From Gelidibacter algens (GTDB lineage: Bacteria > Bacteroidota > Bacteroidia > Flavobacteriales > Flavobacteriaceae), in NCBI RefSeq assembly GCF_001678675.1, contig NZ_LZRN01000004.1, positions 1 to 64,000 on the forward strand: a DNA stretch of 64,000 bases. Direction: 5' to 3'. Positions within the stretch are counted from its first letter, which is position 1, and every line of letters starts with the position of its first letter. The notes under the pieces are model-generated. The model had not been told where the DNA came from and ran no database searches. It saw only the letters and a program-made list of their open reading frames with translations. Position numbers and translations under genes: made by a program. This document shows positions 1 through 64,000 of the stretch, piece by piece.

Positions 1-15
1 GTCTTTTTTGTTTTA

Positions 16-1218
16 TTAGATGCCTATTTCAACCTGAAACCGTAAATACCAATTCTCTTTGTTGGTGTTATCAAAATATTTTAAATCAGTTTTAGTCACT
101 TCAGCCTGAAGTTTTAACGAATGTTCCCAAATGTATTTAGTGACGCCAAGCGTGTATTGGTTGGTTTGAGGTATTAAGTTTTCAATATTCTGATGGGGTG
201 TTTGATGAGAAAACCTGCCAATAAGTTCATAATCGTTTTCAAATAAATAACTTAACTGCGTATCAAATCCGTCGCCTACAAATACAAACTGGGTCTCGGT
301 AATGTCATCAGGATTGACCGTAAGAGGATCATCAGCCATCCGTTTCATATATGCTGTTTGAAAAGCCCATCCATCGTATTTAACAATAGCATCCAATAGG
401 AGCGATTTCATATCGCGTCTTTCAAAAAGCTCATCTCCGAGCGTACCTTGCGTTCTTCGTGCATTTTCGTTGTAATGATAAACACCGGAAACCATGAGCT
501 TAGGTGTATCCTCACGTTTTATATCACCTTCAAATAGGGTGCCATTGCTTTTAAATGATCCAAAAGGGAAAAGTTCCAATCTGCCAGTAAATGCTAAACC
601 GTTGTCAGGATCTTGCGTCCAATTTCGACCTTCACCAGTGCTTATTGCGGTTTTGACGTTATATGAGAATTTATGGTCCAGTTCATTTAAATAATAGACT
701 TGCAATCCAAAATCGCGATCAATATTAAAACGTGCATTGTTGATAGACCGATCTGTTAATTGCAAAGCACCAGAGGAATTGATACGTTGTCTGTTGCCAG
801 GAAGTTTAGTTTGTCCAAAACCAATATTCCAGTGCTCGCTGGGTCTGTAAAAAACTATTGCGTCCCTAATAATATTGATATTATCACCATTTTCTATAAT
901 TCCAACATCGTTAGGAGAAAATGACAATTGAATGACATAAATTATTTTAGGGTCTCCAACATAACCATCAAAACGTAAACGCAATCGCCTTATCAAGGCT
1001 TCATAAGCAGGATCAGCATCTTCCTTGTTAATGTAAGTTAGTCTGTTTTGCATTCTAAAACGAATGTTCAACTTAAAAATGCTGTCTGGCGATGTTATTC
1101 CCAAACCTTTGCCATAACTGTAATAGGGTAGGGCAGACAATTTAATGTCATTGTTATCTTGCCCCAGAAAGGTGCTGCAGTATCCTAGAAACAGAAAAAT
1201 ACATAAGAGGTTTTTCAT
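16..1218 (-). CDS. Phosphate-selective porin O/P-like outer-membrane porin
   Basis: The 400-residue product has an N-terminal signal peptide (hydrophobic LLCIFLFLGYCSTFLG, cut near residue 19), then a beta-rich chain with the OprO/OprP look: an N-terminal segment (FKLNIRFRMQNRL), an RRLRLRFDGYVGD strand, and a GFGQTKLPGNRQR stretch typical of this porin family in Bacteroidota. It ends in a strand finishing with FQVEIGI. It probably forms an outer-membrane pore for anions such as phosphate, but the ligand cannot be read from sequence. It is divergent from prmA with a short shared upstream region and shows no sign of being in an operon with neighbours in this window. Confidence 0.8.
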   Translation of the reverse strand: MKNLLCIFLFLGYCSTFLGQDNNDIKLSALPYYSYGKGLGITSPDSIFKLNIRFRMQNRLTYINKEDADPAYEALIRRLRLRFDGYVGDPKIIYVIQLSFSPNDVGIIENGDNINIIRDAIVFYRPSEHWNIGFGQTKLPGNRQRINSSGALQLTDRSINNARFNIDRDFGLQVYYLNELDHKFSYNVKTAISTGEGRNWTQDPDNGLAFTGRLELFPFGSFKSNGTLFEGDIKREDTPKLMVSGVYHYNENARRTQGTLGDELFERRDMKSLLLDAIVKYDGWAFQTAYMKRMADDPLTVNPDDITETQFVFVGDGFDTQLSYLFENDYELIGRFSHQTPHQNIENLIPQTNQYTLGVTKYIWEHSLKLQAEVTKTDLKYFDNTNKENWYLRFQVEIGI

Positions 1219-1263
1219 TATATTTATTTTGGCCCTAAATGTACTAACTAAATTATTGATTTG

Positions 1264-1271
1264 TAAATTTG
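1264..1271 (+). promoter_or_regulatory. Putative Bacteroidota -7 box upstream of prmA
   Basis: TAAATTTG fits the Bacteroidota sigma-A -7 consensus TAnnTTTG and lies 12 bp before the prmA start codon, which would give a very short leader. I do not see a well-spaced -33 TTG, so this is a motif match only. Confidence 0.35.
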
Positions 1272-1283
1272 CAAAAAAAATAG

Positions 1284-2117
1284 ATGGCAGAGATTTATAT
1301 TGGTTTCGAATTTAAAGTGCAACCACTTCAACCAGGAACAGAAATTCTTATTGCAGAATTGGGCTATGCAGGTTTTGAAAGTTTTGTAGAAACTGAAACA
1401 GGTGTTACTGCTTATATCCAAAAGGAAGAATGGAATGACGCTATTTTAGATGATATCTATATTTTGGGTTCAGATGAATTTGAGATTTCTTATACGTTTG
1501 AAGACATTGAACAGACCAATTGGAATGAAGAATGGGAAAAGAATTTCAATCCTATTATTGTTGATGACGTCTGTTCCGTGAGAGCGCCATTTCATCCAAA
1601 ACCAGAAACAGCATACGATATCATCATAGAACCTAAAATGAGCTTTGGCACTGGGCATCATGAAACCACACATATGATGATTCAACATATTCTGAAAAAT
1701 GATTTTAAAGAGAAATCAGTATTAGATATGGGATGCGGAACTGGTGTTTTGGCCATTCTTGCAGAAATGAAAGGCGCCAAACCTATTGATGCCATTGATT
1801 ATGACAATTGGTGTTACTTGAACAGTTTAGAGAATGTTGAACGCAATAATTGCGAACATATCACTGTTTTGGAAGGCGATGCGAGTTTGTTGAACACTCA
1901 AAAATACGATACTATTATTGCAAATATCAACCGAAATATTCTATTGAATGATATGGGAGCTTACGCAAAATGTCTGAACGCTAATGGGACGCTTTTCTTA
2001 AGCGGATTTTATGTTGATGATATTCCCGCCATTCAAGAAGAATGCAATAAACACGGGTTGACCTACGTTGAAAGATTAGAAAAAAACAAATGGGTTGCTC
2101 TAAAATTCGTAAATTAG
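1284..2117 (+). CDS. prmA: Ribosomal protein L11 methyltransferase PrmA
   Basis: The 277-residue protein has the PrmA arrangement: a small N-terminal substrate-recognition domain (about residues 1-60), the linker with PKMSFGTGHHETT (about 113-126), and a class I SAM-dependent methyltransferase domain with motif I DMGCGTGVLAI (about 148-158), acidic IDYDNW and the NIN motif (IIANINRN). It transfers methyl groups to ribosomal protein L11 in the cytoplasm. It is slightly shorter than E. coli PrmA, as usual in Flavobacteriia. It is followed by clpS on the same strand after a 7-bp tandem repeat, a neighbourhood often seen in this group. Confidence 0.95.
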   Translation: MAEIYIGFEFKVQPLQPGTEILIAELGYAGFESFVETETGVTAYIQKEEWNDAILDDIYILGSDEFEISYTFEDIEQTNWNEEWEKNFNPIIVDDVCSVRAPFHPKPETAYDIIIEPKMSFGTGHHETTHMMIQHILKNDFKEKSVLDMGCGTGVLAILAEMKGAKPIDAIDYDNWCYLNSLENVERNNCEHITVLEGDASLLNTQKYDTIIANINRNILLNDMGAYAKCLNANGTLFLSGFYVDDIPAIQEECNKHGLTYVERLEKNKWVALKFVN

Positions 2118-2185
2118 CTGGAAGCTGGAAGGTAGAGGCTAGAAGCTAGAAGCTAGAAGATAGAAGCTAGAGGCTGGAAGGTGGA
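2116..2185 (+). repeat. 7-bp minisatellite, ten imperfect copies
   Basis: Beginning within the prmA stop codon, ten consecutive 7-base units follow with no gap. The unit is AGCTAGA, with variants AGCTGGA, AGGTAGA, GGCTAGA, AGATAGA, GGCTGGA and AGGTGGA. It lies wholly in the prmA-clpS spacer and encodes nothing I can recognise. Confidence 0.9.
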
Positions 2186-2244
2186 TGCCCCAATTACTAT
2201 AATTTTCAACTGCAGATTGATACCTGCACAGACTAAAAAAAAAG

Positions 2245-2520
2245 ATGAGTACGAAAGAGAAAATTCAAGAAGACCTTCTCGTTGATACCCAAGAACAAAA
2301 CCTGAACGAGATTGTATTGTATAATGATGATGTCAATACGTTTGACTATGTCATCGATACGTTGATCTATGCCTGTGACCATACGCCTGAGCAAGCGGAA
2401 CAATGTTCAATATTAGTGCATTATAAAGGAAAATGCACTGTGAAAACAGGGTCTTATGATGAGCTTGAACCACGTTGTTCAAAACTTTTACAAGCTGGAT
2501 TGAGTGCGGAGATTGTTTAA
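2245..2520 (+). CDS. clpS: ATP-dependent Clp protease adaptor ClpS
   Basis: The 91-residue protein carries the ClpS fold: a short polar N-terminal tail, then LYNDDVNTFDYVIDTL (about residues 25-40), which corresponds to the conserved NDD and helix forming the N-degron pocket, followed by a helix with CDHTPEQAEQCSILVHYKG and a C-terminal segment matching the family. It delivers N-degron substrates to ClpAP/ClpCP. It has the normal family length. A hairpin terminator follows directly, so clpS ends its transcription unit. Confidence 0.93.
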   Translation: MSTKEKIQEDLLVDTQEQNLNEIVLYNDDVNTFDYVIDTLIYACDHTPEQAEQCSILVHYKGKCTVKTGSYDELEPRCSKLLQAGLSAEIV

Positions 2521-2538
2521 AAATGCATTCACTTAAAT

Positions 2539-2573
2539 AAAAGACCTCACAAATTTTAATTGTGAGGTCTTTT
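2539..2573. terminator. Bidirectional hairpin terminator between clpS and the sulfur operon
   Basis: A perfect 14-bp stem (AAAAGACCTCACAA paired with TTGTGAGGTCTTTT) encloses a 7-base loop. A-run on one side and T-run on the other mean it can end transcription of both convergent units. Confidence 0.85.
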
Positions 2574-2611
2574 ATATTTAATAATTTGCGATTCAGTTTT
2601 TGAATAATGCG

Positions 2612-4018
2612 TTACAATGTTGACGGACAGACAAATTCCGTAGTCAACATATCCGTTTCCTTAATGGCTGCAAATCCGCCAGCTACATCCACCAACTTAT
2701 CAAAGCCTCTAGCTTTTAAAATGGATGCCGCAATTACAGAGCGATACCCACCAGCACAATGAATATGATAAGTTTTGGTGCTGTCAATATGAGTCATATG
2801 TTCATTGATAAAATCTAAAGCAAAATGTTGTGCGTCTTCTAAGTGAGAAGCTATATATTCGCCATCTTTTCTTACATCAAGAATGTTAATGGACTCTGAT
2901 TTTACTTTCTCTGCAAAAGTTTCCGCAGAAATGGATTCTAAGGTCGCAACGTCCTTACCCGAGGCCTTCCAAGCGTCAATACCACCTTCTAAATAGCCCA
3001 AAGTATTATCATAGCCTACACGAGACAAACGTGTCAAGGCCTCTTCACTTTTACCTTCGGGAACCACAAGTATTAAAGGCTGCTTCAAATCAGTGATCAA
3101 AGCGCCAACCCAAGGGGCAAATTGACCATTCAGACCAATAAAAATAGAATTAGGAATATGGCCTTCAATAAAATCGCTGTGCGTTCTGACATCCAAAACC
3201 AAAGCCTCCTCATAGTTCGCCATTCCTTCAAAATCTTGCGGATTCAACGGCACATTTCCTGTTTCTAAAACCTGATCAAAAGCATCATATCCTGTTTTGT
3301 TCAGCATCGCATTTTTAGCAAAATACTGCGGTGGCGGTGGCATGCTGTCTAAAACCTCTTTGACGAATTCGGCCTTAGTCATATCAGCGCGAAGGGCATA
3401 ATTGGTTTTCTTTTGATCTCCAATGGTACCAACAGTTTCTTTACTCAAATTTTTTCCGCAGGCGGAACCAGCACCATGTGCTGGATACACAATTACTTCA
3501 TCGGCCAAAGTCATAATTTTGGTACGGAGTGAATCGTATAGCATTCCGGCTAAATCTTCCTTGGTCAAATCTGATTTAATGGCCAAATCAGGTCGGCCCA
3601 CATCACCTAAAAATAAGGTGTCTCCTGAGAAAATCGCATGATTGTTGCCATGCTCATCGATCAATAAAAAAGTCGTCGATTCTAAGGTATGTCCGGGCGT
3701 ATGTAGCGCTTTGATAGTGATTTTTCCAATATTGAACTCCTCACCATCTATAGCAGTATGGCTGTAATATGAGGTTTCAGCTCCGGGACCATAAACAATA
3801 GTGGCGCCAGTTTTGTTGGCCAAATCAACATGTCCCGAAACAAAATCGGCATGAAAATGGGTTTCAAACACATATTTTATTTTTGCTCCTGCTGCGTTAG
3901 CTTTATCGATGTAAGGTTGGATTTCGCGTAAAGGATCAATAATGGCAACTTCGCCTTCAGATTCAATATAGTAAGCACCCTGCGCCAAACAACCTGTATA
4001 AATTTGATTTATTATCAT
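2612..4018 (-). CDS. Persulfide dioxygenase-type MBL fold protein with two rhodanese domains
   Basis: The 468-residue cytoplasmic protein begins with an ETHE1-like metallo-beta-lactamase domain (residues 1 to about 240). Its metal motif reads ETHFHADFVSGH, with later HTPGHT and FSGDTLFLGDVGR; ETHE1-type enzymes use one iron to oxidise glutathione or related persulfide to sulfite. Two rhodanese domains follow (about 260-355 and 365-465). The first lacks an active-site cysteine (VVPEGKSEE in that place), while the second keeps it in CAGGYRS. The fusion would couple persulfide oxidation to sulfur transfer. It is the last gene of a minus-strand operon with sulfur transporters and a Crp/Fnr regulator, which supports a role in sulfide, persulfide or thiosulfate handling. 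Confidence 0.9.
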   Translation of the reverse strand: MIINQIYTGCLAQGAYYIESEGEVAIIDPLREIQPYIDKANAAGAKIKYVFETHFHADFVSGHVDLANKTGATIVYGPGAETSYYSHTAIDGEEFNIGKITIKALHTPGHTLESTTFLLIDEHGNNHAIFSGDTLFLGDVGRPDLAIKSDLTKEDLAGMLYDSLRTKIMTLADEVIVYPAHGAGSACGKNLSKETVGTIGDQKKTNYALRADMTKAEFVKEVLDSMPPPPQYFAKNAMLNKTGYDAFDQVLETGNVPLNPQDFEGMANYEEALVLDVRTHSDFIEGHIPNSIFIGLNGQFAPWVGALITDLKQPLILVVPEGKSEEALTRLSRVGYDNTLGYLEGGIDAWKASGKDVATLESISAETFAEKVKSESINILDVRKDGEYIASHLEDAQHFALDFINEHMTHIDSTKTYHIHCAGGYRSVIAASILKARGFDKLVDVAGGFAAIKETDMLTTEFVCPSTL

Positions 4019-4121
4019 GACAATTTATTTTTTTATTCCCTTGAAGACGGGCGACTTATTTTTAAATATTAGTACTTCAAAGATATAACTCTTCAAAGTT
4101 AGTTTTATGACACTTGTCACC

Positions 4122-4922
4122 CTAAACGAACATCTCTCTATAGATAATATAAAGAGCGACCACTAGTGTAAACCATCCAAATCCACGTTTTAATTTGGTG
4201 CCACTTATAAATTTTGATGCATACACGCCAATGATAATTCCGACAATGGAGATAGCTGTAAAAATCAGTAAAAAGGACCATTCGATAGCTCTATGTTGTA
4301 GGTCGCCAGTAAAACCTACCAAGGAGTTGATTGAAATAATAAATAACGAAGTACCAATGGCATTTTTCATTGGTAATTTGGCCAACAATACCAAAGCGGG
4401 AATGATTAAAAATCCGCCTCCTGCACCAACAATTCCAGTAAGCAAACCCACAACGATCCCGATAAGAACCAAGTAGGGAATATTGATCGTGGCCTTGAAG
4501 CTTAAGTTTGCACTGTCGTTTTCTGAACGGATCATTGACAAGGAGGCCACAAACATGATAATCGAAAAGAAAATCATAATAAACACATCTTTGGTAATAG
4601 GTGATTCGTCAACGAAAAAAACCGGATCAGGAATAGCAGGTACAAGATATCGACGGGTGATATAAACCACCGTAAAGGCAGGAATAGCAAAAATGATTGC
4701 CGTTTTTACATCCACCAATTTTTTTCTGAAATTTTGAATGGTGCCGATTACTGAGGTGCTTCCTACCACAAATAATGAATACGCTGTAGCAGTTACAGGA
4801 TTTATGCCAATAAGATACACCATTATGGGTACTGTAATTATAGAGCCACCACCTCCTGAGAGTCCTAATACCAGACCAACTACGAAAGCGCCAACATAGC
4901 CTAAAATTTCAATTAACTCCAT
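4122..4922 (-). CDS. TauE/SafE family sulfite/anion permease
   Basis: The 266-residue integral membrane protein shows the two-fold repeated TauE/SafE motif: GLVLGLSGGGGSIITVP near residue 17 and GIVVGLLTGIVGAGGGFLIIP near residue 155, among about eight hydrophobic segments. This family exports sulfite, sulfoacetate or related organosulfur anions, and some members import them. Its start abuts the next upstream gene with no spacer. Placed next to a persulfide dioxygenase, it most plausibly removes the sulfite that enzyme makes, which is inference from context. Confidence 0.88.
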   Translation of the reverse strand: MELIEILGYVGAFVVGLVLGLSGGGGSIITVPIMVYLIGINPVTATAYSLFVVGSTSVIGTIQNFRKKLVDVKTAIIFAIPAFTVVYITRRYLVPAIPDPVFFVDESPITKDVFIMIFFSIIMFVASLSMIRSENDSANLSFKATINIPYLVLIGIVVGLLTGIVGAGGGFLIIPALVLLAKLPMKNAIGTSLFIISINSLVGFTGDLQHRAIEWSFLLIFTAISIVGIIIGVYASKFISGTKLKRGFGWFTLVVALYIIYREMFV

Positions 4923-5336
4923 TTAATGTGGCAATTTTTCTTTTAGTACCCCATAAACATAGGTACCCAAGACAGCTGCTAAAATAACTATAAGCATCGC
5001 GAAAGCACCAGTGCCAACCAAGATATACATGGGGCCAGGACAAGCACCAGACAATGCCCAGCCTAATCCGAAAAGCGTACCTCCTAAAATATAACGTACC
5101 AAACCTTTTTCTTTGTCGGGCACGCTCATAAAACCACCTTCAATGTTTTTGAACTTGAATTTTTTTGTACTTAAGAGTAAAAGTATTCCCGTAATAACAG
5201 CAGTTCCTATAATGCCATACATATGAAACGATTCAAAACGGAACATTTCATAAATACGATACCATGAAACGGCTTCTGATTTTACGAGAACAATACCAAA
5301 GATGACACCGACGACTAAAAATTTTATAAATTTCAT
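4923..5336 (-). CDS. YeeE/YedE-family transporter half (DUF6691-like)
   Basis: The 137-residue membrane protein has four hydrophobic segments and the signature GLGWALSGACPGPMYILVGTGA (about residues 92-113, quoted here to show the conserved Cys and GP), the YeeE/YedE half-unit that conducts thiosulfate or related sulfur species. It is half the length of E. coli YeeE and pairs with the longer half encoded just upstream, so the transporter is split into two genes. The stop codon abuts the TauE/SafE gene start, indicating tight operon linkage. Confidence 0.87.
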   Translation of the reverse strand: MKFIKFLVVGVIFGIVLVKSEAVSWYRIYEMFRFESFHMYGIIGTAVITGILLLLSTKKFKFKNIEGGFMSVPDKEKGLVRYILGGTLFGLGWALSGACPGPMYILVGTGAFAMLIVILAAVLGTYVYGVLKEKLPH

Positions 5337-5425
5337 CTGTAAATATTAATTATTATTTAAATGTTGGATGCAATGTCCAAGTTTACTGTTTTGTTAATTT
5401 ACGATTTGCGAATGGACATTTCATG

Positions 5426-5995
5426 TTATCCAAAAATTAAAGGGAACATTAAATGAACCATGATCAATCCGCCCATAAAAAAACCGATGACGGCAATTAA
5501 TGATGGCAGTTGCAAACTACTTAATCCTGTAATGGCGTGACCAGAAGTACAGCCTCCGGCATAACGTGTTCCAAAGCCTACAAGAAATCCGCCACTACTT
5601 AAAATGGCCAATCCTTTCAAACTAAAAACAGCATTCCAACTAAACAATTCAGCCGGTAATAAGGATTTGCCGGCGTTTTCAAAGCCCAATTGTGAGAGCT
5701 GTGCAATTGTGTCAGGATTTAGATCAATATCTATTGGATTGGATAGTAAAAAATGAGCAATAAAACCGCCAATTACCGCGCCTAAAACCACTGTAAGATT
5801 CCATTTCTGGGATTTCCAATCGAAGTCAAAGAATTTGGTTTTTTTTCCAGCACCTGCAATGGTGCAAAACGTTTTTAAGTTTGAAGACATTCCAAAGGTT
5901 TTCCCAAAATAAATAAGAGCAAACATGATAAATGCTAGCAATGGACCTGAAACGTACCAAGGCCAAGGTTGTAAAATGTATTCCATTATATTCAA
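5426..5995 (-). CDS. YeeE/YedE family thiosulfate-type transporter subunit
   Basis: The 189-residue protein has about five hydrophobic segments and the typical GFGTRYAGGCTSGHAITGLS stretch (about residues 140-160) with the conserved cysteine and SGH. YeeE proteins move thiosulfate through a chain of cysteines. Together with the 137-residue half downstream it would form the complete permease. It lies 51 bp downstream of the Crp/Fnr gene and is the first structural gene of the sulfur operon. Confidence 0.88.
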   Translation of the reverse strand: MNIMEYILQPWPWYVSGPLLAFIMFALIYFGKTFGMSSNLKTFCTIAGAGKKTKFFDFDWKSQKWNLTVVLGAVIGGFIAHFLLSNPIDIDLNPDTIAQLSQLGFENAGKSLLPAELFSWNAVFSLKGLAILSSGGFLVGFGTRYAGGCTSGHAITGLSSLQLPSLIAVIGFFMGGLIMVHLMFPLIFG

Positions 5996-6046
5996 TTTTT
6001 TACAAATGTAAGCGTAGTAAACAAGTTGGTTAGTAATAGTTGTTAC

Positions 6047-6682
6047 TTAAAAATCAAGAACCTCAATTTTATTGCGGCTCAATAAGATTTTGTGTTCATT
6101 TTCCAATTGCTTCAGCAATCTAGAAATAACCACTCTCGATGTATTCAAATCTTCAGCAATGTCCTGATGTGTTTTCGAAATCGTGGTGGAAGCATTCAAT
6201 TTAACCTGATCTGTTAAATATTTAAGGAGGCGTTTGTCCATTTTCATGAACGCCAAAGTGTCAATAGTTTCGAGCATTTCATTAAAACGGATTTGATAGC
6301 TGTTTAAAATAAAATTTCGCCAGCTCTCACTGTTATGGAACCATTCCGTCATTTTGTGGTTGGGAATCATGATAACACTAGAATCTTTGTCAGCGACCGC
6401 CCTAATCTTGCTTTTGGATTTTGCCATGCAACAGGTTAGTGACATAGAACAAGTGTCGCCAATTTCCAGAACATATAATAATAGTTCGCTACCGTTTTTG
6501 TCTTCACGTAGCACTTTGATGTTGCCCTCTAACAGCAATGGCACATGCGTAAGTTCTTGTCCAATATCCGAGATAATATCATCTTTTTTGAAATGTTTGA
6601 TACTACCATAATGAGCTATGTTCTTGATAAGAGATATATCAAATTGATATTTGAATTGCTCTAGTAAATGTTCTTTAATCAT
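6047..6682 (-). CDS. Crp/Fnr family regulator with cysteine cluster, probable sulfur-operon regulator
   Basis: The 211-residue protein has an N-terminal cyclic-nucleotide-binding-like domain (about residues 20-130) and a C-terminal winged helix-turn-helix (about 145-205; TSRVVISRLLKQLE is the recognition helix region). The effector domain carries CSMSLTCCMAKSK near residues 78-90, three cysteines in six positions. This is not an Fnr iron-sulfur arrangement but resembles Bacteroidota Crp-like proteins found beside rhodanese genes. It is the promoter-proximal gene of the sulfur operon, so autoregulation and persulfide sensing are plausible inferences. The effector is not known. Confidence 0.85.
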   Translation of the reverse strand: MIKEHLLEQFKYQFDISLIKNIAHYGSIKHFKKDDIISDIGQELTHVPLLLEGNIKVLREDKNGSELLLYVLEIGDTCSMSLTCCMAKSKSKIRAVADKDSSVIMIPNHKMTEWFHNSESWRNFILNSYQIRFNEMLETIDTLAFMKMDKRLLKYLTDQVKLNASTTISKTHQDIAEDLNTSRVVISRLLKQLENEHKILLSRNKIEVLDF

Positions 6683-6745
6683 ACTTCAAAAATAAACATT
6701 TACAAATTTGAAATAAATTGTTTGGTGGTTTTTTAATAAAAGTGT

Positions 6746-6753
6746 TATATTTG
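6746..6753 (+). promoter_or_regulatory. Putative -7 box for tRNA-Arg
   Basis: TATATTTG fits the Bacteroidota TAnnTTTG -7 consensus, with a TTG at 6722-6724 at about the right distance for the -33 element. It lies 15 bp before the tRNA. Confidence 0.5.
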
Positions 6754-6767
6754 CAGCCACTTTAAAA

Positions 6768-6841
6768 GGCCTCGTGGCGCAACTGAATAGCGCACTTGAT
6801 TACGGCTCAAGAGGTTACTGGTTTGAATCCAGTCGAGGTCA
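6768..6841 (+). tRNA. tRNA-Arg (anticodon ACG)
   Basis: A 74-base cloverleaf can be folded. The acceptor GGCCTCG pairs with CGAGGTC (one G-T), followed by discriminator A; the anticodon stem CTTGA/TCAAG encloses the loop TTACGGC with anticodon ACG; the T arm is ACTGG TTTGAAT CCAGT. CCA is not encoded. It marks the left edge of the decayed integrative island, a usual target for tyrosine recombinases. Confidence 0.95.
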
Positions 6842-6866
6842 CTCAAGGCTTTATGAAAAAGCAACA

Positions 6867-6910
6867 AAACCGCGCAAATCCTAGGATTTGCGCGGTTTCT
6901 TGTTTTTTGG
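6867..6910 (+). terminator. Strong hairpin terminator after tRNA-Arg
   Basis: A perfect 16-bp inverted repeat (arm AAACCGCGCAAATCCT, no real spacer) at 6867-6898 is followed by TCTTGTTTTTT. It ends the tRNA-Arg transcript. Confidence 0.85.
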
Positions 6911-6932
6911 GAATTCATATAATTTGATGTTT

Positions 6933-6993
6933 TATGGTAGCTTATGGTAGCTATTCGGTCAGTTCCGATTATAAATGGTAGCTTTAGCTACCA
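6933..6993. repeat. TGGTAGCT repeats and palindrome beside the integrase remnant
   Basis: TATGGTAGCT occurs twice in tandem (6933-6942, 6943-6952), and the same TGGTAGCT core forms a palindrome with its complement at 6976-6993 (8-bp arms around TT). Four copies of one octamer within 61 bp, between a tRNA and a tyrosine recombinase gene, look like recombinase or excisionase binding sites. This is inference. Confidence 0.6.
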
Positions 6994-7085
6994 CGAAGGG
7001 ATTCAACATAAGGTTGAATATTGGTTATTATTTTAAGTTTGATTTGACTTTCGCGATGATTCAAGTTTAATTTAAAACCAAAGTT

Positions 7086-8439
7086 ATGCGTACTTAAAAA
7101 ACATTTTCCATTCAATTTTGGATGGATACAAAGAAATCCAAGAATGGAGAGGGTCTCATTTATGCCAGAATTAATGTAGATCAAAAAAGATTGAGCATTA
7201 GTCTCAAAAGAAAGTTGGCCATGGAGCAATGGGATTTCAAAACCCAAAAAACATCAAGGCACTTCACGGACCGCTAAAGAGTTTAATCGCTATTTAGATT
7301 TATCCAAATCCAAGCTCTTTAGGTGTTATCAAGAGCTGCGTGACAACGGAGAGGAAGTAACCAGCAAAGCCATCAAGAATCTCTTTTTAAATGAAAGCTC
7401 AAATGGCCATACACTTCAAGAGCTTATAGATTATCATTCAAACAAAATTGAAAACACCCATGCGATTGGGTCTATTAGAAACTTCAAAGTAACTGAAGGT
7501 TATATTGATCGTTTTTTAAAGAAGAAACGACTTATGGATATTTCTTTATCAGGTTTGAATTTTGAGTTTCTGTGTGATTTTGAAAACTTTCTCAATGCCT
7601 ACTACCCAAAAGGCCATCCAAAGGCAATGAGTCATAATACGGTGACCAAACACGTTCAAAGATTCCGAAAAATAGTAACACTTGCATACAATCTTGAATG
7701 GATGAAAGATGATCCCTTCCGTAGATGGAAATCATCGTTTGACAAAGTAGATAGAGAGTTTTTGTCTGACAACGAACTTTCTAAATTGGCAAGCCATCAT
7801 TTTAATATTGACAGCTTGGACCGTGTACGGGATCTTTTTGTTTTCGGCTGCTACACGGGTATTTCGTTTGTTGACATTAAGAATTTGACAAATAAAAATG
7901 TTTGGATAGGCGATGATGAAGGCAATAAATGGATAACCACTGTCAGACAAAAAACAAATACTAAAATCAAGATTCCATTATTATTTCGTGCTGAACAGAT
8001 CCTGAATAAATATGAAAGACATCCAGTTACTCAAGTATCAGGTACACTTTTGCCTTCCATAACCAATGAGAAGGCAAATCTTTATCTTAAAGAAATTGCT
8101 ACTGAGGTTGGAATTGAAAAAAATCTGACTTTTCACATGGCACGTCACACCTTTGCAACGACGGTCGCACTAAGTAACGGAATGCCCATTGAAACTGTTT
8201 CTAAAATATTGGGACATTCAAAAATTACCACCACTCAAATTTATGCTCGTGTAATGGATCATAAAATAAAGTCCGATATGGATGCCGTTCAAAAAAGGCT
8301 TAATGAAAAAGCGAGGCAACTTGAAGAGGAAAAAGAACTTATTCATTTACGGGAAAAAATTATAGCGGCAGAAAAGATAAATTATTCCCTTATGACAAAG
8401 GAAGAGCTTCTTAAGAGGTTGAATGTGCTTAATGAATAG
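7086..8439 (+). pseudogene. Tyrosine recombinase/integrase, disrupted at its 5' end
   Basis: An intact frame from 7534 encodes the SAM-like and catalytic domains of a Bacteroidota tyrosine recombinase: TGISFVDIKNLT, the HxxR box MARHTFATT, and LGHSKITTTQIYARV with the catalytic tyrosine, then a coiled tail. That frame is open back to about 7258 and clearly encodes more of the family (EFNRYLDLSKSKLF, then HTLQELIDYHSNKIE). Still further upstream the N-terminal arm-binding domain (TFSIQFWMDTKKSK through RKLAMEQWDF) lies in another frame, so a one-base shift occurred at the A-run 7246-7251. In addition an in-frame TAA at 7095 follows the likely ATG at 7086. The full protein cannot be made as written, though a 301-residue product from 7534 is conceivable. 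It sits just downstream of tRNA-Arg. Confidence 0.82.
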
Positions 8440-8585
8440 TCCTAATTGTGATTAATAATTATGCCTCCAAAGAATTCAATCTTTTACTATGTGTAATTGC
8501 AGATATAAATAGTAATGGCCTTGTGATTATACGTAATAACATATAATTTGAAGTATCTGTATACCGTTATATTTAATTGCATATA

Positions 8586-8798
8586 ATGAAAGAGTTGTCA
8601 GAGTTTGAGAAAGGGCGGAGAAAAGAGGTCGGTCTGACCCAAGAAGAGTTTGCAGATAGAGTAGGAGTGGCATTAACGGTAATCAGAAAAATAGAGCAGA
8701 ATAACACTAATTTGAACCTTGATAAGGTAAATCAAGTTTTAAAGATGTTTGGACATAAATTGGTGCCTGTCAGTTTAAAAGATAAGAAAGAAGGTTAG
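8586..8798 (+). CDS. HipB-like XRE-family helix-turn-helix regulator
   Basis: The 70-residue protein is a single HTH_3 domain: GLTQEEFADRVGVALTVIRKIEQ (helices 2-4) and a C-terminal LNLDKVNQVLKMFGHKLVPVSL strand typical of HipB-type antitoxins. I prefer the ATG at 8586 to the TTG three codons earlier. No hipA follows, so it is an orphan; the next 240 bp contain no gene. It lies inside the decayed island and may control island or host genes, or be a leftover antitoxin. Confidence 0.78.
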   Translation: MKELSEFEKGRRKEVGLTQEEFADRVGVALTVIRKIEQNNTNLNLDKVNQVLKMFGHKLVPVSLKDKKEG

Positions 8799-9037
8799 AC
8801 AAGCTAAAATCTTATATGACACTATCTTTTGTGTAATGTAAACGGAACGGACAGTTACAAAGTGTTTTTGGGTAGGCAATTAAGGATCATTAAATTTGGC
8901 TTTTTAATATTGATAACAGGTTTTAGACATTAGGTTGTAGAATGTTAATATCTTGTTGCTTAATTTTTAAATAATATTAATAGTATCTCCTCAAAACAGT
9001 TAAATTTGTTTTAAAAATAAACTTACAGGTTGATTTA

Positions 9038-9523
9038 ATGAAAATAATTAATACATTTGCAATAGTAAAAGAGAGTTTATATTCAGTTCAATATGATACT
9101 GAAGTGTTAAACGAATTTGCAAAATGTTTTGAATTATGGAATGATCCCATCTATTTAAGAGAGTTTTTCGAACAGCATAAGGAGGATTTAGACAATGAGT
9201 TTTGGAATGGCTTATCAATTGAAGAAGCTATTAAAAAAACAAAAGAAGACGCTAGACTTTTCGAAGAAGAATTGTTATACATAGCAGAATCAGGAAAAAC
9301 TGAAAGACTTGAAACATTATCTACGTTATTTGAACCCTTATCAAAAGGAGTTATCAATGAGAATCTGGAAAAAGACAAAGCCAAAGGAATGAAAAGGCAT
9401 AGTTGGCTTCGGGTTTATGCAATAAGAATTGAAGCCAATCTATTTGTTGTTAGCGGTGGGGCAATTAAACTTACACCCACAATGAATGAAAGAAACCATT
9501 TAATTTTAGAATTAAGCAATTGA
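9038..9523 (+). CDS. Conserved island protein of unknown function, 3' end cut by an IS1595-type element
   Basis: This 161-residue soluble protein is acidic in its middle part (SIEEAIKKTKEDARLFEEELL) and ends in a basic, beta-rich segment (SWLRVYAIRIEANLFVVSGGAIKLT). The latter resembles proteins I recall beside XRE regulators in Bacteroidota, possibly toxin-antitoxin-like, but I cannot name a family. Its stop codon TGA at 9521-9523 lies inside the terminal inverted repeat of the neighbouring insertion sequence, so the natural C terminus was probably replaced. It starts 240 bp after the HipB-like gene; co-function is possible but not shown. Confidence 0.6.
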   Translation: MKIINTFAIVKESLYSVQYDTEVLNEFAKCFELWNDPIYLREFFEQHKEDLDNEFWNGLSIEEAIKKTKEDARLFEEELLYIAESGKTERLETLSTLFEPLSKGVINENLEKDKAKGMKRHSWLRVYAIRIEANLFVVSGGAIKLTPTMNERNHLILELSN

Positions 9524-10480
9524 GTTACACACTTACGTGCTGTTTTATTACTTGTTGATATATCGGTTTTTTGGCGACCATTCTTTCAATGGTTTTGTGA
9601 AAAATGGTTTCTTTGAACTGTGACCTGTTTATCCTAAAACAGAACTCATCGAAATATCTCTGTACATGCCATTTGCTTACATGTGTTGGAATTGCCCTCA
9701 ACCAAGATTTCAGCTGCATTATAACAATATGCATTTCCTTGAAGTTCTTGCCGCCTGCACTGTATTTCTGTTCAATATTATAGTCTTTCATCAACGGTGC
9801 ATACCCTCGCCATTTATCTGTTACCACTTTGGCGGTCGTACTGATATGCTCTTCGAAGATTGGCGTCAGGGATCTCGCTGAATAATCCTCGATCGATCTT
9901 ACGTAGACCCTTTTGATTTTGTGCTTTTTGTCTAGCTCCACCGCTATCACTGCCTTTTTCTTCTTGGAGTCATAGCTCCGGCCCTGTTTGCCCTCTTCTT
10001 TTCCACCAACCGTGAATTCATCCACATGGACAATTTCCGACAATGGATATTGCTGGCTGCTCTGCATGGCTATCCTCACCTTCTGCATAAAATACCAGGC
10101 AGTTCCCTGTCGGACATCGAAGCGCTTCCCCATCTGGACACTTGACACGCTCTTCGTGCTGGTGGCCATCTCGAACACGATGCAGAATGCCTTATGGAGC
10201 CCGAACTTAACTTTGTGGAACAATGTATTTGCCGTGGAGCTCTCCACATGCTGACAGTTATAACATTGATAGGTGTATCCCGCTTTTGCACATCCTTTGG
10301 TGTGTCCACATTTCATACATTTAAAACCATCCTGCCATTTTATTTTAGCCAAATAAGCCTTGCAGGAATCATCATCCGGCAATTCTTTTACAAAGTTCAG
10401 TATATTTTGACCCTTAAACACATCCATAATCATTATATTTATTGGGCGCAAGATACAGAACTTAAATGATTAACTCAATT
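9518..10480 (-). mobile_element. IS1595-family insertion sequence with terminal inverted repeats
   Basis: The element carries one transposase gene. Its ends are perfectly inverted for ten bases (AATTGAGTTA at 9518-9527 and its complement at 10471-10480), and the similarity continues imperfectly for about 24 bases. No convincing 8-bp target duplication is visible; only AATT might be shared, so the insertion may be old or one flank rearranged. Confidence 0.8.
9525..10451 (-). CDS. IS1595 family transposase
   Basis: The 308-residue protein has the IS1595 layout: an N-terminal zinc ribbon (CMKCGHTKG ... YQCYNCQH, about residues 45-72), a helical linker, and a DDE-type ISXO2-like core with VHVDEFTVGGKEEGKQGR (first Asp near residue 143), VTDKWRGYAPL (second Asp near 210) and FKEMHIVIMQLKSWLR near 240. 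The sequence ends in an ordinary stop and has no frameshift, so the transposase could be functional. Its codon use is richer in G and C than the surrounding island. Confidence 0.92.
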   Translation of the reverse strand: MRPINIMIMDVFKGQNILNFVKELPDDDSCKAYLAKIKWQDGFKCMKCGHTKGCAKAGYTYQCYNCQHVESSTANTLFHKVKFGLHKAFCIVFEMATSTKSVSSVQMGKRFDVRQGTAWYFMQKVRIAMQSSQQYPLSEIVHVDEFTVGGKEEGKQGRSYDSKKKKAVIAVELDKKHKIKRVYVRSIEDYSARSLTPIFEEHISTTAKVVTDKWRGYAPLMKDYNIEQKYSAGGKNFKEMHIVIMQLKSWLRAIPTHVSKWHVQRYFDEFCFRINRSQFKETIFHKTIERMVAKKPIYQQVIKQHVSV

Positions 10481-10616
10481 ATTTTAATTAAATGTAATAC
10501 TGGACGAGAACAAGCTGAATATTTTTTTTTAACGGTTGTTCCATTTTTTTTTTTACCGTAAAGATCTCATTTTTAGAATCTAAATTGCCTCCCCATAAGA
10601 CTTATGAAATAATTAC

Positions 10617-11831
10617 TTAAAAATTCACCACACTATCCAAAGCATCATCTGCTTCTCTATATATAAAATTTGCTTGATAATTTAGCGTTGTCTTTAAGTC
10701 ACTGTGCCTGTAAAGCTTTTGCAACATTAGCGGGTGAACTGTGTCCCCGGCGATATTTCCAAATGAATGTCTGGCAATATGCATAGTGAGTTTTTTAGTT
10801 ATGCTAGCTTTTCTTGCAATGGATTTTAAATTCACATTAAACTTTCTGTTTGCTGTTTTAAGCTTATTGTAAACGTCCTTCGCATCCCTAAGGTTTGCTT
10901 TTTTTAGTTCAGGAAACAGGAAATCATTAGTATCCTTTCTATCGTTTCTATATAGGTTTATGATATCTAATGCCTTTACAGGAATTTTCATAGAAATTAA
11001 CTTGGAGTTTTTATGCATTCTATATTGGAGTCGATTATCATTAATATCAGACCATCGTATCTTAAGAACATCGGAAACTCTCATCCCTGCAAAATTGAAA
11101 CTAAATAGCCAAACATTACGTGTATGCAGTTCAACAATTGTTAGATTTTTAAGGCCTTCAATATTTTGTATTTCTTGTATATTCAATCCAATTTTATTTG
11201 ATTCTGGAAACTTGATCCTTATTTTATCACCTCCAAATGGATATAGTTCTCTTACTACTATTTTTAGTTTAATGGCCCTATTATATAGTAATCGCATCAG
11301 CACCATAATGTTCATGACAGATGTTTCAGATAATTTATGAGATGATTTTAGATATATAATTAACTTCTTTAAAAATCGTTCATCAATTTCTTGGAAAGTG
11401 AGATGTTTGGATTTATAAAATTTTAGAACATATCCTATCCATGCCTTATCACAGGACAGCCTATTCAGTTTTTCTGAGCATTCTAAATCTTCGAGATGCT
11501 CCTCTGCCAATTCAAAGAATGTTAAGTTCTTATCAGAATGATAAATATCTTTTTTAATCTGATTTGCAGAGGCATCTTTATGTTCAGATTGAAGAGATAT
11601 CAATGCTTTATTGACTCCTGAGAGTTGAGTAGATAATAAACTATTGAGATGTTCTGAATTAGGATGGGATTTTTTAACAATGAGGTTTCTCTTGTCCCAC
11701 TCTTCCAATTCTATATAGTGACCCATATATTGAAAGGTTGAACGACGGTTTTTCGTAATTCGAATGGCAAGTGGATATAAGCCTTCTTTATTAGGCTTTT
11801 TGCGCAGAACTATTTTTGCATTTGAAGACAT
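10617..11831 (-). CDS. Tyrosine recombinase/integrase of an integrative element
   Basis: The 404-residue protein has an arm-type binding N terminus (KIVLRKKPNKEGLYPLAIRITKNR), a SAM-like core-binding domain (about residues 105-200) and a catalytic domain with FNFAGMRVSDVLKIRWSD (catalytic Arg), HIARHSF (HxxR) and LYRHSDLKTTLNYQ (catalytic Tyr). All catalytic residues are present. It lies 235 bp from a tRNA-Leu 3' fragment with repeated arm-like sites between them, which is the standard layout of int next to an attachment site. It is the probable integrase of the element that used tRNA-Leu. Confidence 0.9.
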   Translation of the reverse strand: MSSNAKIVLRKKPNKEGLYPLAIRITKNRRSTFQYMGHYIELEEWDKRNLIVKKSHPNSEHLNSLLSTQLSGVNKALISLQSEHKDASANQIKKDIYHSDKNLTFFELAEEHLEDLECSEKLNRLSCDKAWIGYVLKFYKSKHLTFQEIDERFLKKLIIYLKSSHKLSETSVMNIMVLMRLLYNRAIKLKIVVRELYPFGGDKIRIKFPESNKIGLNIQEIQNIEGLKNLTIVELHTRNVWLFSFNFAGMRVSDVLKIRWSDINDNRLQYRMHKNSKLISMKIPVKALDIINLYRNDRKDTNDFLFPELKKANLRDAKDVYNKLKTANRKFNVNLKSIARKASITKKLTMHIARHSFGNIAGDTVHPLMLQKLYRHSDLKTTLNYQANFIYREADDALDSVVNF

Positions 11832-11862
11832 AATTGACCTGTTTTGAGTACGAAAGTCAACT

Positions 11863-11969
11863 CAGGTACAACATAGGTACAACATTCTATTCTGAATGTA
11901 TTTTCTGCCTATGAATTACCTCAAAGATACGAATTTATTGGTCTTTACAGGTACAACATAGGTACAACA
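11863..11969. repeat. Two copies of a 22-bp double repeat, candidate integrase arm sites
   Basis: AGGTACAACA occurs four times: as pairs with 12-bp spacing at 11863-11884 and, identically, at 11948-11969. The pairs are 85 bp apart, lie between the integrase start and the tRNA-Leu remnant, and share one orientation. Arm-type sites of tyrosine recombinases have this form. Confidence 0.75.
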
Positions 11970-12066
11970 AATGCTGAAATCAATTGATATTAGATGATAT
12001 CAAGGAAAATTAAAAATCATGTAAATCATTGAAAATGAGTAACTTTAATACTTTTTAGGCAAATGT

Positions 12067-12124
12067 ACGCTAGACTTAGGATCTAGTGCCGCGAGGTGTG
12101 GGAGTTCGAGTCTCCCCACCTGTA
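12067..12124 (+). other. tRNA-Leu(TAG) 3' fragment, attachment-site remnant
   Basis: The sequence keeps an anticodon arm (CTAGA-CTTAGGA-TCTAG, anticodon TAG at 12077-12079), the long variable arm (TGCCGCGAGGTGTG), the T arm GGGAG TTCGAGT CTCCC, the 3' acceptor strand CACCTGT and discriminator A. The matching 5' acceptor strand ACAGGTG and the D arm are absent upstream, so this cannot be a working tRNA. A lone 3' half is what integration into a tRNA gene leaves at the distal end of the element. No full copy is in the window. Confidence 0.85.
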
Positions 12125-12132
12125 CAGAAATC

Positions 12133-12165
12133 AAAGCTTCTCTTTTTAGGGAAGCTTTTTTATTT
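12133..12165 (+). terminator. Hairpin terminator after the tRNA-Leu remnant
   Basis: AAAGCTTC (12133-12140) pairs with GAAGCTTT (12151-12158), extendable by two pairs inward, followed by a T-rich tract. It is probably the original terminator of tRNA-Leu left on the chromosomal side of the junction. Confidence 0.75.
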
Positions 12166-12168
12166 TAT

Positions 12169-12318
12169 TTAAACATTGTAAAATACATCCCTCTTTGGCA
12201 TCAAGACAGATTTGTTTATCAAAGTACCACTTCTGCCAAACGTTTCTAAATCCTCTTCTTTTTGAACAAAGATGTTATTTTCCATTTGTCCCTGATTCAA
12301 TCTAAGATTAAGTTTCAT
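12169..12318 (-). other. Small open frame in the 12.17-12.49 kb gap, possible gene remnant
   Basis: The gap between the tRNA-Leu remnant and lacI holds one notable frame: 49 codons on the minus strand starting MKLNLRLNQGQMENN and ending KRDVFYNV. It has protein-like composition (FVQKEEDLETFGRSGTL) but no recognisable domain and no upstream signal. It may be the tail of a decayed gene. The rest of the gap shows nothing I can identify. Confidence 0.25.
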
Positions 12319-12488
12319 AAACAAACAGTTGTAACTAGAAAGAATGGTAGCGCCAATAGTGCCAATTTAAAGCAATGAAATAGAAATTAATACCATATTT
12401 AACTGAGGTCAAAATATAAAATCTGAAATTGAGAAGGTCATTCTAGACTCCATCTTACCTAAAAAAGAATGCTAGTTGATTAGAATTA

Positions 12489-13511
12489 TCAACAAGAATT
12501 TCTGATAATTAAATTGGTTTCAATAATAATTTGTTGAGGTTCAATAGGTATGCCTTTGTTTTTGCAATCTATTTCATGAAGTACTATTTGAGCTGATTTA
12601 CTACCCATCTCAAAACCGTGTTGTTCTATGGAAGACAGTGAAGGGGTAAGTACCGAAGATACAAACCAATTACTAAAACCTATTAGAGCGATTCTTTCGG
12701 GAATCTTAATGCCGTTTGCATTAAAATAATCTATGGCGCCTATTGCTAACAAATCATTAACTGTAAATATGGCATCAACATTGTCGCCGTGATCTTGAAT
12801 CATCTTCTCGGCGTTGTTAAAGCCATCGGTAAAATCTGAGTTGCTATCACACATATAAACCAAAGATGAATCAAATTCAATGTCGTGATCAATTAAGGCC
12901 TTTTTATAACCTAAAAAACGATCAACCGAATTCTGCGGAATTAAGCCTCCTCTAAAATGTGCAATCCTTCTATATCCATGGTCAATGAGATAACTTACAG
13001 CTTCATAAGCTGCCTTTCTATCATCAACCTTAACTTTTGAGCAATTGATGTTTTTTGCAATTTTATCGAAAAGAACTAACGGAATACCCTGCACTCTTAT
13101 TTTTTCGAGGTGGTCTAAGCATACTGTGGTGTTTGACAACGAAATCAGAATCCCATCAACCCCCTTGTTTAAAAGTAACTCGACCTGTTTTTTCTCAATT
13201 TCATAATCTTCATTTGACTGCATTAAAATGACATTGTATTTCTTTTTATCAGCTTCTTCTAGAATACCTTTTATCACGTAAGAAAAAAAGTGATGAACTG
13301 TTTCAGGGATAATAACTCCAATGGTATTTGTTCTTTGAGATCTTAAGCTCACGGCACTACTATTGGGAACATAATTAAGTTCTGTTACTAAATTCCGAAC
13401 CTTTTCTTTTGTTTTTGCGCTGACATCTGGATAGTCTTTTAATGCTTTGGAAACAGTTGAGATAGATAGCCCTAATTGCTCTGCAATTTTTTTCAATGTA
13501 ATGGTTTCCAT
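12489..13511 (-). CDS. LacI family transcriptional regulator (first of two)
   Basis: The 340-residue protein has an N-terminal LacI helix-turn-helix and hinge helix (residues 4-56; LKKIAEQLGLSISTVSKALKDY, then YVPNSSAVSLRS) and a periplasmic-binding-protein-like sugar domain (NTIGVIIPETVHHFFSYVI from about residue 61). It is closely related to the second LacI protein encoded upstream of GH65 (both have VPE.VHHFFS and DDRKAA motifs), so the pair probably arose by duplication. It lies downstream of GH65 on the same strand and probably senses a sugar taken up by this locus. Confidence 0.92.
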   Translation of the reverse strand: METITLKKIAEQLGLSISTVSKALKDYPDVSAKTKEKVRNLVTELNYVPNSSAVSLRSQRTNTIGVIIPETVHHFFSYVIKGILEEADKKKYNVILMQSNEDYEIEKKQVELLLNKGVDGILISLSNTTVCLDHLEKIRVQGIPLVLFDKIAKNINCSKVKVDDRKAAYEAVSYLIDHGYRRIAHFRGGLIPQNSVDRFLGYKKALIDHDIEFDSSLVYMCDSNSDFTDGFNNAEKMIQDHGDNVDAIFTVNDLLAIGAIDYFNANGIKIPERIALIGFSNWFVSSVLTPSLSSIEQHGFEMGSKSAQIVLHEIDCKNKGIPIEPQQIIIETNLIIRNSC

Positions 13512-13581
13512 TATTTTTATTCTATTGAAGTTAAACTGATTGCAAGTAGGGACATTAACAAACCCGTTTGAATTTTAAATG

Positions 13582-15615
13582 TTATCTTTTGATAACGTAT
13601 TCTTCATTGTCAATGCCAACACCCTTAATTGTTAACGATGTCCATTGTTTGGGTAAAATTGCTCCTTTTTGAATGATGCCATCCTCAGTTAAATGCAAAC
13701 CTCCAAAACCGAATAAAACAGTTTGCAACATGCCCCCGGCACCGGTCGCAAAATAAGGATCATGCCCTGTCGCGGTTTCTGATAATGCCCCAAAAGGAGG
13801 TCTTTTGTTGGGTTCGTAACTTTCTTTGAACAATCTGAAAGCGTTGTCTGCATCCCCTAATCTGGCATAGATGACGGCAAAAACCGATTTACCCATAGCT
13901 GGACCTTCTTCTGCAAGTTTCGGCTCGTAATATTTTAAATCCTTCAAAATGGTTGCTTCATCAGAAATAATATCCAAAGGGAACGTCAACAAATTGACAT
14001 CTGCCTGTTTGATGCGTTCGCCTTTATATTTACTGTGCTCCATGGTTGTGCCGTCAGGAAACCTATAGATTTTTATCTTGCTGGCTACGTCAGCCCACAT
14101 AGGATTTGCTGCCAATCCCAGTTCTTTTGCTGATTTTTCTGCGTAGTTAAGGGCAGTAATAGCGGCTCCGTTTGTAAAGGCGTTGTCATCTACATTGGGC
14201 GCAAATTCATTGGCCCCTACCACATTTTTAATAGAATAGGATCCATCCGCATTTAGTGTTGCTCTACTTACCCAGTAATCGGCAACCTCCTTTAGCATTG
14301 GATGGCCGCGCTCTTTAAGCCATGATTTGTCTTTGGTCACCAAGTAATAGTTCCAGAACGCTATGGCAACATCTGAGGTGATGTGGTGCTCAAACGTGCC
14401 TGTTAAGGCCCATGCTGGCGTTGCTTCTTCTCCTGTGTCGTCGCTTTCCCAAGGAAACATAGCGCCTTTATATCCAAAGTTAATGGCTTTTTGTTTGGCC
14501 TTGTCCAATCTGTCCGAACGGTAATTGACCAGAGATCGTGCAATGTCCTGATTCAATACCAATAACGGAGGAAACATCCATAACTCAGTATCCCAAAAAA
14601 TATGGCCATTGTAATTTTGTGATGACAAGCCCATCGGTGCAATGCTTAAATTGGAATCGCCTCGGGCAAACGCATACAAATGGTAAAGTGCCAAACGCAC
14701 ATCCAATTGCGATTGTAGGTCGCCCTCTATGATAATATCACCTTCCCATAGCTGTTTCCATAACTCTGTATGTTGATTGATCAGATCGTTTTTTGGAGTG
14801 AGTAAATTGAAAATAACAAAACGTTCTGATTCCGATTGTGGGTCGTTGAAATCTTGTGTGGTACATTGTGCCGCTGTCCATGCAAAATCCAAGCTTGTCC
14901 CTTTTTTGACCGACTTGACAAAAGATAACTGGTTATTGTATTCAGAAATTTTTTCATGTACCAGGGGTGGTCTTTGGTGCTCATCGCCACTATTTAGTTG
15001 GTGCCAAACAAATGTAGCCGAGGTGCCGACCACATGTCTGCCCAATCTGCTTTTAGCAACTGTTTGAAGAATGGGCATGGTCACTTCATTGTCTTTTAAA
15101 ACGCGATAGGTACTCAATGGTTCAAGGTATTCTTCGGGGGTTTCTATGATGCCGGTCACTTTAACTAAAATGTCTTTTTTTGCGGTAATTGTAAAATCGA
15201 AGTAACCTGAGTAAGGCACATTCCTTAAGGCATAAATTTTATAAGATATATCGGCCTTGTCCATGTATGTGAACGAGGTTTCAAAATAGGCCTCTTTCAT
15301 ATGAAGGGTTTGAGACCAATTTTTGATATTTTCAGCGGTGAGTTTTTCATTGTCAATCTCCATCTCCAAATTCCCGAAATTCATCCCTTTAAGAATCCGA
15401 CTCACCCCTAAAGGGGACTCTTTGTCATACACATTGTTCAGAATAATCTGTTCCGTTTCAAAAAGTCTATCGGAGGGCAAAATACCGATACGACCATTGG
15501 CCATGGCGACACCTGTATAATTCGAATTTGTTGTGGTCTTAATGTTCCATCCCTCATTTTGTGCATGGGTGGAAATGGAGATTAAACATATTAAAAGGGA
15601 TAGCGCTGTTTTCAT
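13582..15615 (-). CDS. Secreted GH65 glycoside hydrolase, kojibiose-hydrolase-like
   Basis: The 677-residue protein has a cleavable signal peptide (ALSLLICLISISTHAQ) and a GH65 fold: an N-terminal beta domain and an (alpha/alpha)6 barrel with GHIFWDTELWMFPPLL. The general acid is Glu470 in VVGANEFAP and a second acidic residue is Glu613 in ALSETATGH. Phosphorylases of GH65 bind phosphate where hydrolases place a base glutamate; the latter position and the total length agree with the F. johnsoniae kojibiose hydrolase as I recall it (catalytic Glu472 and Glu616). It would release glucose from alpha-1,2-linked glucosides in the periplasm. It is divergent from susC, flanked by two LacI genes, with an operator-like site upstream. 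The exact substrate is an inference. Confidence 0.87.
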   Translation of the reverse strand: MKTALSLLICLISISTHAQNEGWNIKTTTNSNYTGVAMANGRIGILPSDRLFETEQIILNNVYDKESPLGVSRILKGMNFGNLEMEIDNEKLTAENIKNWSQTLHMKEAYFETSFTYMDKADISYKIYALRNVPYSGYFDFTITAKKDILVKVTGIIETPEEYLEPLSTYRVLKDNEVTMPILQTVAKSRLGRHVVGTSATFVWHQLNSGDEHQRPPLVHEKISEYNNQLSFVKSVKKGTSLDFAWTAAQCTTQDFNDPQSESERFVIFNLLTPKNDLINQHTELWKQLWEGDIIIEGDLQSQLDVRLALYHLYAFARGDSNLSIAPMGLSSQNYNGHIFWDTELWMFPPLLVLNQDIARSLVNYRSDRLDKAKQKAINFGYKGAMFPWESDDTGEEATPAWALTGTFEHHITSDVAIAFWNYYLVTKDKSWLKERGHPMLKEVADYWVSRATLNADGSYSIKNVVGANEFAPNVDDNAFTNGAAITALNYAEKSAKELGLAANPMWADVASKIKIYRFPDGTTMEHSKYKGERIKQADVNLLTFPLDIISDEATILKDLKYYEPKLAEEGPAMGKSVFAVIYARLGDADNAFRLFKESYEPNKRPPFGALSETATGHDPYFATGAGGMLQTVLFGFGGLHLTEDGIIQKGAILPKQWTSLTIKGVGIDNEEYVIKR

Positions 15616-15704
15616 TTTTCTGATATTTATTAGATAATTACACTAATATCATTTTTTTCTTTTCAATTAAGGGAGTAAACGGGAATTTTAGCCCGAAATA
15701 CCAA

Positions 15705-15718
15705 CGAAAACGATTTAG
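15705..15718. promoter_or_regulatory. LacI-type operator-like site upstream of GH65
   Basis: CGAAAACGATTTAG matches the core of the perfect palindrome upstream of susC (CGAAAACGTTTTCG) at 12 of 14 positions, keeping the central CG. It lies 90 bp upstream of the GH65 start codon. Confidence 0.5.
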
Positions 15719-15778
15719 TAGCCTGTAGATTCTAATTTTTATAGTGTTAACATTTTTTACATAAAGTTACTGTCGCGG

Positions 15779-16819
15779 TCAAATTACAGGAGCCATTATT
15801 GCCCTGGTCGATTGTCTAATAATAACACTTGTTGGTATTTCAACTGTTTCTGAAGTGAACGGCTTTCCCTCTCTTTTGTGATTTAAATTTTTTAGTAAAA
15901 GTTGGAATGCGTTTCTGCCAATTTGATAACCAGGCTGATCTATAGTTGTCAAGGCGGGGGAGGTGGTTCTTGACATAAACCAGTTACTAAAGCCGATGAT
16001 GGAAACTTGCTTGGGTACTTTTATTTTATCTTCCTTTAAGCGTTTTAATACACCTATTGCAACAGGATCAATAAATGCAAAAATCCCGTCAATATCGGGA
16101 TGTTCGGCCATTATTTGGCCTGCAAGATTATAGCCGTCTTCAAAGGAAAGATTTTCACTGGTATAAATCAATGTTTTATTGAACGGCATATTATAGGTTT
16201 CGAGGGCGATTTTATAACCCATAAAACGGTCAATGGTAGTTTTGGGTTTTAGAGGCCCTGTGATATGGGCTATTTTTTTACAACCGGTTTTTATGAGATG
16301 CTCTGTGGCACTAAAAGCGGCTTTCCTATCATCTATAATCACCTTTGGGCAATCAATCAAATGGGTTATTTTATCAAATAGAACTACAGGCATCCCTTCA
16401 TTAATGATGGTCCTAATATGATCATATTTTACAGTCTTATCCGAAAGAGAGAGCATGATGCCATCAATATTTTTATCAACAAGTAATTTTAATTGCTTAA
16501 TCTCATCTTCGTAGGATTCATGAGATTGAAGTACAATAACAAGATAACCATGTTTTTCAGCTTCATTAATGGCGCCATCAATAATGCTTGAAAAAAAATG
16601 ATGTACCAATTCTGGCACCAAAATTCCAATTATTTTTGTTTCACGGCTTCTCAAACTTTGGGCAAAGGCGTTGGGTGTATAATTGTGTTTTTTAGCTAAT
16701 TCTTGCACCCTTATTTTAGTGTCGACATTGATGTCGGAATAATTTTTTAAAGCTTTTGAAACCGTAGAGGTTGAAATTCCTAAAATTTTCGAAATCTCTT
16801 TTAAAGTGATTTTGGACAT
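15779..16819 (-). CDS. LacI family transcriptional regulator (second of two)
   Basis: The 346-residue protein has a LacI DNA-binding domain (LKEISKILGISTSTVSKALKNY, residues 4-25, and hinge YTPNAFAQSLRS) and a sugar-binding domain starting near residue 60 (KIIGILVPELVHHFFSSII). It is transcribed away from susC, from a 360-bp intergenic region that holds the perfect LacI-type palindrome, so it is the prime candidate regulator of the locus and may also regulate itself. Family members usually repress and are released by a sugar; some Bacteroidota ones activate. Confidence 0.92.
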   Translation of the reverse strand: MSKITLKEISKILGISTSTVSKALKNYSDINVDTKIRVQELAKKHNYTPNAFAQSLRSRETKIIGILVPELVHHFFSSIIDGAINEAEKHGYLVIVLQSHESYEDEIKQLKLLVDKNIDGIMLSLSDKTVKYDHIRTIINEGMPVVLFDKITHLIDCPKVIIDDRKAAFSATEHLIKTGCKKIAHITGPLKPKTTIDRFMGYKIALETYNMPFNKTLIYTSENLSFEDGYNLAGQIMAEHPDIDGIFAFIDPVAIGVLKRLKEDKIKVPKQVSIIGFSNWFMSRTTSPALTTIDQPGYQIGRNAFQLLLKNLNHKREGKPFTSETVEIPTSVIIRQSTRAIMAPVI

Positions 16820-16916
16820 GACGATGTGTTGAAGTTTAGTTGGGTAAAATGGCTACTACTCAAATGAAATATCTGGTACAGCTAACTGCCATTATTAACT
16901 GAGTGACGCTACGTTT

Positions 16917-16930
16917 GGAAACCGTTTGTG
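16917..16930. promoter_or_regulatory. Weak secondary operator-like site
   Basis: GGAAACCGTTTGTG matches the palindrome core at 10 of 14 positions. It lies about 100 bp upstream of the lacI start and could serve autoregulation. Weak evidence. Confidence 0.3.
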
Positions 16931-17030
16931 CCACCAATACAATTAACAATTGGATTTCTGATTTAGTAAACTTTAACGTGAATATATGGGATATTCTTAA
17001 ATTATTAGGTTAAAACATACAAAATCACAT

Positions 17031-17052
17031 TTACCGAAAACGTTTTCGGTAA
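17031..17052. promoter_or_regulatory. Perfect 22-bp LacI-type operator upstream of susC
   Basis: A perfect palindrome with half-site TTACCGAAAAC and central CG, the form recognised by LacI/CcpA-type regulators. It ends 127 bp before the susC start codon in the divergent lacI-susC region. The remainder of that 360-bp region shows no other structure I recognise. Confidence 0.85.
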
Positions 17053-17179
17053 GTTTTTAAGTTTTTTTTAACTTGTTTGTTTGCAGAGTCATAAAATATT
17101 ACTGAAATTGGTTGAACTATAACGAGATAAGATCCATTATTTTACGATATCATGATTTTACAACTAAACCAATTATAAG

Positions 17180-20100
17180 ATGAAACAAGATTTACTAAAA
17201 AAAGTCACCTGTGGCTTTTTCTTTCTTTTAGCGGGAATACTTCATTCTCAAACAATCAGTGGTATTGTATCAGATAATATGGGACCATTACCAGGGGTAA
17301 ACGTACTTGTTAAAGGAACGACCAATGGGGCACAAACTAACTTTGACGGAGAATATGAATTAAACAATGTGTCTTCAGACGCCGTGTTGGTGTTTAGCTT
17401 TGTTGGTTTTAAAACGCAAGAAGTTAATGTTGAAGGACGAAGTACTATCGACGTTACTTTAGCGGAAGATGCCGCTGTGCTTGATGAGATTGTATTGATT
17501 GGTTATGGTACGACCACAATTAAGGATGCCACTGGCGCGGTGAATACTGTGACTGCTGAAGATTTCAATGGAGGGGTTATCTCTTCTCCTGAACAATTGA
17601 TACAAGGTAAATCGGCTGGAGTACAAATTACTCAATCCAGTGGTGAGCCAGGTGCAGGAATTGCAGTCCGTATTCGTGGTACGTCATCTGTTAGATCTAA
17701 CAATAACCCATTATTTGTTGTGGATGGAATTCCACTTTCCGATGGTGGAACTCCCGGAGGTGGCGATTTAGGAGGTGGTGGAGGATCTGCCAGAAATCCA
17801 TTGAGCTTTCTCAATCCCAATGATATTGAAAGTATGACCATTTTAAAGGACGCCTCTGCTACCGCAATTTATGGTTCCAGAGGTGCAAATGGGGTCGTTA
17901 TTATTACTACAAAATCTGGTAAAAAGGGAGCTGGTGGTGTTTTTGAATTTACATCAAGTCAAAGCCATTCGTCAGTGGCTAACACCTATGACTTATTGGA
18001 TCGTGACCAGTATTTAGGGGCCATTGATCAATTTGGAGGTGATGCAGCGGCTGTGGATTTTGGCTCCAATACTAATTGGCAAAATGTTATTTTTAGGGAG
18101 GTGCTCAGTACTGACAACTCTTTGTCTTATGCCAATAATTATGGTCCGGGGTATGTTAGGGCTTCATTTGGTTATGTAAATCAACAAGGGGTTTTAGAAA
18201 ACTCATCCCAAGAGAGAATTACCGGAAGGGTGAACGCGTCGCATAAATTTTTCGATGAAAAATTAAAAATAGATGCGAACTTATCCTATTCAAGAGTCAA
18301 TGACGAATCGCCATTTGTTACAAGTACTTCTGGGTCACAAGGGGATTTGCTGGGCGCAACCTATTTTGCGAATCCTACATGGCCTAACAGTATTGGCTTT
18401 ACAAGTGGTGATGGAAAACTGAATCCAGCCCAACTATTGGAATATTATCAGGATTTAGCAAAGACAAATAGAGCTTTATTGAACGTATCTGCTGAATATT
18501 CTATCTTGGATAACCTACAAGCTAAAGTTAATCTAGGCTATGACGAATCTAAGAGCGATCGAACTCAAATTTTAACTGCTGATGTGGATGGTTTCAATAA
18601 TGGTACACCGGGCAATGGTAGGGGCATATTACAAGCGGTCAATGTGGAAAATAAATTAATGGATCTTACCTTAAATTATACCAAGGACTTTGAGAATTCA
18701 AATCTTGAAGTATTAGTCGGGTACTCCTTCCAAAGTTTTCAAAACTATGGATCGACGATTAATGGATTTGGATTAAACTCTCGGGATTTTAATCGAGCTG
18801 TATCGAATCTACAAAATTCGGCTAAAATTATCGGAAATTCCATCGATGTGCCATACCAACAATTTGGATTCAGCTCCAATGGACTTTTCATCAACCAGAT
18901 CGTTCCAGAGATCAATAGCAATGTGTCTCTCTCAGCACCCGGTGGAATAACTGTTAACTCGATAACTGGAGATTTATACGACAATACTGATGAGTTGCAA
19001 TCTTTGTTTACAAGATTAAATTATAAAATTGCAGACAAATATTTGTTCACGTTTACCTTGCGTGCTGATGGCTCTACCCGTTTTGGGCCTAACAATCAAT
19101 ATGGTTTCTTCCCCTCTGGTGCGTTCGCTTGGAAATTGCAGGAAGAAGATTTTATTCCGGAGGCATTTTCAACACTTAAATTACGTTTGGGTTATGGAAT
19201 CGTGGGTAATCAAGATGGTCTTGGATATGGAAATTTTGTAAGAAGACAACGTTTTGGTGGCGCTGGTATCGGCAATGGCGGTGAGGTCAATCCAAGCGGT
19301 TTTTCTTTGGTAGCTTTTGCCAATCCAGATTTGAAATGGGAATCAACAGCACAAGCGGGCATAGGTTTTGATTTTGGTTTTTTCAATGAACGATTGAATG
19401 GGTCCATTGATGTCTACCACAAAACTACTACCGATCTTTTATTGCAACAGGAAGCGGCCCAACCAACTCCTCAACCTTTTGTGTTTGGAAATCTTGACGC
19501 TAAAGTGATCAACAAAGGAATTGAATTTGCCATAAATTATGATGTGATTCAACAGGAGGATATGACTTGGAATGTTGGCTTTAATATCGCTTACAATAAA
19601 AATGAAGTTCAGGATTTTGACGGCTTGATTCAGACTGGTGCAATCAATGGAAATGGATTGACTGGCGCCTATGCGCAATTATTGGCAGAAGGTCAACCCT
19701 TATTTTCCTATTACTTAAGAGAATTTGGAGGCTATGATGCCAATGGAATTTCCATTTATCCAAATGGTGATAGACAGCAGTTTGTAGGTAAAAGTGCACT
19801 ACCTGATTATACATTGGGCATCTCTACAAGCTTTACATATAAAAGATTTAACTTCAACGCCTTTTTGACAGGACAGTATGGGCAATATATTTATAATAAT
19901 ACCGCCAACGCGTTTTTTACGGCGGGTATTATCAATTCTGGACAGAATGTGACTACCGATGTGTTGACAAATGGAGAATCTCCTTTAAATGCACCTGATG
20001 TGTCTACACGGTTTTTAGAAAAAGGTGATTTTTTAAGATTACAGAATGCATCTTTAGGTTATAATGTGCCAATTACGGGAACTGGTTTCTTTAAAACCTT

Positions 20101-20269
20101 TCGTTTGTCGTTAACCGGCCAGAATCTTTTTGTGATTACTCCTTATTCAGGATTGGATCCAGAGGTAGATACACCAAAATCACTTAATAACATTCCGTCT
20201 TCAGGAATTGATTATACAAGTTATCCAAGAGCGAAAACCTATACTTTCGGAATTAATGCAACTTTTTAA
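17180..20269 (+). CDS. SusC-like TonB-dependent outer-membrane transporter
   Basis: The 1,029-residue protein has a signal peptide (residues 1-24), a carboxypeptidase-regulatory-like domain (about 25-100; ISGIVSDNMGPLPGVNVLVKG), a TonB-box-like stretch DEIVLIGYGT, the plug domain (VRIRGTSSVRSNNNPLFVVDGIP and SILKDASATAIYGSRGANGV-like sequence) and a 22-stranded barrel ending KTYTFGINATF. With the adjacent SusD it would form the pedal-bin importer for an oligosaccharide. The downstream enzymes point to short alpha-glucosides. The LacI-type operator sits just upstream. Confidence 0.95.
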   Translation: MKQDLLKKVTCGFFFLLAGILHSQTISGIVSDNMGPLPGVNVLVKGTTNGAQTNFDGEYELNNVSSDAVLVFSFVGFKTQEVNVEGRSTIDVTLAEDAAVLDEIVLIGYGTTTIKDATGAVNTVTAEDFNGGVISSPEQLIQGKSAGVQITQSSGEPGAGIAVRIRGTSSVRSNNNPLFVVDGIPLSDGGTPGGGDLGGGGGSARNPLSFLNPNDIESMTILKDASATAIYGSRGANGVVIITTKSGKKGAGGVFEFTSSQSHSSVANTYDLLDRDQYLGAIDQFGGDAAAVDFGSNTNWQNVIFREVLSTDNSLSYANNYGPGYVRASFGYVNQQGVLENSSQERITGRVNASHKFFDEKLKIDANLSYSRVNDESPFVTSTSGSQGDLLGATYFANPTWPNSIGFTSGDGKLNPAQLLEYYQDLAKTNRALLNVSAEYSILDNLQAKVNLGYDESKSDRTQILTADVDGFNNGTPGNGRGILQAVNVENKLMDLTLNYTKDFENSNLEVLVGYSFQSFQNYGSTINGFGLNSRDFNRAVSNLQNSAKIIGNSIDVPYQQFGFSSNGLFINQIVPEINSNVSLSAPGGITVNSITGDLYDNTDELQSLFTRLNYKIADKYLFTFTLRADGSTRFGPNNQYGFFPSGAFAWKLQEEDFIPEAFSTLKLRLGYGIVGNQDGLGYGNFVRRQRFGGAGIGNGGEVNPSGFSLVAFANPDLKWESTAQAGIGFDFGFFNERLNGSIDVYHKTTTDLLLQQEAAQPTPQPFVFGNLDAKVINKGIEFAINYDVIQQEDMTWNVGFNIAYNKNEVQDFDGLIQTGAINGNGLTGAYAQLLAEGQPLFSYYLREFGGYDANGISIYPNGDRQQFVGKSALPDYTLGISTSFTYKRFNFNAFLTGQYGQYIYNNTANAFFTAGIINSGQNVTTDVLTNGESPLNAPDVSTRFLEKGDFLRLQNASLGYNVPITGTGFFKTFRLSLTGQNLFVITPYSGLDPEVDTPKSLNNIPSSGIDYTSYPRAKTYTFGINATF

Positions 20270-20275
20270 AAATAT

Positions 20276-21805
20276 ATGAAAATGAAAAACACAATTAAAT
20301 GGCTATTCGTATCGGTGCTCTTTGCTGGGTTAAGCTGTACAAATTTAGAAATCGAACCCACGGATTCATTTTTTGATCCGTCTTTATCTAGCGAATTTTC
20401 AGGGGTAAACCCAGCAGCGTCATTGGATGGGTTATATAGTGCCATGAGAGGGCAAATTGAAGATCAGGCAAATTTTTACGCCTTGGCAGAAGTTTCATCT
20501 GATGAATTGTTGGTCCCTACAAGAGGAATCGATTGGGGAGACAATGGGGTGTGGCGTAACCTACATGACCATAACTGGGATGCGGTACATTCTTACGTTA
20601 AAAATACCTGGAACAATTTAAACCAAAATATATTCAATGCAACGTTGATTATTGATTCTAGAAGTGGTGGTTCTCCACAGCAGGTTGCTGAAGCGAAATT
20701 TTTGAGAGCTTTCAATACCTACTGGCTTACGGATTTTTACGGTCAGGCGCCATTTAGAACTCCTGATGAAGGACCAGATGTCAATCCTTCTGTGAAAACT
20801 AGGGCGGAAGCTTTTGAGTTTGCGGTGCAGGATTTAATGGAAGCACTTCCTGATTTGCCCGCTTCTGGTCCAGGTGCCTCACTCAATCGAGCATCCAAAG
20901 CATCTGCGCATTATTTATTGGCAAAATTATACCTTAACAAATTTATATTTTTAGGGACTTCTCCTGATGCCGCAGATATGAATAAGGTGATTGAATATGT
21001 TGATGCTATCTCCGCACAAGGATTTGCTTTAGAAGGTGGTTATTTTGACTTGTTTACAGAAGCAGTAGATTCAGAAACTATATTTTTTACAACCTCAAGT
21101 GTTGGAAATAGAATATGGAATACTTTGCATTACAAACAAAATGCCCCAGGGAATGATGGTGGCGGCTGGAATGGATTTACGACGTTATCAGAATTTTACG
21201 ATTTATTTGAAGGAGACCCTAATTCTAACGAACTAGGATCTGGACAAGAGGAGCGTCGAGGTTTTGTTCCAACAGACGGGTCGCATTTCGGAATCGGATA
21301 TGGTTTTTTAGTTGGTCAACAATACGACGAAACAGGTACTGCCATGACAGATAGAACTGGTAATCCGTTGGTGTTTACAAAGGAGTTACCGGGTCTTTTA
21401 GGGAATAATGAACGTACGGGAATCAGGGTCATTAAATACCACCCAGAAAATGGTTCTTTTGCAAACCATGAAGTTGTTTTTAGATATGCAGATGCACACT
21501 TGATGAAAGCTGAAGCTATTTTGAGAGGTGGTGCTTCAGGAAGTACACCATTGCAACTAGTAAATCAGCTAAGAACTTTAAGACTTGCTTCGCCAATGAC
21601 AACCGTCACTGAACAGTCATTATTAGATGAAAGAGGGCGTGAGCTGTATGGTGAATTCTGGAGACGGAATGATCAAATCAGATTTGGAAAGTTTTCTGAA
21701 CCTTGGCAGTATAAAACCAATACAGATGCTTTCAGGGTATTATATCCAATTCCTTCAACCGCGTTGATTTCAAATCCTAATTTAGTGCAAAACCCCGGAT
21801 ATTGA
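20276..21805 (+). CDS. SusD-like glycan-binding lipoprotein (RagB/SusD family)
   Basis: The 509-residue lipoprotein has a signal ending at a lipobox (FAGLSC, Cys about 20), TPR-like helices (EAKFLRAFNTYWLTDFYGQAPF) and the C-terminal ending NPNLVQNPGY common to this family. It forms the lid over the SusC barrel and binds the incoming glycan. It begins 6 bp after susC and is followed by a strong hairpin terminator, so susCD may be transcribed more than the genes after it. Confidence 0.95.
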   Translation: MKMKNTIKWLFVSVLFAGLSCTNLEIEPTDSFFDPSLSSEFSGVNPAASLDGLYSAMRGQIEDQANFYALAEVSSDELLVPTRGIDWGDNGVWRNLHDHNWDAVHSYVKNTWNNLNQNIFNATLIIDSRSGGSPQQVAEAKFLRAFNTYWLTDFYGQAPFRTPDEGPDVNPSVKTRAEAFEFAVQDLMEALPDLPASGPGASLNRASKASAHYLLAKLYLNKFIFLGTSPDAADMNKVIEYVDAISAQGFALEGGYFDLFTEAVDSETIFFTTSSVGNRIWNTLHYKQNAPGNDGGGWNGFTTLSEFYDLFEGDPNSNELGSGQEERRGFVPTDGSHFGIGYGFLVGQQYDETGTAMTDRTGNPLVFTKELPGLLGNNERTGIRVIKYHPENGSFANHEVVFRYADAHLMKAEAILRGGASGSTPLQLVNQLRTLRLASPMTTVTEQSLLDERGRELYGEFWRRNDQIRFGKFSEPWQYKTNTDAFRVLYPIPSTALISNPNLVQNPGY

Positions 21806-21835
21806 TTTTATATTTGTTAATTTGATTTTAGTCAG

Positions 21836-21861
21836 AAGGGGGGATATCCCCCCTTTTTTTA
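21836..21861 (+). terminator. Hairpin terminator/attenuator between susD and the CRTAC1-like array
   Basis: AAGGGGGGAT pairs with its complement as a 10-bp perfect stem (21836-21855) followed directly by T7. It lies only 22 bp before the next gene, so partial read-through would set the ratio of susCD to downstream genes. Confidence 0.85.
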
Positions 21862-21882
21862 TTAGAATTTCTCGTTAAAGGT

Positions 21883-24800
21883 ATGTTTAGAGCCCTTGTT
21901 TATGTAAGTTGTTTTTTAGTTTTTGGGTGTTCCCAAAAAAAGGAGGTACTTTTTTTTAAAACACTTGATTCTAATAGTACAGGTATCGATTTTAAGAACC
22001 AAATCAGTAATACTCCAAAGTTAAACATCCTTAACTATTTGTACTTCTACAACGGTGGAGGGGTCTGCGCTGGAGATTTTAATAACGATGGGTTCGTGGA
22101 CATTTACTTTACATCAAACCAGCAAGCGGATAAATTATATCTAAATCAAGGCCACCTTAAATTTAAGGATATCACCGCCATATCTGGTATAGATAATTCT
22201 GATGGTTGGACAAATGGGGTCACTTCCGTGGATATAAATAATGATGGACTTTTAGATATTTATATAAGTAAAACTTCTAATTATTTAAATATTAAAGGCA
22301 AAAACTTGTTATTCGTCAATAAAGGAAATATAGATGGTTTTCCTTCGTTTAAAGAAGAATCCCAAATGTATGGATTGGATATTTCAGGATTTTCAACCCA
22401 AGCGGTCTTTTTTGATTATGATCTCGACGGCGATTTGGACATGTTTCTGTTAAACCATTCAGTACATCCCAATCGAACTTACGGCAATGGAAAAATCAGG
22501 GAATCTATTGATGCACAATCTGGAGATCGACTTTTTGAAAACAGGGAAGGGACTTTTGTGGATGTTTCTGCTGAATCTAAAATTTTCCAAGGCAAGATTG
22601 GTTATGGACTGGGATTGTCTGTTGGAGATTTGAATGATGATAATTATCCTGATCTATACATTGGAAACGACTTTTTTGAAAATGATTATGTGTACATCAA
22701 CCAAAAAAACGGCTCTTTTAAGGATATTATTTCATCTCAATCTGACAAAATCGGACACACCACACATTACTCCATGGGCAATGCCATAAGCGATTTAAAC
22801 AATGATGGGTTGTCAGATATTTTGTCATTGGACATGCTTCCAGAGGATTTAATCACCTATCGAACATCAGGGCAAGAGTATCCATACCAAATTTACAATC
22901 AATATTTGAGTAATGGTTATAGTCCACAATATATGCAAAACACCTTGCAATTGAATATGGGAAACGAAGCCTTTAGCGAAGTAGCGTTCTTAAGCGGTAT
23001 TGCGGCCACAGAGTGGTCGTGGAGTCCATTGATTGCCGATTTTGATAACGACGGAAATAAAGACCTATACATTACAAATGGGATCTTAGGTGCTACGAAC
23101 GATATGGACTTTATCAATTTCATATCCAACGATAAAATTCAAAAGCATTTAGATAAAGGCGTCAGGGAAGCGGATATGGCTTTCATCAAAGAGATTCCAC
23201 AAAAAAAACAATTAATTATTTTTATAGGAACAATGGTAATTTAACTTTTGAAAATGTCACTAAACAATGGGTAAAATCAATTCCATCTTTCAGCAATGGA
23301 GCAGTTTATGCCGATTTGGACAACGATGGTGATTTGGATATTGTCGTGAATAATGTTAATGATAACGCTTTTGTTCTTGAAAACACCATCCAAAACAAAC
23401 TACCATCAAGTTATTTAAAAATCAGCTTTATCGGGTCAGAAAAAAATCTGTTTGGGATTGGCGCTAAAGTAAAATTATTTGTTAAAGGTCAAATTCAAAT
23501 CCAAGAAAATTATACCACAAACGGATATCTCTCTGCTAAAGAACCAAAACTGTATTTTGGTTTGGGGACTACAACGCTAATTGACTCGTTGGAAGTATAC
23601 TGGCCACAAGGAAGCGTTCAAAAGCTTAAAAACGTGAAAAGTAATCAAGAGTTGGTCATTAATATAAAAGACACGACGACTTTTAATTCTTCCAATCCTA
23701 TAAAAAATCCTTTTCTTAAAAAGGAATCTGATTTAATACCCTTTAAACACAAAGAACAAAATGCTTTTGATTACAACATCAACCCGCTTATTCCTTATGC
23801 CAAAAGTAATGAAGGGCCATCTATATCCGTTATAGATATTAATAAGGATGGTCTTGAGGATGTTTTTATTGGCGGTGGAAAAGGCCAACAGAGCGGGTTG
23901 TTTTTTCAAACAAAAGATGGCCGTTTTCAAATCGCTCCTAAAGACATATTTGAGGATAACCACACCATCAACGAAAACACATCAAGCGCTTTCTTTGATG
24001 CCAATAATGATGGTCTTCAAGATTTGATAGTTGTCAATGGTGGCAACGAATTTGAAAACGGGAAACCCTTGACACCTATTTTATACATCAACAACGAAGG
24101 TCGTTTGATTGAAGATGCCGTTCAATTTAAATCGATTGAGACCAACGCTTCAAAAGTGACCGTAGTCGATTTTAACAATGATGGCAATTTGGATATTTGC
24201 ATTACTTCAAACGTGGTGCCCAAGCATTTTGGAGCTTTACCCAAGCAATATTTATTTCTAAATGATGGTTTGGGAAATTTCAAAGATATCACGAGATCAT
24301 TTTCAATTGACTTTCAGACTATTGGTAATGTAGAAGATATTGTGTGGGTAGATCTCAATAATGACCAATTTATGGACGCCATAGTGGTAGGATATTGGAT
24401 GCCAATAACTATCTTTATAAATCAAAAAGGGAGGAAGCTTATTCGGGAAAAACGAGATGAATTGTCAAAAACCAATGGCTTCTGGAACACCGTAAAGGTG
24501 GAAGATTTTGACAATGATGGCGATATGGATTTAATGGTCGGTAATTGGGGGTTGAATACAAGATTAACGGCATCGAAAGAACATCCAATAAGCCTCTACC
24601 TCAATGACTTCGATGATAATGGTAGCCCGGAGACCATTATTACCTATTATTATCAGGGGAAGGAAACACTCTTTGCAAATAAGGATGAATTGGTAAAAAA
24701 ATTACCTTATTTGAATAAAAATTTTTTGTCTTACAAAGCTTTTGCTGAAGCGAAGCTTACAGATTTGATTCCAAAGGAAAAATTAAAACACGCACGAAAA

Positions 24801-25172
24801 ACACAAGTTTTTGAACTGGCATCGTGTTATTTTGAGAATACCAACGGAACATTCAAAAAACGTAACTTACCCTTATTGACACAAATATCCACCGTCAATG
24901 ATATCATGGTTGATGACGTCAATCAAGATGGCTTTTTGGATTTAATATTAGTGGGTAACAATATCCATATCAACACACAACTGGGACGATTGGATGCATC
25001 CTATGGACAGTTGCTATTGAACAATAAAAATGGGTTTTTTTATATGGAAAACCCAAATTTGGAGATCTCTGGGCAATCAGAACATATTGCCAAAGTAAAA
25101 ATTAAAAACAAAAACTATTATATCATTTCAAGAAATAATGACACGCCAATTTTTTTATCAAAAAATATGTAA
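21883..25172 (+). pseudogene. CRTAC1-like FG-GAP/ASPIC-UnbV lipoprotein 1, split by a frameshift at an A8 tract
   Basis: Two frames, 21883-23244 (453 aa) and 23316-25172 (618 aa), together encode one lipoprotein of about 1,096 residues like its two downstream paralogues. The break is at A8 23201-23208: moving by one base there restores a continuous reading (YFYRNNGNLTFENVTK, then SFSNGAVYADLDNDGDLD). Part one has a lipobox (LVFGCS), FG-GAP/VCBS blades with calcium-type DINNDGLLDIY and DYDLDGDLD loops; part two begins with the ASPIC/UnbV domain and a second propeller. It is likely a surface-exposed calcium-dependent binding protein; ligand unknown. Whether this is a true mutation, transcriptional slippage or a base-count error cannot be told from one sequence. 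Its 3' end overlaps the next gene by 35 bp. Confidence 0.8.
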
Positions 25173-28100
25173 ACTAGGATTGGTAATTCTTACAGGTTTT
25201 ACAATCTATACTTGTAATTCAGATAAGGAAGAAGCCAGTAAAAAAGAAGTTGTAAAACAGGAGACACTTTTTACAAGTATGATGCCAGAGCAAACAGGTA
25301 TTGACTTTGTGAACACGGTGGTGAATCAAAAAAACTTCAACATATTTAAATACAGAAATTTTTATAACGGTGGTGGCGTGGCCATTGGCGATATTAACAA
25401 TGATGGCCTTCCTGACATCTATTTTACCGCTAACATGGGCCCAAATAAGTTGTTTTTAAATAAGGGAAACTTTGTTTTTGAAGACATTTCTGGAACCGCA
25501 GGCGTTGTAGGCAATAAACCTTGGTCTACTGGTGTGACGATGGTGGATATCAACCAAGATGGGTTTTTGGATATCTATGTCAGTAACGCAGGTAATATGG
25601 AAGGGAATAACCATGATAATGACCTTTACATCAACAACGGCGATTTGACCTTTACCGAAAAAGCGAAGGATTATAATTTGGCAACCTCCGGCTTTACAAC
25701 CCAAACAACCTTTTTTGATTATGATAAAGATGGTGATCTGGACGCCTATATTCTCAACAATAGTAATATTCCTGTGAGCAGCCTTGGCTATGCACACCAA
25801 AGGGAAAAACGCGCACAAGACTGGGAAAATGTTCCTGATATATTTAGAGGTGTGGGCGATATGCTCTTGCGAAATGACAACGGTAAATTTACAGATGTAA
25901 GCGAAGCAGCAGGAATTTATGGAAGCCTGATAGGATTCGGATTGGGCGTTATGGTTACGGATATCAACAACGATTTATACCCTGATATCTACATCTCAAA
26001 TGATTTTTATGAACGTGATTATTTGTATATAAACAATCAGGACGGCACTTTTAAGGAAGATATAGAAAATTGGACATCGCATCTTTGTTTGTCCGCCATG
26101 GGTGTGGATATTGCTGATGTCAATAATGATGGTTTGGCAGATATATTTGTGACAGACATGCTTCCCGAAGGCGATCAAAGAACAAAATCTGTTATGGAAT
26201 TTGAGGGCTATAATGTTTTTAAACTAAAACAGGGAAAGGACTTTTTTCAACAGTACATTCAAAACACCCTGCAGATAAATAACGGCAATAATACCTTTTC
26301 AGAAATAGCAAATTTTAGCGGTGTTGCAAAAACAGATTGGAGTTGGGCAGGACTTCTTTTTGATATGGATAATGACGGCTTCAGGGATATTTTCATAACC
26401 AATGGCATCAACCACGATCTTACCGATCTGGATTTCGTGGATTTCTTTGCCAATGAGATCATCCAAAAAATGGCTTTAACAGGAAAGAAACAAGCCATTG
26501 ATTCCATTATCAATAAAATGCCCCAAAGACCGCAACCCAATTATGCCTACAAGAACAACAAAGATTTAACCTTTACAGACGAAACCAACAATTGGGGTTT
26601 TGAAAAACCAAGCTTTTCAAATGGTGCCGCGTATGCAGATTTGGATAATGATGGCGACTTGGACTTGGTGGTCAACAACGTTAATATGCAATCATTTGTT
26701 TATAGAAACAATTCAGAGAAGATGTCTAAGAATAATTACATCAAACTGAATCTGGAGGGCATTCCATCCAATAAATTTGCCATCGGTAGTACGGTAAACA
26801 TCTATCATAAAGATAAAATCATGGTTCAGGAACAGATGCCAACAAGAGGGTTTCAATCGTCTATGGACCATGTGATGACTATTGGTTTAGGAGATGAAAC
26901 GCTAATTGATTCCATTAGGGTTATATGGCCAAATGATCAAACCCAAAAATTGACAAATGTTAAAGTCAATCAATTATTGAACATCAAGCAGAGCGAAGCC
27001 ACTTCTGTCTACAAACTTTCAACTGTAAAAAAGGCCAAGCCATTTTTCGAAGAGGTTCCAACTGATTTTGTAAGTCATACAGAAAATAACTATTCTGATT
27101 TTGATCATGAAGGGCTTATTAATAAAATGCTGTCACAGGAAGGCCCCGCTTTGGCGATAGCTGATATTAACAATGATGGTCATGAGGATATTTTCATAGG
27201 TGGCGCAAAAGGCACAGCAGGAAACCTATACCTCAACAAATCCAACGGAAAGCTTCTGATGTCAAAAGTAAAAGCCTTGATTGATGACGCAGATATGGAA
27301 GATACTGCGGCCTCCTTTTTTGACGTTGATAATGATGGTGATATGGATTTGATGGTCGGCACTGGTGGGAATGAAGTTGGTCAGCAATCCACTTATAAAG
27401 TTCGGCTGTACCTTAATGACGGAAAAGGCAATTTCACGAAAGATACCAGACCAATACCGTTTACCCAAAATAACATTTCTGTAATAAAACCTTATGATTT
27501 TGACGCCGATGGTGATGTGGATGTTTTTATCGGTTCTAGAAGTGTTGTTGGCACCTATGGCATCAACCCTGAACATTTGCTTCTAGAAAATTTAGGGGAT
27601 GGCACATTTAGAGACGCCACTCAAAAATTTGCTTATGATTTGAAAGATGCTGGGATGATCACAGATGCTGAGTGGGTGGATATTGACAGCGATGGTAAAA
27701 AAGATCTTATTACAGTGTCTGATTGGGGAACCCCGAATATTTATAAAAACACTGGCCGCCGTTTGATGAAACTAAACTCCAATTTGGATGATCTTAAAGG
27801 GTTATGGAATGCAGTGGAGGCTTCAGATCTGGACAATGATGGCGACTTGGACCTTATTTTAGGGAATCAAGGAAATAATACGGCCTATAAGTTCAATGCC
27901 GAAGAACCTATGAAAATGTTCATCAATGATTACGATAACAACGGAACCATTGAACAAATTTTTACAACACATCTCAATGGTGGCGATTATCCTTTGCACA
28001 TGAAAAAAGAGTTGACGTCACAAATTGTTTCCTTAAAAAAAGAAAATCTTAAAGCTTCTGATTATGCAAAACGCAGCATCAATGAATTGTTCCCCAAAAT

Positions 28101-28509
28101 TGATATGAACAATACCATTGTAAAACAATCAAACACACCTGAATCTGTCATTGCCATCAATGAAGGCAACGGTAAATTTACCATCAAAAAATTACCAACC
28201 ATGGTGCAATTGTCTTGTGTGTGTGGCATTACTTGTATGGATGTGAACGGGGATGGGTTAATGGATATCATATTAGGTGGAAATAATTTTGAATTTAAAC
28301 CGCAATTTTCACGCTTGGATGCCAATTATGGTTCGTTATTGTTGAATAAAGGAAACAATGAATTTGAATGGGAAGACTATTCCAAAAGTGGATTTTTCGT
28401 TAGAAATGAAATAAAGCACATCGCACAATTTGAAGATAAAAGCGGTGCTACGTATATAATAACAGCAATAAACAATGACATTCCAAAAGTTTTCAAAATC
28501 AGTAAATAA
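25138..28509 (+). CDS. CRTAC1-like FG-GAP/ASPIC-UnbV lipoprotein 2
   Basis: The 1,123-residue lipoprotein has a signal with lipobox (TGFTIYTC, Cys about 22). Residues about 45-520 form FG-GAP/VCBS blades with repeated metal loops (DINNDGLPDIYFT, DYDKDGDLDAY, DVNNDGLADIF, DLDNDGDLDLV). Residues about 530-620 form the ASPIC/UnbV domain (TRGFQSSMDHVMTIGLG, DSIRVIWPN). A second propeller follows (about 650-1120; DINNDGHEDIFIGGA). Human CRTAC1 and bacterial UnbV-type proteins share this domain order. It has no enzyme motif; a surface binding or adhesion role is inferred. Its start codon lies inside the last codons of the preceding gene, in a sequence also seen at the next junction. Confidence 0.9.
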   Translation: MTRQFFYQKICKLGLVILTGFTIYTCNSDKEEASKKEVVKQETLFTSMMPEQTGIDFVNTVVNQKNFNIFKYRNFYNGGGVAIGDINNDGLPDIYFTANMGPNKLFLNKGNFVFEDISGTAGVVGNKPWSTGVTMVDINQDGFLDIYVSNAGNMEGNNHDNDLYINNGDLTFTEKAKDYNLATSGFTTQTTFFDYDKDGDLDAYILNNSNIPVSSLGYAHQREKRAQDWENVPDIFRGVGDMLLRNDNGKFTDVSEAAGIYGSLIGFGLGVMVTDINNDLYPDIYISNDFYERDYLYINNQDGTFKEDIENWTSHLCLSAMGVDIADVNNDGLADIFVTDMLPEGDQRTKSVMEFEGYNVFKLKQGKDFFQQYIQNTLQINNGNNTFSEIANFSGVAKTDWSWAGLLFDMDNDGFRDIFITNGINHDLTDLDFVDFFANEIIQKMALTGKKQAIDSIINKMPQRPQPNYAYKNNKDLTFTDETNNWGFEKPSFSNGAAYADLDNDGDLDLVVNNVNMQSFVYRNNSEKMSKNNYIKLNLEGIPSNKFAIGSTVNIYHKDKIMVQEQMPTRGFQSSMDHVMTIGLGDETLIDSIRVIWPNDQTQKLTNVKVNQLLNIKQSEATSVYKLSTVKKAKPFFEEVPTDFVSHTENNYSDFDHEGLINKMLSQEGPALAIADINNDGHEDIFIGGAKGTAGNLYLNKSNGKLLMSKVKALIDDADMEDTAASFFDVDNDGDMDLMVGTGGNEVGQQSTYKVRLYLNDGKGNFTKDTRPIPFTQNNISVIKPYDFDADGDVDVFIGSRSVVGTYGINPEHLLLENLGDGTFRDATQKFAYDLKDAGMITDAEWVDIDSDGKKDLITVSDWGTPNIYKNTGRRLMKLNSNLDDLKGLWNAVEASDLDNDGDLDLILGNQGNNTAYKFNAEEPMKMFINDYDNNGTIEQIFTTHLNGGDYPLHMKKELTSQIVSLKKENLKASDYAKRSINELFPKIDMNNTIVKQSNTPESVIAINEGNGKFTIKKLPTMVQLSCVCGITCMDVNGDGLMDIILGGNNFEFKPQFSRLDANYGSLLLNKGNNEFEWEDYSKSGFFVRNEIKHIAQFEDKSGATYIITAINNDIPKVFKISK

Positions 28510-31500
28510 CATAGTAGCCTTTGGGTTGTTAGTTTTTCTTTTTGGCTGTGGAAAAAAGGAACCAGCTGTATTTTTAAAGATAGAAGCTGCAACCTCCAAT
28601 ATCGATTTCACGAATACATTGACTGAAACTAAAGACCTCAGCATACTCGACTATCTCTATTTTTATAATGGTGGTGGCGTTGCTATTGGCGACATCAATG
28701 GTGATGGTTTAGCTGATATTTTCTTTTCAGGAAATCAGGTCAAGAACAAATTATATCTCAACAAAGGAGGGATGCAGTTTGAGGATATTTCCCAAAAGGC
28801 GGGCATCGCAGGCAATAGCTCATGGAATACTGGTGTTGCTATGGGAGATGTCAATGGCGACGGGTTATTGGATATTTATGTGTGTGCTGTAGTAGGTGTC
28901 AATGGATTTTACGGACACAATGAACTGTTTATAAATAATGGGGACAATACGTTTAAGGAATCCGCTTCAGAATATGGGTTAGATTTTGACACCTATAGCT
29001 CTTCTGTCGCTTTTTTTGATTATGACCTGGATGGAGATTTAGACATGTACTTGCTCAATCATGCGGTGCATACCCAACAATCTTTCGGAAAGTCAGATTT
29101 AAGATATCAACGAAATTATCAATCGGGTGACCGGCTAATGCGAAATGATACTGGCAAGTTTACTGACGTCAGTGAAGAAGCTGGCATTTTTGGTGGTTCC
29201 AATGGCTATGGTTTGGGTTTGGCCGTCGCCGATTTTAATCAAGATGGCTATCCAGATATTTATGTTGGCAATGATTTTCACGAAGATGATTATTACTATT
29301 TAAACAATGGCGATGGCACCTTTACAGACCACATGCGAACGTATTTTGGACATACCTCAAAATTCTCAATGGGTAATGACGTTGCAGATATTAATCATGA
29401 TGGTTTACCAGATATAATTACTTTAGATATGAATGCTGAAGACGAGACAGTTTTAAAATCTTCAGAAGGAGATGAGGATATCCAAATACAGAGATTGCGT
29501 ACCGGCCAATACGGCTATTATCATCAATTCATGCGCAATATGATGCAAGTGAATCAGCCAGATGGCAGCTTTCAGGAAACTGCTTTATTAAGTGGTGTGG
29601 CATCCACAGACTGGAGTTGGAGTGCTTTATTTGGCGATTATAATCAAGATGGCGAACAGGATTTATTTATATCCAATGGCATTGAGAGACGACCAAATGA
29701 TCTCGATTATATCAAATATGTGTCCAATGATCAAATCATAGAAAAAATTGACAAAACCAATTTGGTCGATCAAGAAGCTTTGTTAAAAATGCCTTCAGGT
29801 AAAGTGCCAAACTATATTTTTATGGGAGAAGGCAATTTGATCTTCAAAAATAGATCAAAAACATGGTTCAATGACAATCCACCTAGCGTTTCCAACGCAT
29901 CGGCAGTTGGCGATTTGGACAATGATGGCGATTTGGATTTGGTGGTCAGTAATCTAAACGATGCAGTCTCCATTTATGAAAACCAAACTGATAAAACTGC
30001 AAATAGTTACCTCAAAATAAAATTCAATTATGTAGCACCCAACACGTTTGGGATTGGCACGAAGGTTTACGCCTATACAAACGGGAAGCTACAATTCAAG
30101 GAATTGCACACCACGCGCGGATTTCAATCGACATCAGAACCTATAATTCATTTTGGTTTTGGAGAGACTACGCGTATAGATTCTGTAAAAGTGATCTGGC
30201 CAAATAAAACCGTCCAAGTCTTAAAAAATGTCAAAGTCAACCAAACGCTTGTCATAAAGCCAGAAAACACCAAATCACTGAAACAGAACGATCTTCACAA
30301 CAACAAAATGTTCGAAAAAGTTGAAGGCAATCTTGGCATTGGTTTTACCCATGAAGAAGATAATTATACTGATTTTTTAAAGCAAAAGCTGATCCCTTAT
30401 CAAATATCTGATAAAGGACCTGCAGTTGCCATAGGTGATTTGAATGGCGATGGTAAGGAAGACATTTTCTTTGGCGGCTCAAAATTCAAAACCTCCAAAG
30501 TGTACTTGCAGACCGATTCGAGTTATGTAGAAGCGACCTATCCAGTTTTTACAAAAGATTCCATTAAGGAGGATGTGTCAGCCTTGATAGCAGATTTGAA
30601 CAATGATAAAAAAAACGATGTATTTATTGCTACTGGTGGTGGTCATTTTAGAGCTAAGATGAAACCCTTACAAGACAGCTATTTTACACAAAATAAGGAT
30701 AATGGCTACACGTCACAACAATTACCTGAATATTTTGAAAATGCCTCCGTGGTAAAAGCATGTGATTTTGATAATGATGGCGATTTGGATCTCTTTGTGG
30801 GTGGGTATGCCGTTACGAATGATTTTGGTAAACTCCCTAACTCCTATGTTTTGGTCAATAACAATGGAACATTTTCAATTGCAGATGGCGTCTACCAAAT
30901 GGGAATGGTCACTGATGCCGTGTGGGACGATTTTGATGGTGATGGCTTGAAGGATTTAATTGTTGTAGGTGAGTGGATGTCCCCTAAATTTTATAAAAAT
31001 ACGAATGGAAAATTTATTGAAATAGATAAAATAGACAATCTCAATGGTCTTTGGCAAGCCATAGAACCCTTTGATATTGATAATGATGGGGATACAGATT
31101 ACTTGCTTGGCAATTGGGGGACGAATACAAAGTTTAAGGCTTCACAAGACTACCCAATGCTCATGTATTATAGTGATTTTGACGGGAATGGGCAGACGGA
31201 AACCATTGTTTGTACAGCAAAAGATGACAATTATTATCCGATTTTAGGGCTGGATGAGCTATCGAGCCAATTGGTGTTTTTAAAGAAAAAATTCAATTCG
31301 TATCAAACGTTTGCTGGGCAACCGATCACTTCAGTTTTGGATCAAAAAATGATTAAAAACGCCAAAAAGTTACAAGTGCATACCCTTCAATCTGGATATC
31401 TGGAAAATGATAAGGGCAATTATAAGTTCGTTCCGTTCATCAATACATTGCAAGTAGCACCAATCACCTCATTTTTAAAATATGATTTTGATGGCGACAA

Positions 31501-31741
31501 TAAGGATGAGGTATTTGCTTCAGGAAATTACTTTGGGGTCACACCATACCACGGCCGTCTGGATGCTTTTTCGGGAGCACTCATCAAAAACTCGAAATCA
31601 ATCACCCTAGGAACACAACTAGGAATGAATTTAAGTAACAAAGCAGTTAAGAAAATAAGCGTCATTCATTTAAAAAACAAACCATATCTTTTAATGACCT
31701 TCAATAACAGGAAAGCAGAAGTTTATAGCATATTAAATTAA
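28475..31741 (+). CDS. CRTAC1-like FG-GAP/ASPIC-UnbV lipoprotein 3
   Basis: The 1,088-residue lipoprotein has a lipobox (LVFLFGCG), a first propeller with DINGDGLADIFFS, DVNGDGLLDIY and DYDLDGDLDMY loops, an ASPIC/UnbV segment (about residues 510-600; ELHTTRGFQSTSEP, DSVKVIWPN) and a second propeller with DLNGDGKEDIFFGG. It is intact and closer to lipoprotein 1 than to 2 at the N terminus (LDYLYFYNGGGV in 1 and 3). It overlaps the previous gene by 35 bp and is followed after 6 bp by the haloperoxidase-like gene, so all are one operon. Confidence 0.9.
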   Translation: MTFQKFSKSVNNIVAFGLLVFLFGCGKKEPAVFLKIEAATSNIDFTNTLTETKDLSILDYLYFYNGGGVAIGDINGDGLADIFFSGNQVKNKLYLNKGGMQFEDISQKAGIAGNSSWNTGVAMGDVNGDGLLDIYVCAVVGVNGFYGHNELFINNGDNTFKESASEYGLDFDTYSSSVAFFDYDLDGDLDMYLLNHAVHTQQSFGKSDLRYQRNYQSGDRLMRNDTGKFTDVSEEAGIFGGSNGYGLGLAVADFNQDGYPDIYVGNDFHEDDYYYLNNGDGTFTDHMRTYFGHTSKFSMGNDVADINHDGLPDIITLDMNAEDETVLKSSEGDEDIQIQRLRTGQYGYYHQFMRNMMQVNQPDGSFQETALLSGVASTDWSWSALFGDYNQDGEQDLFISNGIERRPNDLDYIKYVSNDQIIEKIDKTNLVDQEALLKMPSGKVPNYIFMGEGNLIFKNRSKTWFNDNPPSVSNASAVGDLDNDGDLDLVVSNLNDAVSIYENQTDKTANSYLKIKFNYVAPNTFGIGTKVYAYTNGKLQFKELHTTRGFQSTSEPIIHFGFGETTRIDSVKVIWPNKTVQVLKNVKVNQTLVIKPENTKSLKQNDLHNNKMFEKVEGNLGIGFTHEEDNYTDFLKQKLIPYQISDKGPAVAIGDLNGDGKEDIFFGGSKFKTSKVYLQTDSSYVEATYPVFTKDSIKEDVSALIADLNNDKKNDVFIATGGGHFRAKMKPLQDSYFTQNKDNGYTSQQLPEYFENASVVKACDFDNDGDLDLFVGGYAVTNDFGKLPNSYVLVNNNGTFSIADGVYQMGMVTDAVWDDFDGDGLKDLIVVGEWMSPKFYKNTNGKFIEIDKIDNLNGLWQAIEPFDIDNDGDTDYLLGNWGTNTKFKASQDYPMLMYYSDFDGNGQTETIVCTAKDDNYYPILGLDELSSQLVFLKKKFNSYQTFAGQPITSVLDQKMIKNAKKLQVHTLQSGYLENDKGNYKFVPFINTLQVAPITSFLKYDFDGDNKDEVFASGNYFGVTPYHGRLDAFSGALIKNSKSITLGTQLGMNLSNKAVKKISVIHLKNKPYLLMTFNNRKAEVYSILN

Positions 31742-31747
31742 GTCCTC

Positions 31748-33071
31748 ATGAAATTTTACAAAATAATGATAGCATTGCTGCTTTTGTCTTCGTGCAAAAA
31801 GTCAGAGCCTATAGTAATCACGCCAAACGATTATCATAATGCCATAGATAAAGTGGTAAATATCATGATCCACGATATTTTTTCGCCACCTGTGGCAAGT
31901 CGTATCTTCGTCTATCCAAATATTGCAGCGTATGAAATTATTGCCATGCAAAACCCGCGTTACAACTCATTGAGTGGGCAAGTATCAGAATTGACCCAGA
32001 TTCCTAAGCCTAAAGCGCCTGACCAAATCAACTTTCAATTGGCAGCCTTGATCGCCCACATGGATTTGAGCAGACAACTGGTGTTTTCCGAAGATCAGAT
32101 CACGTCCTACCGAGATAGTCTATATGACATTTGGGAGCACAAGAATCCGGAAGTTTTTAAGAACTCCCAAGATTATGCATTGGAAGTTACCAAACATATT
32201 GTTCAATGGATGAATGCTGACAATTACAAGCAAACCAGAACCATGTCAAAATTCAACATCAATTCTGATGACATTTCCAGATGGGAGCCTACACCACCGT
32301 CCTACATGGATGGGCTGGAACCTCACTGGAATAAAATTAGAACATTTGTTTTAGATTCGGCATCACAATTTAAACCTAATCCACCTCCAGAATTTTCCAT
32401 GGAGCCCGGCAGCAAATTTCATAACGAGTTAATGGAAGTTTATGATATCAGTAATAAAATCACAGAACTGGGCGATACTTCGGAAGAGATGCAAATTGCG
32501 CAGTTCTGGGACTGTAATCCTTACGTGACCGTAACAAGGGGACATTTGATGTTCGCAACAAAAAAAATCACACCCGGTGCGCATTGGATAGGGATTGCCA
32601 AGATCGCTTACCAAAAAAAGCAATATGAATTTTGAGGATACGGTGTATGCATATACCAAAACATCCATTGTCATTTTTGAGGCATTTATAAGCTGTTGGG
32701 ATGAAAAATACCGAAGCAACTTGGTACGGCCTGAAACCCTTATCAATAAATATGTCAATGACAATTGGAAACCCATTCTACAAACGCCACCATTCCCTGA
32801 ATATCCAAGTGGTCATTCTGTAGCTTCGGGAGCCGCCTCAACGGCCCTAAACTCAATATTTGGGAATGATTTTCAATTTGATGATACTACCGAGCTGCAA
32901 TTTGGATTGCCCATAAGGAGCTTTAAATCCTTTGACCATGCAGCCAACGAGGCTGCCATTAGTAGAATGTATGGGGGCATTCATTATAGGGCGGCGGTTG
33001 ATGAAGGTGTGAAGCAAGGCCGAGATTTGGGCATGTTTGTAGTTAACTCATTAAATATGGTCAATGAATAA
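31748..33071 (+). pseudogene. Vanadium-dependent haloperoxidase/PAP2-type lipoprotein, frameshifted at an A7 tract
   Basis: The first part (31748-32635, 295 aa) has a lipobox (LLLSSC) and the helical N-terminal domain of Bacteroidota haloperoxidase-like proteins. The second part, in another frame up to 33071, holds the whole vanadate/phosphate site: KYRSNLVRP (K-x6-RP), PSGH, and SRMYGGIH (SR-x5-H). The frames join at A7 32613-32619; removing one A gives a continuous protein of about 440 residues (AKIAYQK, then SNMNFEDTVYAYT). The motif alone fits both a haloperoxidase and an acid phosphatase. As written no full-length protein is made, with the same caveats as for lipoprotein 1. It lies between CRTAC1-like 3 and the GyrI-like gene and overlaps the latter by 8 bp. 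Confidence 0.8.
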
Positions 33072-33978
33072 TTTTAGTCTAAAAAAGGGAATATTGTTTG
33101 TAGTGATCGGTGGTTTTATAGTCGCTACGGGATGGTATGTCCTAAAACCATACGACTATACAGTGGCGTTCAAGTCTAAGGCTTTGGTAGGGACTATCAA
33201 TCAGACCTTAAAATTATGGAACACTAATTTAGACCATAGCAATCCCATCAATCAAGTTGCTATGGATGAATTAATTCAAAATCTTAAATTCGATGGTACT
33301 GATTATGACTTTCATTGGCAGTTATCGAGAATTGACGATTCCACCACACAGGTCAACATCGGCATAAAGGATCGTCATAACAGTTTGAGCAATAAAATTG
33401 ATATTCTATTTAATGATACTGACTTTGAAAAAAAAGTAAAGCAGACAGTTTCTGATTTTCTTTTGGTTTTAAGCACCCATTTGGAAAAATTTGAAGTTAA
33501 AATTGAAGGCGAATCAACGTCGCCATCGACCTATTGCGCATACATTCCAGTAACCACAAAGCAATTTTTGAAAGCAAAAGGCATGATGGAAAACTATGGC
33601 ATATTGAGCAACTTTTTATTAGAAAATGGTGTTGAGTTGAATGGCAAACCCATGGTTGAAGTGACATCTTGGGATACAGAAACCGATAGCATCTCTTTTA
33701 ACTTTTGCTATCCAATAGTAAAAAAAGAAGGACTGCCAATTCATCCAACCGTAAAATACAAGGAGATAAAAGGCGGAAAAGCCATTAAAGCGATCTATAA
33801 CGGAAACTATATTACGTCAGATAGAGCCTGGTATGCGCTTATTGATTATGCTAAAAACAAAGCCATACCACTAAGGCAAACACCAATTGAGGTATTCAAC
33901 AATAACCCCAATATGGGCGGTGATGAACTCAATTGGCAAGCTGAAATCTATTTACCAATTAAAAATAAAACACCATGA
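33064..33978 (+). CDS. Membrane-anchored GyrI-like/AraC-effector-domain protein
   Basis: The 304-residue protein has one N-terminal transmembrane segment (residues 9-27, GILFVVIGGFIVATGWYVL), then a SRPBCC-like region (DFHWQLSRIDDSTTQVNIGI), and a C-terminal GyrI-like small-molecule-binding domain (about residues 155-300; AIYNGNYITSDRAWYALIDYA). There is no DNA-binding domain. In Flavobacteriia such proteins are common and their function is unknown; binding of a small ligand at the periplasmic face is plausible. It overlaps the previous gene, and its stop overlaps the start of a decayed gene (ATGA). Confidence 0.78.
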   Translation: MNNFSLKKGILFVVIGGFIVATGWYVLKPYDYTVAFKSKALVGTINQTLKLWNTNLDHSNPINQVAMDELIQNLKFDGTDYDFHWQLSRIDDSTTQVNIGIKDRHNSLSNKIDILFNDTDFEKKVKQTVSDFLLVLSTHLEKFEVKIEGESTSPSTYCAYIPVTTKQFLKAKGMMENYGILSNFLLENGVELNGKPMVEVTSWDTETDSISFNFCYPIVKKEGLPIHPTVKYKEIKGGKAIKAIYNGNYITSDRAWYALIDYAKNKAIPLRQTPIEVFNNNPNMGGDELNWQAEIYLPIKNKTP

Positions 33979-34116
33979 ATAGAAGGTTTGTCCTACACTT
34001 ATTTTTGGTGGCGTTTGCCTTTTCTTGTCGGTCAAAAGTGAGAAGTAATTATCAGCATTAATGAAGAAAGCGCAAAGATTACTCTAAAACCCTATCAAGG
34101 ATCATTTGTAAATTAA
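33975..34116 (+). pseudogene. Deletion scar of a secreted GH13-type lipoprotein gene
   Basis: ATG at 33975, overlapping the previous stop, begins a lipoprotein signal (FVLHLFLVAFAFSC) that stops after 28 codons at 34061. From 34042 another frame reads EVIISINEESAKITLKPYQG and a few more codons to TAA at 34114; this resembles the extreme C terminus of alpha-amylase/oligoglucosidase family proteins. The natural reading is one GH13 lipoprotein gene that lost its centre, joining near 34036-34042 out of frame. The match to GH13 rests on a short tail. Confidence 0.6.
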
Positions 34117-34134
34117 GTAAAAAAAATAATTATC

Positions 34135-36267
34135 ATGAAAAAAATCATCAACCCATATTACTGGATAGTGCTTTTAATCATATCAGTCTCATGCGACACG
34201 CCAAAAGAAGACTTAACTGCCAATTCTCCAGACAGCAACATTCACGTTGAATTCGGATTGTCAAAAACAGGGCAACCGTTCTATTTGGTTTCCCATAAGG
34301 ACAATACGGTCATCGACACCTCCTATATGGGTTTTGATTTTAAGGATGTGCCATCCCTGAAGGACAATTTCAAGGTGGTTTCCTCTAGCAAAGCAACCAA
34401 GGATGAAACATGGCAACTGCCGTGGGGTGAGGTTTTGGATGTCCGCGATAATTACAATGAATTGGTGGTTTATCTAGAAGAGCAATCAGACTTGAAAAGA
34501 CAAATGACCATTCATTTTAAGGTTTACAATGATGGCGTTGGTTTTCGCTATGAAGTTCCGGCGCAGGATAATTTGAAAGACGTTTTAATTACGGATGAAA
34601 ACACGGAATTCAATTTAACCGGCGACCACAACGTATGGTGGATTCCTGGAGATTGGGACATTTATGAGCATCTATATAACGAAACAAAATTCTCCAAGAT
34701 TGATGCCATTTCAAAACGTGACCATCCCAACCTGAATGCCTCGTACATTCCAGAAAATGCAGTGAACACCCCTGTAACCATGAAAACTGATGATGGATTG
34801 TATTTGAGTTTTCATGAAGCCGATTTGACCAATTACGCCGGAATGACCCTTAAGGTTGATCCTCAAAATCTAAACATGGTCAGTGAACTTGTGGGCTCTG
34901 AGCGCTTAGGCGGTAAAGCAAAACTGACCGTACCTTTTGAGACCCCATGGCGAACCATTCAAATTGCAGAGAAAGCCGGTGATTTATTGGAATCCAACAT
35001 GCTGTTGAATCTTAACGACCCGAACGCTATTGGCGATGTCAGTTATGTTACACCTATGAAATACGTCGGTATTTGGTGGGAGATGCACATCGGCAAATCC
35101 ACATGGGATATGGAAGGCAGTCAGGATATGAATACCTACACCCTTGGAAAAGCGGGTACATCAAAGCATGGCGCAACCACGGAAAATGCAAAAACATATA
35201 TCGATTTTGCGTCACAGAATGGTATCAAAGGATTGCTGGTTGAAGGTTGGAACACGGGTTGGGACAAATGGATCAATACCGATGATAGAGAAGGCGTGTT
35301 CGATTTTATGACCCCTTATCCAGATTATGATTTTGATGAAGTGATGCGTTATGCCAAGGAAAAAGGTGTTGAAGTCATTATGCACCATGAAACATCCGCA
35401 GCTCCAAGAACCTATGAAAAACAGATGGATGAGGCCTATGATTTTATGAAGAAAAATGATATCAATTCCGTAAAAACAGGCTATGTAGGTAAAATAATTC
35501 CCAGCGGAGAATACCATCACGGGCAATGGATGGTCAACCATTATCAAAAAGTGATTGAAGAGGCCGCTAAAAAGAAAATAGCAGTCAATGCCCATGAACC
35601 CATTAAAGACACTGGCAAGCGAAGAACCTATCCCAATGAAATCTCAAGGGAAGGTGCGCGAGGGCAAGAATTCAATGCTTGGGCGACAGACGGCGGGAAT
35701 CCACCAAACCATTTGCCTACAGTTGCCTTTACGCGAATGCTCTCTGGCCCTTTCGATTTTACACCTGGGGTTTTCAACATCAAATTTGACGACTATAAAA
35801 AAGACAATCAGGTCAACACCACCTTGGCGCATCAATTGGCCTTGTATGTCGTCATTTACAGTCCGATCCAAATGGCAAGCGACTTACCTGAACATTATTT
35901 GGTGGACGGTAAAATCCATCCTGCATTCCAATTTATTACCGATGTGGGCGTCGATTGGCAACAAACCAAAGTTCTGGATGGCGAAGTAGGCGATTTTGTA
36001 ACCATTGCAAGGCAGGAACGCGGCACAGACAATTGGTTTGTTGGAGGCATAACAGATGAAAACGGACGCACTGAAACCCTGACGTTTGACTTTCTTGAAG
36101 AGGGAACAACCTATACCGCTCGCATATATAAAGATGGCCCCGATGCCCATTGGGATACAAATCCTCAAGATTATGCCATAGAAGAAATGGAATTGACCAA
36201 GGCGTCTAAATTGGATATTCCTTTGGCTCCCGGTGGCGGATTTGCCATTAGTATCCTTAAAAAATGA
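34135..36267 (+). CDS. GH97 alpha-glucosidase lipoprotein, SusB-type inverting
   Basis: The 710-residue protein has a lipobox (LIISVSC), an N-terminal beta-sandwich, a (beta/alpha)8 barrel and a C-terminal beta domain. Glu419 (HHETSA), Glu488 (NAHEPIKDTG) and Glu512 (GARGQEFNAW) have the same spacing (69 and 24) as Glu439, Glu508 and Glu532 of B. thetaiotaomicron SusB, so it is of the inverting, Glu-base, calcium-dependent type rather than the retaining Asp type. It removes glucose from the non-reducing end of alpha-glucosides in the periplasm or at the outer membrane. It is in the operon that continues to the GH13_18 gene. Confidence 0.93.
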   Translation: MKKIINPYYWIVLLIISVSCDTPKEDLTANSPDSNIHVEFGLSKTGQPFYLVSHKDNTVIDTSYMGFDFKDVPSLKDNFKVVSSSKATKDETWQLPWGEVLDVRDNYNELVVYLEEQSDLKRQMTIHFKVYNDGVGFRYEVPAQDNLKDVLITDENTEFNLTGDHNVWWIPGDWDIYEHLYNETKFSKIDAISKRDHPNLNASYIPENAVNTPVTMKTDDGLYLSFHEADLTNYAGMTLKVDPQNLNMVSELVGSERLGGKAKLTVPFETPWRTIQIAEKAGDLLESNMLLNLNDPNAIGDVSYVTPMKYVGIWWEMHIGKSTWDMEGSQDMNTYTLGKAGTSKHGATTENAKTYIDFASQNGIKGLLVEGWNTGWDKWINTDDREGVFDFMTPYPDYDFDEVMRYAKEKGVEVIMHHETSAAPRTYEKQMDEAYDFMKKNDINSVKTGYVGKIIPSGEYHHGQWMVNHYQKVIEEAAKKKIAVNAHEPIKDTGKRRTYPNEISREGARGQEFNAWATDGGNPPNHLPTVAFTRMLSGPFDFTPGVFNIKFDDYKKDNQVNTTLAHQLALYVVIYSPIQMASDLPEHYLVDGKIHPAFQFITDVGVDWQQTKVLDGEVGDFVTIARQERGTDNWFVGGITDENGRTETLTFDFLEEGTTYTARIYKDGPDAHWDTNPQDYAIEEMELTKASKLDIPLAPGGGFAISILKK

Positions 36268-36303
36268 ACCATGTAACTCTTTGATTAACTAATTCATAAG
36301 CAA

Positions 36304-37647
36304 ATGAAATTCACTAAACCAAGCCTTTCTTTTTGGCAGATTTTTAATATGAATGTTGGATTTTTAGGAATTCAATACAGTTTTGGTTTGCAACAAACAG
36401 CCATCAATCCTATTTTTTTGTATTTGGGAGCGCCAGAGGATATGTTGCCAATTTTAAATATCGCCGGTCCTGTAACAGGATTGATTGTCCAGCCAATCAT
36501 CGGTGCCATGTCAGATAAAACATGGTCCCCACGTTGGGGACGACGAAAACCTTATTTTTTGATAGGCGCGCTGTTGGGTAGTTTGAGTTTATTTGTATTC
36601 CCGCATAGTCCTGTGCTTTGGTTTGCCGTTGGATTATTATGGATTTTAGATGTGGGAAATAACATGGCCATGGAACCCTATCGCGCATTTGTAGGCGATA
36701 AATTACCAGATAAACAATTGAGTTTAGGCTACCAAATGCAAAGTTTATTTGTTGGGGCAGGAATTCTATTGGCAAATGGATCCATCGTCTTGTTTCAATA
36801 TTGGTTCGGTGGCGATCCTGCTGAGGAATCAAGTGGCATTCCACATTGGCTCTATTATTCTTTTATTATTGGTGCTTTTCTATCGCTCGCCACTATTCTG
36901 TGGTCTGTATTGAAAACACCTGAAATCCCACCTACCGATGAAGAATTGGTGGAAATCAATAAAATCAAAGGCCTTCCCGTTGGCAAACAGATTTCACAAC
37001 CCTTTTTGGAAATTGCTAAATCCATTAAGGAAATGCCAAAATTCATGTGGAAAATTGGTGCGGTCTATCTATTTCAATGGTATGCGCTTTTCATTTATTG
37101 GCAATTCACTACGCCATTGTTCAAGTTGACTTTAGGATTTTCAACGTCAGAGGCGGCTTCCCAAGCGGCTAAAATGAGTTTAACTTATAATATTGTAACA
37201 ATGTTGGTGGCCCTGGCCTTAGTGCCTTTGACGGTCAAATATGGCGGAAAAATAGTATATGCCTTAAGTTTGATAGGTACGGCAATCGCCTTGTTTACGA
37301 TACCGTACATTTCTGACCCAACCTTAGTGCTTTTGCCAATGGTTTTATTCGGAATCGGTTGGGCGGCTATGATGGGAATTCCATATACCATGGTTTCGAA
37401 AATTGTTCCCCAAGAGCGACGAGGTGTTTATATGGGCATCTTGAATATGATGATTGTCATCCCGATGTTTATCCAAACCTTGACCTTTGGTCCTATTTAT
37501 AAATATCTGTTGGGAGGCAATGCCATCAATGCCATGTTATTTGCAGGCGTGTTTTTCACGATTGCCGCCTTACTTGCCTTCCGATTGAATGAGTCAAAAA
37601 TGAATCGTGAAATCGTGGGACATCAATTAACTAAAAGCGGGCATTAA
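36304..37647 (+). CDS. MFS/GPH-type sugar transporter (maltose/sucrose-like)
   Basis: The 447-residue protein has about twelve hydrophobic segments and features of the SUT/SLC45-like glycoside transporters: LQQTAINPIFLYLGA in helix 1, SDKTWSPRWGRRKPY in the loop 2-3, and LDVGNNMAMEPYRAF in helix 4. It probably carries a disaccharide (such as maltose, sucrose or trehalose) through the inner membrane with protons or sodium. Its position before the cytoplasmic trehalase and GH13_18 supports import of intact disaccharides. Confidence 0.88.
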   Translation: MKFTKPSLSFWQIFNMNVGFLGIQYSFGLQQTAINPIFLYLGAPEDMLPILNIAGPVTGLIVQPIIGAMSDKTWSPRWGRRKPYFLIGALLGSLSLFVFPHSPVLWFAVGLLWILDVGNNMAMEPYRAFVGDKLPDKQLSLGYQMQSLFVGAGILLANGSIVLFQYWFGGDPAEESSGIPHWLYYSFIIGAFLSLATILWSVLKTPEIPPTDEELVEINKIKGLPVGKQISQPFLEIAKSIKEMPKFMWKIGAVYLFQWYALFIYWQFTTPLFKLTLGFSTSEAASQAAKMSLTYNIVTMLVALALVPLTVKYGGKIVYALSLIGTAIALFTIPYISDPTLVLLPMVLFGIGWAAMMGIPYTMVSKIVPQERRGVYMGILNMMIVIPMFIQTLTFGPIYKYLLGGNAINAMLFAGVFFTIAALLAFRLNESKMNREIVGHQLTKSGH

Positions 37648-37657
37648 CACAGCAACC

Positions 37658-38887
37658 ATGAAAAATCTACCCATCAAAATATCAATTTACCTCAATTATT
37701 TTGTCTTCGCCATCTTATTGAATAGCGTTGGTATTGTCATTGCCAAATCCATTAATGTGTACCATGTAAGTGAGTCACAGGCCTCGCTGTTGGAAGCGTT
37801 CAAAGATTTGCCTATCGCCATCGTCTCGTTTTTAGTGGCTTCGTTTCTGCCCAGATTTGGGTACAAAAACGCAATGTTGACAGGTTTGGCAATTGTATTC
37901 TTTGGGTGTTTATTAATGGTTTACGGCAACACATTTGCCTATACAAAAATTCTATTTATGTCCATCGGCGTGAGTTTTGCATTGATTAAATTATCAGTGT
38001 ATTCCCTTATCGGCATCATTACTGAATCAAAAAGTGAACACGCGTCCTTGATGAGTTCCATTGAAGGCTTTTTTATGGTAGGCATTGCGTTCGCTTATAT
38101 CTTATTTCCTTTCTTTTATTCAGAAGATGAAAACTCATGGCTTAATGTCTATTATGTTTTATGTGGACTTATTCTATTGTCTTTCCTCTTCCTTCTTTTT
38201 TCAAAAATTGAATATCAGGTGGAAGCGATTGGTTCCAGCTTAAAGGAAGATTTAAAAGCATCGGCTAAATTGATGGTCGTGCCATTGGTGTTGGTGTTTA
38301 TCATATCAGCCTTTTTGTTCGTGATGATAGAGCAGGGTATTATGACTTGGTTGCCAAGGTTCAATGAGAAAATTTTCTTATTTTCTGAAAAATTAAGCGT
38401 TCAGATGGCCATCATCTTTGCCTTGTCATTAGCGCTCGGAAGGTTCGTGGCCGGGTATCTGACAAAACGAATGTCTTGGGTGTATTTAGTCATCGTTTGC
38501 ATCGTGATTTCTGGAGGAATTCTGCTGGTCGTTTTACCACAATTGGAAGGAAACTCTGAATCGATGGGTGAAATTACAAGCTTATCTGGAGTGCCATTAT
38601 TAGGATTTATTCTGCCATTGATTGGCTTGTTCATTGCTCCAATTTATCCGCTTTTAAATTCAACAGTTTTGAGTTCCTTGCCAAAAAGTCTGCATTCGCC
38701 CATGTCTGGATTGATTATTATATTTTCTGCTCTAGGTGGTACAATTGGCTCAAGGATTGTGGGCGAATTGTTCGAAAGTATTGGTGGAGCAAATGCGTTT
38801 TATTTCCTTTTGATTCCTATGGGATTATTGATTGCTTCGGTGTTTTTAATAGATAGAATGTCAAAACAAAAACAATTGAAATCATGA
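37658..38887 (+). CDS. MFS transporter (FucP/sugar-permease-like)
   Basis: The 409-residue protein has about twelve hydrophobic segments and MFS character (LPRFGYKNAMLTGLAIVFFG, LALGRFVAGYLTKRMS). It resembles the FucP-like group often used for monosaccharides. It starts 10 bp after the previous transporter and its end overlaps the trehalase start by 4 bp. A monosaccharide such as glucose or fructose released in the periplasm is a possible substrate; this is inference. Confidence 0.8.
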   Translation: MKNLPIKISIYLNYFVFAILLNSVGIVIAKSINVYHVSESQASLLEAFKDLPIAIVSFLVASFLPRFGYKNAMLTGLAIVFFGCLLMVYGNTFAYTKILFMSIGVSFALIKLSVYSLIGIITESKSEHASLMSSIEGFFMVGIAFAYILFPFFYSEDENSWLNVYYVLCGLILLSFLFLLFSKIEYQVEAIGSSLKEDLKASAKLMVVPLVLVFIISAFLFVMIEQGIMTWLPRFNEKIFLFSEKLSVQMAIIFALSLALGRFVAGYLTKRMSWVYLVIVCIVISGGILLVVLPQLEGNSESMGEITSLSGVPLLGFILPLIGLFIAPIYPLLNSTVLSSLPKSLHSPMSGLIIIFSALGGTIGSRIVGELFESIGGANAFYFLLIPMGLLIASVFLIDRMSKQKQLKS

Positions 38888-40749
38888 TATTCTCATTAAA
38901 CATAGAGTTCACTTTAAAAGCATTGTTATCTCAAGAAGATACCGATAACGACAAAAGAATTACCATTGAAGATGCTGGCCCAAAATCTTTCAAGATAATT
39001 TCCAATTCCAATATTGCCCATACTATAGAAGGAACGTATCACTTATCAAATTTGATGCAAGAACTTGTGTATGCCAAAAATAAGGGACTTACTGTTGCCG
39101 AGATACCACTTTCAAAAATTGAAGAATTGCCAGCAACACGAATTTCAAGAATCATTACCAATTATTTATGGGCAGGTCTTACGAGAACTATTGATGAAAA
39201 CGGCATTGAACACCTTATTCTGGATTCAAAAAACGAGTCGCTGGTGGCACAAAAACTTCGGATTTATGTGCCGTTCAAAGACACTTTAGCCTATAACTAT
39301 TACAGCAAACTTGAGAAAAGACTTCCTGTTGAGGTCATTTATCTGCCGGAAAACATCACACCTGAATTTGTCAAATCCATCAATGAGCAGCCTGGTATTT
39401 TATCCTTAAAATTAGTAGAAGAAAATAACGCGTGCAAAGGCGTGCCGTTCGTAGTTCCAGGTGGACGTTTTAATGAAATGTATGGTTGGGACAGTTATTT
39501 TGAGTCCGTTGGACTCATTGTCGATGGTAAAGTAGAATTGGCTAAAGCGATGACCGATAATTTTCAATATGAAATAAACCATTACGGAAAAATACTAAAT
39601 GCTAACCGTACCTATTATCTCACCCGTACCCAACCGCCCTTCTATTCCAGTTTGATTCTGGAAGTGTATGAGGTCACCAAAGATAAGGAATGGCTACAAA
39701 GCCATCTCAAAACAGCCATTAAGGAATACGAGACCGTTTGGATGGTACAGGGAAAACGCTTGGTGGATACTTGTTTAAACCGCTATTTGGCAGAAGGTAT
39801 TGGGATGCCGCCAGAAACTGAACAGGGTCATTTCGACGCCGTGGTTAAACCGTATGCAGAAAAGGCAGGGCTCTCCATTGACGATTATTTGGCCCACTAT
39901 ACTTCAGGCGCTATCAAAAACCCTGAACTGGACGCCTATTTTATCCAAGACCGCAGTGTCCGGGAATCGGGACATGATACCTCTTACCGCATTGAGGGCA
40001 ATTGCGCCGATTTGAATTTGGTGGAATTAAATGCAATGCTTTATAAATACGAGACTGATTTTGCCCAACTCATAAAAGATGAATTCAATGATGACTTTAA
40101 ACTTGATTTGAACTCTTATTCGAGTGAATATTGGTTAAAAAAGGCTCATGAAAGACAGGAATTGGCCAATAAATTTCTTTGGAATGACGATAAAGGACTG
40201 TATCTCGATTATAATTTCAAAACAAAAACACAATCCGATTATGTGGCCGCGACCACTTTAGTGCCGCTATGGTCTAAAATGGCATCCGAACAACAGGCAA
40301 AACGTTTGGTAGAAACAGCCTTGCCATTACTTAAAGAGCGTGGTGGAATAGCTGCTTCCACGGAAGAAAGCAGGGGTGAAATTTCAGATAACCGACCAGC
40401 ACGGCAATGGGATTACCCAAATGGATGGGCGCCACACCAAATGATGATTTGGAAGGGCTTATTGAACTATGGATATAAGGACGAAGCCCAAGAACTGATG
40501 TATCGATGGCTCTACATGATTACCAAGAACGCTGTGGATTACAATGGCACCATCCCAGAAAAATACGATGTCGTAGCAGCAACCCACAAAGTATTTGCCG
40601 AGTACGGCAATGTAGGCACCAATTTCGAATACATCACGAATGAGGGATTTGGCTGGATGAATGCCTCCTACCAGTATGGATTATCCTTATTGGGAGACAG
40701 CTACATTAAAGACCTGAATCATCTGAAAGACCCAGAATTGGTTTTTTAG
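38884..40749 (+). CDS. GH37 trehalase, cytoplasmic
   Basis: The 621-residue protein shows both GH37 signatures: PGGRFNEMYGWDSYF (about residues 196-210) and QWDYPNGWAPHQ (about 510-521). The proposed catalytic acid is Asp365 in ESGHDTSYR and the base Glu582 in NFEYITNEGFGWMN, matching E. coli trehalase Asp312 and Glu496. No signal peptide is seen, so it hydrolyses trehalose to glucose in the cytoplasm. The first ATG overlaps the MFS gene by 4 bp (ATGA), a sign of translational coupling. Confidence 0.92.
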   Translation: MIFSLNIEFTLKALLSQEDTDNDKRITIEDAGPKSFKIISNSNIAHTIEGTYHLSNLMQELVYAKNKGLTVAEIPLSKIEELPATRISRIITNYLWAGLTRTIDENGIEHLILDSKNESLVAQKLRIYVPFKDTLAYNYYSKLEKRLPVEVIYLPENITPEFVKSINEQPGILSLKLVEENNACKGVPFVVPGGRFNEMYGWDSYFESVGLIVDGKVELAKAMTDNFQYEINHYGKILNANRTYYLTRTQPPFYSSLILEVYEVTKDKEWLQSHLKTAIKEYETVWMVQGKRLVDTCLNRYLAEGIGMPPETEQGHFDAVVKPYAEKAGLSIDDYLAHYTSGAIKNPELDAYFIQDRSVRESGHDTSYRIEGNCADLNLVELNAMLYKYETDFAQLIKDEFNDDFKLDLNSYSSEYWLKKAHERQELANKFLWNDDKGLYLDYNFKTKTQSDYVAATTLVPLWSKMASEQQAKRLVETALPLLKERGGIAASTEESRGEISDNRPARQWDYPNGWAPHQMMIWKGLLNYGYKDEAQELMYRWLYMITKNAVDYNGTIPEKYDVVAATHKVFAEYGNVGTNFEYITNEGFGWMNASYQYGLSLLGDSYIKDLNHLKDPELVF

Positions 40750-40821
40750 AGTTTATTATGAAACTGCTTTGGTAAAAAAGGCATAGCAACACATTGAATG
40801 TTTGACAGGAAATCTAAATAA

Positions 40822-41784
40822 ATGAAGGATTTGAAAATAAACAGGAACAAACTTGATGCAAGAACGATAGATATACTATGCGTTGGGGAAGTGCTCATTG
40901 ATTTTATAGGGCATCAATCGGCCGTTGGTATTGATGAAACAAGGGATTACCACCGATATCTGGGAGGCTCTCCTACAAACGTCGCCATGAATTCAGAACG
41001 ATTGGGTTTAAAGGCGCTGATGGTGGCAGCGGTAGGCAATGATGGCTTTGGAGACTATATTTTTAAAAGGTTTTCCGAAATCAGTATTACTACAGATTAT
41101 ATTGTCAGGCATGAAGACAAAGCTACCAGTGTTATTTTTGTGTCCAAATCTGAAGGCACGCCCGATTTCATTCCTTATCGCGATGCGGATTACTGTATCG
41201 ATGAAACACAAATACCACAGGACATCCTTTCCGACACTAAAATATTCCACACCACCTGTTTCGCATTGAGTAAAAAACCTGCGCAATCCACCATTCTGAA
41301 AAAAGCAGCGGAAGCCTTTCATCTGGGTTGTCAATTGAGTATTGATGTCAACTACGCCAAAAAGTTATGGGACAGCAAGAAGGAGGCGCTTGATGTTATC
41401 AAGGCCTACTGTAAATTCAATCCGTTGGTCAAAATCAGCGAGGATGATATGGAACGTCTTTTTGAACGTCATTTGCCCCACACCGACATTTTCGAATTTT
41501 TTCATGCTGAAGGCGTGGACACCGTATGTCTGACCCTTGGAAGCAAAGGCGTTAAACTCTCACAAAAAGGCCAACCGCTGATTGAATTGCCTGCCATCAA
41601 AGTTGAAAAAGTTTTGGACACCACAGGCGCTGGAGATGCATTCTGGTCTGGATTTTTATTCGCCTTTATCAAACAAAAACCTATCGATGAATGTTTGAAA
41701 GTCGCCTTGCAACTGGCGGCCCTAAAGCTTCAGAATGTTGGAAGGCTGCCTGATAACATCACCATTCTTTCAAAACTTTTATAA
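40822..41784 (+). CDS. PfkB-family sugar kinase, probable fructokinase
   Basis: The 320-residue protein has PfkB signature 1 near residue 48 (YLGGSPTNVAMNSERLG) and signature 2 DTTGAGDAFWSGF (about 268-280) with the catalytic Asp. It uses ATP to phosphorylate a sugar. The neighbour is a GH13_18 phosphorylase, whose sucrose-type reaction releases fructose, so fructokinase is the best guess; a KDG- or IolC-like activity cannot be excluded by sequence alone. It lies 72 bp after the trehalase and 9 bp before the phosphorylase. Confidence 0.85.
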   Translation: MKDLKINRNKLDARTIDILCVGEVLIDFIGHQSAVGIDETRDYHRYLGGSPTNVAMNSERLGLKALMVAAVGNDGFGDYIFKRFSEISITTDYIVRHEDKATSVIFVSKSEGTPDFIPYRDADYCIDETQIPQDILSDTKIFHTTCFALSKKPAQSTILKKAAEAFHLGCQLSIDVNYAKKLWDSKKEALDVIKAYCKFNPLVKISEDDMERLFERHLPHTDIFEFFHAEGVDTVCLTLGSKGVKLSQKGQPLIELPAIKVEKVLDTTGAGDAFWSGFLFAFIKQKPIDECLKVALQLAALKLQNVGRLPDNITILSKLL

Positions 41785-41793
41785 TTTATTCGT

Positions 41794-43563
41794 ATGGATG
41801 ACAACACCCAAAACACGGTCAATACCCCCGAAAACACTCAGGTGTTTAACGGTGTCATGCTCAACGCCTATCCTGATAGTATTGGCAAAAATTTGAGTGA
41901 TGCAATAGAGATGCTCAAAATGGCTGAAATGAAGGACGTTTTTTCATTATTTTATGTCTTGCCCACCTTTTTCAACAGCGATTTGGACAGGGGGTTTTCA
42001 ATCGTGGATTATGACCTCAATGAAGCCTTGGTGTCACCCGAAGATTTGTCTGCTTTGGAGGACCTCCATATCATGTTGAAATTGGATATTGTTTTAAACC
42101 ATCTATCGGTGGCGTCCCCTCAATTTAAAGATTTGTTGCAACATGGCGAGGCATCAATATATAAGGACTTTTTTATCAATTGGAACGAATTTTGGGACGG
42201 CCATGGTACGATGTCAGCAGATGGCGCCATGATTCCTGATGTTGAATTTCTGAACAAACTGTTCATGAGAAAACCCGGACTTCCAGTGTTGAAGGTGCTT
42301 TTTCCTGACGGAAACGAAAAACCATTTTGGAATACCTTTTACCAAAGCATACACTATCATGAGATTGCTATTGAAGATTTAAAAGGGCTAAAAATTTCCA
42401 GTACTGATGAAATGCGTGTGATATGCGAAAAAGTAAATAGCGCAATCGTTAAAAACGAAGATTTCAAAAGCATTGATTTTGGCTTAAACAACCACTTTAA
42501 AAGTGACATCATACAAATCGTCGAAAAAAAGCGAACCTATTTAGGTCAAATGGATGTGAATGCCAAATCTGATTTGGTTTGGGAATTTTATGAAGAAACG
42601 CTTTCAAAATTAAACCATTTTGGATGCAAAATTCTGCGCTTGGATGCCTTTGCCTATTTACACAAGCAAGTTGGACAAACCAATTTTTTCAACAAACCCG
42701 GCACTTGGGAGTATCTGGAACGCATCAAACAGATGGCAGAACGCAATAAGCTGATGGTCTTGCCCGAAATCCATGCCGAATATGGACTTGGCTTACATGA
42801 TGAGGTCGCCAAAAAGGGGTATCCCATTTATGATTTTTTCTTACCGGGCTTAATGATTCACACCCTTGAAAATGGCAGCAGCAAAGCCCTTATAAGTTGG
42901 GTAACCGAAATTATTGCGGAAGATTACAAAACCGTTAATATGCTCGGTTGCCATGACGGCATCCCTGTTTTGGATTTAAAGGGTAAGGAAGTGGATGGCA
43001 CTTATAACAAAGGTTTGCTAGAAGATGCCGACATTGAAGCCATCATGGAAACCATCATGGCGCGTGGTGGTCGCGTTAAAAATCTGTATGATCCGGCGGG
43101 AAGAAAAATTTCATATTATCAGGTAAACGCTACTTTTTTCAGTGCTTTGGGTGAAGACGAGCGCAAATTGCTGTTGGCGAGAGCCATTCAAATGTTTATG
43201 CCAGGAATTCCACAGGTCTGGTATTTGGACCTATTTGCCGGGAAGAACAACTACGCAGCTGCCGATCAAGGCGGAAGTGCGGGACACAAGGAAATCAATC
43301 GCACCACACTCACAATGGATGCCATTGAAAAGGGGCTGAAAACGCCCATTGTACTCAACCAATTAAAACTGATGCGATTGCGAAACACGTCGAAAGCCTT
43401 TCTGGGGAAGGTATCCATCAACAACACGCCTGACCATGAATTGGATATGACATGGACCTTAGGGAAAGATAGTGTACGGTTAAAGGCAAACTTAAAGAGC
43501 TACGATTTCACAATAGAGCAGACCACTTTGGGGATAGCGGAAAGAATTATTTTTCAGGATTAA
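41794..43563 (+). CDS. GH13_18 sucrose-phosphorylase-like enzyme
   Basis: The 589-residue cytoplasmic protein keeps the GH13 catalytic triad: Asp284 (LRLDAFAY), Glu325 (VLPEIHAEY) and Asp388 (LGCHDGIPVLD). Other stretches match sucrose phosphorylases (LDIVLNHLSVASPQFKDLL, MPGIPQVWYLDLFAGKNNY). Phosphorolysis would give glucose 1-phosphate plus fructose from sucrose. The subfamily also contains glucosylglycerol, glucosylglycerate and sucrose 6'-phosphate phosphorylases, and this protein is about 85 residues longer than the Bifidobacterium enzyme, with the extra chain before Asp284. Specificity is therefore open. It is the last gene of the locus. Confidence 0.87.
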   Translation: MDDNTQNTVNTPENTQVFNGVMLNAYPDSIGKNLSDAIEMLKMAEMKDVFSLFYVLPTFFNSDLDRGFSIVDYDLNEALVSPEDLSALEDLHIMLKLDIVLNHLSVASPQFKDLLQHGEASIYKDFFINWNEFWDGHGTMSADGAMIPDVEFLNKLFMRKPGLPVLKVLFPDGNEKPFWNTFYQSIHYHEIAIEDLKGLKISSTDEMRVICEKVNSAIVKNEDFKSIDFGLNNHFKSDIIQIVEKKRTYLGQMDVNAKSDLVWEFYEETLSKLNHFGCKILRLDAFAYLHKQVGQTNFFNKPGTWEYLERIKQMAERNKLMVLPEIHAEYGLGLHDEVAKKGYPIYDFFLPGLMIHTLENGSSKALISWVTEIIAEDYKTVNMLGCHDGIPVLDLKGKEVDGTYNKGLLEDADIEAIMETIMARGGRVKNLYDPAGRKISYYQVNATFFSALGEDERKLLLARAIQMFMPGIPQVWYLDLFAGKNNYAAADQGGSAGHKEINRTTLTMDAIEKGLKTPIVLNQLKLMRLRNTSKAFLGKVSINNTPDHELDMTWTLGKDSVRLKANLKSYDFTIEQTTLGIAERIIFQD

Positions 43564-43734
43564 ACCTAGTGTTATGGGTTTAACACCACCACTAGGCCAC
43601 GAAGCGAAAAGTTACTATGGATATACAATGTGAGAAGTTTTAGAAAATAGAAATTGGTACTTTGGAACATACAAATGACGAGATTTTCAAAATAGCAAAT
43701 TTGGAATACACCCAAACCGAATCTCGATGAAATT

Positions 43735-43882
43735 TCATCAAAACGATACTTCAAAAAGGCACGTTGGATGAAAAAACAAAATTACTTATGGCAGCAGCTG
43801 TAGCATATGTCGCCGACAAGAAGCCAGCAAAGAGAAAAAAATTGTGGAGGCTATTCGGGTTGCACCTGCTGGAGATCTTTAG
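43735..43882 (+). pseudogene. Remnant resembling an AhpD/carboxymuconolactone-decarboxylase-like gene
   Basis: In the gap after the phosphorylase gene a frame reads LDEKTKLLMAAAVAYV and, after a shift, SKEKKIVEAIRVAPAGDL. These match the start of the core helix and the later GASKEEIVEAI segment of the AhpD-like family, with the CxxC/His part missing. Frames are not continuous, so it is a remnant. The rest of the 43.56-43.88 kb gap shows no other feature. Identification rests on short segments. Confidence 0.4.
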
Positions 43883-44664
43883 ACTATAACTTGCCATTTG
43901 GTAGAGAAATAAGTTGACCGCCCTCCAAGTTTTATTTTTTTTATAGTACCGCCGGTATGATAACAGGTAGCACCTTCTTTTCTAAAATGGATTAAAAAAT
44001 CTTCGGGAAAATCACTATAATGCGCGTCATTTTCAATAGCCACTTCTATAACCTTTTTCATTGCGTCGAATATCGTTTCGATATGTTTTTCGCTCATATC
44101 ATCTACTCTTTTTTCTGGATGGATTTTAGATTGGTATAAAATTTCATCCGCCATCCAGTTGCCCACACCAGCAGCAACACTTTGGTCCATCAGCACTGTT
44201 TTGATGGATGTCTTTCGATTGCTCAAGGAAGTCTTGAAATCTGCCAAACTTAAGTCCCGCGCATCATCGCTTAATTTATGATCTGCTTTATAATCAGGGA
44301 TGGAGTCAATTAAATCCCACCATCCAAATTTACGCTTATTCTCAAATGCGAAATGAAAACCATTTTCAAAGGTGAGCACAATATGCCCATATTTGGGGCG
44401 GTCTTCTTCCTCTTTATAATAGTTGGGACGCCCGGTCATCCCGAAATGGATCACAAGTATTTTTTTGCCTGTAGTTTTTATAAACAAGTACTTTCCGATG
44501 CGTTCTGTTGCCTTAAGCTCACTGTCAATAAGGTGCTTTTCAAAATCTGCTTTTGAGGCCTTAAGCAATCGGGGGTCGCGGCATTCAAATGCGGTGATTT
44601 TTTTATGCAGGGAGGTGCTATCTATATAAATTTTATAACCCTCAACTTCTGGCAATTCTGGCAT
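43879..44664 (-). CDS. Fpg/Nei family DNA glycosylase (MutM-like) without a zinc finger
   Basis: I place the start at the Met of MPELPEVEGYK because the following proline is the catalytic nucleophile of the family; a longer frame begins 25 codons upstream. The 261-residue protein has an N-terminal Fpg domain, the helix-two-turn-helix (VAAGVGNWMADEILYQSKIHP, about residues 154-174) and a C-terminal finger region CYHTGGTIKKIKLGGRSTYF. In normal Fpg the latter has four cysteines; only one remains here, so it must be a zincless finger as in Nei-like 1. It probably removes oxidised bases. It stands alone between genes on both strands. Confidence 0.85.
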   Translation of the reverse strand: MPELPEVEGYKIYIDSTSLHKKITAFECRDPRLLKASKADFEKHLIDSELKATERIGKYLFIKTTGKKILVIHFGMTGRPNYYKEEEDRPKYGHIVLTFENGFHFAFENKRKFGWWDLIDSIPDYKADHKLSDDARDLSLADFKTSLSNRKTSIKTVLMDQSVAAGVGNWMADEILYQSKIHPEKRVDDMSEKHIETIFDAMKKVIEVAIENDAHYSDFPEDFLIHFRKEGATCYHTGGTIKKIKLGGRSTYFSTKWQVIV

Positions 44665-44940
44665 TCTGTTTTTAGTTTTTTTAATGTCATCAAAAATCAC
44701 GACTGACGATAGCGAAGGGATTTTCAATAACGATTGCACTTTATCTTTTTCTATTGAAACTTCTGTGTTAGAAATAGCTTTTATAGCATTCCATTTTAGA
44801 ATTTGAACAGTTTTTTTGAATTCAAATAGATCATCGGAATATGTCTTGTGAGATGATCACCTTGCAAGTTGTTGACACATTTCTATATCGTTATCTAAAA
44901 TATTTTAGAAAAATATTCATCTTCTAATAACACCCTGATT

Positions 44941-45837
44941 TTATTTTAAAAAGTCATCGTCTTTGAAAGAAGGATTAGGATAGGTATAAAAACCTTCGCC
45001 GGTAGCGACACCCAATTTTCCTTTATCAATGAAATTCTCTTTTAGGTATTCAACTACCTTTTGTTTATCTGAGTCTCCTGTTTTTTCAGCCTCCATTTTA
45101 TTAATGTTATAAGCAGTGGTAATACCAACCACATCTAAAATCGCAAAGGGACCCGTGGGAGCACCAGTTGCCACCATCCATGTTTTATCGATTGTTGGAA
45201 CATCTGCCACACCGCTTACCAACAGGTCCAGTCCTGCACTCAATAAGGGTACAAGCAGTGAATTGACGATATAGCCTGGCTGTTCTTTTTTTAATGGCAG
45301 AGCCACCATGCCTATAGATTTGGCAAACGCAACAAGGGTGTCAAATACGTCTGGATCAGTCCCGGGATGTCCCATAATTTCAGCTGTGTTGTGTTTCCAT
45401 ATCTCATTGGCAAAATGCAATGCTGCAAATTGAGCTGGTCTACCTGTTGATTGGGCAAATGTGCTAGGCAGCATTGTAGATGAATTACTAGCGAAAATCG
45501 TTTTTTCAGGAGCTACAGCGGCTAGCTTTTTATAAAACTCTTTTTTAATGGAGGGATCTTCAGGCACGGATTCTATAACCAGATCAACATTGGCAACAGC
45601 CTTTTCCAAATCTGAAGAAAAGCTCAACCGGTCTATAGTTTCATCGATCTGTTTTTGTGAGGCATTCAAATCAGCCTTGTAAGACTCTCCCAATTTCTTA
45701 AAGGTAGTTTTTGATTTTTCTAGTATGTCATCACTAATATCATAAACCATTACAGCATATCCGTGAAAGGCGGTTTGGAATGCAATTTGCGATCCTAATA
45801 CGCCGCTGCCAGCTAAAGTTACTTTTTCAATTTTCAT
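44941..45837 (-). CDS. 3-hydroxyacyl-CoA dehydrogenase
   Basis: The 298-residue protein has an N-terminal Rossmann fold (VTLAGSGVLGSQIAFQTA, residues 6-23), the family motif FASNSSTMLPS, and a C-terminal dehydrogenase domain (GYIVNSLLVPLLSAG, then GPFAILDVVGITTAYN and a GEGFYTYPNP end). The catalytic His is probably in ALHFANEIWKHN. It oxidises 3-hydroxyacyl-CoA with NAD+. Its immediate neighbours do not form a pathway with it, so the physiological role is open. Confidence 0.88.
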   Translation of the reverse strand: MKIEKVTLAGSGVLGSQIAFQTAFHGYAVMVYDISDDILEKSKTTFKKLGESYKADLNASQKQIDETIDRLSFSSDLEKAVANVDLVIESVPEDPSIKKEFYKKLAAVAPEKTIFASNSSTMLPSTFAQSTGRPAQFAALHFANEIWKHNTAEIMGHPGTDPDVFDTLVAFAKSIGMVALPLKKEQPGYIVNSLLVPLLSAGLDLLVSGVADVPTIDKTWMVATGAPTGPFAILDVVGITTAYNINKMEAEKTGDSDKQKVVEYLKENFIDKGKLGVATGEGFYTYPNPSFKDDDFLK

Positions 45838-45976
45838 AGTGTTATGTCTTTAATTACTTGTTACAGTTATTTTTCTTCAATGTTGCCGCGAGAAGCTTTG
45901 TAATGCCGTCTTTCACTAAAACGTTTATTTTATTTCGTAACAGATAGTAAAGGTATGAGCTCGGTTTTTACACTGT

Positions 45977-46960
45977 TTAGGACAAGCTTATGATCACTTT
46001 TCCTTGTGCTCTTCTTGTAGCAAGGTATTCATAGGCATCTATTGCATCTTCGAAAGGATAAATAAGATCTACTATTGGCTTGATATCTCCATGTTCAACC
46101 ATGGCTGTGATGGTTTTTAACTGTTCAGCATCGGGCTGCATCCAGGTTAATTTGTATATCGCTGATTTTTTATCGATCAGTTTTGATAATTTTTCAGGCA
46201 ATTTATAATCTGTCATTCCCATGTGCTTTGCGGTGTCTTCGTCTGGTGGGCCTACTATGGTGGTTACTCTTCCGCCTTCCTTAATAATTTCAAAGGCATC
46301 AAATGTGTAATCGTCCCCTAAAGTGTCAAAAACGATGTCCAAATTATTAGCAACCTCTTTATAATCTTCCGTTTTATAATCGATCACGCGGTCAGCACCC
46401 AAGGCCTTGACCCAATCTACATTTTTGCTACTGGTAGTCGTATAAACAATAGCTCCTTTAGCTTTGGCATATTGAATGGCAAAGCTACCTACACCCCCAG
46501 AGCCTGCATGAATAAGAATTCTATCATTCTCTTTGATATCGACACTTTCTAAAGCTTGTATTGCTGTGAGTCCGGTTAACGGCAATCCGGATGCTTCTTC
46601 GAAAGAACTATTTTCTGGCTTTTTAGCAACCAAATCGCTAGTAACAGCTACAAATTGCGCTATGGTACCCATTTGTTCTTGGGGTACTCTGGAATACACC
46701 TCATCACCAATTTCAAAATCGCTAACATCAGCTCCCTTTTCAACGACCACGCCGCTCACGTCATAACCAATTGTACTCGGAAGGTTTAAGGACACCTTAT
46801 CTTTTAGATGTCCTTCAACCAATTTATAATCTATAGGATTGATTGACGCAGCTTTGACTTCAACTAAAATGTCGTTAGCTTTAATAGTCGGTTTGTCTAT
46901 CTCATTGATGGATAGACTGTCTTTAATTGCGCCGTATTTTGTTATTTGTAATGCTTTCAT
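45977..46960 (-). CDS. Zinc-independent MDR-family NADP oxidoreductase (quinone oxidoreductase-like)
   Basis: The 327-residue protein has the medium-chain dehydrogenase/reductase layout: GroES-like N-terminal domain (SIGYDVSGVVVEKGADV region) and a Rossmann domain with AGSGGVGSFAIQYAKAKGA (about residues 150-168). The catalytic zinc ligands of alcohol dehydrogenases are absent, as in quinone and enoyl reductases. It probably reduces a quinone or unsaturated carbonyl with NADPH. It is a single gene on the minus strand; substrate unknown. Confidence 0.85.
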   Translation of the reverse strand: MKALQITKYGAIKDSLSINEIDKPTIKANDILVEVKAASINPIDYKLVEGHLKDKVSLNLPSTIGYDVSGVVVEKGADVSDFEIGDEVYSRVPQEQMGTIAQFVAVTSDLVAKKPENSSFEEASGLPLTGLTAIQALESVDIKENDRILIHAGSGGVGSFAIQYAKAKGAIVYTTTSSKNVDWVKALGADRVIDYKTEDYKEVANNLDIVFDTLGDDYTFDAFEIIKEGGRVTTIVGPPDEDTAKHMGMTDYKLPEKLSKLIDKKSAIYKLTWMQPDAEQLKTITAMVEHGDIKPIVDLIYPFEDAIDAYEYLATRRAQGKVIISLS

Positions 46961-47136
46961 AATAAGTTTTATTTATTTTTTAGAATTTTTACAGGTTTGC
47001 CAAACGCCAGATGGACTCAACCGCCCATACAACAAGCACTGGCCAAAAAAAAGCCTGATTAAACAAGAGTTATCATTACATAAAGTGGCTATACTTTTAA
47101 TGCGCGACCTGTCCCTTGTCTTTTTTAATAAGTACG

Positions 47137-48123
47137 TTATTTTGAAACCGATTTTTGGCTTTTATTGAAATTATTATTGATCCAATCGAACATATGTTTA
47201 TAAACCTGTTCCCTTACAGTTTTTTTTGAGAGCACTAAATCGTGCATGCCACATTCAATCACTTGCACCTTTACATCGCCATTAATTTTTTTGGCGTATG
47301 TATTAATGTCATGCACGTTTAAAACAGCATCCGCTTCCTTGAACTTCTCTGACCAATGATGTTCAGAAATTGACGTACTACTATACATTATTAGTGTGGG
47401 GACAGTTATGGTAGAATTCTGTCTCATATTTTTTTGTGCATTATGAATAGCCCTTATAAAACCTAAATTCACCTTGGGGATATCGTGTGGTTTCCAAGCC
47501 AAGGAATAGTCCCACTCTCCATACTTCTCCTTATGAAGGCTATACCCGTAACATTTTGTAAATCCTCCTGTTACCGGAATATTAGGAAAGTAGTTACCTA
47601 TAAATGATAGTATTGGGATACCTACAGTTTTTGCGAGGTCATTTAAATTAAAATCATAAAATGGACTGTTACAGATCAAGCCTTGAAATAGGTTGCTTTG
47701 TAAATGATTGATGGCGTAATTGGTGAGGATAAGTCCTCCGGTTGAATGCCCCATCAAAATGACTTTGTGGTTGTTTTCAGCTTTTATGATTTTTAAGGAA
47801 AGGTCCAATTCCTCATCATATTCCAATAGGGAAAGGACGTTGTTGAATTTTTGATGATTTAAGTATGACCTTCCATACTTTCTTAAATCTAACGCATAAA
47901 AATTATAACCATGTTCATTAAATTTTATAGCCAACTCTTTCTGAAAGAAATAATCGTTGAAACCGTGGACATATAGGATCGCCCTCTCTGATATATTAGT
48001 GGTATTCCTACGTATTAAGGTCGCAATTACATCACCTTCATAGTCATCTGTAAGCTTCAAGTTCAATTTCTTAAATCCATCACCCAGAATATCAGGATGG
48101 TAATCCTCCGTTTTATTGTCCAT
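47137..48123 (-). CDS. Alpha/beta hydrolase (monoacylglycerol lipase/PldB-like)
   Basis: The 328-residue protein has the alpha/beta-hydrolase core: oxyanion LYVHGFNDYF (about residues 68-77), nucleophile elbow LMGHSTGGLI (Ser about 128), and a catalytic His near the end (IECGMHDLVLSK, about 302). The lid-type Hydrolase_4 domain suggests a lipase or lysophospholipase. There is no signal peptide. Its neighbours give no clue to a pathway. Confidence 0.85.
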   Translation of the reverse strand: MDNKTEDYHPDILGDGFKKLNLKLTDDYEGDVIATLIRRNTTNISERAILYVHGFNDYFFQKELAIKFNEHGYNFYALDLRKYGRSYLNHQKFNNVLSLLEYDEELDLSLKIIKAENNHKVILMGHSTGGLILTNYAINHLQSNLFQGLICNSPFYDFNLNDLAKTVGIPILSFIGNYFPNIPVTGGFTKCYGYSLHKEKYGEWDYSLAWKPHDIPKVNLGFIRAIHNAQKNMRQNSTITVPTLIMYSSTSISEHHWSEKFKEADAVLNVHDINTYAKKINGDVKVQVIECGMHDLVLSKKTVREQVYKHMFDWINNNFNKSQKSVSK

Positions 48124-48798
48124 AGGTTTGTGTTCTTACATTTTCATTGCGCCTTTAAAACTTTTAGTGGTTCTTTTTAATAATTACAGTTGCTATACAG
48201 TTCGAACGGAAGCATTAACACCATAGCTTTAAAGATAGCTATTACACGAGCAATAACATATCGAATTTAAGTTTTATAAAAGATGATTTTCATTTAGGAT
48301 GAGGAGAACGACGGTAGATTTGTCCTATGAATTGAACGTAGAAAAGGTTGTCAAACGGTTTTAAGGATGGCTACTTTGTTATTCGGGTTAATTCTAATAC
48401 TTCAAGTCACACATTCTGCAGAGTGTTAGTGAAACCTTTACAATGGATACCGTATTTACAAGAAAAGACAATGGCGTTGCACCAATTAATGATTTTCACA
48501 ATTGGAATCAAAAATTAATTATTTATTTGAGTTGGTGTAATCATAACAACACCCCGAAAATCATAAATTTTGGATGTTTTCTGTTTAAACTTACGGTAGT
48601 TGATTGATAGTTTGCAAAATACCACCCTTTACTTTAGGGGATATAGGCATAAACTTAAGACCCAACAGCGAAAACTACCGTCTCTATTAAATGCTCAGCT
48701 CCCCTCTCAAATTTCTTTTTTTTAATAAAACCTCAGTTTTTATTGATATAGAAATTTTTTAATCCGAAATTGTACATTGAATGTAATAGTGTCCAAAC
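48124..48798. other. 675-bp gap with no recognised gene
   Basis: The segment shows a 54-codon frame at 48443-48607 (plus strand, starting MDTVFTRKDNGV) without recognisable domain, and a 9-bp inverted repeat ACGGTAGTT (48593-48601) with its complement at 48673-48681. The preceding stops and AT-rich composition suggest decayed DNA. No RNA gene or terminator is evident. Confidence 0.4.
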
Positions 48799-50133
48799 AT
48801 GAGTAAAGTTATCCAGAGTGTAAGTGCGTTTTTTAAAAAAGATTCCGCCACCGGTATATTATTGATTGTAGCTACGGTATCAGCCTTGATTGTTGCAAAT
48901 ACACCCATGAGAGGTTTCTACGAGCATATGATGGAGCTAAAATTTGGAATGGGATTTAAAGATGTCTATATTTCTAAGACAATGCACCACTGGGTTAATG
49001 ACGGCTTGATGGCGCTGTTTTTTTTAGCGGTGGGTCTCGAAATTAAGAGCGAACTGAAATTTGGTAGTTTGACATCTTTTAAATCTGCCATATTTCCTGT
49101 GGCTGCAGCAGTTAGCGGGGCGCTATTTCCGGCACTTATATATTTTGCGTTCAATCAAGGCACTGACTATGTAAAGGGTTGGGCAATACCGATGGCTACA
49201 GATATTGCTTTTGTTATTGGAATCATAGCCATACTTGGCTCCAGAATGCCGTCATGGGCAAAAGTTTTTATCACTACCATTGCCGTGGTAGACGATCTTA
49301 TTGCCGTGTTGGTCATCGCATTTTTTTATACTGAAGAAATACACTGGAATGCACTGGGGTTAGCGGGTGGTTGCACACTCGTACTGCTTGTTTTTAATCG
49401 TGCAAGAGTGAACAGATTGACACCCTACCTTGTTGTTGGTTTTATAATGTGGTGGGCTGTATTGGCCTCTGGTATTCATGCCACGATTGCCGGTGTTATC
49501 TTGGCGTTGACGGTGCCTTTGCGCCGGGAATGGAAGATTGGAAAAATAAAGAGATTTGCGCTACGCGGTTACCATCTCTTTAAACAAGCAAAAGACCACA
49601 AACTTGCAATGACCAGTCCAGAAGTCCATCGCTATCTCGAAAACACACAACGTGAGATGGAGTCGCCGTTGAAGCGATTGGAACGGAAACTGCATGCGCC
49701 AGTGTACTTTTTCATCATGCCACTCTTCGCATTCGTCAATGCAGGCATTGTATTTAATTCTGAGATTTTGAATCAAGCCTTCCATTTGCCCATCACGTGG
49801 GGAACAATTTTCGGTCTCGTATTGGGGAAACCCATAGGGATTATGCTAGCCATCTGGATCCTCTTGAAGTTTTTCTATAAACACATGCCTCAAACTCCTG
49901 AAATATGGCGACTTCTTTTTGGGATTTCCCTTCTTTGTGGCATCGGTTTTACAATGTCACTTTTTATTGTAACCCTTTCTTTTGACGACCAAGTTATTCA
50001 GGAAGAGGCTAAAATTGGAATTCTTGTCGCTTCTATTTTGAGTGGATTATTGGGCTATCTGATTTTACATTACGCCACAAGAAAACCAGAAGCAATTACG
50101 AGAGATAAGATCAGCATCACCGGACATTATTAA
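48799..50133 (+). CDS. nhaA: Na+/H+ antiporter NhaA
   Basis: The 444-residue membrane protein shows the NhaA family sequence: MHHWVNDGLMALFFLAVGLEI in the early helices, PMATDIAFVIGIIAI with the Asp of the ion pathway, and AVVDDLIAVLVIAFFY with the paired Asp residues (family Asp163/Asp164). It exchanges Na+ for H+ at the inner membrane, expected in marine bacteria. A cytoplasmic loop around residues 255-305 (EVHRYLENTQREMESPLKRLE) is longer than in E. coli NhaA. It seems to be a single-gene unit. Confidence 0.95.
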   Translation: MSKVIQSVSAFFKKDSATGILLIVATVSALIVANTPMRGFYEHMMELKFGMGFKDVYISKTMHHWVNDGLMALFFLAVGLEIKSELKFGSLTSFKSAIFPVAAAVSGALFPALIYFAFNQGTDYVKGWAIPMATDIAFVIGIIAILGSRMPSWAKVFITTIAVVDDLIAVLVIAFFYTEEIHWNALGLAGGCTLVLLVFNRARVNRLTPYLVVGFIMWWAVLASGIHATIAGVILALTVPLRREWKIGKIKRFALRGYHLFKQAKDHKLAMTSPEVHRYLENTQREMESPLKRLERKLHAPVYFFIMPLFAFVNAGIVFNSEILNQAFHLPITWGTIFGLVLGKPIGIMLAIWILLKFFYKHMPQTPEIWRLLFGISLLCGIGFTMSLFIVTLSFDDQVIQEEAKIGILVASILSGLLGYLILHYATRKPEAITRDKISITGHY

Positions 50134-50610
50134 ACCTAGTCTACATTACCATATTTGAGTGGTTAGTCCCTTTCTTTTTAAATCAAGTGATGTGTTGATT
50201 TTGGGTAGTCAGAGGGTGTCCAATTGTATTTACAACTAACTTTTTAAGCTTTAGAAATGGTCTTAGGTAAAAGCACCTGAGAAAGCTGCCACCTGCCTTC
50301 AACTGGTTTAAATACTTAAATTGAATTGGAAAACAAATTCCATTTGTCAACTTTGATGAGGTCAATCAGTATGGATGTGGTTCATTTTTATACGGATATG
50401 ATTAACAATGAGCGATAATATACCTAACTTTATAGACCTCAGATTTGATCCTGCAATTCTAAAAGAGTATCCGAACATCAAAATTTAATAAACTACTTAA
50501 ATCGTATGCTTATTAAATGTTCGTTACGCCTTCTCGTTTTGAAGGTAATTGAATGTTTTAAAACTACTCATAGAACCACCACTGTTCACTAATATTTAAA
50601 TCCTAATTCT
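50134..50610. other. 476-bp gap upstream of the aconitase gene
   Basis: No gene is supported. A 26-codon frame at 50408-50488 (MSDNIPNFIDLRFDPAILKE and a few more) reads like protein but has no partner or domain; it could be the trace of a decayed gene. Promoter elements for the aconitase gene should lie here, but I see no clear box. Confidence 0.4.
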
Positions 50611-53391
50611 ATGGAAAAAGATATATTTAAAACTAAAAAGCAATTGGATATTGACGGCATAAGCTATGACTATTACAGTCTTGAAGAACTCGCCAGTCAA
50701 GGTCATGACATTGACAAACTACCATTTTCCATTCGTATTCTTTTGGAAAACGTATTGCGTAACTTTGACGATTTTTCGGTAACTAAAGAGAATATCGAAA
50801 CGCTTCTCAACTGGAAACCAAAGGGGTCAGATAAAGATATTCCTTTTAAACCTGCCCGTGTATTGATGCAGGATTTTACAGGAGTTCCAGCGGTTGTAGA
50901 TATTGCTGCCCTGAGGGCGGAGGTGGCACGTAAGGGCAAAGATCCCAATACGATCAATCCGCTAGTACCCGTAGATTTGGTGGTTGACCATTCTGTACAG
51001 GTCGATTATTTTGGTACGGAGTATTCCTATCAGCGGAACATGGAAGAAGAATATAAACGCAATAAAGAACGCTATCAGTTTTTAAAATGGGCGCAGCAAT
51101 CCTTTGATAATTTTAGCGTGGTTCCACCCGGAATGGGGATATGCCATCAAATTAATTTGGAATATTTCTCTAAAGGTGTGATTGAGCGTAACGGGGAATT
51201 GTTTCCAGACACTTTGGTGGGTACAGATAGCCATACACCAATGGTCAATGGCATTGGCGTTGTGGCTTGGGGTGTTGGTGGTATTGAAGCCGAAGCTGCC
51301 ATTTTAGGCCAACCGCTCTATTTTATCATGCCAGAAGTCATCGGTCTGAAATTGACAGGGAAATTGCCCTTGGGTTCTACGGCGACCGATTTGGTATTGA
51401 CTATTGCAAACATCTTAAGAAAGCAAGGTGTCGTAGGTAAATTTGTTGAGGTTTTTGGCCCAGGACTAGATTATTTGTCAGTGCCAGATAGAGCGACAAT
51501 TGGTAATATGTCTCCAGAATTTGGATGTACAATTACCTATTTCCCAATTGATGACAAAACCTTGAAGTATATGCGAGAAAGCAATCGCTCAGAAAAACAG
51601 ATCAAATTGGTTGAGACCTATTGTAAGGCTAATATGCTATGGCGAAAAGATGAAGACCGCATCAACTATACTGAAGTTGTGGAGTTGGATGTCTCAACAA
51701 TTGAGCCTACGGTTGCAGGTCCAAAACGTCCTCAGGATAAAATACTTTTGAAGGATTTTAAACCGAAATTTATTGATTTGTTGAGCTCCTCTTTTGAACG
51801 TGAATATATAGAACATGAAGAGCGGGAATCTGTGATCCGATGGAAAAATGAAGGAGGAAATCAACCGGTGGCGGCACCTAAGGAAATGCCAGAAGAAACT
51901 AAAATTGAGACTGAAGAACAGAACGGACTTAAAACGGTATGGATTGATAAAGGAGAGCAAAAATTTTCATTGTCAGACGGTTCCGTAGTTATCGCTGCTA
52001 TTACCTCTTGTACCAATACTTCCAATCCGTTTGTGATGATTGGGGCTGGTTTGGTGGCAAAAAAAGCAAGGGAACATGGAATTGACGTCAAACCTTGGGT
52101 AAAGACATCATTGGCACCAGGTTCTAAGGTGGTTACGGATTATTTGATACGAGCCGATTTGTTAAAAGATTTGGAAGCCTTACAATTCCATTTGGTGGGC
52201 TACGGATGTACCTCCTGTATTGGTAATTCAGGACCGTTACCGCCCGCTATTGCCAAAGCTGTAGATGCAAATCAATTGGTGGTGTGCTCAGTGCTTTCGG
52301 GAAATCGAAATTTTGAGGCGCGCGTCCATCCGCAGGTAAAGATGAATTACCTCATGTCACCCATGTTAGTGGTTGCTTTTGCAATTGCAGGGCGTGTAGA
52401 TATTGACTTGATCAACGATCCCATCAGTCATGATAAAAATCAATTGCCTGTGTATCTAAAAGATATTTGGCCAACCGATGATGAAATTAATGCGGTACTC
52501 AAGGAAGTCCTCACGCCTAAGGATTTTGATAAGAACTATTCAGAGATTTTTGATGGGAATGAGATTTGGAGAAACTTGGAGATCCCAACGGGCAAATTAT
52601 ATGAATGGGACATAGAATCCACTTATATTAAGGAAATTCCATTCTTTAAAGATATTTCAGATGTACCTCCGAAACTTCAAAATATTGAAAATGCGCGGGC
52701 ACTTTTAGTGTTGGGAGATAGTATTACCACAGATCATATTTCTCCAGCGGGCTCCTTCAATGAGCATTCTGCCGCTGGACAGTATTTAATTGAAAAAGGC
52801 GTCAAGAAAGAAGCGTTTAACTCTTACGGAAGCCGCAGAGGTAATGATGAAGTCATGGTGCGCGGTACCTTCGCAAATGTACGGATCAACAATAAACTTT
52901 CTGAAAAGGAAGGTGGCTACACCACGCATTTACCATCTGGCAATGAAATGACCGTTTATGAAGCGGCGGTTAAGTACCGGGAAGATGCAACGCCTTTGGT
53001 AGTGCTTGCCGGAAAGGAATATGGAAGTGGATCATCTCGAGATTGGGCTGCAAAAGGCACATTCTTGTTGGGAATTAAAGCGATATTGACAGAGAGTTAT
53101 GAGCGCATCCATAGAAGTAATTTAGTAGGTCTCGGCGTTTTACCATTGCAATATGAAGCAGGCGAATCGGCTGAAAAATTAGGATTGACAGGAACAGAGA
53201 CATTTACAATCACCGGAATTTCCGAAGGATTATCGCCATCAAAGTTGGTGGATATCATCGCAAAAAATGAAAAAGGTGAAACGATAAAATTTAAGGCCAT
53301 TGCCAGATTGGATTCTTTAATAGAAATTGAATATTACCGAAACGGGGGGATCCTTCAGTATGTACTCCGTCAGTTTTTGGAGAAGGAGTAG
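50611..53391 (+). CDS. acnA: Aconitate hydratase AcnA
   Basis: The 926-residue protein is of the AcnA/IRP1 type: cluster cysteines in ITSCTNTSNP (about 470) and GYGCTSCIGNSG (about 535-546), substrate-binding VVDHSVQVD and SRDWAAKG (about 812-819) in the swivelling C-terminal domain. It isomerises citrate to isocitrate in the TCA cycle through a 4Fe-4S cluster. Length is normal (about 900). There are no TCA neighbours. Confidence 0.95.
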   Translation: MEKDIFKTKKQLDIDGISYDYYSLEELASQGHDIDKLPFSIRILLENVLRNFDDFSVTKENIETLLNWKPKGSDKDIPFKPARVLMQDFTGVPAVVDIAALRAEVARKGKDPNTINPLVPVDLVVDHSVQVDYFGTEYSYQRNMEEEYKRNKERYQFLKWAQQSFDNFSVVPPGMGICHQINLEYFSKGVIERNGELFPDTLVGTDSHTPMVNGIGVVAWGVGGIEAEAAILGQPLYFIMPEVIGLKLTGKLPLGSTATDLVLTIANILRKQGVVGKFVEVFGPGLDYLSVPDRATIGNMSPEFGCTITYFPIDDKTLKYMRESNRSEKQIKLVETYCKANMLWRKDEDRINYTEVVELDVSTIEPTVAGPKRPQDKILLKDFKPKFIDLLSSSFEREYIEHEERESVIRWKNEGGNQPVAAPKEMPEETKIETEEQNGLKTVWIDKGEQKFSLSDGSVVIAAITSCTNTSNPFVMIGAGLVAKKAREHGIDVKPWVKTSLAPGSKVVTDYLIRADLLKDLEALQFHLVGYGCTSCIGNSGPLPPAIAKAVDANQLVVCSVLSGNRNFEARVHPQVKMNYLMSPMLVVAFAIAGRVDIDLINDPISHDKNQLPVYLKDIWPTDDEINAVLKEVLTPKDFDKNYSEIFDGNEIWRNLEIPTGKLYEWDIESTYIKEIPFFKDISDVPPKLQNIENARALLVLGDSITTDHISPAGSFNEHSAAGQYLIEKGVKKEAFNSYGSRRGNDEVMVRGTFANVRINNKLSEKEGGYTTHLPSGNEMTVYEAAVKYREDATPLVVLAGKEYGSGSSRDWAAKGTFLLGIKAILTESYERIHRSNLVGLGVLPLQYEAGESAEKLGLTGTETFTITGISEGLSPSKLVDIIAKNEKGETIKFKAIARLDSLIEIEYYRNGGILQYVLRQFLEKE

Positions 53392-53463
53392 GAGTTTAGC
53401 CAAATAGTAATGAATTTCGAATAAGGGATAACACTAACAAATAAAGAATTATAATTGAAGTAT

Positions 53464-53808
53464 ATGAAAACAGCATCGCTCACACAAAATATAGAATATC
53501 ATGAAAGCAAACCGACCATAAAAGTCTTAATGGAAACCGAAACCGGAAAAGAAATTAGGATTGCTTTTAAAACGGGACAGGTTATGAAAAAACACCAAAC
53601 ACCGTTCCCTATCGTAGTTGAAATCTTTGAAGGTCAAATTGACTTTGGTGTCGATGACAAAATACTTGCGTTGGCCAAAGGTGATTTAGTGGCTTTGGAT
53701 GGGGATGTGCCACATGATTTGACTGCCGTAAAGGACAGTATTGTAAGATTAAGCCTGAATAAGGCAGATTCATCGCAACGCGTGGAAGATGTTGCCAATA
53801 AGGCGTAG
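53464..53808 (+). CDS. Cupin-domain protein
   Basis: The 114-residue protein is a single cupin barrel: KHQTPFPIVVEIFEGQIDF (cupin motif 1 region) and LAKGDLVALDGDVPHDLTA (motif 2). I choose the ATG at 53464, as the frame begins with a non-ATG three codons earlier. Small cupins like this often occur in Flavobacteriia beside respiratory or ferredoxin-reductase genes; here a decayed reductase lies just downstream. The ligand and function are unknown. Confidence 0.82.
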   Translation: MKTASLTQNIEYHESKPTIKVLMETETGKEIRIAFKTGQVMKKHQTPFPIVVEIFEGQIDFGVDDKILALAKGDLVALDGDVPHDLTAVKDSIVRLSLNKADSSQRVEDVANKA

Positions 53809-53918
53809 CATTCTTTAAATATCCTACGTTAAGCAGATATTACACCTTAAAACGTTAGACAAATTTCAGGAAAAATACATGTATGAAAGACCAGGTCGTA
53901 TAAGCAAAATCAATCAGT

Positions 53919-54261
53919 CACGCCACACACGTTGTGTTGCATATTAGAACCGAATAACCCGAGGGGCTGGAATTAAAACCTTTGCCTATGCTGAAGAAGA
54001 CACATTTATAGCTGGTGGTGCAGGTGTGACTCCTTTATTGCAATTTTGAGATATTTGAAATCACATGACTATTTTATCACAAGAAACTGTTGAGGGCATG
54101 GGGAAGGGAGACATCATGAAAAATTTCTTGAAAAACTCCCAACTAGCCTATGACCAACCATTTTACATGTGCGGTCTACCACTTATGATGGAAGCATTGA
54201 AGAGCAACTGTCTAACTTAAAGGTTAAGAAAGGTCAAATCGTTTATAATGCGCCTTCATAA
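53919..54261 (+). pseudogene. Decayed FAD/NAD(P) ferredoxin-reductase-like gene
   Basis: Fragments of one family appear in order but in different frames: THVVLHIRTE then PEGLELKP (FAD-domain start), TFAYAEEDTFIAGGAGVTP (NAD-binding glycine motif), PFYMCGLPLMMEAL, and IEEQLSNLKVKKGQIVYNAP with stop at 54259. Stops at 53957 and between segments, frameshifts and missing intervening sequence show it cannot be translated. The downstream stretch 54262-54591 shows no recognisable gene. Confidence 0.75.
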
Positions 54262-54591
54262 ACTGATGCGTATCCTGTTTTAGCCTTTAGTATTTGCTAT
54301 GTTGATGTCGCTTAACGGGATGTCTAATTGGATCCCTAAAATACTCGGAACTGATTTATATAACACATGGTTTAGCACATCATTAACCTCCTATTTTGTT
54401 AACTATAAAGTAAATAGAACTGCTTTGCGGGATTGATTTAAATTTCTAAAATCTAAATTTAAAATTTTTCAAAAAAATTCAATTGAATAGAACTATAAAC
54501 GTTAATTTTAACTGCCATGTTTGCTTAAGAGGAATATGATTTTTTTGCCCTGAACTGACTTTAAAATAAATAAACTAACTAAATTGAACAG

Positions 54592-55647
54592 ATGATTGAG
54601 GTTATTAAAGATAAGAATCAGTGGATTGAACAATTATCGCTGATTGAAAATCTAGATTTTCATCATACTTATGATTATCACGATCTTTCTAAAAAGGAGG
54701 ATGAGTTGCCGATACTTATAAAATATACAGAAGGACTTACCTCTTTAGCATTACCGTTACTTATAAGAAGTATTAAAAACTCTGACTATAAGGATGCTAC
54801 CTCAGTATATGGGTATGCCGGAATATTGACTTTAAATTTAGATCAACATTTTAATAGAGACGATTTTTATAAAGAACTCAATGTGTTTTTCAATGATCAT
54901 AAAATCGTATCGGTTTTTTCAAGACTGCATCCTTATTTAGAATATCAAGAAGCGCTACTTGGAGGATTGGGAACTATTACCACGCTAGGCAAGGTGGTGT
55001 ACATTGATTTGAAAGATAGTTTAGAAAATCAGAGAAATATGTTTAACCGAAGAATGAAAACATATTTAAACAAATCTCGTAAGACTTGTAAGGTCATAGA
55101 AAGTAAGTTGCCAAATCATCTGGAATCATTTATTCATTTGTATCATGATAATATGAGGCGTGTAGATGCTGATGACAGCTATTACTTTGATAAAAATTAC
55201 TTTGATCGGCTGATGTCAAGCAAAGAATTTAAATCAAGGTTGATGTTGTGTCTCCATATTGAAACAGAAACGGTTATCGGAGGTGCTTTATTTATAGAAA
55301 AAGGAAAGATGGTGCAATACCATTTATCAGGTCTTGATGATGATTACTTTGACCTCAACCCAATTAAGCTCATTATAGATGAAATGCGTATCCAATCCAC
55401 ACAACAGCAATTTGAATTTTTAAATCTAGGTGGCGGCAGAGGTAGCAAAGAGGATTCACTTTTTACATTTAAGACGAGTTTTTCAAAACACTTTAAAGAA
55501 TTTAAAATATGGAAGTACGTTGTTAATGAAAAGGTGTACAGAACTCTTGTAGAAAAACATTTAGGAACACGTTCAGAAACTGAGGTTTCAAACGATGATT
55601 TTTTTCCAGCTTATCGTTTGGAAAATGAACATCAAAAATTTGAGTAG
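54592..55647 (+). CDS. FemAB-like/GNAT-fold acyltransferase
   Basis: The 351-residue protein has the FemAB-like/BioF2-like double-GNAT arrangement: the N-terminal part with ENLDFHHTYDYHDLS, a central NRRMKTYLNKSRK stretch, and a C-terminal half with GGALFIEKGKMVQYHLSGLDD and LNLGGGRGSKEDSLFTFKTS, matching the C-terminal motif of the family. Members add amino acids to peptidoglycan or lipid carriers or transfer acyl groups in surface polysaccharide synthesis. No partner genes are near, so the substrate is unknown. It is convergent with the amylase gene and shares a terminator. Confidence 0.75.
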   Translation: MIEVIKDKNQWIEQLSLIENLDFHHTYDYHDLSKKEDELPILIKYTEGLTSLALPLLIRSIKNSDYKDATSVYGYAGILTLNLDQHFNRDDFYKELNVFFNDHKIVSVFSRLHPYLEYQEALLGGLGTITTLGKVVYIDLKDSLENQRNMFNRRMKTYLNKSRKTCKVIESKLPNHLESFIHLYHDNMRRVDADDSYYFDKNYFDRLMSSKEFKSRLMLCLHIETETVIGGALFIEKGKMVQYHLSGLDDDYFDLNPIKLIIDEMRIQSTQQQFEFLNLGGGRGSKEDSLFTFKTSFSKHFKEFKIWKYVVNEKVYRTLVEKHLGTRSETEVSNDDFFPAYRLENEHQKFE

Positions 55648-55774
55648 TGTGGTTATGGATGCTCTTTGAGAATTCTTATAAACAGTTGTCAAAAGTAAAA
55701 AATAGTTAATCTTATACGGCCTGGTTTTTGAAAATGGGTTTTGAAATGGACTCATGACGGTTTTACATATATGA

Positions 55775-55812
55775 AAAAGCTTCCCTTTTTAAGAGAAGCT
55801 TTTCTTTTTTTA
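55775..55812. terminator. Bidirectional hairpin terminator
   Basis: AAAAGCTTC (55775-55783) pairs with GAAGCTTTT (55795-55803) followed by T-rich sequence. It lies between the convergent FemAB-like and amylase genes; A-rich sequence on the other side lets it act in both directions. Confidence 0.8.
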
Positions 55813-55825
55813 ACCTAAAATCAAA

Positions 55826-58735
55826 TTACATCTTGATCAATTTTGAGGTTGACACCTGACCGTTGCTGTGCGCTATTTTAACAACATACATACTTTGGTC
55901 CAAATCAGAAACGTCAAAATTATCTGAGGTTGTAAATGCACCCTTAAATGATCTGATAAGTTTGCCTGTGATGTCATAAATGTCAAGCACATTGAAGTCC
56001 TTGTTTATTCTGAACGTATCGTTTACAGGGTTTGGATAAATTGTGAAACTGTTTTCCGCATTAAAGGAAGTTGAGCTTAAGGTGGCAGCTTGGTTTCCAA
56101 AAATCCTAAACTGTCCTGCAGGAATGGTTATTGGCGCAGCTGTATTTGTAACAGTAATCACTGTGTTTCCCGTCTCGTCCATAAGGTCAAACCAACTACC
56201 TGTGTAAGGAAAATCTGGAACAATAGTTAAGTCCCCCACCGAAAAATTGGCCAATACAACCACATTCTTTAAAGCGGTATTCGGTAGTGCATCATTGAAC
56301 ACATAAATACGCTGTCTAATGTTACTACCGTTGGGGCTGATGGTATAATCTCCCTCAAATACGGGTTCATTAACTTTTAGGGCATTTAAACGGGCATAAT
56401 CCTTATAGACTTGAGATCTGTTGGCAACGTTGGTCCAGTTTTCTGTCCATTGGGGTTGTGGTTTTGTGTCTAATTTGCAATCGCCTTGTCCATCCACATC
56501 ACCCGGAAGGTTGACCTTACCATTTTTACATGTGAAGATGGAATTATTCATCCCCAATGCTCCAAAGTGCCAAATCATTTTTGGTCCAGGAACCGTAATT
56601 AAGGTGGCAGCGACCGACGAAGCCCTGATCAAAGCAGAAGGCAATAAACGTGCGTTTTGGAGTGCGGTGTTCCCTTCGGTTTGTGTGCGATACATCACAC
56701 GTTCCTCGTCATGACTTTCGGCGTAGCCTACCAGACGTTTAGCATTGAAATTACGACTTTTATGACCAACGCCAGCAAGATTTCCCTGTGCTGCGAAACC
56801 TTTCGAGAGTTCAGTATAAGGATCTGTCATTTTGCCCCAAAGCATGATTCCTTTTGCAATACCATCGACCTCACCTGTAAATCGGTAATCTGCCCATGGC
56901 TTTTCTTCGGAGTTACTTCCCAAATGCTCGAAAATCACGTAATGAGTAGGATCTAAACTCCAGGAGTAATCAGCGTATTCCGTCAAGATTCCGAAACGAT
57001 CGGATGGTGTCCCATTGGTGCAGGGGTCATCATTTGAGTTACATAATTGTGTAAACCCTTTGGTCAAGTCCCAACGGAAACCATCAATTTTAAATTCCTT
57101 AATCCAATGTTCCAAAACACGTTTCGTATAATATTTTGTGAGAGCACTAGAATGATCAAAGTCATAACCTACGCTGTAACTATGTCTGGCTTCTTGGTTT
57201 AGAAATGGATTTTCGTTGCTGGGTTCTCCCCAACCGTCCACATCAGGATCGTTCATCCACATACGCACCAAAGGATTTCTTCCGAAGGCATGATTTAATG
57301 CCACATCAAGGATTACGGCAATGCCATTTTGGTGACACAAATCTATAAATTCCTTAAACTTTTCCTCGGTGCCATAAAATTTATCAAGTGCCATGTGAAA
57401 AGAGGTATTGTAGCCCCAACTTTCATTGCCTTCAAATTCCATGATAGGCATCAACTGAATGGCATTGATGTTCAGATTTTTGAAATAATCTATTTTATCG
57501 ATCAAATCTTGGATATTTCTGTCAGTATCAAAATCCCTGATCAAGACTTCGTAGATGATCAAATCTTCCTTCTTCGGCTTACTGAAATCAGTAACTTGCC
57601 AGTTATAAGGTGTCTTTCCTGTTTCCAAAACGCTAACTTCACGCTCTTGCCCTGCAGGATAAGCGGGTAAATTAGGATAAGAACTTGCAGGAATGTATGG
57701 ATCATCAAATGGTGACAACACTAAAGTAGAATAAGGATCTGCAGTTTTGACTAGCTTTGGTGAATTTGCAACGGGTGTTTGATCTGTTACCCAAAATTGA
57801 TAAGTCTCTACTTGATTAGGAGTTAATCCATTAAGCTCCAACCAAAATTTGCCGGAACTATCTTTTTTCATGGCATACGCATCATCTGGTTGCCAGTTAT
57901 TAAAACTACCTGCTACATATACGAAATCTTTTAGGGGTGCATTTAGAACTAAAATAGCCTTTGTTGGATCGTTATCATTATAGTTAATGCCATCTTCTAA
58001 ACCAGCTGTAGGAAAATTTTGAATTGTGGTCCCGGGGTTTATAATTACAGAAAATAATTTTGAAATGGAGGTTCCTAATTGGGTAATTTCTAAGACGTAG
58101 TTTTTATTGGTCGTTATATTAGCGTCAGTGTAGCTGTAAGTTGAGCTTCCAGAACTTGAATCTATAGCTATGCCATTTGCTTTTAGAGTGTAAGTAGCAT
58201 TACCGTTGGTGTTACTAGCTGATATACTAAGATTTTGTCCAGAATTTAGGATAGTAATTGCATCCGAAGGATTGGTTAAGTTAGCTTGGAATAATCCAAC
58301 ATCAAAAATAAAATCGCTGCAGTTATTCCCTTTAAGTTCTTGTCTGCCATTCTCATTTCTAATTACCATGCCAATTTTTGTGGCATTGGAAGCTTGCGTT
58401 GTAGTTAAGCCATAATAGTTTTCAGGAACTATAGTAATACTGTAGATGCCGTTACCATTATTGGTCATTTGCCCTATGCCATCATCCTGTTCATAATTCC
58501 CGACAACCTTAAATCCAAAGGGGTTGGTGTCATCGCCAATACCTGAATGCATATAGACCTTGTTGGGGTTGGACATACTGTTGCAATTAGATGCGGTACT
58601 ATTGATATCTACAGTAATAGTAATCGATTCATTTATTTGGAAAGGATTAGGTGTAATGGAAACCTGAGCATTGAGTGTTATTGAAAAAAACAAACTCAAA
58701 AACACGAGACTAAGAAGTGTGAAGTTTTTTTTCAT
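55826..58735 (-). CDS. GH13 alpha-amylase-family enzyme, T9SS-exported
   Basis: The 969-residue protein has a Sec signal (residues 1-23), E-set/CBM-like beta domains including a CBM48-like segment (about 250-330; VYVAGSFNNWQPDDA), the GH13 barrel with Asp556 (GFRWDLTKGF), Glu603 (VIFEHLGS) and Asp676 (YAESHDEER), a beta C domain, and a type IX secretion tail (about 885-969; TIYPNPVNDTFRI, then GQVSTSKLIKM). It would be exported by T9SS and cleave starch or related alpha-glucan outside the cell. It is in the minus-strand starch locus, downstream of a terminator after susE. Confidence 0.92.
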   Translation of the reverse strand: MKKNFTLLSLVFLSLFFSITLNAQVSITPNPFQINESITITVDINSTASNCNSMSNPNKVYMHSGIGDDTNPFGFKVVGNYEQDDGIGQMTNNGNGIYSITIVPENYYGLTTTQASNATKIGMVIRNENGRQELKGNNCSDFIFDVGLFQANLTNPSDAITILNSGQNLSISASNTNGNATYTLKANGIAIDSSSGSSTYSYTDANITTNKNYVLEITQLGTSISKLFSVIINPGTTIQNFPTAGLEDGINYNDNDPTKAILVLNAPLKDFVYVAGSFNNWQPDDAYAMKKDSSGKFWLELNGLTPNQVETYQFWVTDQTPVANSPKLVKTADPYSTLVLSPFDDPYIPASSYPNLPAYPAGQEREVSVLETGKTPYNWQVTDFSKPKKEDLIIYEVLIRDFDTDRNIQDLIDKIDYFKNLNINAIQLMPIMEFEGNESWGYNTSFHMALDKFYGTEEKFKEFIDLCHQNGIAVILDVALNHAFGRNPLVRMWMNDPDVDGWGEPSNENPFLNQEARHSYSVGYDFDHSSALTKYYTKRVLEHWIKEFKIDGFRWDLTKGFTQLCNSNDDPCTNGTPSDRFGILTEYADYSWSLDPTHYVIFEHLGSNSEEKPWADYRFTGEVDGIAKGIMLWGKMTDPYTELSKGFAAQGNLAGVGHKSRNFNAKRLVGYAESHDEERVMYRTQTEGNTALQNARLLPSALIRASSVAATLITVPGPKMIWHFGALGMNNSIFTCKNGKVNLPGDVDGQGDCKLDTKPQPQWTENWTNVANRSQVYKDYARLNALKVNEPVFEGDYTISPNGSNIRQRIYVFNDALPNTALKNVVVLANFSVGDLTIVPDFPYTGSWFDLMDETGNTVITVTNTAAPITIPAGQFRIFGNQAATLSSTSFNAENSFTIYPNPVNDTFRINKDFNVLDIYDITGKLIRSFKGAFTTSDNFDVSDLDQSMYVVKIAHSNGQVSTSKLIKM

Positions 58736-58794
58736 TTTATAATTTGATAAATTTCGAAATCCATCTAAAATAGAATGTAAAATATTCTACAATT

Positions 58795-58824
58795 AAAAAA
58801 GCTGGTTGATGAACCAGCTTTTTT
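58795..58824 (-). terminator. Hairpin terminator between susE-like gene and the amylase gene
   Basis: A perfect 13-bp stem (AAAAAAGCTGGTT with AACCAGCTTTTTT) around a 4-base loop. For minus-strand transcription it has a T6 tail, so the amylase may depend on read-through or its own promoter. Confidence 0.8.
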
Positions 58825-58838
58825 ATGAATATTTATAA

Positions 58839-59981
58839 TTATTGAAGTGCAGCAGTATAGGTGTACATTCTAGGATTGCTAAAATCTACCTCAATCAAAT
58901 AAGTACCTGCGGCATCAACGGTTAAGTTAGTGCCATCATTAAAATCTAATGTGCCATCTGCCCCTGCATCACCATAATTGAGAGCCCATGCATTATTAGC
59001 TCTAAATTTAAAGGCATCATCAGCACCGGCTGTAAGGGCGATGGTAATTTCCCATTTTCCTGTAGTAGGGTTATAGGTCATATCTTGATCTTCTACACCA
59101 TTGTCTGGCCATCCAGCAGGGGTTGCGCTTCCTGTAATTGCCCAATTTGTGATTTCTGCGGTGTATGTGAGGGTTGTTAAGTTGACCTTAATAAAATAAT
59201 ATCCAGCACCAGTAAGTAAAATGTTGCTTTCCCCTTCTTGGATCAAGGTTCCAGAAAAAGTACCATCATCTCCATAATCGCCTTCAAAAGACTCATTTGT
59301 TGGTAAAACCTTGAATTCTGGGCTTTCTACATTCATGAAAACATAACCTTCGTATTCATTGTTCCCTTCACCGGAAGAGGCAATTGGCACTGCATTAGGT
59401 GCTTTCCAATTCTCGCCGTAACCGCTAGCTTCTAGGAAGTTTCCAACAATATATAGTTTAGGTAATTGTACTTCAGCTTCACCTTCCTGTAATTCAATAT
59501 TTAAGGCTTGAACAGGAGAGTACGAAGCTAAGCCGTTGTCGCCTACAACCGCCATCAACCTAAAAAAGACTTGGCCTACGTTTGGAATATCATCGGTATT
59601 TGGATCATTATCTAAACCTGCGGCTTCAGCCAAAGCTATCATTTTATTAATGGTCACAGCAATTTCATTACCAGATGTAGAGCCTAAATTATACAAGGGC
59701 TCACCTGGTATATAGTCACTGAAATCAGATTCTGTAGCAGCTTGCAAGCTATAAGTGACATTTGTTGGAACTGAAAAATTGGCATTTGACCAAGTAAAAC
59801 GTTCAGCCAAATTATTTCCCACAGTAGGATTTAAAAGGTAATTCTCCAAAAATGTAGTATTAAATACAAGATCATTTGTTGCAACAGCCACAAATTCTAA
59901 ATCATCATCTTGTTGGCAGGCGTTAAATGATAGTCCAACTATCATGATTACTATAAAAAGTTTTAATTTTTTCATCATCAT
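58839..59981 (-). CDS. SusE/SusF-like surface starch-binding lipoprotein
   Basis: The 380-residue lipoprotein has a lipobox (GLSFNAC, Cys about 21), an N-terminal SusE domain (Ig-like; about 25-155, FTWSNANFSVPTNVTYSLQ) and two starch-binding-type beta domains (about 170-275 with LYIVGNFLEASGYGENW; about 280-380 with WAITGSATPAGWPDNG and FKFRANNAWALNYGD). It holds maltodextrin at the cell surface near the SusCD complex. It lies 9 bp downstream of susD. Confidence 0.9.
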   Translation of the reverse strand: MMMKKLKLFIVIMIVGLSFNACQQDDDLEFVAVATNDLVFNTTFLENYLLNPTVGNNLAERFTWSNANFSVPTNVTYSLQAATESDFSDYIPGEPLYNLGSTSGNEIAVTINKMIALAEAAGLDNDPNTDDIPNVGQVFFRLMAVVGDNGLASYSPVQALNIELQEGEAEVQLPKLYIVGNFLEASGYGENWKAPNAVPIASSGEGNNEYEGYVFMNVESPEFKVLPTNESFEGDYGDDGTFSGTLIQEGESNILLTGAGYYFIKVNLTTLTYTAEITNWAITGSATPAGWPDNGVEDQDMTYNPTTGKWEITIALTAGADDAFKFRANNAWALNYGDAGADGTLDFNDGTNLTVDAAGTYLIEVDFSNPRMYTYTAALQ

Positions 59982-59990
59982 TATTTTTAT

Positions 59991-61538
59991 TTAATATCCT
60001 GGGTTTTGTTTTAAATTAGGGTTTGCTTGTAAGGCTTGATCTGGAATAGGGAACAATTTATAGGTTGCAGGAATAGAAGTGCCACTGGCAACTCCACCTT
60101 TCCATGGCCAATTGTAGGCGCCTCCAGTAAATTTTCCAAATCTTATCAAATCTGTTCTTCTATGGCCTTCAAGATTTAATTCTCTTGCACGTTCGTCTAA
60201 AATGAATTGTTCATTAAGATTTGATAACGTGATTGCACTAGCATTAGAGCGTAGTCTAACATCATTAACATAGGAAAGTGCGGTATTCATATCAGCTCCT
60301 GACACTCCTCTTACGGCCAATTCAGCATACATGAGGTAAGCATCAGCAAGTCTGAAAAGTGGAAAATCTGTACTAGAGAAAGCGGTTGGCGTTGACATTT
60401 CTTGAAATTTAGTATTCCTAAATTTTACAGAAGGATAGCCATCGGTCCAAGTTCTGTAATTTGTCATCTCATAACTATGTCCTTCCGTCCAAAAAAGACT
60501 CGCTCTAATGTCATTTGAGTTTTCTAATTCTGCTTCATTGGCAGCAAATAGGCCATACCATGCTTTGGTTGCTCGGTGACCTTGCCAACCCTCAGCGGCT
60601 CCAAAATCAGAAATTGTAATGGTATCTGGGCTCAAATTTCCATTGACTATATAAGTGGTATTGCCAAAACTCTGGCTCTTAACCGCATCCGCGATTAGCG
60701 GAAATATAATTTCTGGGGAGGTGTTATTATCTGCAGAAAAAACCTTCACAAAATTTGGGTCTAGAGAATAAGGGCCACTGATCACCTTTTTAACATATGT
60801 AACAGCATCAGCATATCTAGGTGTGCCAGTATATACTTCGGCATTCATGTAAAGTTTAGCCAGTAACATAGATGCTACATAGGTGTTTGCTCTTCCATAG
60901 GAATTTGATTCAGGTAAAATTGGTATAATGGCCAATAATTCTGATTCAACAAAATTAAATAATTCTTGCCTTGTTGCCTCAGGCAGAGGAGTGGATTGTC
61001 CCAAATTGGCTTCAGTTGCTAGCACACCTTTTCCAAAGGCATCTATTAAATAGTAATAGGCTAGAGCACGGATGAATCTTGTTTCTGAAAGTACGATTTC
61101 CTCGTCTTCAACATCAACGCCTTGGAGTACTTGGATTAAGTTGTTACATTGTGGGATGGTATAATAAATTCTGTTATATAAATATCTGAAAAATTTATTG
61201 TTTCCATCCCAATCAGAAGTTGTTGTCAATTGGTCCAAACCATCATCTCCCCAACGATTTTTCATACCATCAGCAGTAAAATCTTGTAGGTTGACAATTC
61301 CTCTTAAAAAAGGAGATTCACCTGCATTATCGCTAATATCAGAACTTCCTGGTCCGTTTGGCCCTGAAAGTGCAAAGGAGGCATAAAGCCTTGAAACAAT
61401 GCCTTCAATGGCATTGGGGTCTTGAGCCAATAATTCGTCCAATGATAATTGGGTCAAAGGTTCAGTGTTTAGATCGTCTGTGCAGGAACCAAGACTTAAC
61501 ATCATGAGCCCTATAGTTGCAATCATTATTTTTTTCAT
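59991..61538 (-). CDS. SusD-like starch/maltodextrin-binding lipoprotein
   Basis: The 515-residue lipoprotein has a lipobox (LMMLSLGSC, Cys about 19), SusD helices (ETRFIRALAYYYLIDAFGKG) and the ending NPNLKQNPGY. The GH13 and SusE/F-like neighbours point to starch or maltodextrins as ligand. It lies 12 bp after the susC stop. Confidence 0.94.
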   Translation of the reverse strand: MKKIMIATIGLMMLSLGSCTDDLNTEPLTQLSLDELLAQDPNAIEGIVSRLYASFALSGPNGPGSSDISDNAGESPFLRGIVNLQDFTADGMKNRWGDDGLDQLTTTSDWDGNNKFFRYLYNRIYYTIPQCNNLIQVLQGVDVEDEEIVLSETRFIRALAYYYLIDAFGKGVLATEANLGQSTPLPEATRQELFNFVESELLAIIPILPESNSYGRANTYVASMLLAKLYMNAEVYTGTPRYADAVTYVKKVISGPYSLDPNFVKVFSADNNTSPEIIFPLIADAVKSQSFGNTTYIVNGNLSPDTITISDFGAAEGWQGHRATKAWYGLFAANEAELENSNDIRASLFWTEGHSYEMTNYRTWTDGYPSVKFRNTKFQEMSTPTAFSSTDFPLFRLADAYLMYAELAVRGVSGADMNTALSYVNDVRLRSNASAITLSNLNEQFILDERARELNLEGHRRTDLIRFGKFTGGAYNWPWKGGVASGTSIPATYKLFPIPDQALQANPNLKQNPGY

Positions 61539-61550
61539 AGTTTTTATTTT

Positions 61551-64000
61551 TTAAAAATCTAAATTAATACCAAAAGTATAAACTGTTGGTCTTGGATAAA
61601 AATTACCATCGATACCACCAAAGTTTTCTGGATCCTGTCCTTCATAATCCGTAATTAAGAACGGATTTGAAACAGCCCCAGACAATCTTAGGGACGCATC
61701 TTTAATAATGTTCTTAAAGTTGTAACCTATAGCGATATTGTCACATCTTAAAAAAGTCGCATCCTTCAAATAGTAGTCAGAAAATTGTACGTTTCCTCTC
61801 ACATTGTCAAAAACAGGGTTGGCAGCACCATCATAAAAATTGAGTACATTAGAAATACTCGTGTTGTTAGCTGGTAGTGCACTTTCAATGAATCCGTAGT
61901 TAAGCAAGTTAAAATTATAGACATTGCCTCCTAGTTGTCCTCTAAAGCTTGAGCTCAAGTCCCAATTCTTGTAATTGAAATTTAAGCCAAAACCATAGGT
62001 CCAATTTGGTACTATTTGTTCAAAATAGCGGTCGTCATTTGTAATTTGATTGTCTCCATTTAAATCTACAAAAGCATTTGGAATTGGGTTTCCATCAGTA
62101 TCATAAACTTGTTTAAATACAAAGGCACTTTCTGGTTGCTCTCCCAGGGCGTGGTAAAGTAATAGCGCTCCCGTACCTCTTAAAGAACCTCCAATACCAA
62201 TGTTGTTTCTGCCTCCTAAATCGGTAATCTCTACTGTATTGTAAGCAACATTTCCATTGATATTGAAACTGAAATTCTCCGTCTGTATAGGATTGAGGTT
62301 TAAGTTCAACTCAAAGCCTTCGCTCTCAGTAGCTCCAACATTATCGATAAATCGGTCAGAGAAGGCTTGTCCTGGTGGCACTGGAACTTGTGCCAAAAGA
62401 TCTGTTGTTTCTCTCTTGTAGATATCAAATGAACCAGAAAGGAGATTTGAAAATACATTAAAATCCAGACCAAGGTTATAGGTTGTTGTTTTTTCCCAAG
62501 TTAAATTAGGATTAAAAGGTAAGGCAGAATATAATGAAGAATTAGGTAAGTATTGACTATTGCTATCACCAGCTTGAAATAGTGGGATAGACGGATAGAA
62601 ACCTACAACTCCCGTAATGTCTTGCTGACCTGTTTGTCCATATCCTAAACGTATTTTTAATTCATCAATAAATTCAACGTTTTTCAAAAAAGATTCTTCT
62701 TTTACTTTCCAAGCCAATGCTGCTGCAGGGAAATAGCCCCAACGATTTTCTTCTGTGAACAATGACGATCCGTCTGCTCTTATGGATAGCGTTAGCAAAT
62801 ATTTATTGTCAATATCAATGTTTGTTCGTCCAAAATACGATTGGAGGTTGAGCACGTTGTAATACCTGTTGTTTATGTTTTCAGGATTGACAACTTCAAA
62901 CCTAAGGCCTGTTTCTGTATCATAATCAAAACGGTCTTGGTTACCATCATTTTTGAAATTTTGATAGGAATAACCGGCCTGGATATCAAATTTATTCAGA
63001 ATACCCTCTTCAAAGCTTTTGGTATATTGACCATACGCATCAAGTGTGGTGTTGGTGATGTCTTGTCTTTCACTGTAATTGACGCCAGGATTAAATACAA
63101 AATTATTGTTGATGTCAGTATTTGCACTGTCAAATCTATAGCTTGCCACGGCATTGTCAAAATAGCGTTCTTCAATAGTAGATTTTGAAGCATCTAATCC
63201 TAAATTTACTACCGCTTTTAGCTCAGGTAAAAAGGGCATCGTGTAATCAAATTCAATATTTCCTAAGAAACGAAGGGCTTCTTGCGGTCTTTCTCTCTGT
63301 TGCAGTAATGCCAACGGGTTAAACTGTCCATCCAATATCAATCGATTGCCATCTGCATTAGTGTTCATATAATAACCTCCAAACCTGTTATCTGCTGATG
63401 TATCGTATATTGGTTTGGTTGGGTCAAATACAAGTGCCCCAGCTAAAGCCCCATTTCCATCAATAGCATTCTTGTCAGCATAAGTAAGTTTTGCGTTGAC
63501 ATCCAATTTAAGATTATCGTCAAAAAACTTTGGGTTCAACTTTAATGCGGCGCTGACACGCTCGTAATCGTCAGTTTTTATGACACCTTCTGCGTTGGAA
63601 TAGCCAATAGAACCTCTAAAAGGTATTTTATCAAATAAATTGGCACTCGCACTAAAATTGGTATTTGAGGTAAATGCTGTTCTGTAAACGGCATCTCGCC
63701 AATCTGAATCATAAATATCACGCCCGTTGAGTGTTTGAGCAACTAGAGCATTGGAGGAAACTTCAGTTGGATCTACCCCAAGCGAACCCACAAAATCTGG
63801 ATGATATTCTTGAATGAATTTTACATACTCACTGCTTGTCATGACATCTAAGCCATCACCGGCTTTACTTACAGAAAGATTAGTTGAAAAATTAAATTTT
63901 GTTGCCCCTGATGTTCCTCTCTTAGTGGTTATAATTATTACACCGTTAGACGCTCTGGTACCATAAATGGCAGCTGCAGAGGCATCTTTCAAAATTGAGA
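61551..64000 (-). CDS. SusC-like TonB-dependent transporter, 5' end outside the window
   Basis: At least 816 residues are present, in an open frame that continues through the window edge; the sequence begins in the plug domain (SILKDASAAAIYGTRASNGV) and continues through the barrel to the C-terminal strand TVYTFGINLDF. The signal peptide, regulatory-like domain and TonB box must lie beyond 64000. It forms the importer with the SusD protein and is the first gene of the starch locus seen here. Confidence 0.93.
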   Translation of the reverse strand, partial: SILKDASAAAIYGTRASNGVIIITTKRGTSGATKFNFSTNLSVSKAGDGLDVMTSSEYVKFIQEYHPDFVGSLGVDPTEVSSNALVAQTLNGRDIYDSDWRDAVYRTAFTSNTNFSASANLFDKIPFRGSIGYSNAEGVIKTDDYERVSAALKLNPKFFDDNLKLDVNAKLTYADKNAIDGNGALAGALVFDPTKPIYDTSADNRFGGYYMNTNADGNRLILDGQFNPLALLQQRERPQEALRFLGNIEFDYTMPFLPELKAVVNLGLDASKSTIEERYFDNAVASYRFDSANTDINNNFVFNPGVNYSERQDITNTTLDAYGQYTKSFEEGILNKFDIQAGYSYQNFKNDGNQDRFDYDTETGLRFEVVNPENINNRYYNVLNLQSYFGRTNIDIDNKYLLTLSIRADGSSLFTEENRWGYFPAAALAWKVKEESFLKNVEFIDELKIRLGYGQTGQQDITGVVGFYPSIPLFQAGDSNSQYLPNSSLYSALPFNPNLTWEKTTTYNLGLDFNVFSNLLSGSFDIYKRETTDLLAQVPVPPGQAFSDRFIDNVGATESEGFELNLNLNPIQTENFSFNINGNVAYNTVEITDLGGRNNIGIGGSLRGTGALLLYHALGEQPESAFVFKQVYDTDGNPIPNAFVDLNGDNQITNDDRYFEQIVPNWTYGFGLNFNYKNWDLSSSFRGQLGGNVYNFNLLNYGFIESALPANNTSISNVLNFYDGAANPVFDNVRGNVQFSDYYLKDATFLRCDNIAIGYNFKNIIKDASLRLSGAVSNPFLITDYEGQDPENFGGIDGNFYPRPTVYTFGINLDF

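Follow-up and report, generated by a model that had tools for sequence, protein, structure and literature searches.

In Xanthomonas campestris, the sux locus (SuxA, SuxB, SuxC and SuxR) combines a TonB receptor, a LacI repressor, an inner-membrane permease and one sucrose-cleaving enzyme (PMC1790865). A sucrose kinase, AgaSK of R. gnavus, is described (PMC7688924) as carrying a Walker A motif, being fused to GH36 and phosphorylating C6 of the glucose unit, which gives a product that is not a substrate of sucrose 6F-phosphate phosphorylase (SPP). The characterized SPPs of the KXXYYQ type, RgSPP and IcSPP, are strict for their substrate, and KXXYYQ in loop A is the motif of strict SPPs (PMC7178133). 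Replacing IcSPP Arg152, Lys364 or Lys434 singly lets the enzyme act on fructose, glycerol or D-glycerate (PMC6720575). A 2020 review lists the non-PTS source of sucrose 6F-phosphate as unknown, and a literature search of limited scope, covering some sources in part, found no description of a PfkB-family sucrose kinase.

In this report, we describe a locus whose sucrose branch appears to combine a phosphorylase that requires phosphorylated sucrose with an undescribed kinase that supplies it. Because SPP is accompanied by a PfkB kinase throughout Flavobacteriaceae, the source of sucrose 6F-phosphate becomes a testable question.

Gene content of the region

The window is a stretch of 64,000 nucleotides from Gelidibacter algens. 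Domain calls were made with Pfam and NCBIfam, and the relevant features are as follows.

12489..13511, minus strand: LacI2, a LacI-family regulator (PF00356/PF00532)
13582..15615, minus strand: GH65 kojibiose hydrolase (NF053734, 1071.8 bits, cut-off 800)
15779..16819, minus strand: LacI1, a second LacI-family regulator, divergent from susC (PF00356/PF00532)
17180..20269, plus strand: SusC-like TonB-dependent receptor (PF00593, PF07715, PF13715)
20276..21805, plus strand: SusD-like protein (PF07980, PF14322)
21883..31741, plus strand: four FG-GAP proteins, 453-1123 aa (PF13517, PF07593)
34135..36267, plus strand: GH97 alpha-glucosidase, SusB (inverting) type (PF10566, 327 bits)
36304..37647, plus strand: MFS transporter, weakly GPH/SUT-like (PF07690; TIGR01301, 98.6 bits, cut-off 511)
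37658..38887, plus strand: second MFS transporter (PF07690)
38884..40749, plus strand: GH37 trehalase, fungal neutral (Nth1) type (PF01204, 471.9 bits; PF07492)
40822..41784, plus strand: PfkB-family sugar kinase (PF00294, 162.6 bits)
41794..43563, plus strand: GH13_18 protein, predicted SPP (TIGR03852 sucrose_gtfA, 325.7 bits, cut-off 334.4)

The six genes at 34135-43563 run in one direction, with intergenic gaps of 36, 10, -4, 72 and 9 bases. The first-pass annotation had assigned five enzymes to this interval. GH97, GH37, PfkB and GH13_18 are indeed there, but the GH65 gene lies elsewhere, on the minus strand at 13582-15615, although both belong to a larger SusC/SusD region at 12.5-43.6 kb; the two MFS transporters had been passed over. 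The description of GH65 as kojibiose-hydrolase-like agrees with its NCBIfam equivalog score, which exceeds the cut-off, and its N-terminus has a signal-like stretch by eye. A second GH65 gene lies beyond the window end (C4:69235-70335). The region contains the SusC/SusD pair by which polysaccharide utilization loci are recognized, followed by the FG-GAP genes (21883-23244, 23316-25172, 25138-28509 and 28475-31741), three of which encode an ASPIC/UnbV domain.

The best solved relatives of GH97 are alpha-glucosidases (SusB, 641 bits, versus 182 for a retaining alpha-galactosidase). Its sequence VKTGYVG includes the K(T/S)GY motif (Gly469) defined for this family (PMC2670981), as in inverting alpha-glucosidases of the BtGH97a type, and E419, E488, E506 and E512 align with SusB Glu439, Glu508, Glu526 and Glu532, as counted by hand on the alignment. 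The N-terminus is lipoprotein-like by eye. GH37 matches neutral trehalase entries with 609 bits, versus 123-155 for the other trehalases listed; it has a Ca-binding domain and, by eye, no obvious signal peptide. We take the PDB entry labelled 'Neutral trehalase' to be Saccharomyces cerevisiae Nth1.

Sister loci in other genomes help to define the substrates. Their conserved core is the SUT-like transporter, PfkB and SPP. Homologues of the first MFS gene (36304..37647), probably a sucrose permease, occur in 74 of the 80 named SPP loci, and homologues of the second (37658..38887) in 25. Compact sister loci comprise a regulator, TonB receptor, SUT-like transporter, kinase and SPP; relatives of LacI2 form their first gene, and 41 of the 80 named loci have a LacI protein with LacI2 as best match. 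Together with the SPP and SUT-like transporter of the window, this upholds the earlier proposal that sucrose is a substrate, which we regard as very likely. The same strong expectation holds for trehalose, also proposed earlier, given GH37, which is found within the flanks of 28 of 80 named sister loci. GH37 and GH97 are missing from the compact loci, and trehalose use is therefore an added module.

The suggestion that these sugars serve as osmolytes of marine phototrophs is a matter of interpretation. Genera carrying the same cluster include marine ones, but many Flavobacterium species carry it as well, and a marine osmolyte role is therefore not a distinguishing feature. GH97, by its sequence, falls in the broad class of SusB-type alpha-glucosidases and offers no pointer to osmolytes.

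The GH13_18 enzyme

The specificity of GH13_18 within its subfamily is predictable from sequence, and with high probability the protein is of SPP type. Among solved structures, the top match is I. coccineus SPP (6s9u, 665 bits; next, 295). The fingerprint residues are R159, K429, K438, Y441, Y442, Q443 and K499: loop A reads KISYYQ, which fits KXXYYQ, and R159, K429 and K499 correspond to the fructose 6-phosphate-binding residues Arg152, Lys364 and Lys434 of IcSPP. This fingerprint (KxxYYQ with the phosphate-binding Arg and two Lys) is present in all 99 homologues and in an Agathobacter rectalis homologue, which was included in the alignment in place of RgSPP. The same family also has true sucrose phosphorylases, which deviate at five of the seven positions. 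For example, in six of these proteins the equivalents of R159, K429 and K499 are P, L/R and R, and in six full-length ones loop A is NLDLYQ; the general sucrose phosphorylase pattern, N(L/V)D(I/L/V)YQ, is not matched by the window protein.

The same alignment bears on the earlier idea that this enzyme phosphorolyzes glucosylglycerol or glucosylglycerate. These phosphorylases do share subfamily GH13_18, but their signatures, VGAIYQ in loop A (GGoP) and (T/S)ETN at strand 5 (GGaP), are missing from all 107 aligned rows including the window protein, so that neither substrate is supported; moreover, at the loop A position occupied by Glu in GGaP, the window protein and all 99 homologues have Gln. 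Comparison with characterized members thus points to SPP rather than to either of these enzymes, and we consider such activity scarcely credible.

The PfkB kinase and its partners

In 76 of 80 named loci, the gene immediately upstream of SPP encodes a PfkB homologue; a second set shows the same arrangement in 18 of 19 loci, six loci being in both sets. Five of the 99 loci lack an adjacent kinase (L039, L050, L065, L109 and L117); L039, the sole one of these whose genome was searched, has the kinase elsewhere. Among 199 genomes, the PfkB clade (identity of at least 49%, with next matches at most 32%) is present in 20 of 20 SPP genomes and in none of seven same-family genomes with a true sucrose phosphorylase. 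A fructokinase should serve sucrose phosphorylase equally well, and so this absence speaks for a sucrose kinase. Against this argument, a different fructokinase may operate in the sucrose phosphorylase genomes; in one of the seven (L213), a fructokinase-like gene (31%) lies two genes downstream. In favor of a sucrose kinase, a second, fructokinase-like PfkB gene occurs in 8 of the 13 larger loci found in relatives (alongside GH32 in seven of the eight), and the SPP-linked kinase therefore need not be the local fructokinase.

Searches of the window genome found no match to PTS_EIIC (PF02378), GH32N, GH100 or sucrose-phosphate phosphatase (S6PP), and no SPS-like GT4 at 1e-60 among the 8 of 21 candidates scored. 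Import of sucrose 6F-phosphate, or its production by an SPS-type synthase, followed by recycling through SPP is accordingly very improbable: SPS-like GT4 genes occur in 16 of 199 genomes, eight of them with SPP, but at 1e-60 they are missing from 12 of the 20 SPP genomes, the window genome included, and neither MFS gene of the locus exceeds the NCBIfam cut-off for a phosphosugar importer. SPP needs sucrose 6F-phosphate, the kinase is linked to SPP, and the other sources searched for are absent from this genome; this context makes PfkB the probable candidate for the missing sucrose 6F-kinase.

The AlphaFold2 model of the kinase (pLDDT 89.5) has a PfkB fold that matches PfkB/ribokinase-like kinases with Z of 33.6-39.8 among the 50 matches listed, the closest of these being IolC and KDG kinases. 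By sequence, the best solved relative is the H. orenii 'fructokinase' 3hj6 (200 bits), and the top NCBIfam score is to the iolC model (172.5, cut-off 300). The fructokinase model NF006957 gives 119.7 bits against a cut-off of 450, which decides nothing, because three GH32-linked kinases also fall below it (91-97 bits).

A second partner complicates this assignment. In 16 of 17 genomes without SPP, the PfkB clade shares a locus with GH100, the alkaline/neutral invertase family, and the kinase is directly upstream in 10. Should GH100 split plain sucrose, its natural partner would be a fructokinase, which counts against a sucrose kinase. Only positions 128 and 164 separate the two sets of kinases (more than 90% in 95 SPP-linked and less than 30% in 16 GH100-linked copies), so the kinase probably does the same thing beside both enzymes. 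SPP and GH100 have been exchanged around the kinase at least three times (a single SPP clade is rejected, p-AU 2.6e-28), and this favors a sucrose kinase, because a strict SPP is of no benefit unless the cell produces its phosphorylated substrate. GH100 does not always depend on this clade, as two genomes (G088 and G154) lack the clade but have a GH100 of the second type (36-38% to the query).

Several readings of these data were weighed. PfkB could be an ordinary fructokinase if GH13_18 in Flavobacteriaceae, despite its fingerprint, splits plain sucrose into glucose 1-phosphate and fructose, which the kinase converts to fructose 6-phosphate. The label of 3hj6 and the association with invertase-like GH100 agree with this, as does the fact that the fructokinase-like reference is the best match of none of the other three PfkB genes in the window genome, so that this one could be the sole PfkB-family fructokinase there. 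We nevertheless consider it unlikely, given the universal strict-SPP residues, from which true sucrose phosphorylases differ, the strictness of RgSPP and IcSPP (PMC7178133), and the lack of the kinase clade in all seven sucrose phosphorylase genomes. A broad kinase, acting on O6 of free fructose as well as of the fructosyl unit of sucrose and serving either GH100 or SPP, overlaps our main interpretation. The interleaved tree with its repeated partner exchange and the scarcity of separating positions fit such an enzyme, but the kinase is absent beside sucrose phosphorylase, which likewise releases free fructose, and we view this reading as possible though on balance doubtful. That PfkB acts on sucrose in the window locus, whether or not fructose is also accepted, is the conclusion toward which the genomic context leads us, by a modest preference.

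Another possibility is that the region serves branched dextran-like alpha-glucans, with sucrose and trehalose enzymes added. A GH65 kojibiose hydrolase and a SusB-like GH97 also co-occur in FjDexUL of Flavobacterium johnsoniae (PMC10316084), and a small number of sister loci have a GH13 gene (6 of 80 by one reference as best match and three by another, both references being GH13 by Pfam). However, the region proteins that were scanned include neither a GH66 nor a GH31 dextranase, and the conserved core of the sister loci is the SUT-like transporter, PfkB and SPP; we regard this role as improbable.

We therefore lean, with some reserve, toward a cluster that takes up and degrades nonreducing alpha-glucosides, chiefly sucrose and trehalose, through a PfkB/SPP sucrose route. 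Transporter specificities, protein locations and regulation in this scheme are predictions. Sugars would cross the outer membrane through SusC/SusD and the inner membrane through the MFS transporters, while GH97 (and GH65), probably periplasmic, would trim alpha-glucosyl decorations. In the cytoplasm, GH37 would convert trehalose to two glucose molecules, PfkB would phosphorylate sucrose at O6 of its fructosyl unit, and GH13_18 would convert sucrose 6F-phosphate and phosphate to glucose 1-phosphate and fructose 6-phosphate, both of which could enter glycolysis without a PTS or invertase. More tentatively, PfkB may be the ATP:sucrose 6F-phosphotransferase that supplies strict SPPs, which would give Flavobacteriaceae a PTS-free kinase-phosphorylase route and make the GH100-like replacements sucrose 6F-phosphate hydrolases. 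If true, annotation would change, because the family models that these proteins match, at scores below the cut-offs, are sucrose phosphorylase for GH13_18 and iolC or fructokinase for PfkB.

Comparison with described systems

Family membership, gene order, the SPP fingerprint and the lack of any other source among those searched for in this genome are read from sequence. GH13_18 shares loop A KxxYYQ, the phosphate-binding Arg/Lys/Lys and the catalytic triad with IcSPP (6S9U) and RgSPP, the latter represented in the alignment by the Agathobacter rectalis homologue. Its gene neighbors are a TonB receptor, a SUT-like MFS transporter and PfkB, whereas those in Agathobacter rectalis are an ABC transporter and an alpha-galactosidase gene. 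Like the proposed sucrose kinase of the window, AgaSK is encoded beside an SPP, but the window kinase belongs to the PfkB family and its predicted product is sucrose 6F-phosphate. GH37 resembles Nth1 in that catalytic and Ca-binding domains align across 600 residues; it differs in being bacterial, in its shorter N-terminus and in its place within a sugar-uptake operon. GH65 and GH97 within a SusC/SusD locus recall FjDexUL, but sucrose and trehalose enzymes take the place of GH66 and GH31 among the scanned proteins. Compact sister loci have the layout of the sux locus, and a receptor, MFS transporters and LacI regulators are likewise present in the window. The sux enzyme, however, is an amylosucrase-type sucrose hydrolase, in place of which the window and sister loci have a kinase and a predicted SPP of GH13_18; SusC/SusD, GH97 and GH37 are further additions in the window.

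Gene content of the locus

The genes of the window considered here are as follows.

10617-11831, tyrosine recombinase (Arm-DNA-bind_5 and Phage_integrase domains), left edge of the region
21883-31741, four FG-GAP proteins after susCD, three with ASPIC/UnbV domains, same strand as the six genes below
31748-33071, two ORFs, one of 295 aa and one of 158 aa (PAP2)
34135-43563, six genes in one direction: GH97, MFS, MFS, GH37, PfkB and GH13_18
38884-40749, the GH37 gene of this run
40822-41784, its PfkB kinase gene
41794-43563, its GH13_18 gene

Successive genes of the six-gene run are separated by 36, 10, -4, 72 and 9 bases. Upstream of GH97, on the same strand, are SusC, SusD, the FG-GAP proteins and smaller genes, and two LacI regulators and a GH65 gene lie divergently at the left. 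By score, the GH65 protein is a kojibiose hydrolase (1071.8 against a curated cut-off of 800). The first-pass annotation grouped GH65, GH97, GH37, PfkB and GH13_18 at 34135-43563 as enzymes for scavenging osmolyte alpha-glucosides. This observation stands with corrections: the last four families are found there, but GH65 ends 18.5 kb to the left of position 34135. Sucrose and trehalose are supported as targets, and an osmolyte role is a hypothesis.

The FG-GAP/ASPIC proteins, found again in large sister loci, are possibly surface sugar-binding proteins. Positions 31748-33071 look frameshifted, because relatives (for example, L043:982-2304) carry a single ORF of about 440 aa. The recombinase hints at a mobile segment. 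A second GH65 gene is located just beyond the window end (G000:C4:69235-70335), beside a putative starch locus.

GH97 scores 641 bits against SusB and at most 182 bits against retaining alpha-galactosidases, and carries the motif K(T/S)GY, which, in the part of the source available, denotes the inverting subfamily (PMC2670981). Its sole NCBIfam match is to the retaining alpha-galactosidase type (283 against a cut-off of 800); this reading was rejected because solved relatives and the motif group the protein with SusB. FjGH97A, a close SusB relative, is described in the accessible text as cutting glucobioses with alpha-1,6, 1,4, 1,3 or 1,2 linkages and as inactive on trehalose (PMC10316084). 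GH37 carries the Ca-binding domain PF07492 and, judged by its sequence, is of the fungal neutral trehalase type. Its closest entries are 5jta and 5n6n, which we take to be yeast Nth1 (609 bits, versus 123-155 for the other trehalases listed). The text consulted from one paper on bacterial neutral trehalases has nothing on Bacteroidota.

Identity and distribution of the GH13_18 phosphorylase

Loop A fingerprints distinguish the GH13_18 phosphorylases in the available sections of PMC7178133: N(L/V)D(I/L/V)YQ for sucrose phosphorylase, GFDVHQ for promiscuous sucrose 6F-phosphate phosphorylase (SPP), KXXYYQ for strict SPP, VGAIYQ for glucosylglycerol phosphorylase, and (T/S)ETN with a loop Glu for glucosylglycerate phosphorylase. 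Loop A of the window enzyme is KISYYQ. Its closest solved relative is the I. coccineus SPP 6s9u (665 bits; next, 295), in which Arg152, Lys364 and Lys434 bind fructose 6-phosphate, according to the text consulted (PMC6720575); window R159, K429 and K499 align with these residues. We aligned 107 rows, comprising the window enzyme, 99 sister-locus SPPs, an SPP of Agathobacter rectalis and six sucrose phosphorylases from the window's family, Flavobacteriaceae. Seven fingerprint positions are identical in all 99 sister-locus rows (six pairs of which are one locus fetched twice, so that the distinct SPPs number 95 once the window and A. rectalis enzymes are counted). Five of the seven positions read P, L or R, N, L, and R in the six sucrose phosphorylases. 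Because loop A, the solved relative, the fructose 6-phosphate residues and the fingerprint agree, the window enzyme is most likely an SPP. A glucosylglycerol or glucosylglycerate phosphorylase was rejected on the motifs, so that glucosylglycerol, proposed earlier as a substrate, is unsupported.

The best 80 of 440 SPP relatives, hereafter the 80 named loci, are from Bacteroidota by record titles. Nearly all of their genera belong to Flavobacteriaceae; one locus is labeled as a Saprospiraceae MAG, and the nearest named relative is from Subsaximicrobium wynnwilliamsii (88% identity). In a sample of 199 family genomes, SPP occurs at 55% identity or more in 20, with no match in the only other genome of the window's genus (G013). 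Phylum-wide, six of 395 genomes, including the window genome, have SPP at 68% or more, all six within the family. Outside Bacteroidota, a plasmid search gave more than 50% identity only in Agathobacter rectalis among the 30 of 337 records listed.

The PfkB kinase and its partner enzymes

SPP requires sucrose 6F-phosphate, whose non-PTS source is called "currently unknown" in the available text of PMC7178133. Searches of the window genome (4.5 Mb; 99.99% complete) for PTS_EIIC (PF02378, the only PTS profile used), GH32N, GH100 and S6PP gave no match, and none gave an SPS-like GT4 at 1e-60. The PTS route, GH32 and SPS-derived sucrose 6F-phosphate were set aside on these grounds for this genome. 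An SPS-like gene occurs in 16 of the 199 family genomes, eight of which also have SPP, making an endogenous source possible in such genomes. In the one locus examined (L243:168-3552), the SPS-like gene adjoins a fused sucrose-phosphate phosphatase (S6PP)-GH100 gene.

The gene immediately before SPP, on the same strand, encodes PfkB in 76 of the 80 named loci (exceptions: L050, L065, L109 and L117) and in 18 of 19 loci of a second set, which has six loci in common with the first; the genome of the exception, L039, has its kinase elsewhere (G167, locus L170). Relatives of this kinase form a clade (at least 49% identity; next matches at most 32%) present in 37 of the 199 genomes, including all 20 with SPP. 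The other 17 lack SPP. In 16 of them the kinase locus also encodes a protein of the GH100 family (386-413 residues; for example, L153:8592-9767), whose gene immediately precedes the kinase gene in 10 cases and lies at a greater distance upstream in six; in the seventeenth (G194), GH100 is on a different contig. All 16 proteins align, and the five scored match PF12899 at 52-77 bits. Within flanks, this GH100 type is in none of the 99 SPP loci, and SPP is in none of the 18 loci compared with them. A GH100 with at least 36% identity to the query occurs in 19 genomes, of which 17 have the kinase clade and two (G088 and G154) lack it. Fisher tests, which ignore relatedness, were given no weight.

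In a tree of 56 of 117 kinases (34 of 95 SPP-linked), for which the program warned of an unsettled bootstrap and of two long branches that meet, SPP- and GH100-linked copies are interleaved, and well-supported branches force at least three changes. A single SPP clade was rejected (p-AU 2.6e-28) with 30 rows picked after that tree was seen, covering 14 of the 95 SPP-linked kinases. Our own filter found just two positions, 128 and 164, that distinguish one set from the other. Because of the interleaving, the rejected clade and these few positions, the kinase most likely has one job alongside SPP and GH100.

We predict that PfkB is a sucrose 6F-kinase, which is the new point of this work; it would supply sucrose 6F-phosphate to both SPP and GH100. 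Alternatively, the kinase phosphorylates fructose and SPP is not strict, a reading favored by the GH100 family name and by the closest solved relative, the H. orenii fructokinase 3hj6. A fold search placed IolC first (2qcv, Z 39.8), followed by KDG kinases at about 38, with fructokinase 5eyn at rank 11 and 3hj6 at rank 37 (Z 34.3), a ranking that does not tell substrate. The SPP fingerprint favors sucrose 6F-phosphate production over fructose phosphorylation, as does the absence of the kinase clade from all seven of the 199 genomes with a sucrose phosphorylase (30-35% identity to the query SPP; split into two frames in G150; loop A reads NLDLYQ in each of the six full-length proteins). A plain fructokinase should be equally useful alongside sucrose phosphorylase. 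In one of these seven genomes a fructokinase-like gene (31%) is close by (L213), so the others may rely on unlinked fructokinases. A kinase that does both, making sucrose 6F-phosphate and phosphorylating fructose, is a further option.

Four sucrose phosphorylase loci appear to share flanking genes with compact SPP loci, and in L025 and L215-L218 either SPP with kinase or sucrose phosphorylase without it seemingly occupies one chromosomal site, judging by gene lengths and by eye. Flanking-gene names such as RuvB, QueG, MaeB and RuvA were assigned by eye.

Locus layouts and known systems

Sister loci commonly follow one of two layouts. The compact one comprises LacI, a TonB receptor, often a glutaredoxin-like gene, SUT-like MFS, PfkB and SPP. 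The large one, to which the window belongs, comprises SusC/SusD, FG-GAP/ASPIC proteins, often GH97, SUT-like MFS, MFS, GH37, PfkB and SPP, with some gene-order changes. Neighbors were labeled by best BLAST match to window or reference genes, and because flanks were limited to 10-20 kb and several contigs are short, neighbor counts are lower bounds (GH37 in 28 and GH97 in nine of the 80 named loci). The glutaredoxin-like gene (PF00462; L025:9330-9683, between TonB receptor and SUT-like MFS) has a homologue in 18 of the 80. At the upstream ends of 13 large loci (six with SPP, six with GH100, plus that of G167), 12 carry GH32 and eight an additional PfkB gene, which is fructokinase-like; the three of these eight that were scored reached no NCBIfam cut-off; the window has GH65 at this place.

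As far as the accessible text describes it, the Xanthomonas sux locus resembles the compact layout, but has a sucrose hydrolase where SPP and the kinase are found here (PMC1790865). A sucrose kinase beside an SPP is described for R. gnavus in the part of the report available; that enzyme differs in phosphorylating the glucose unit, which gives the other isomer (PMC7688924).
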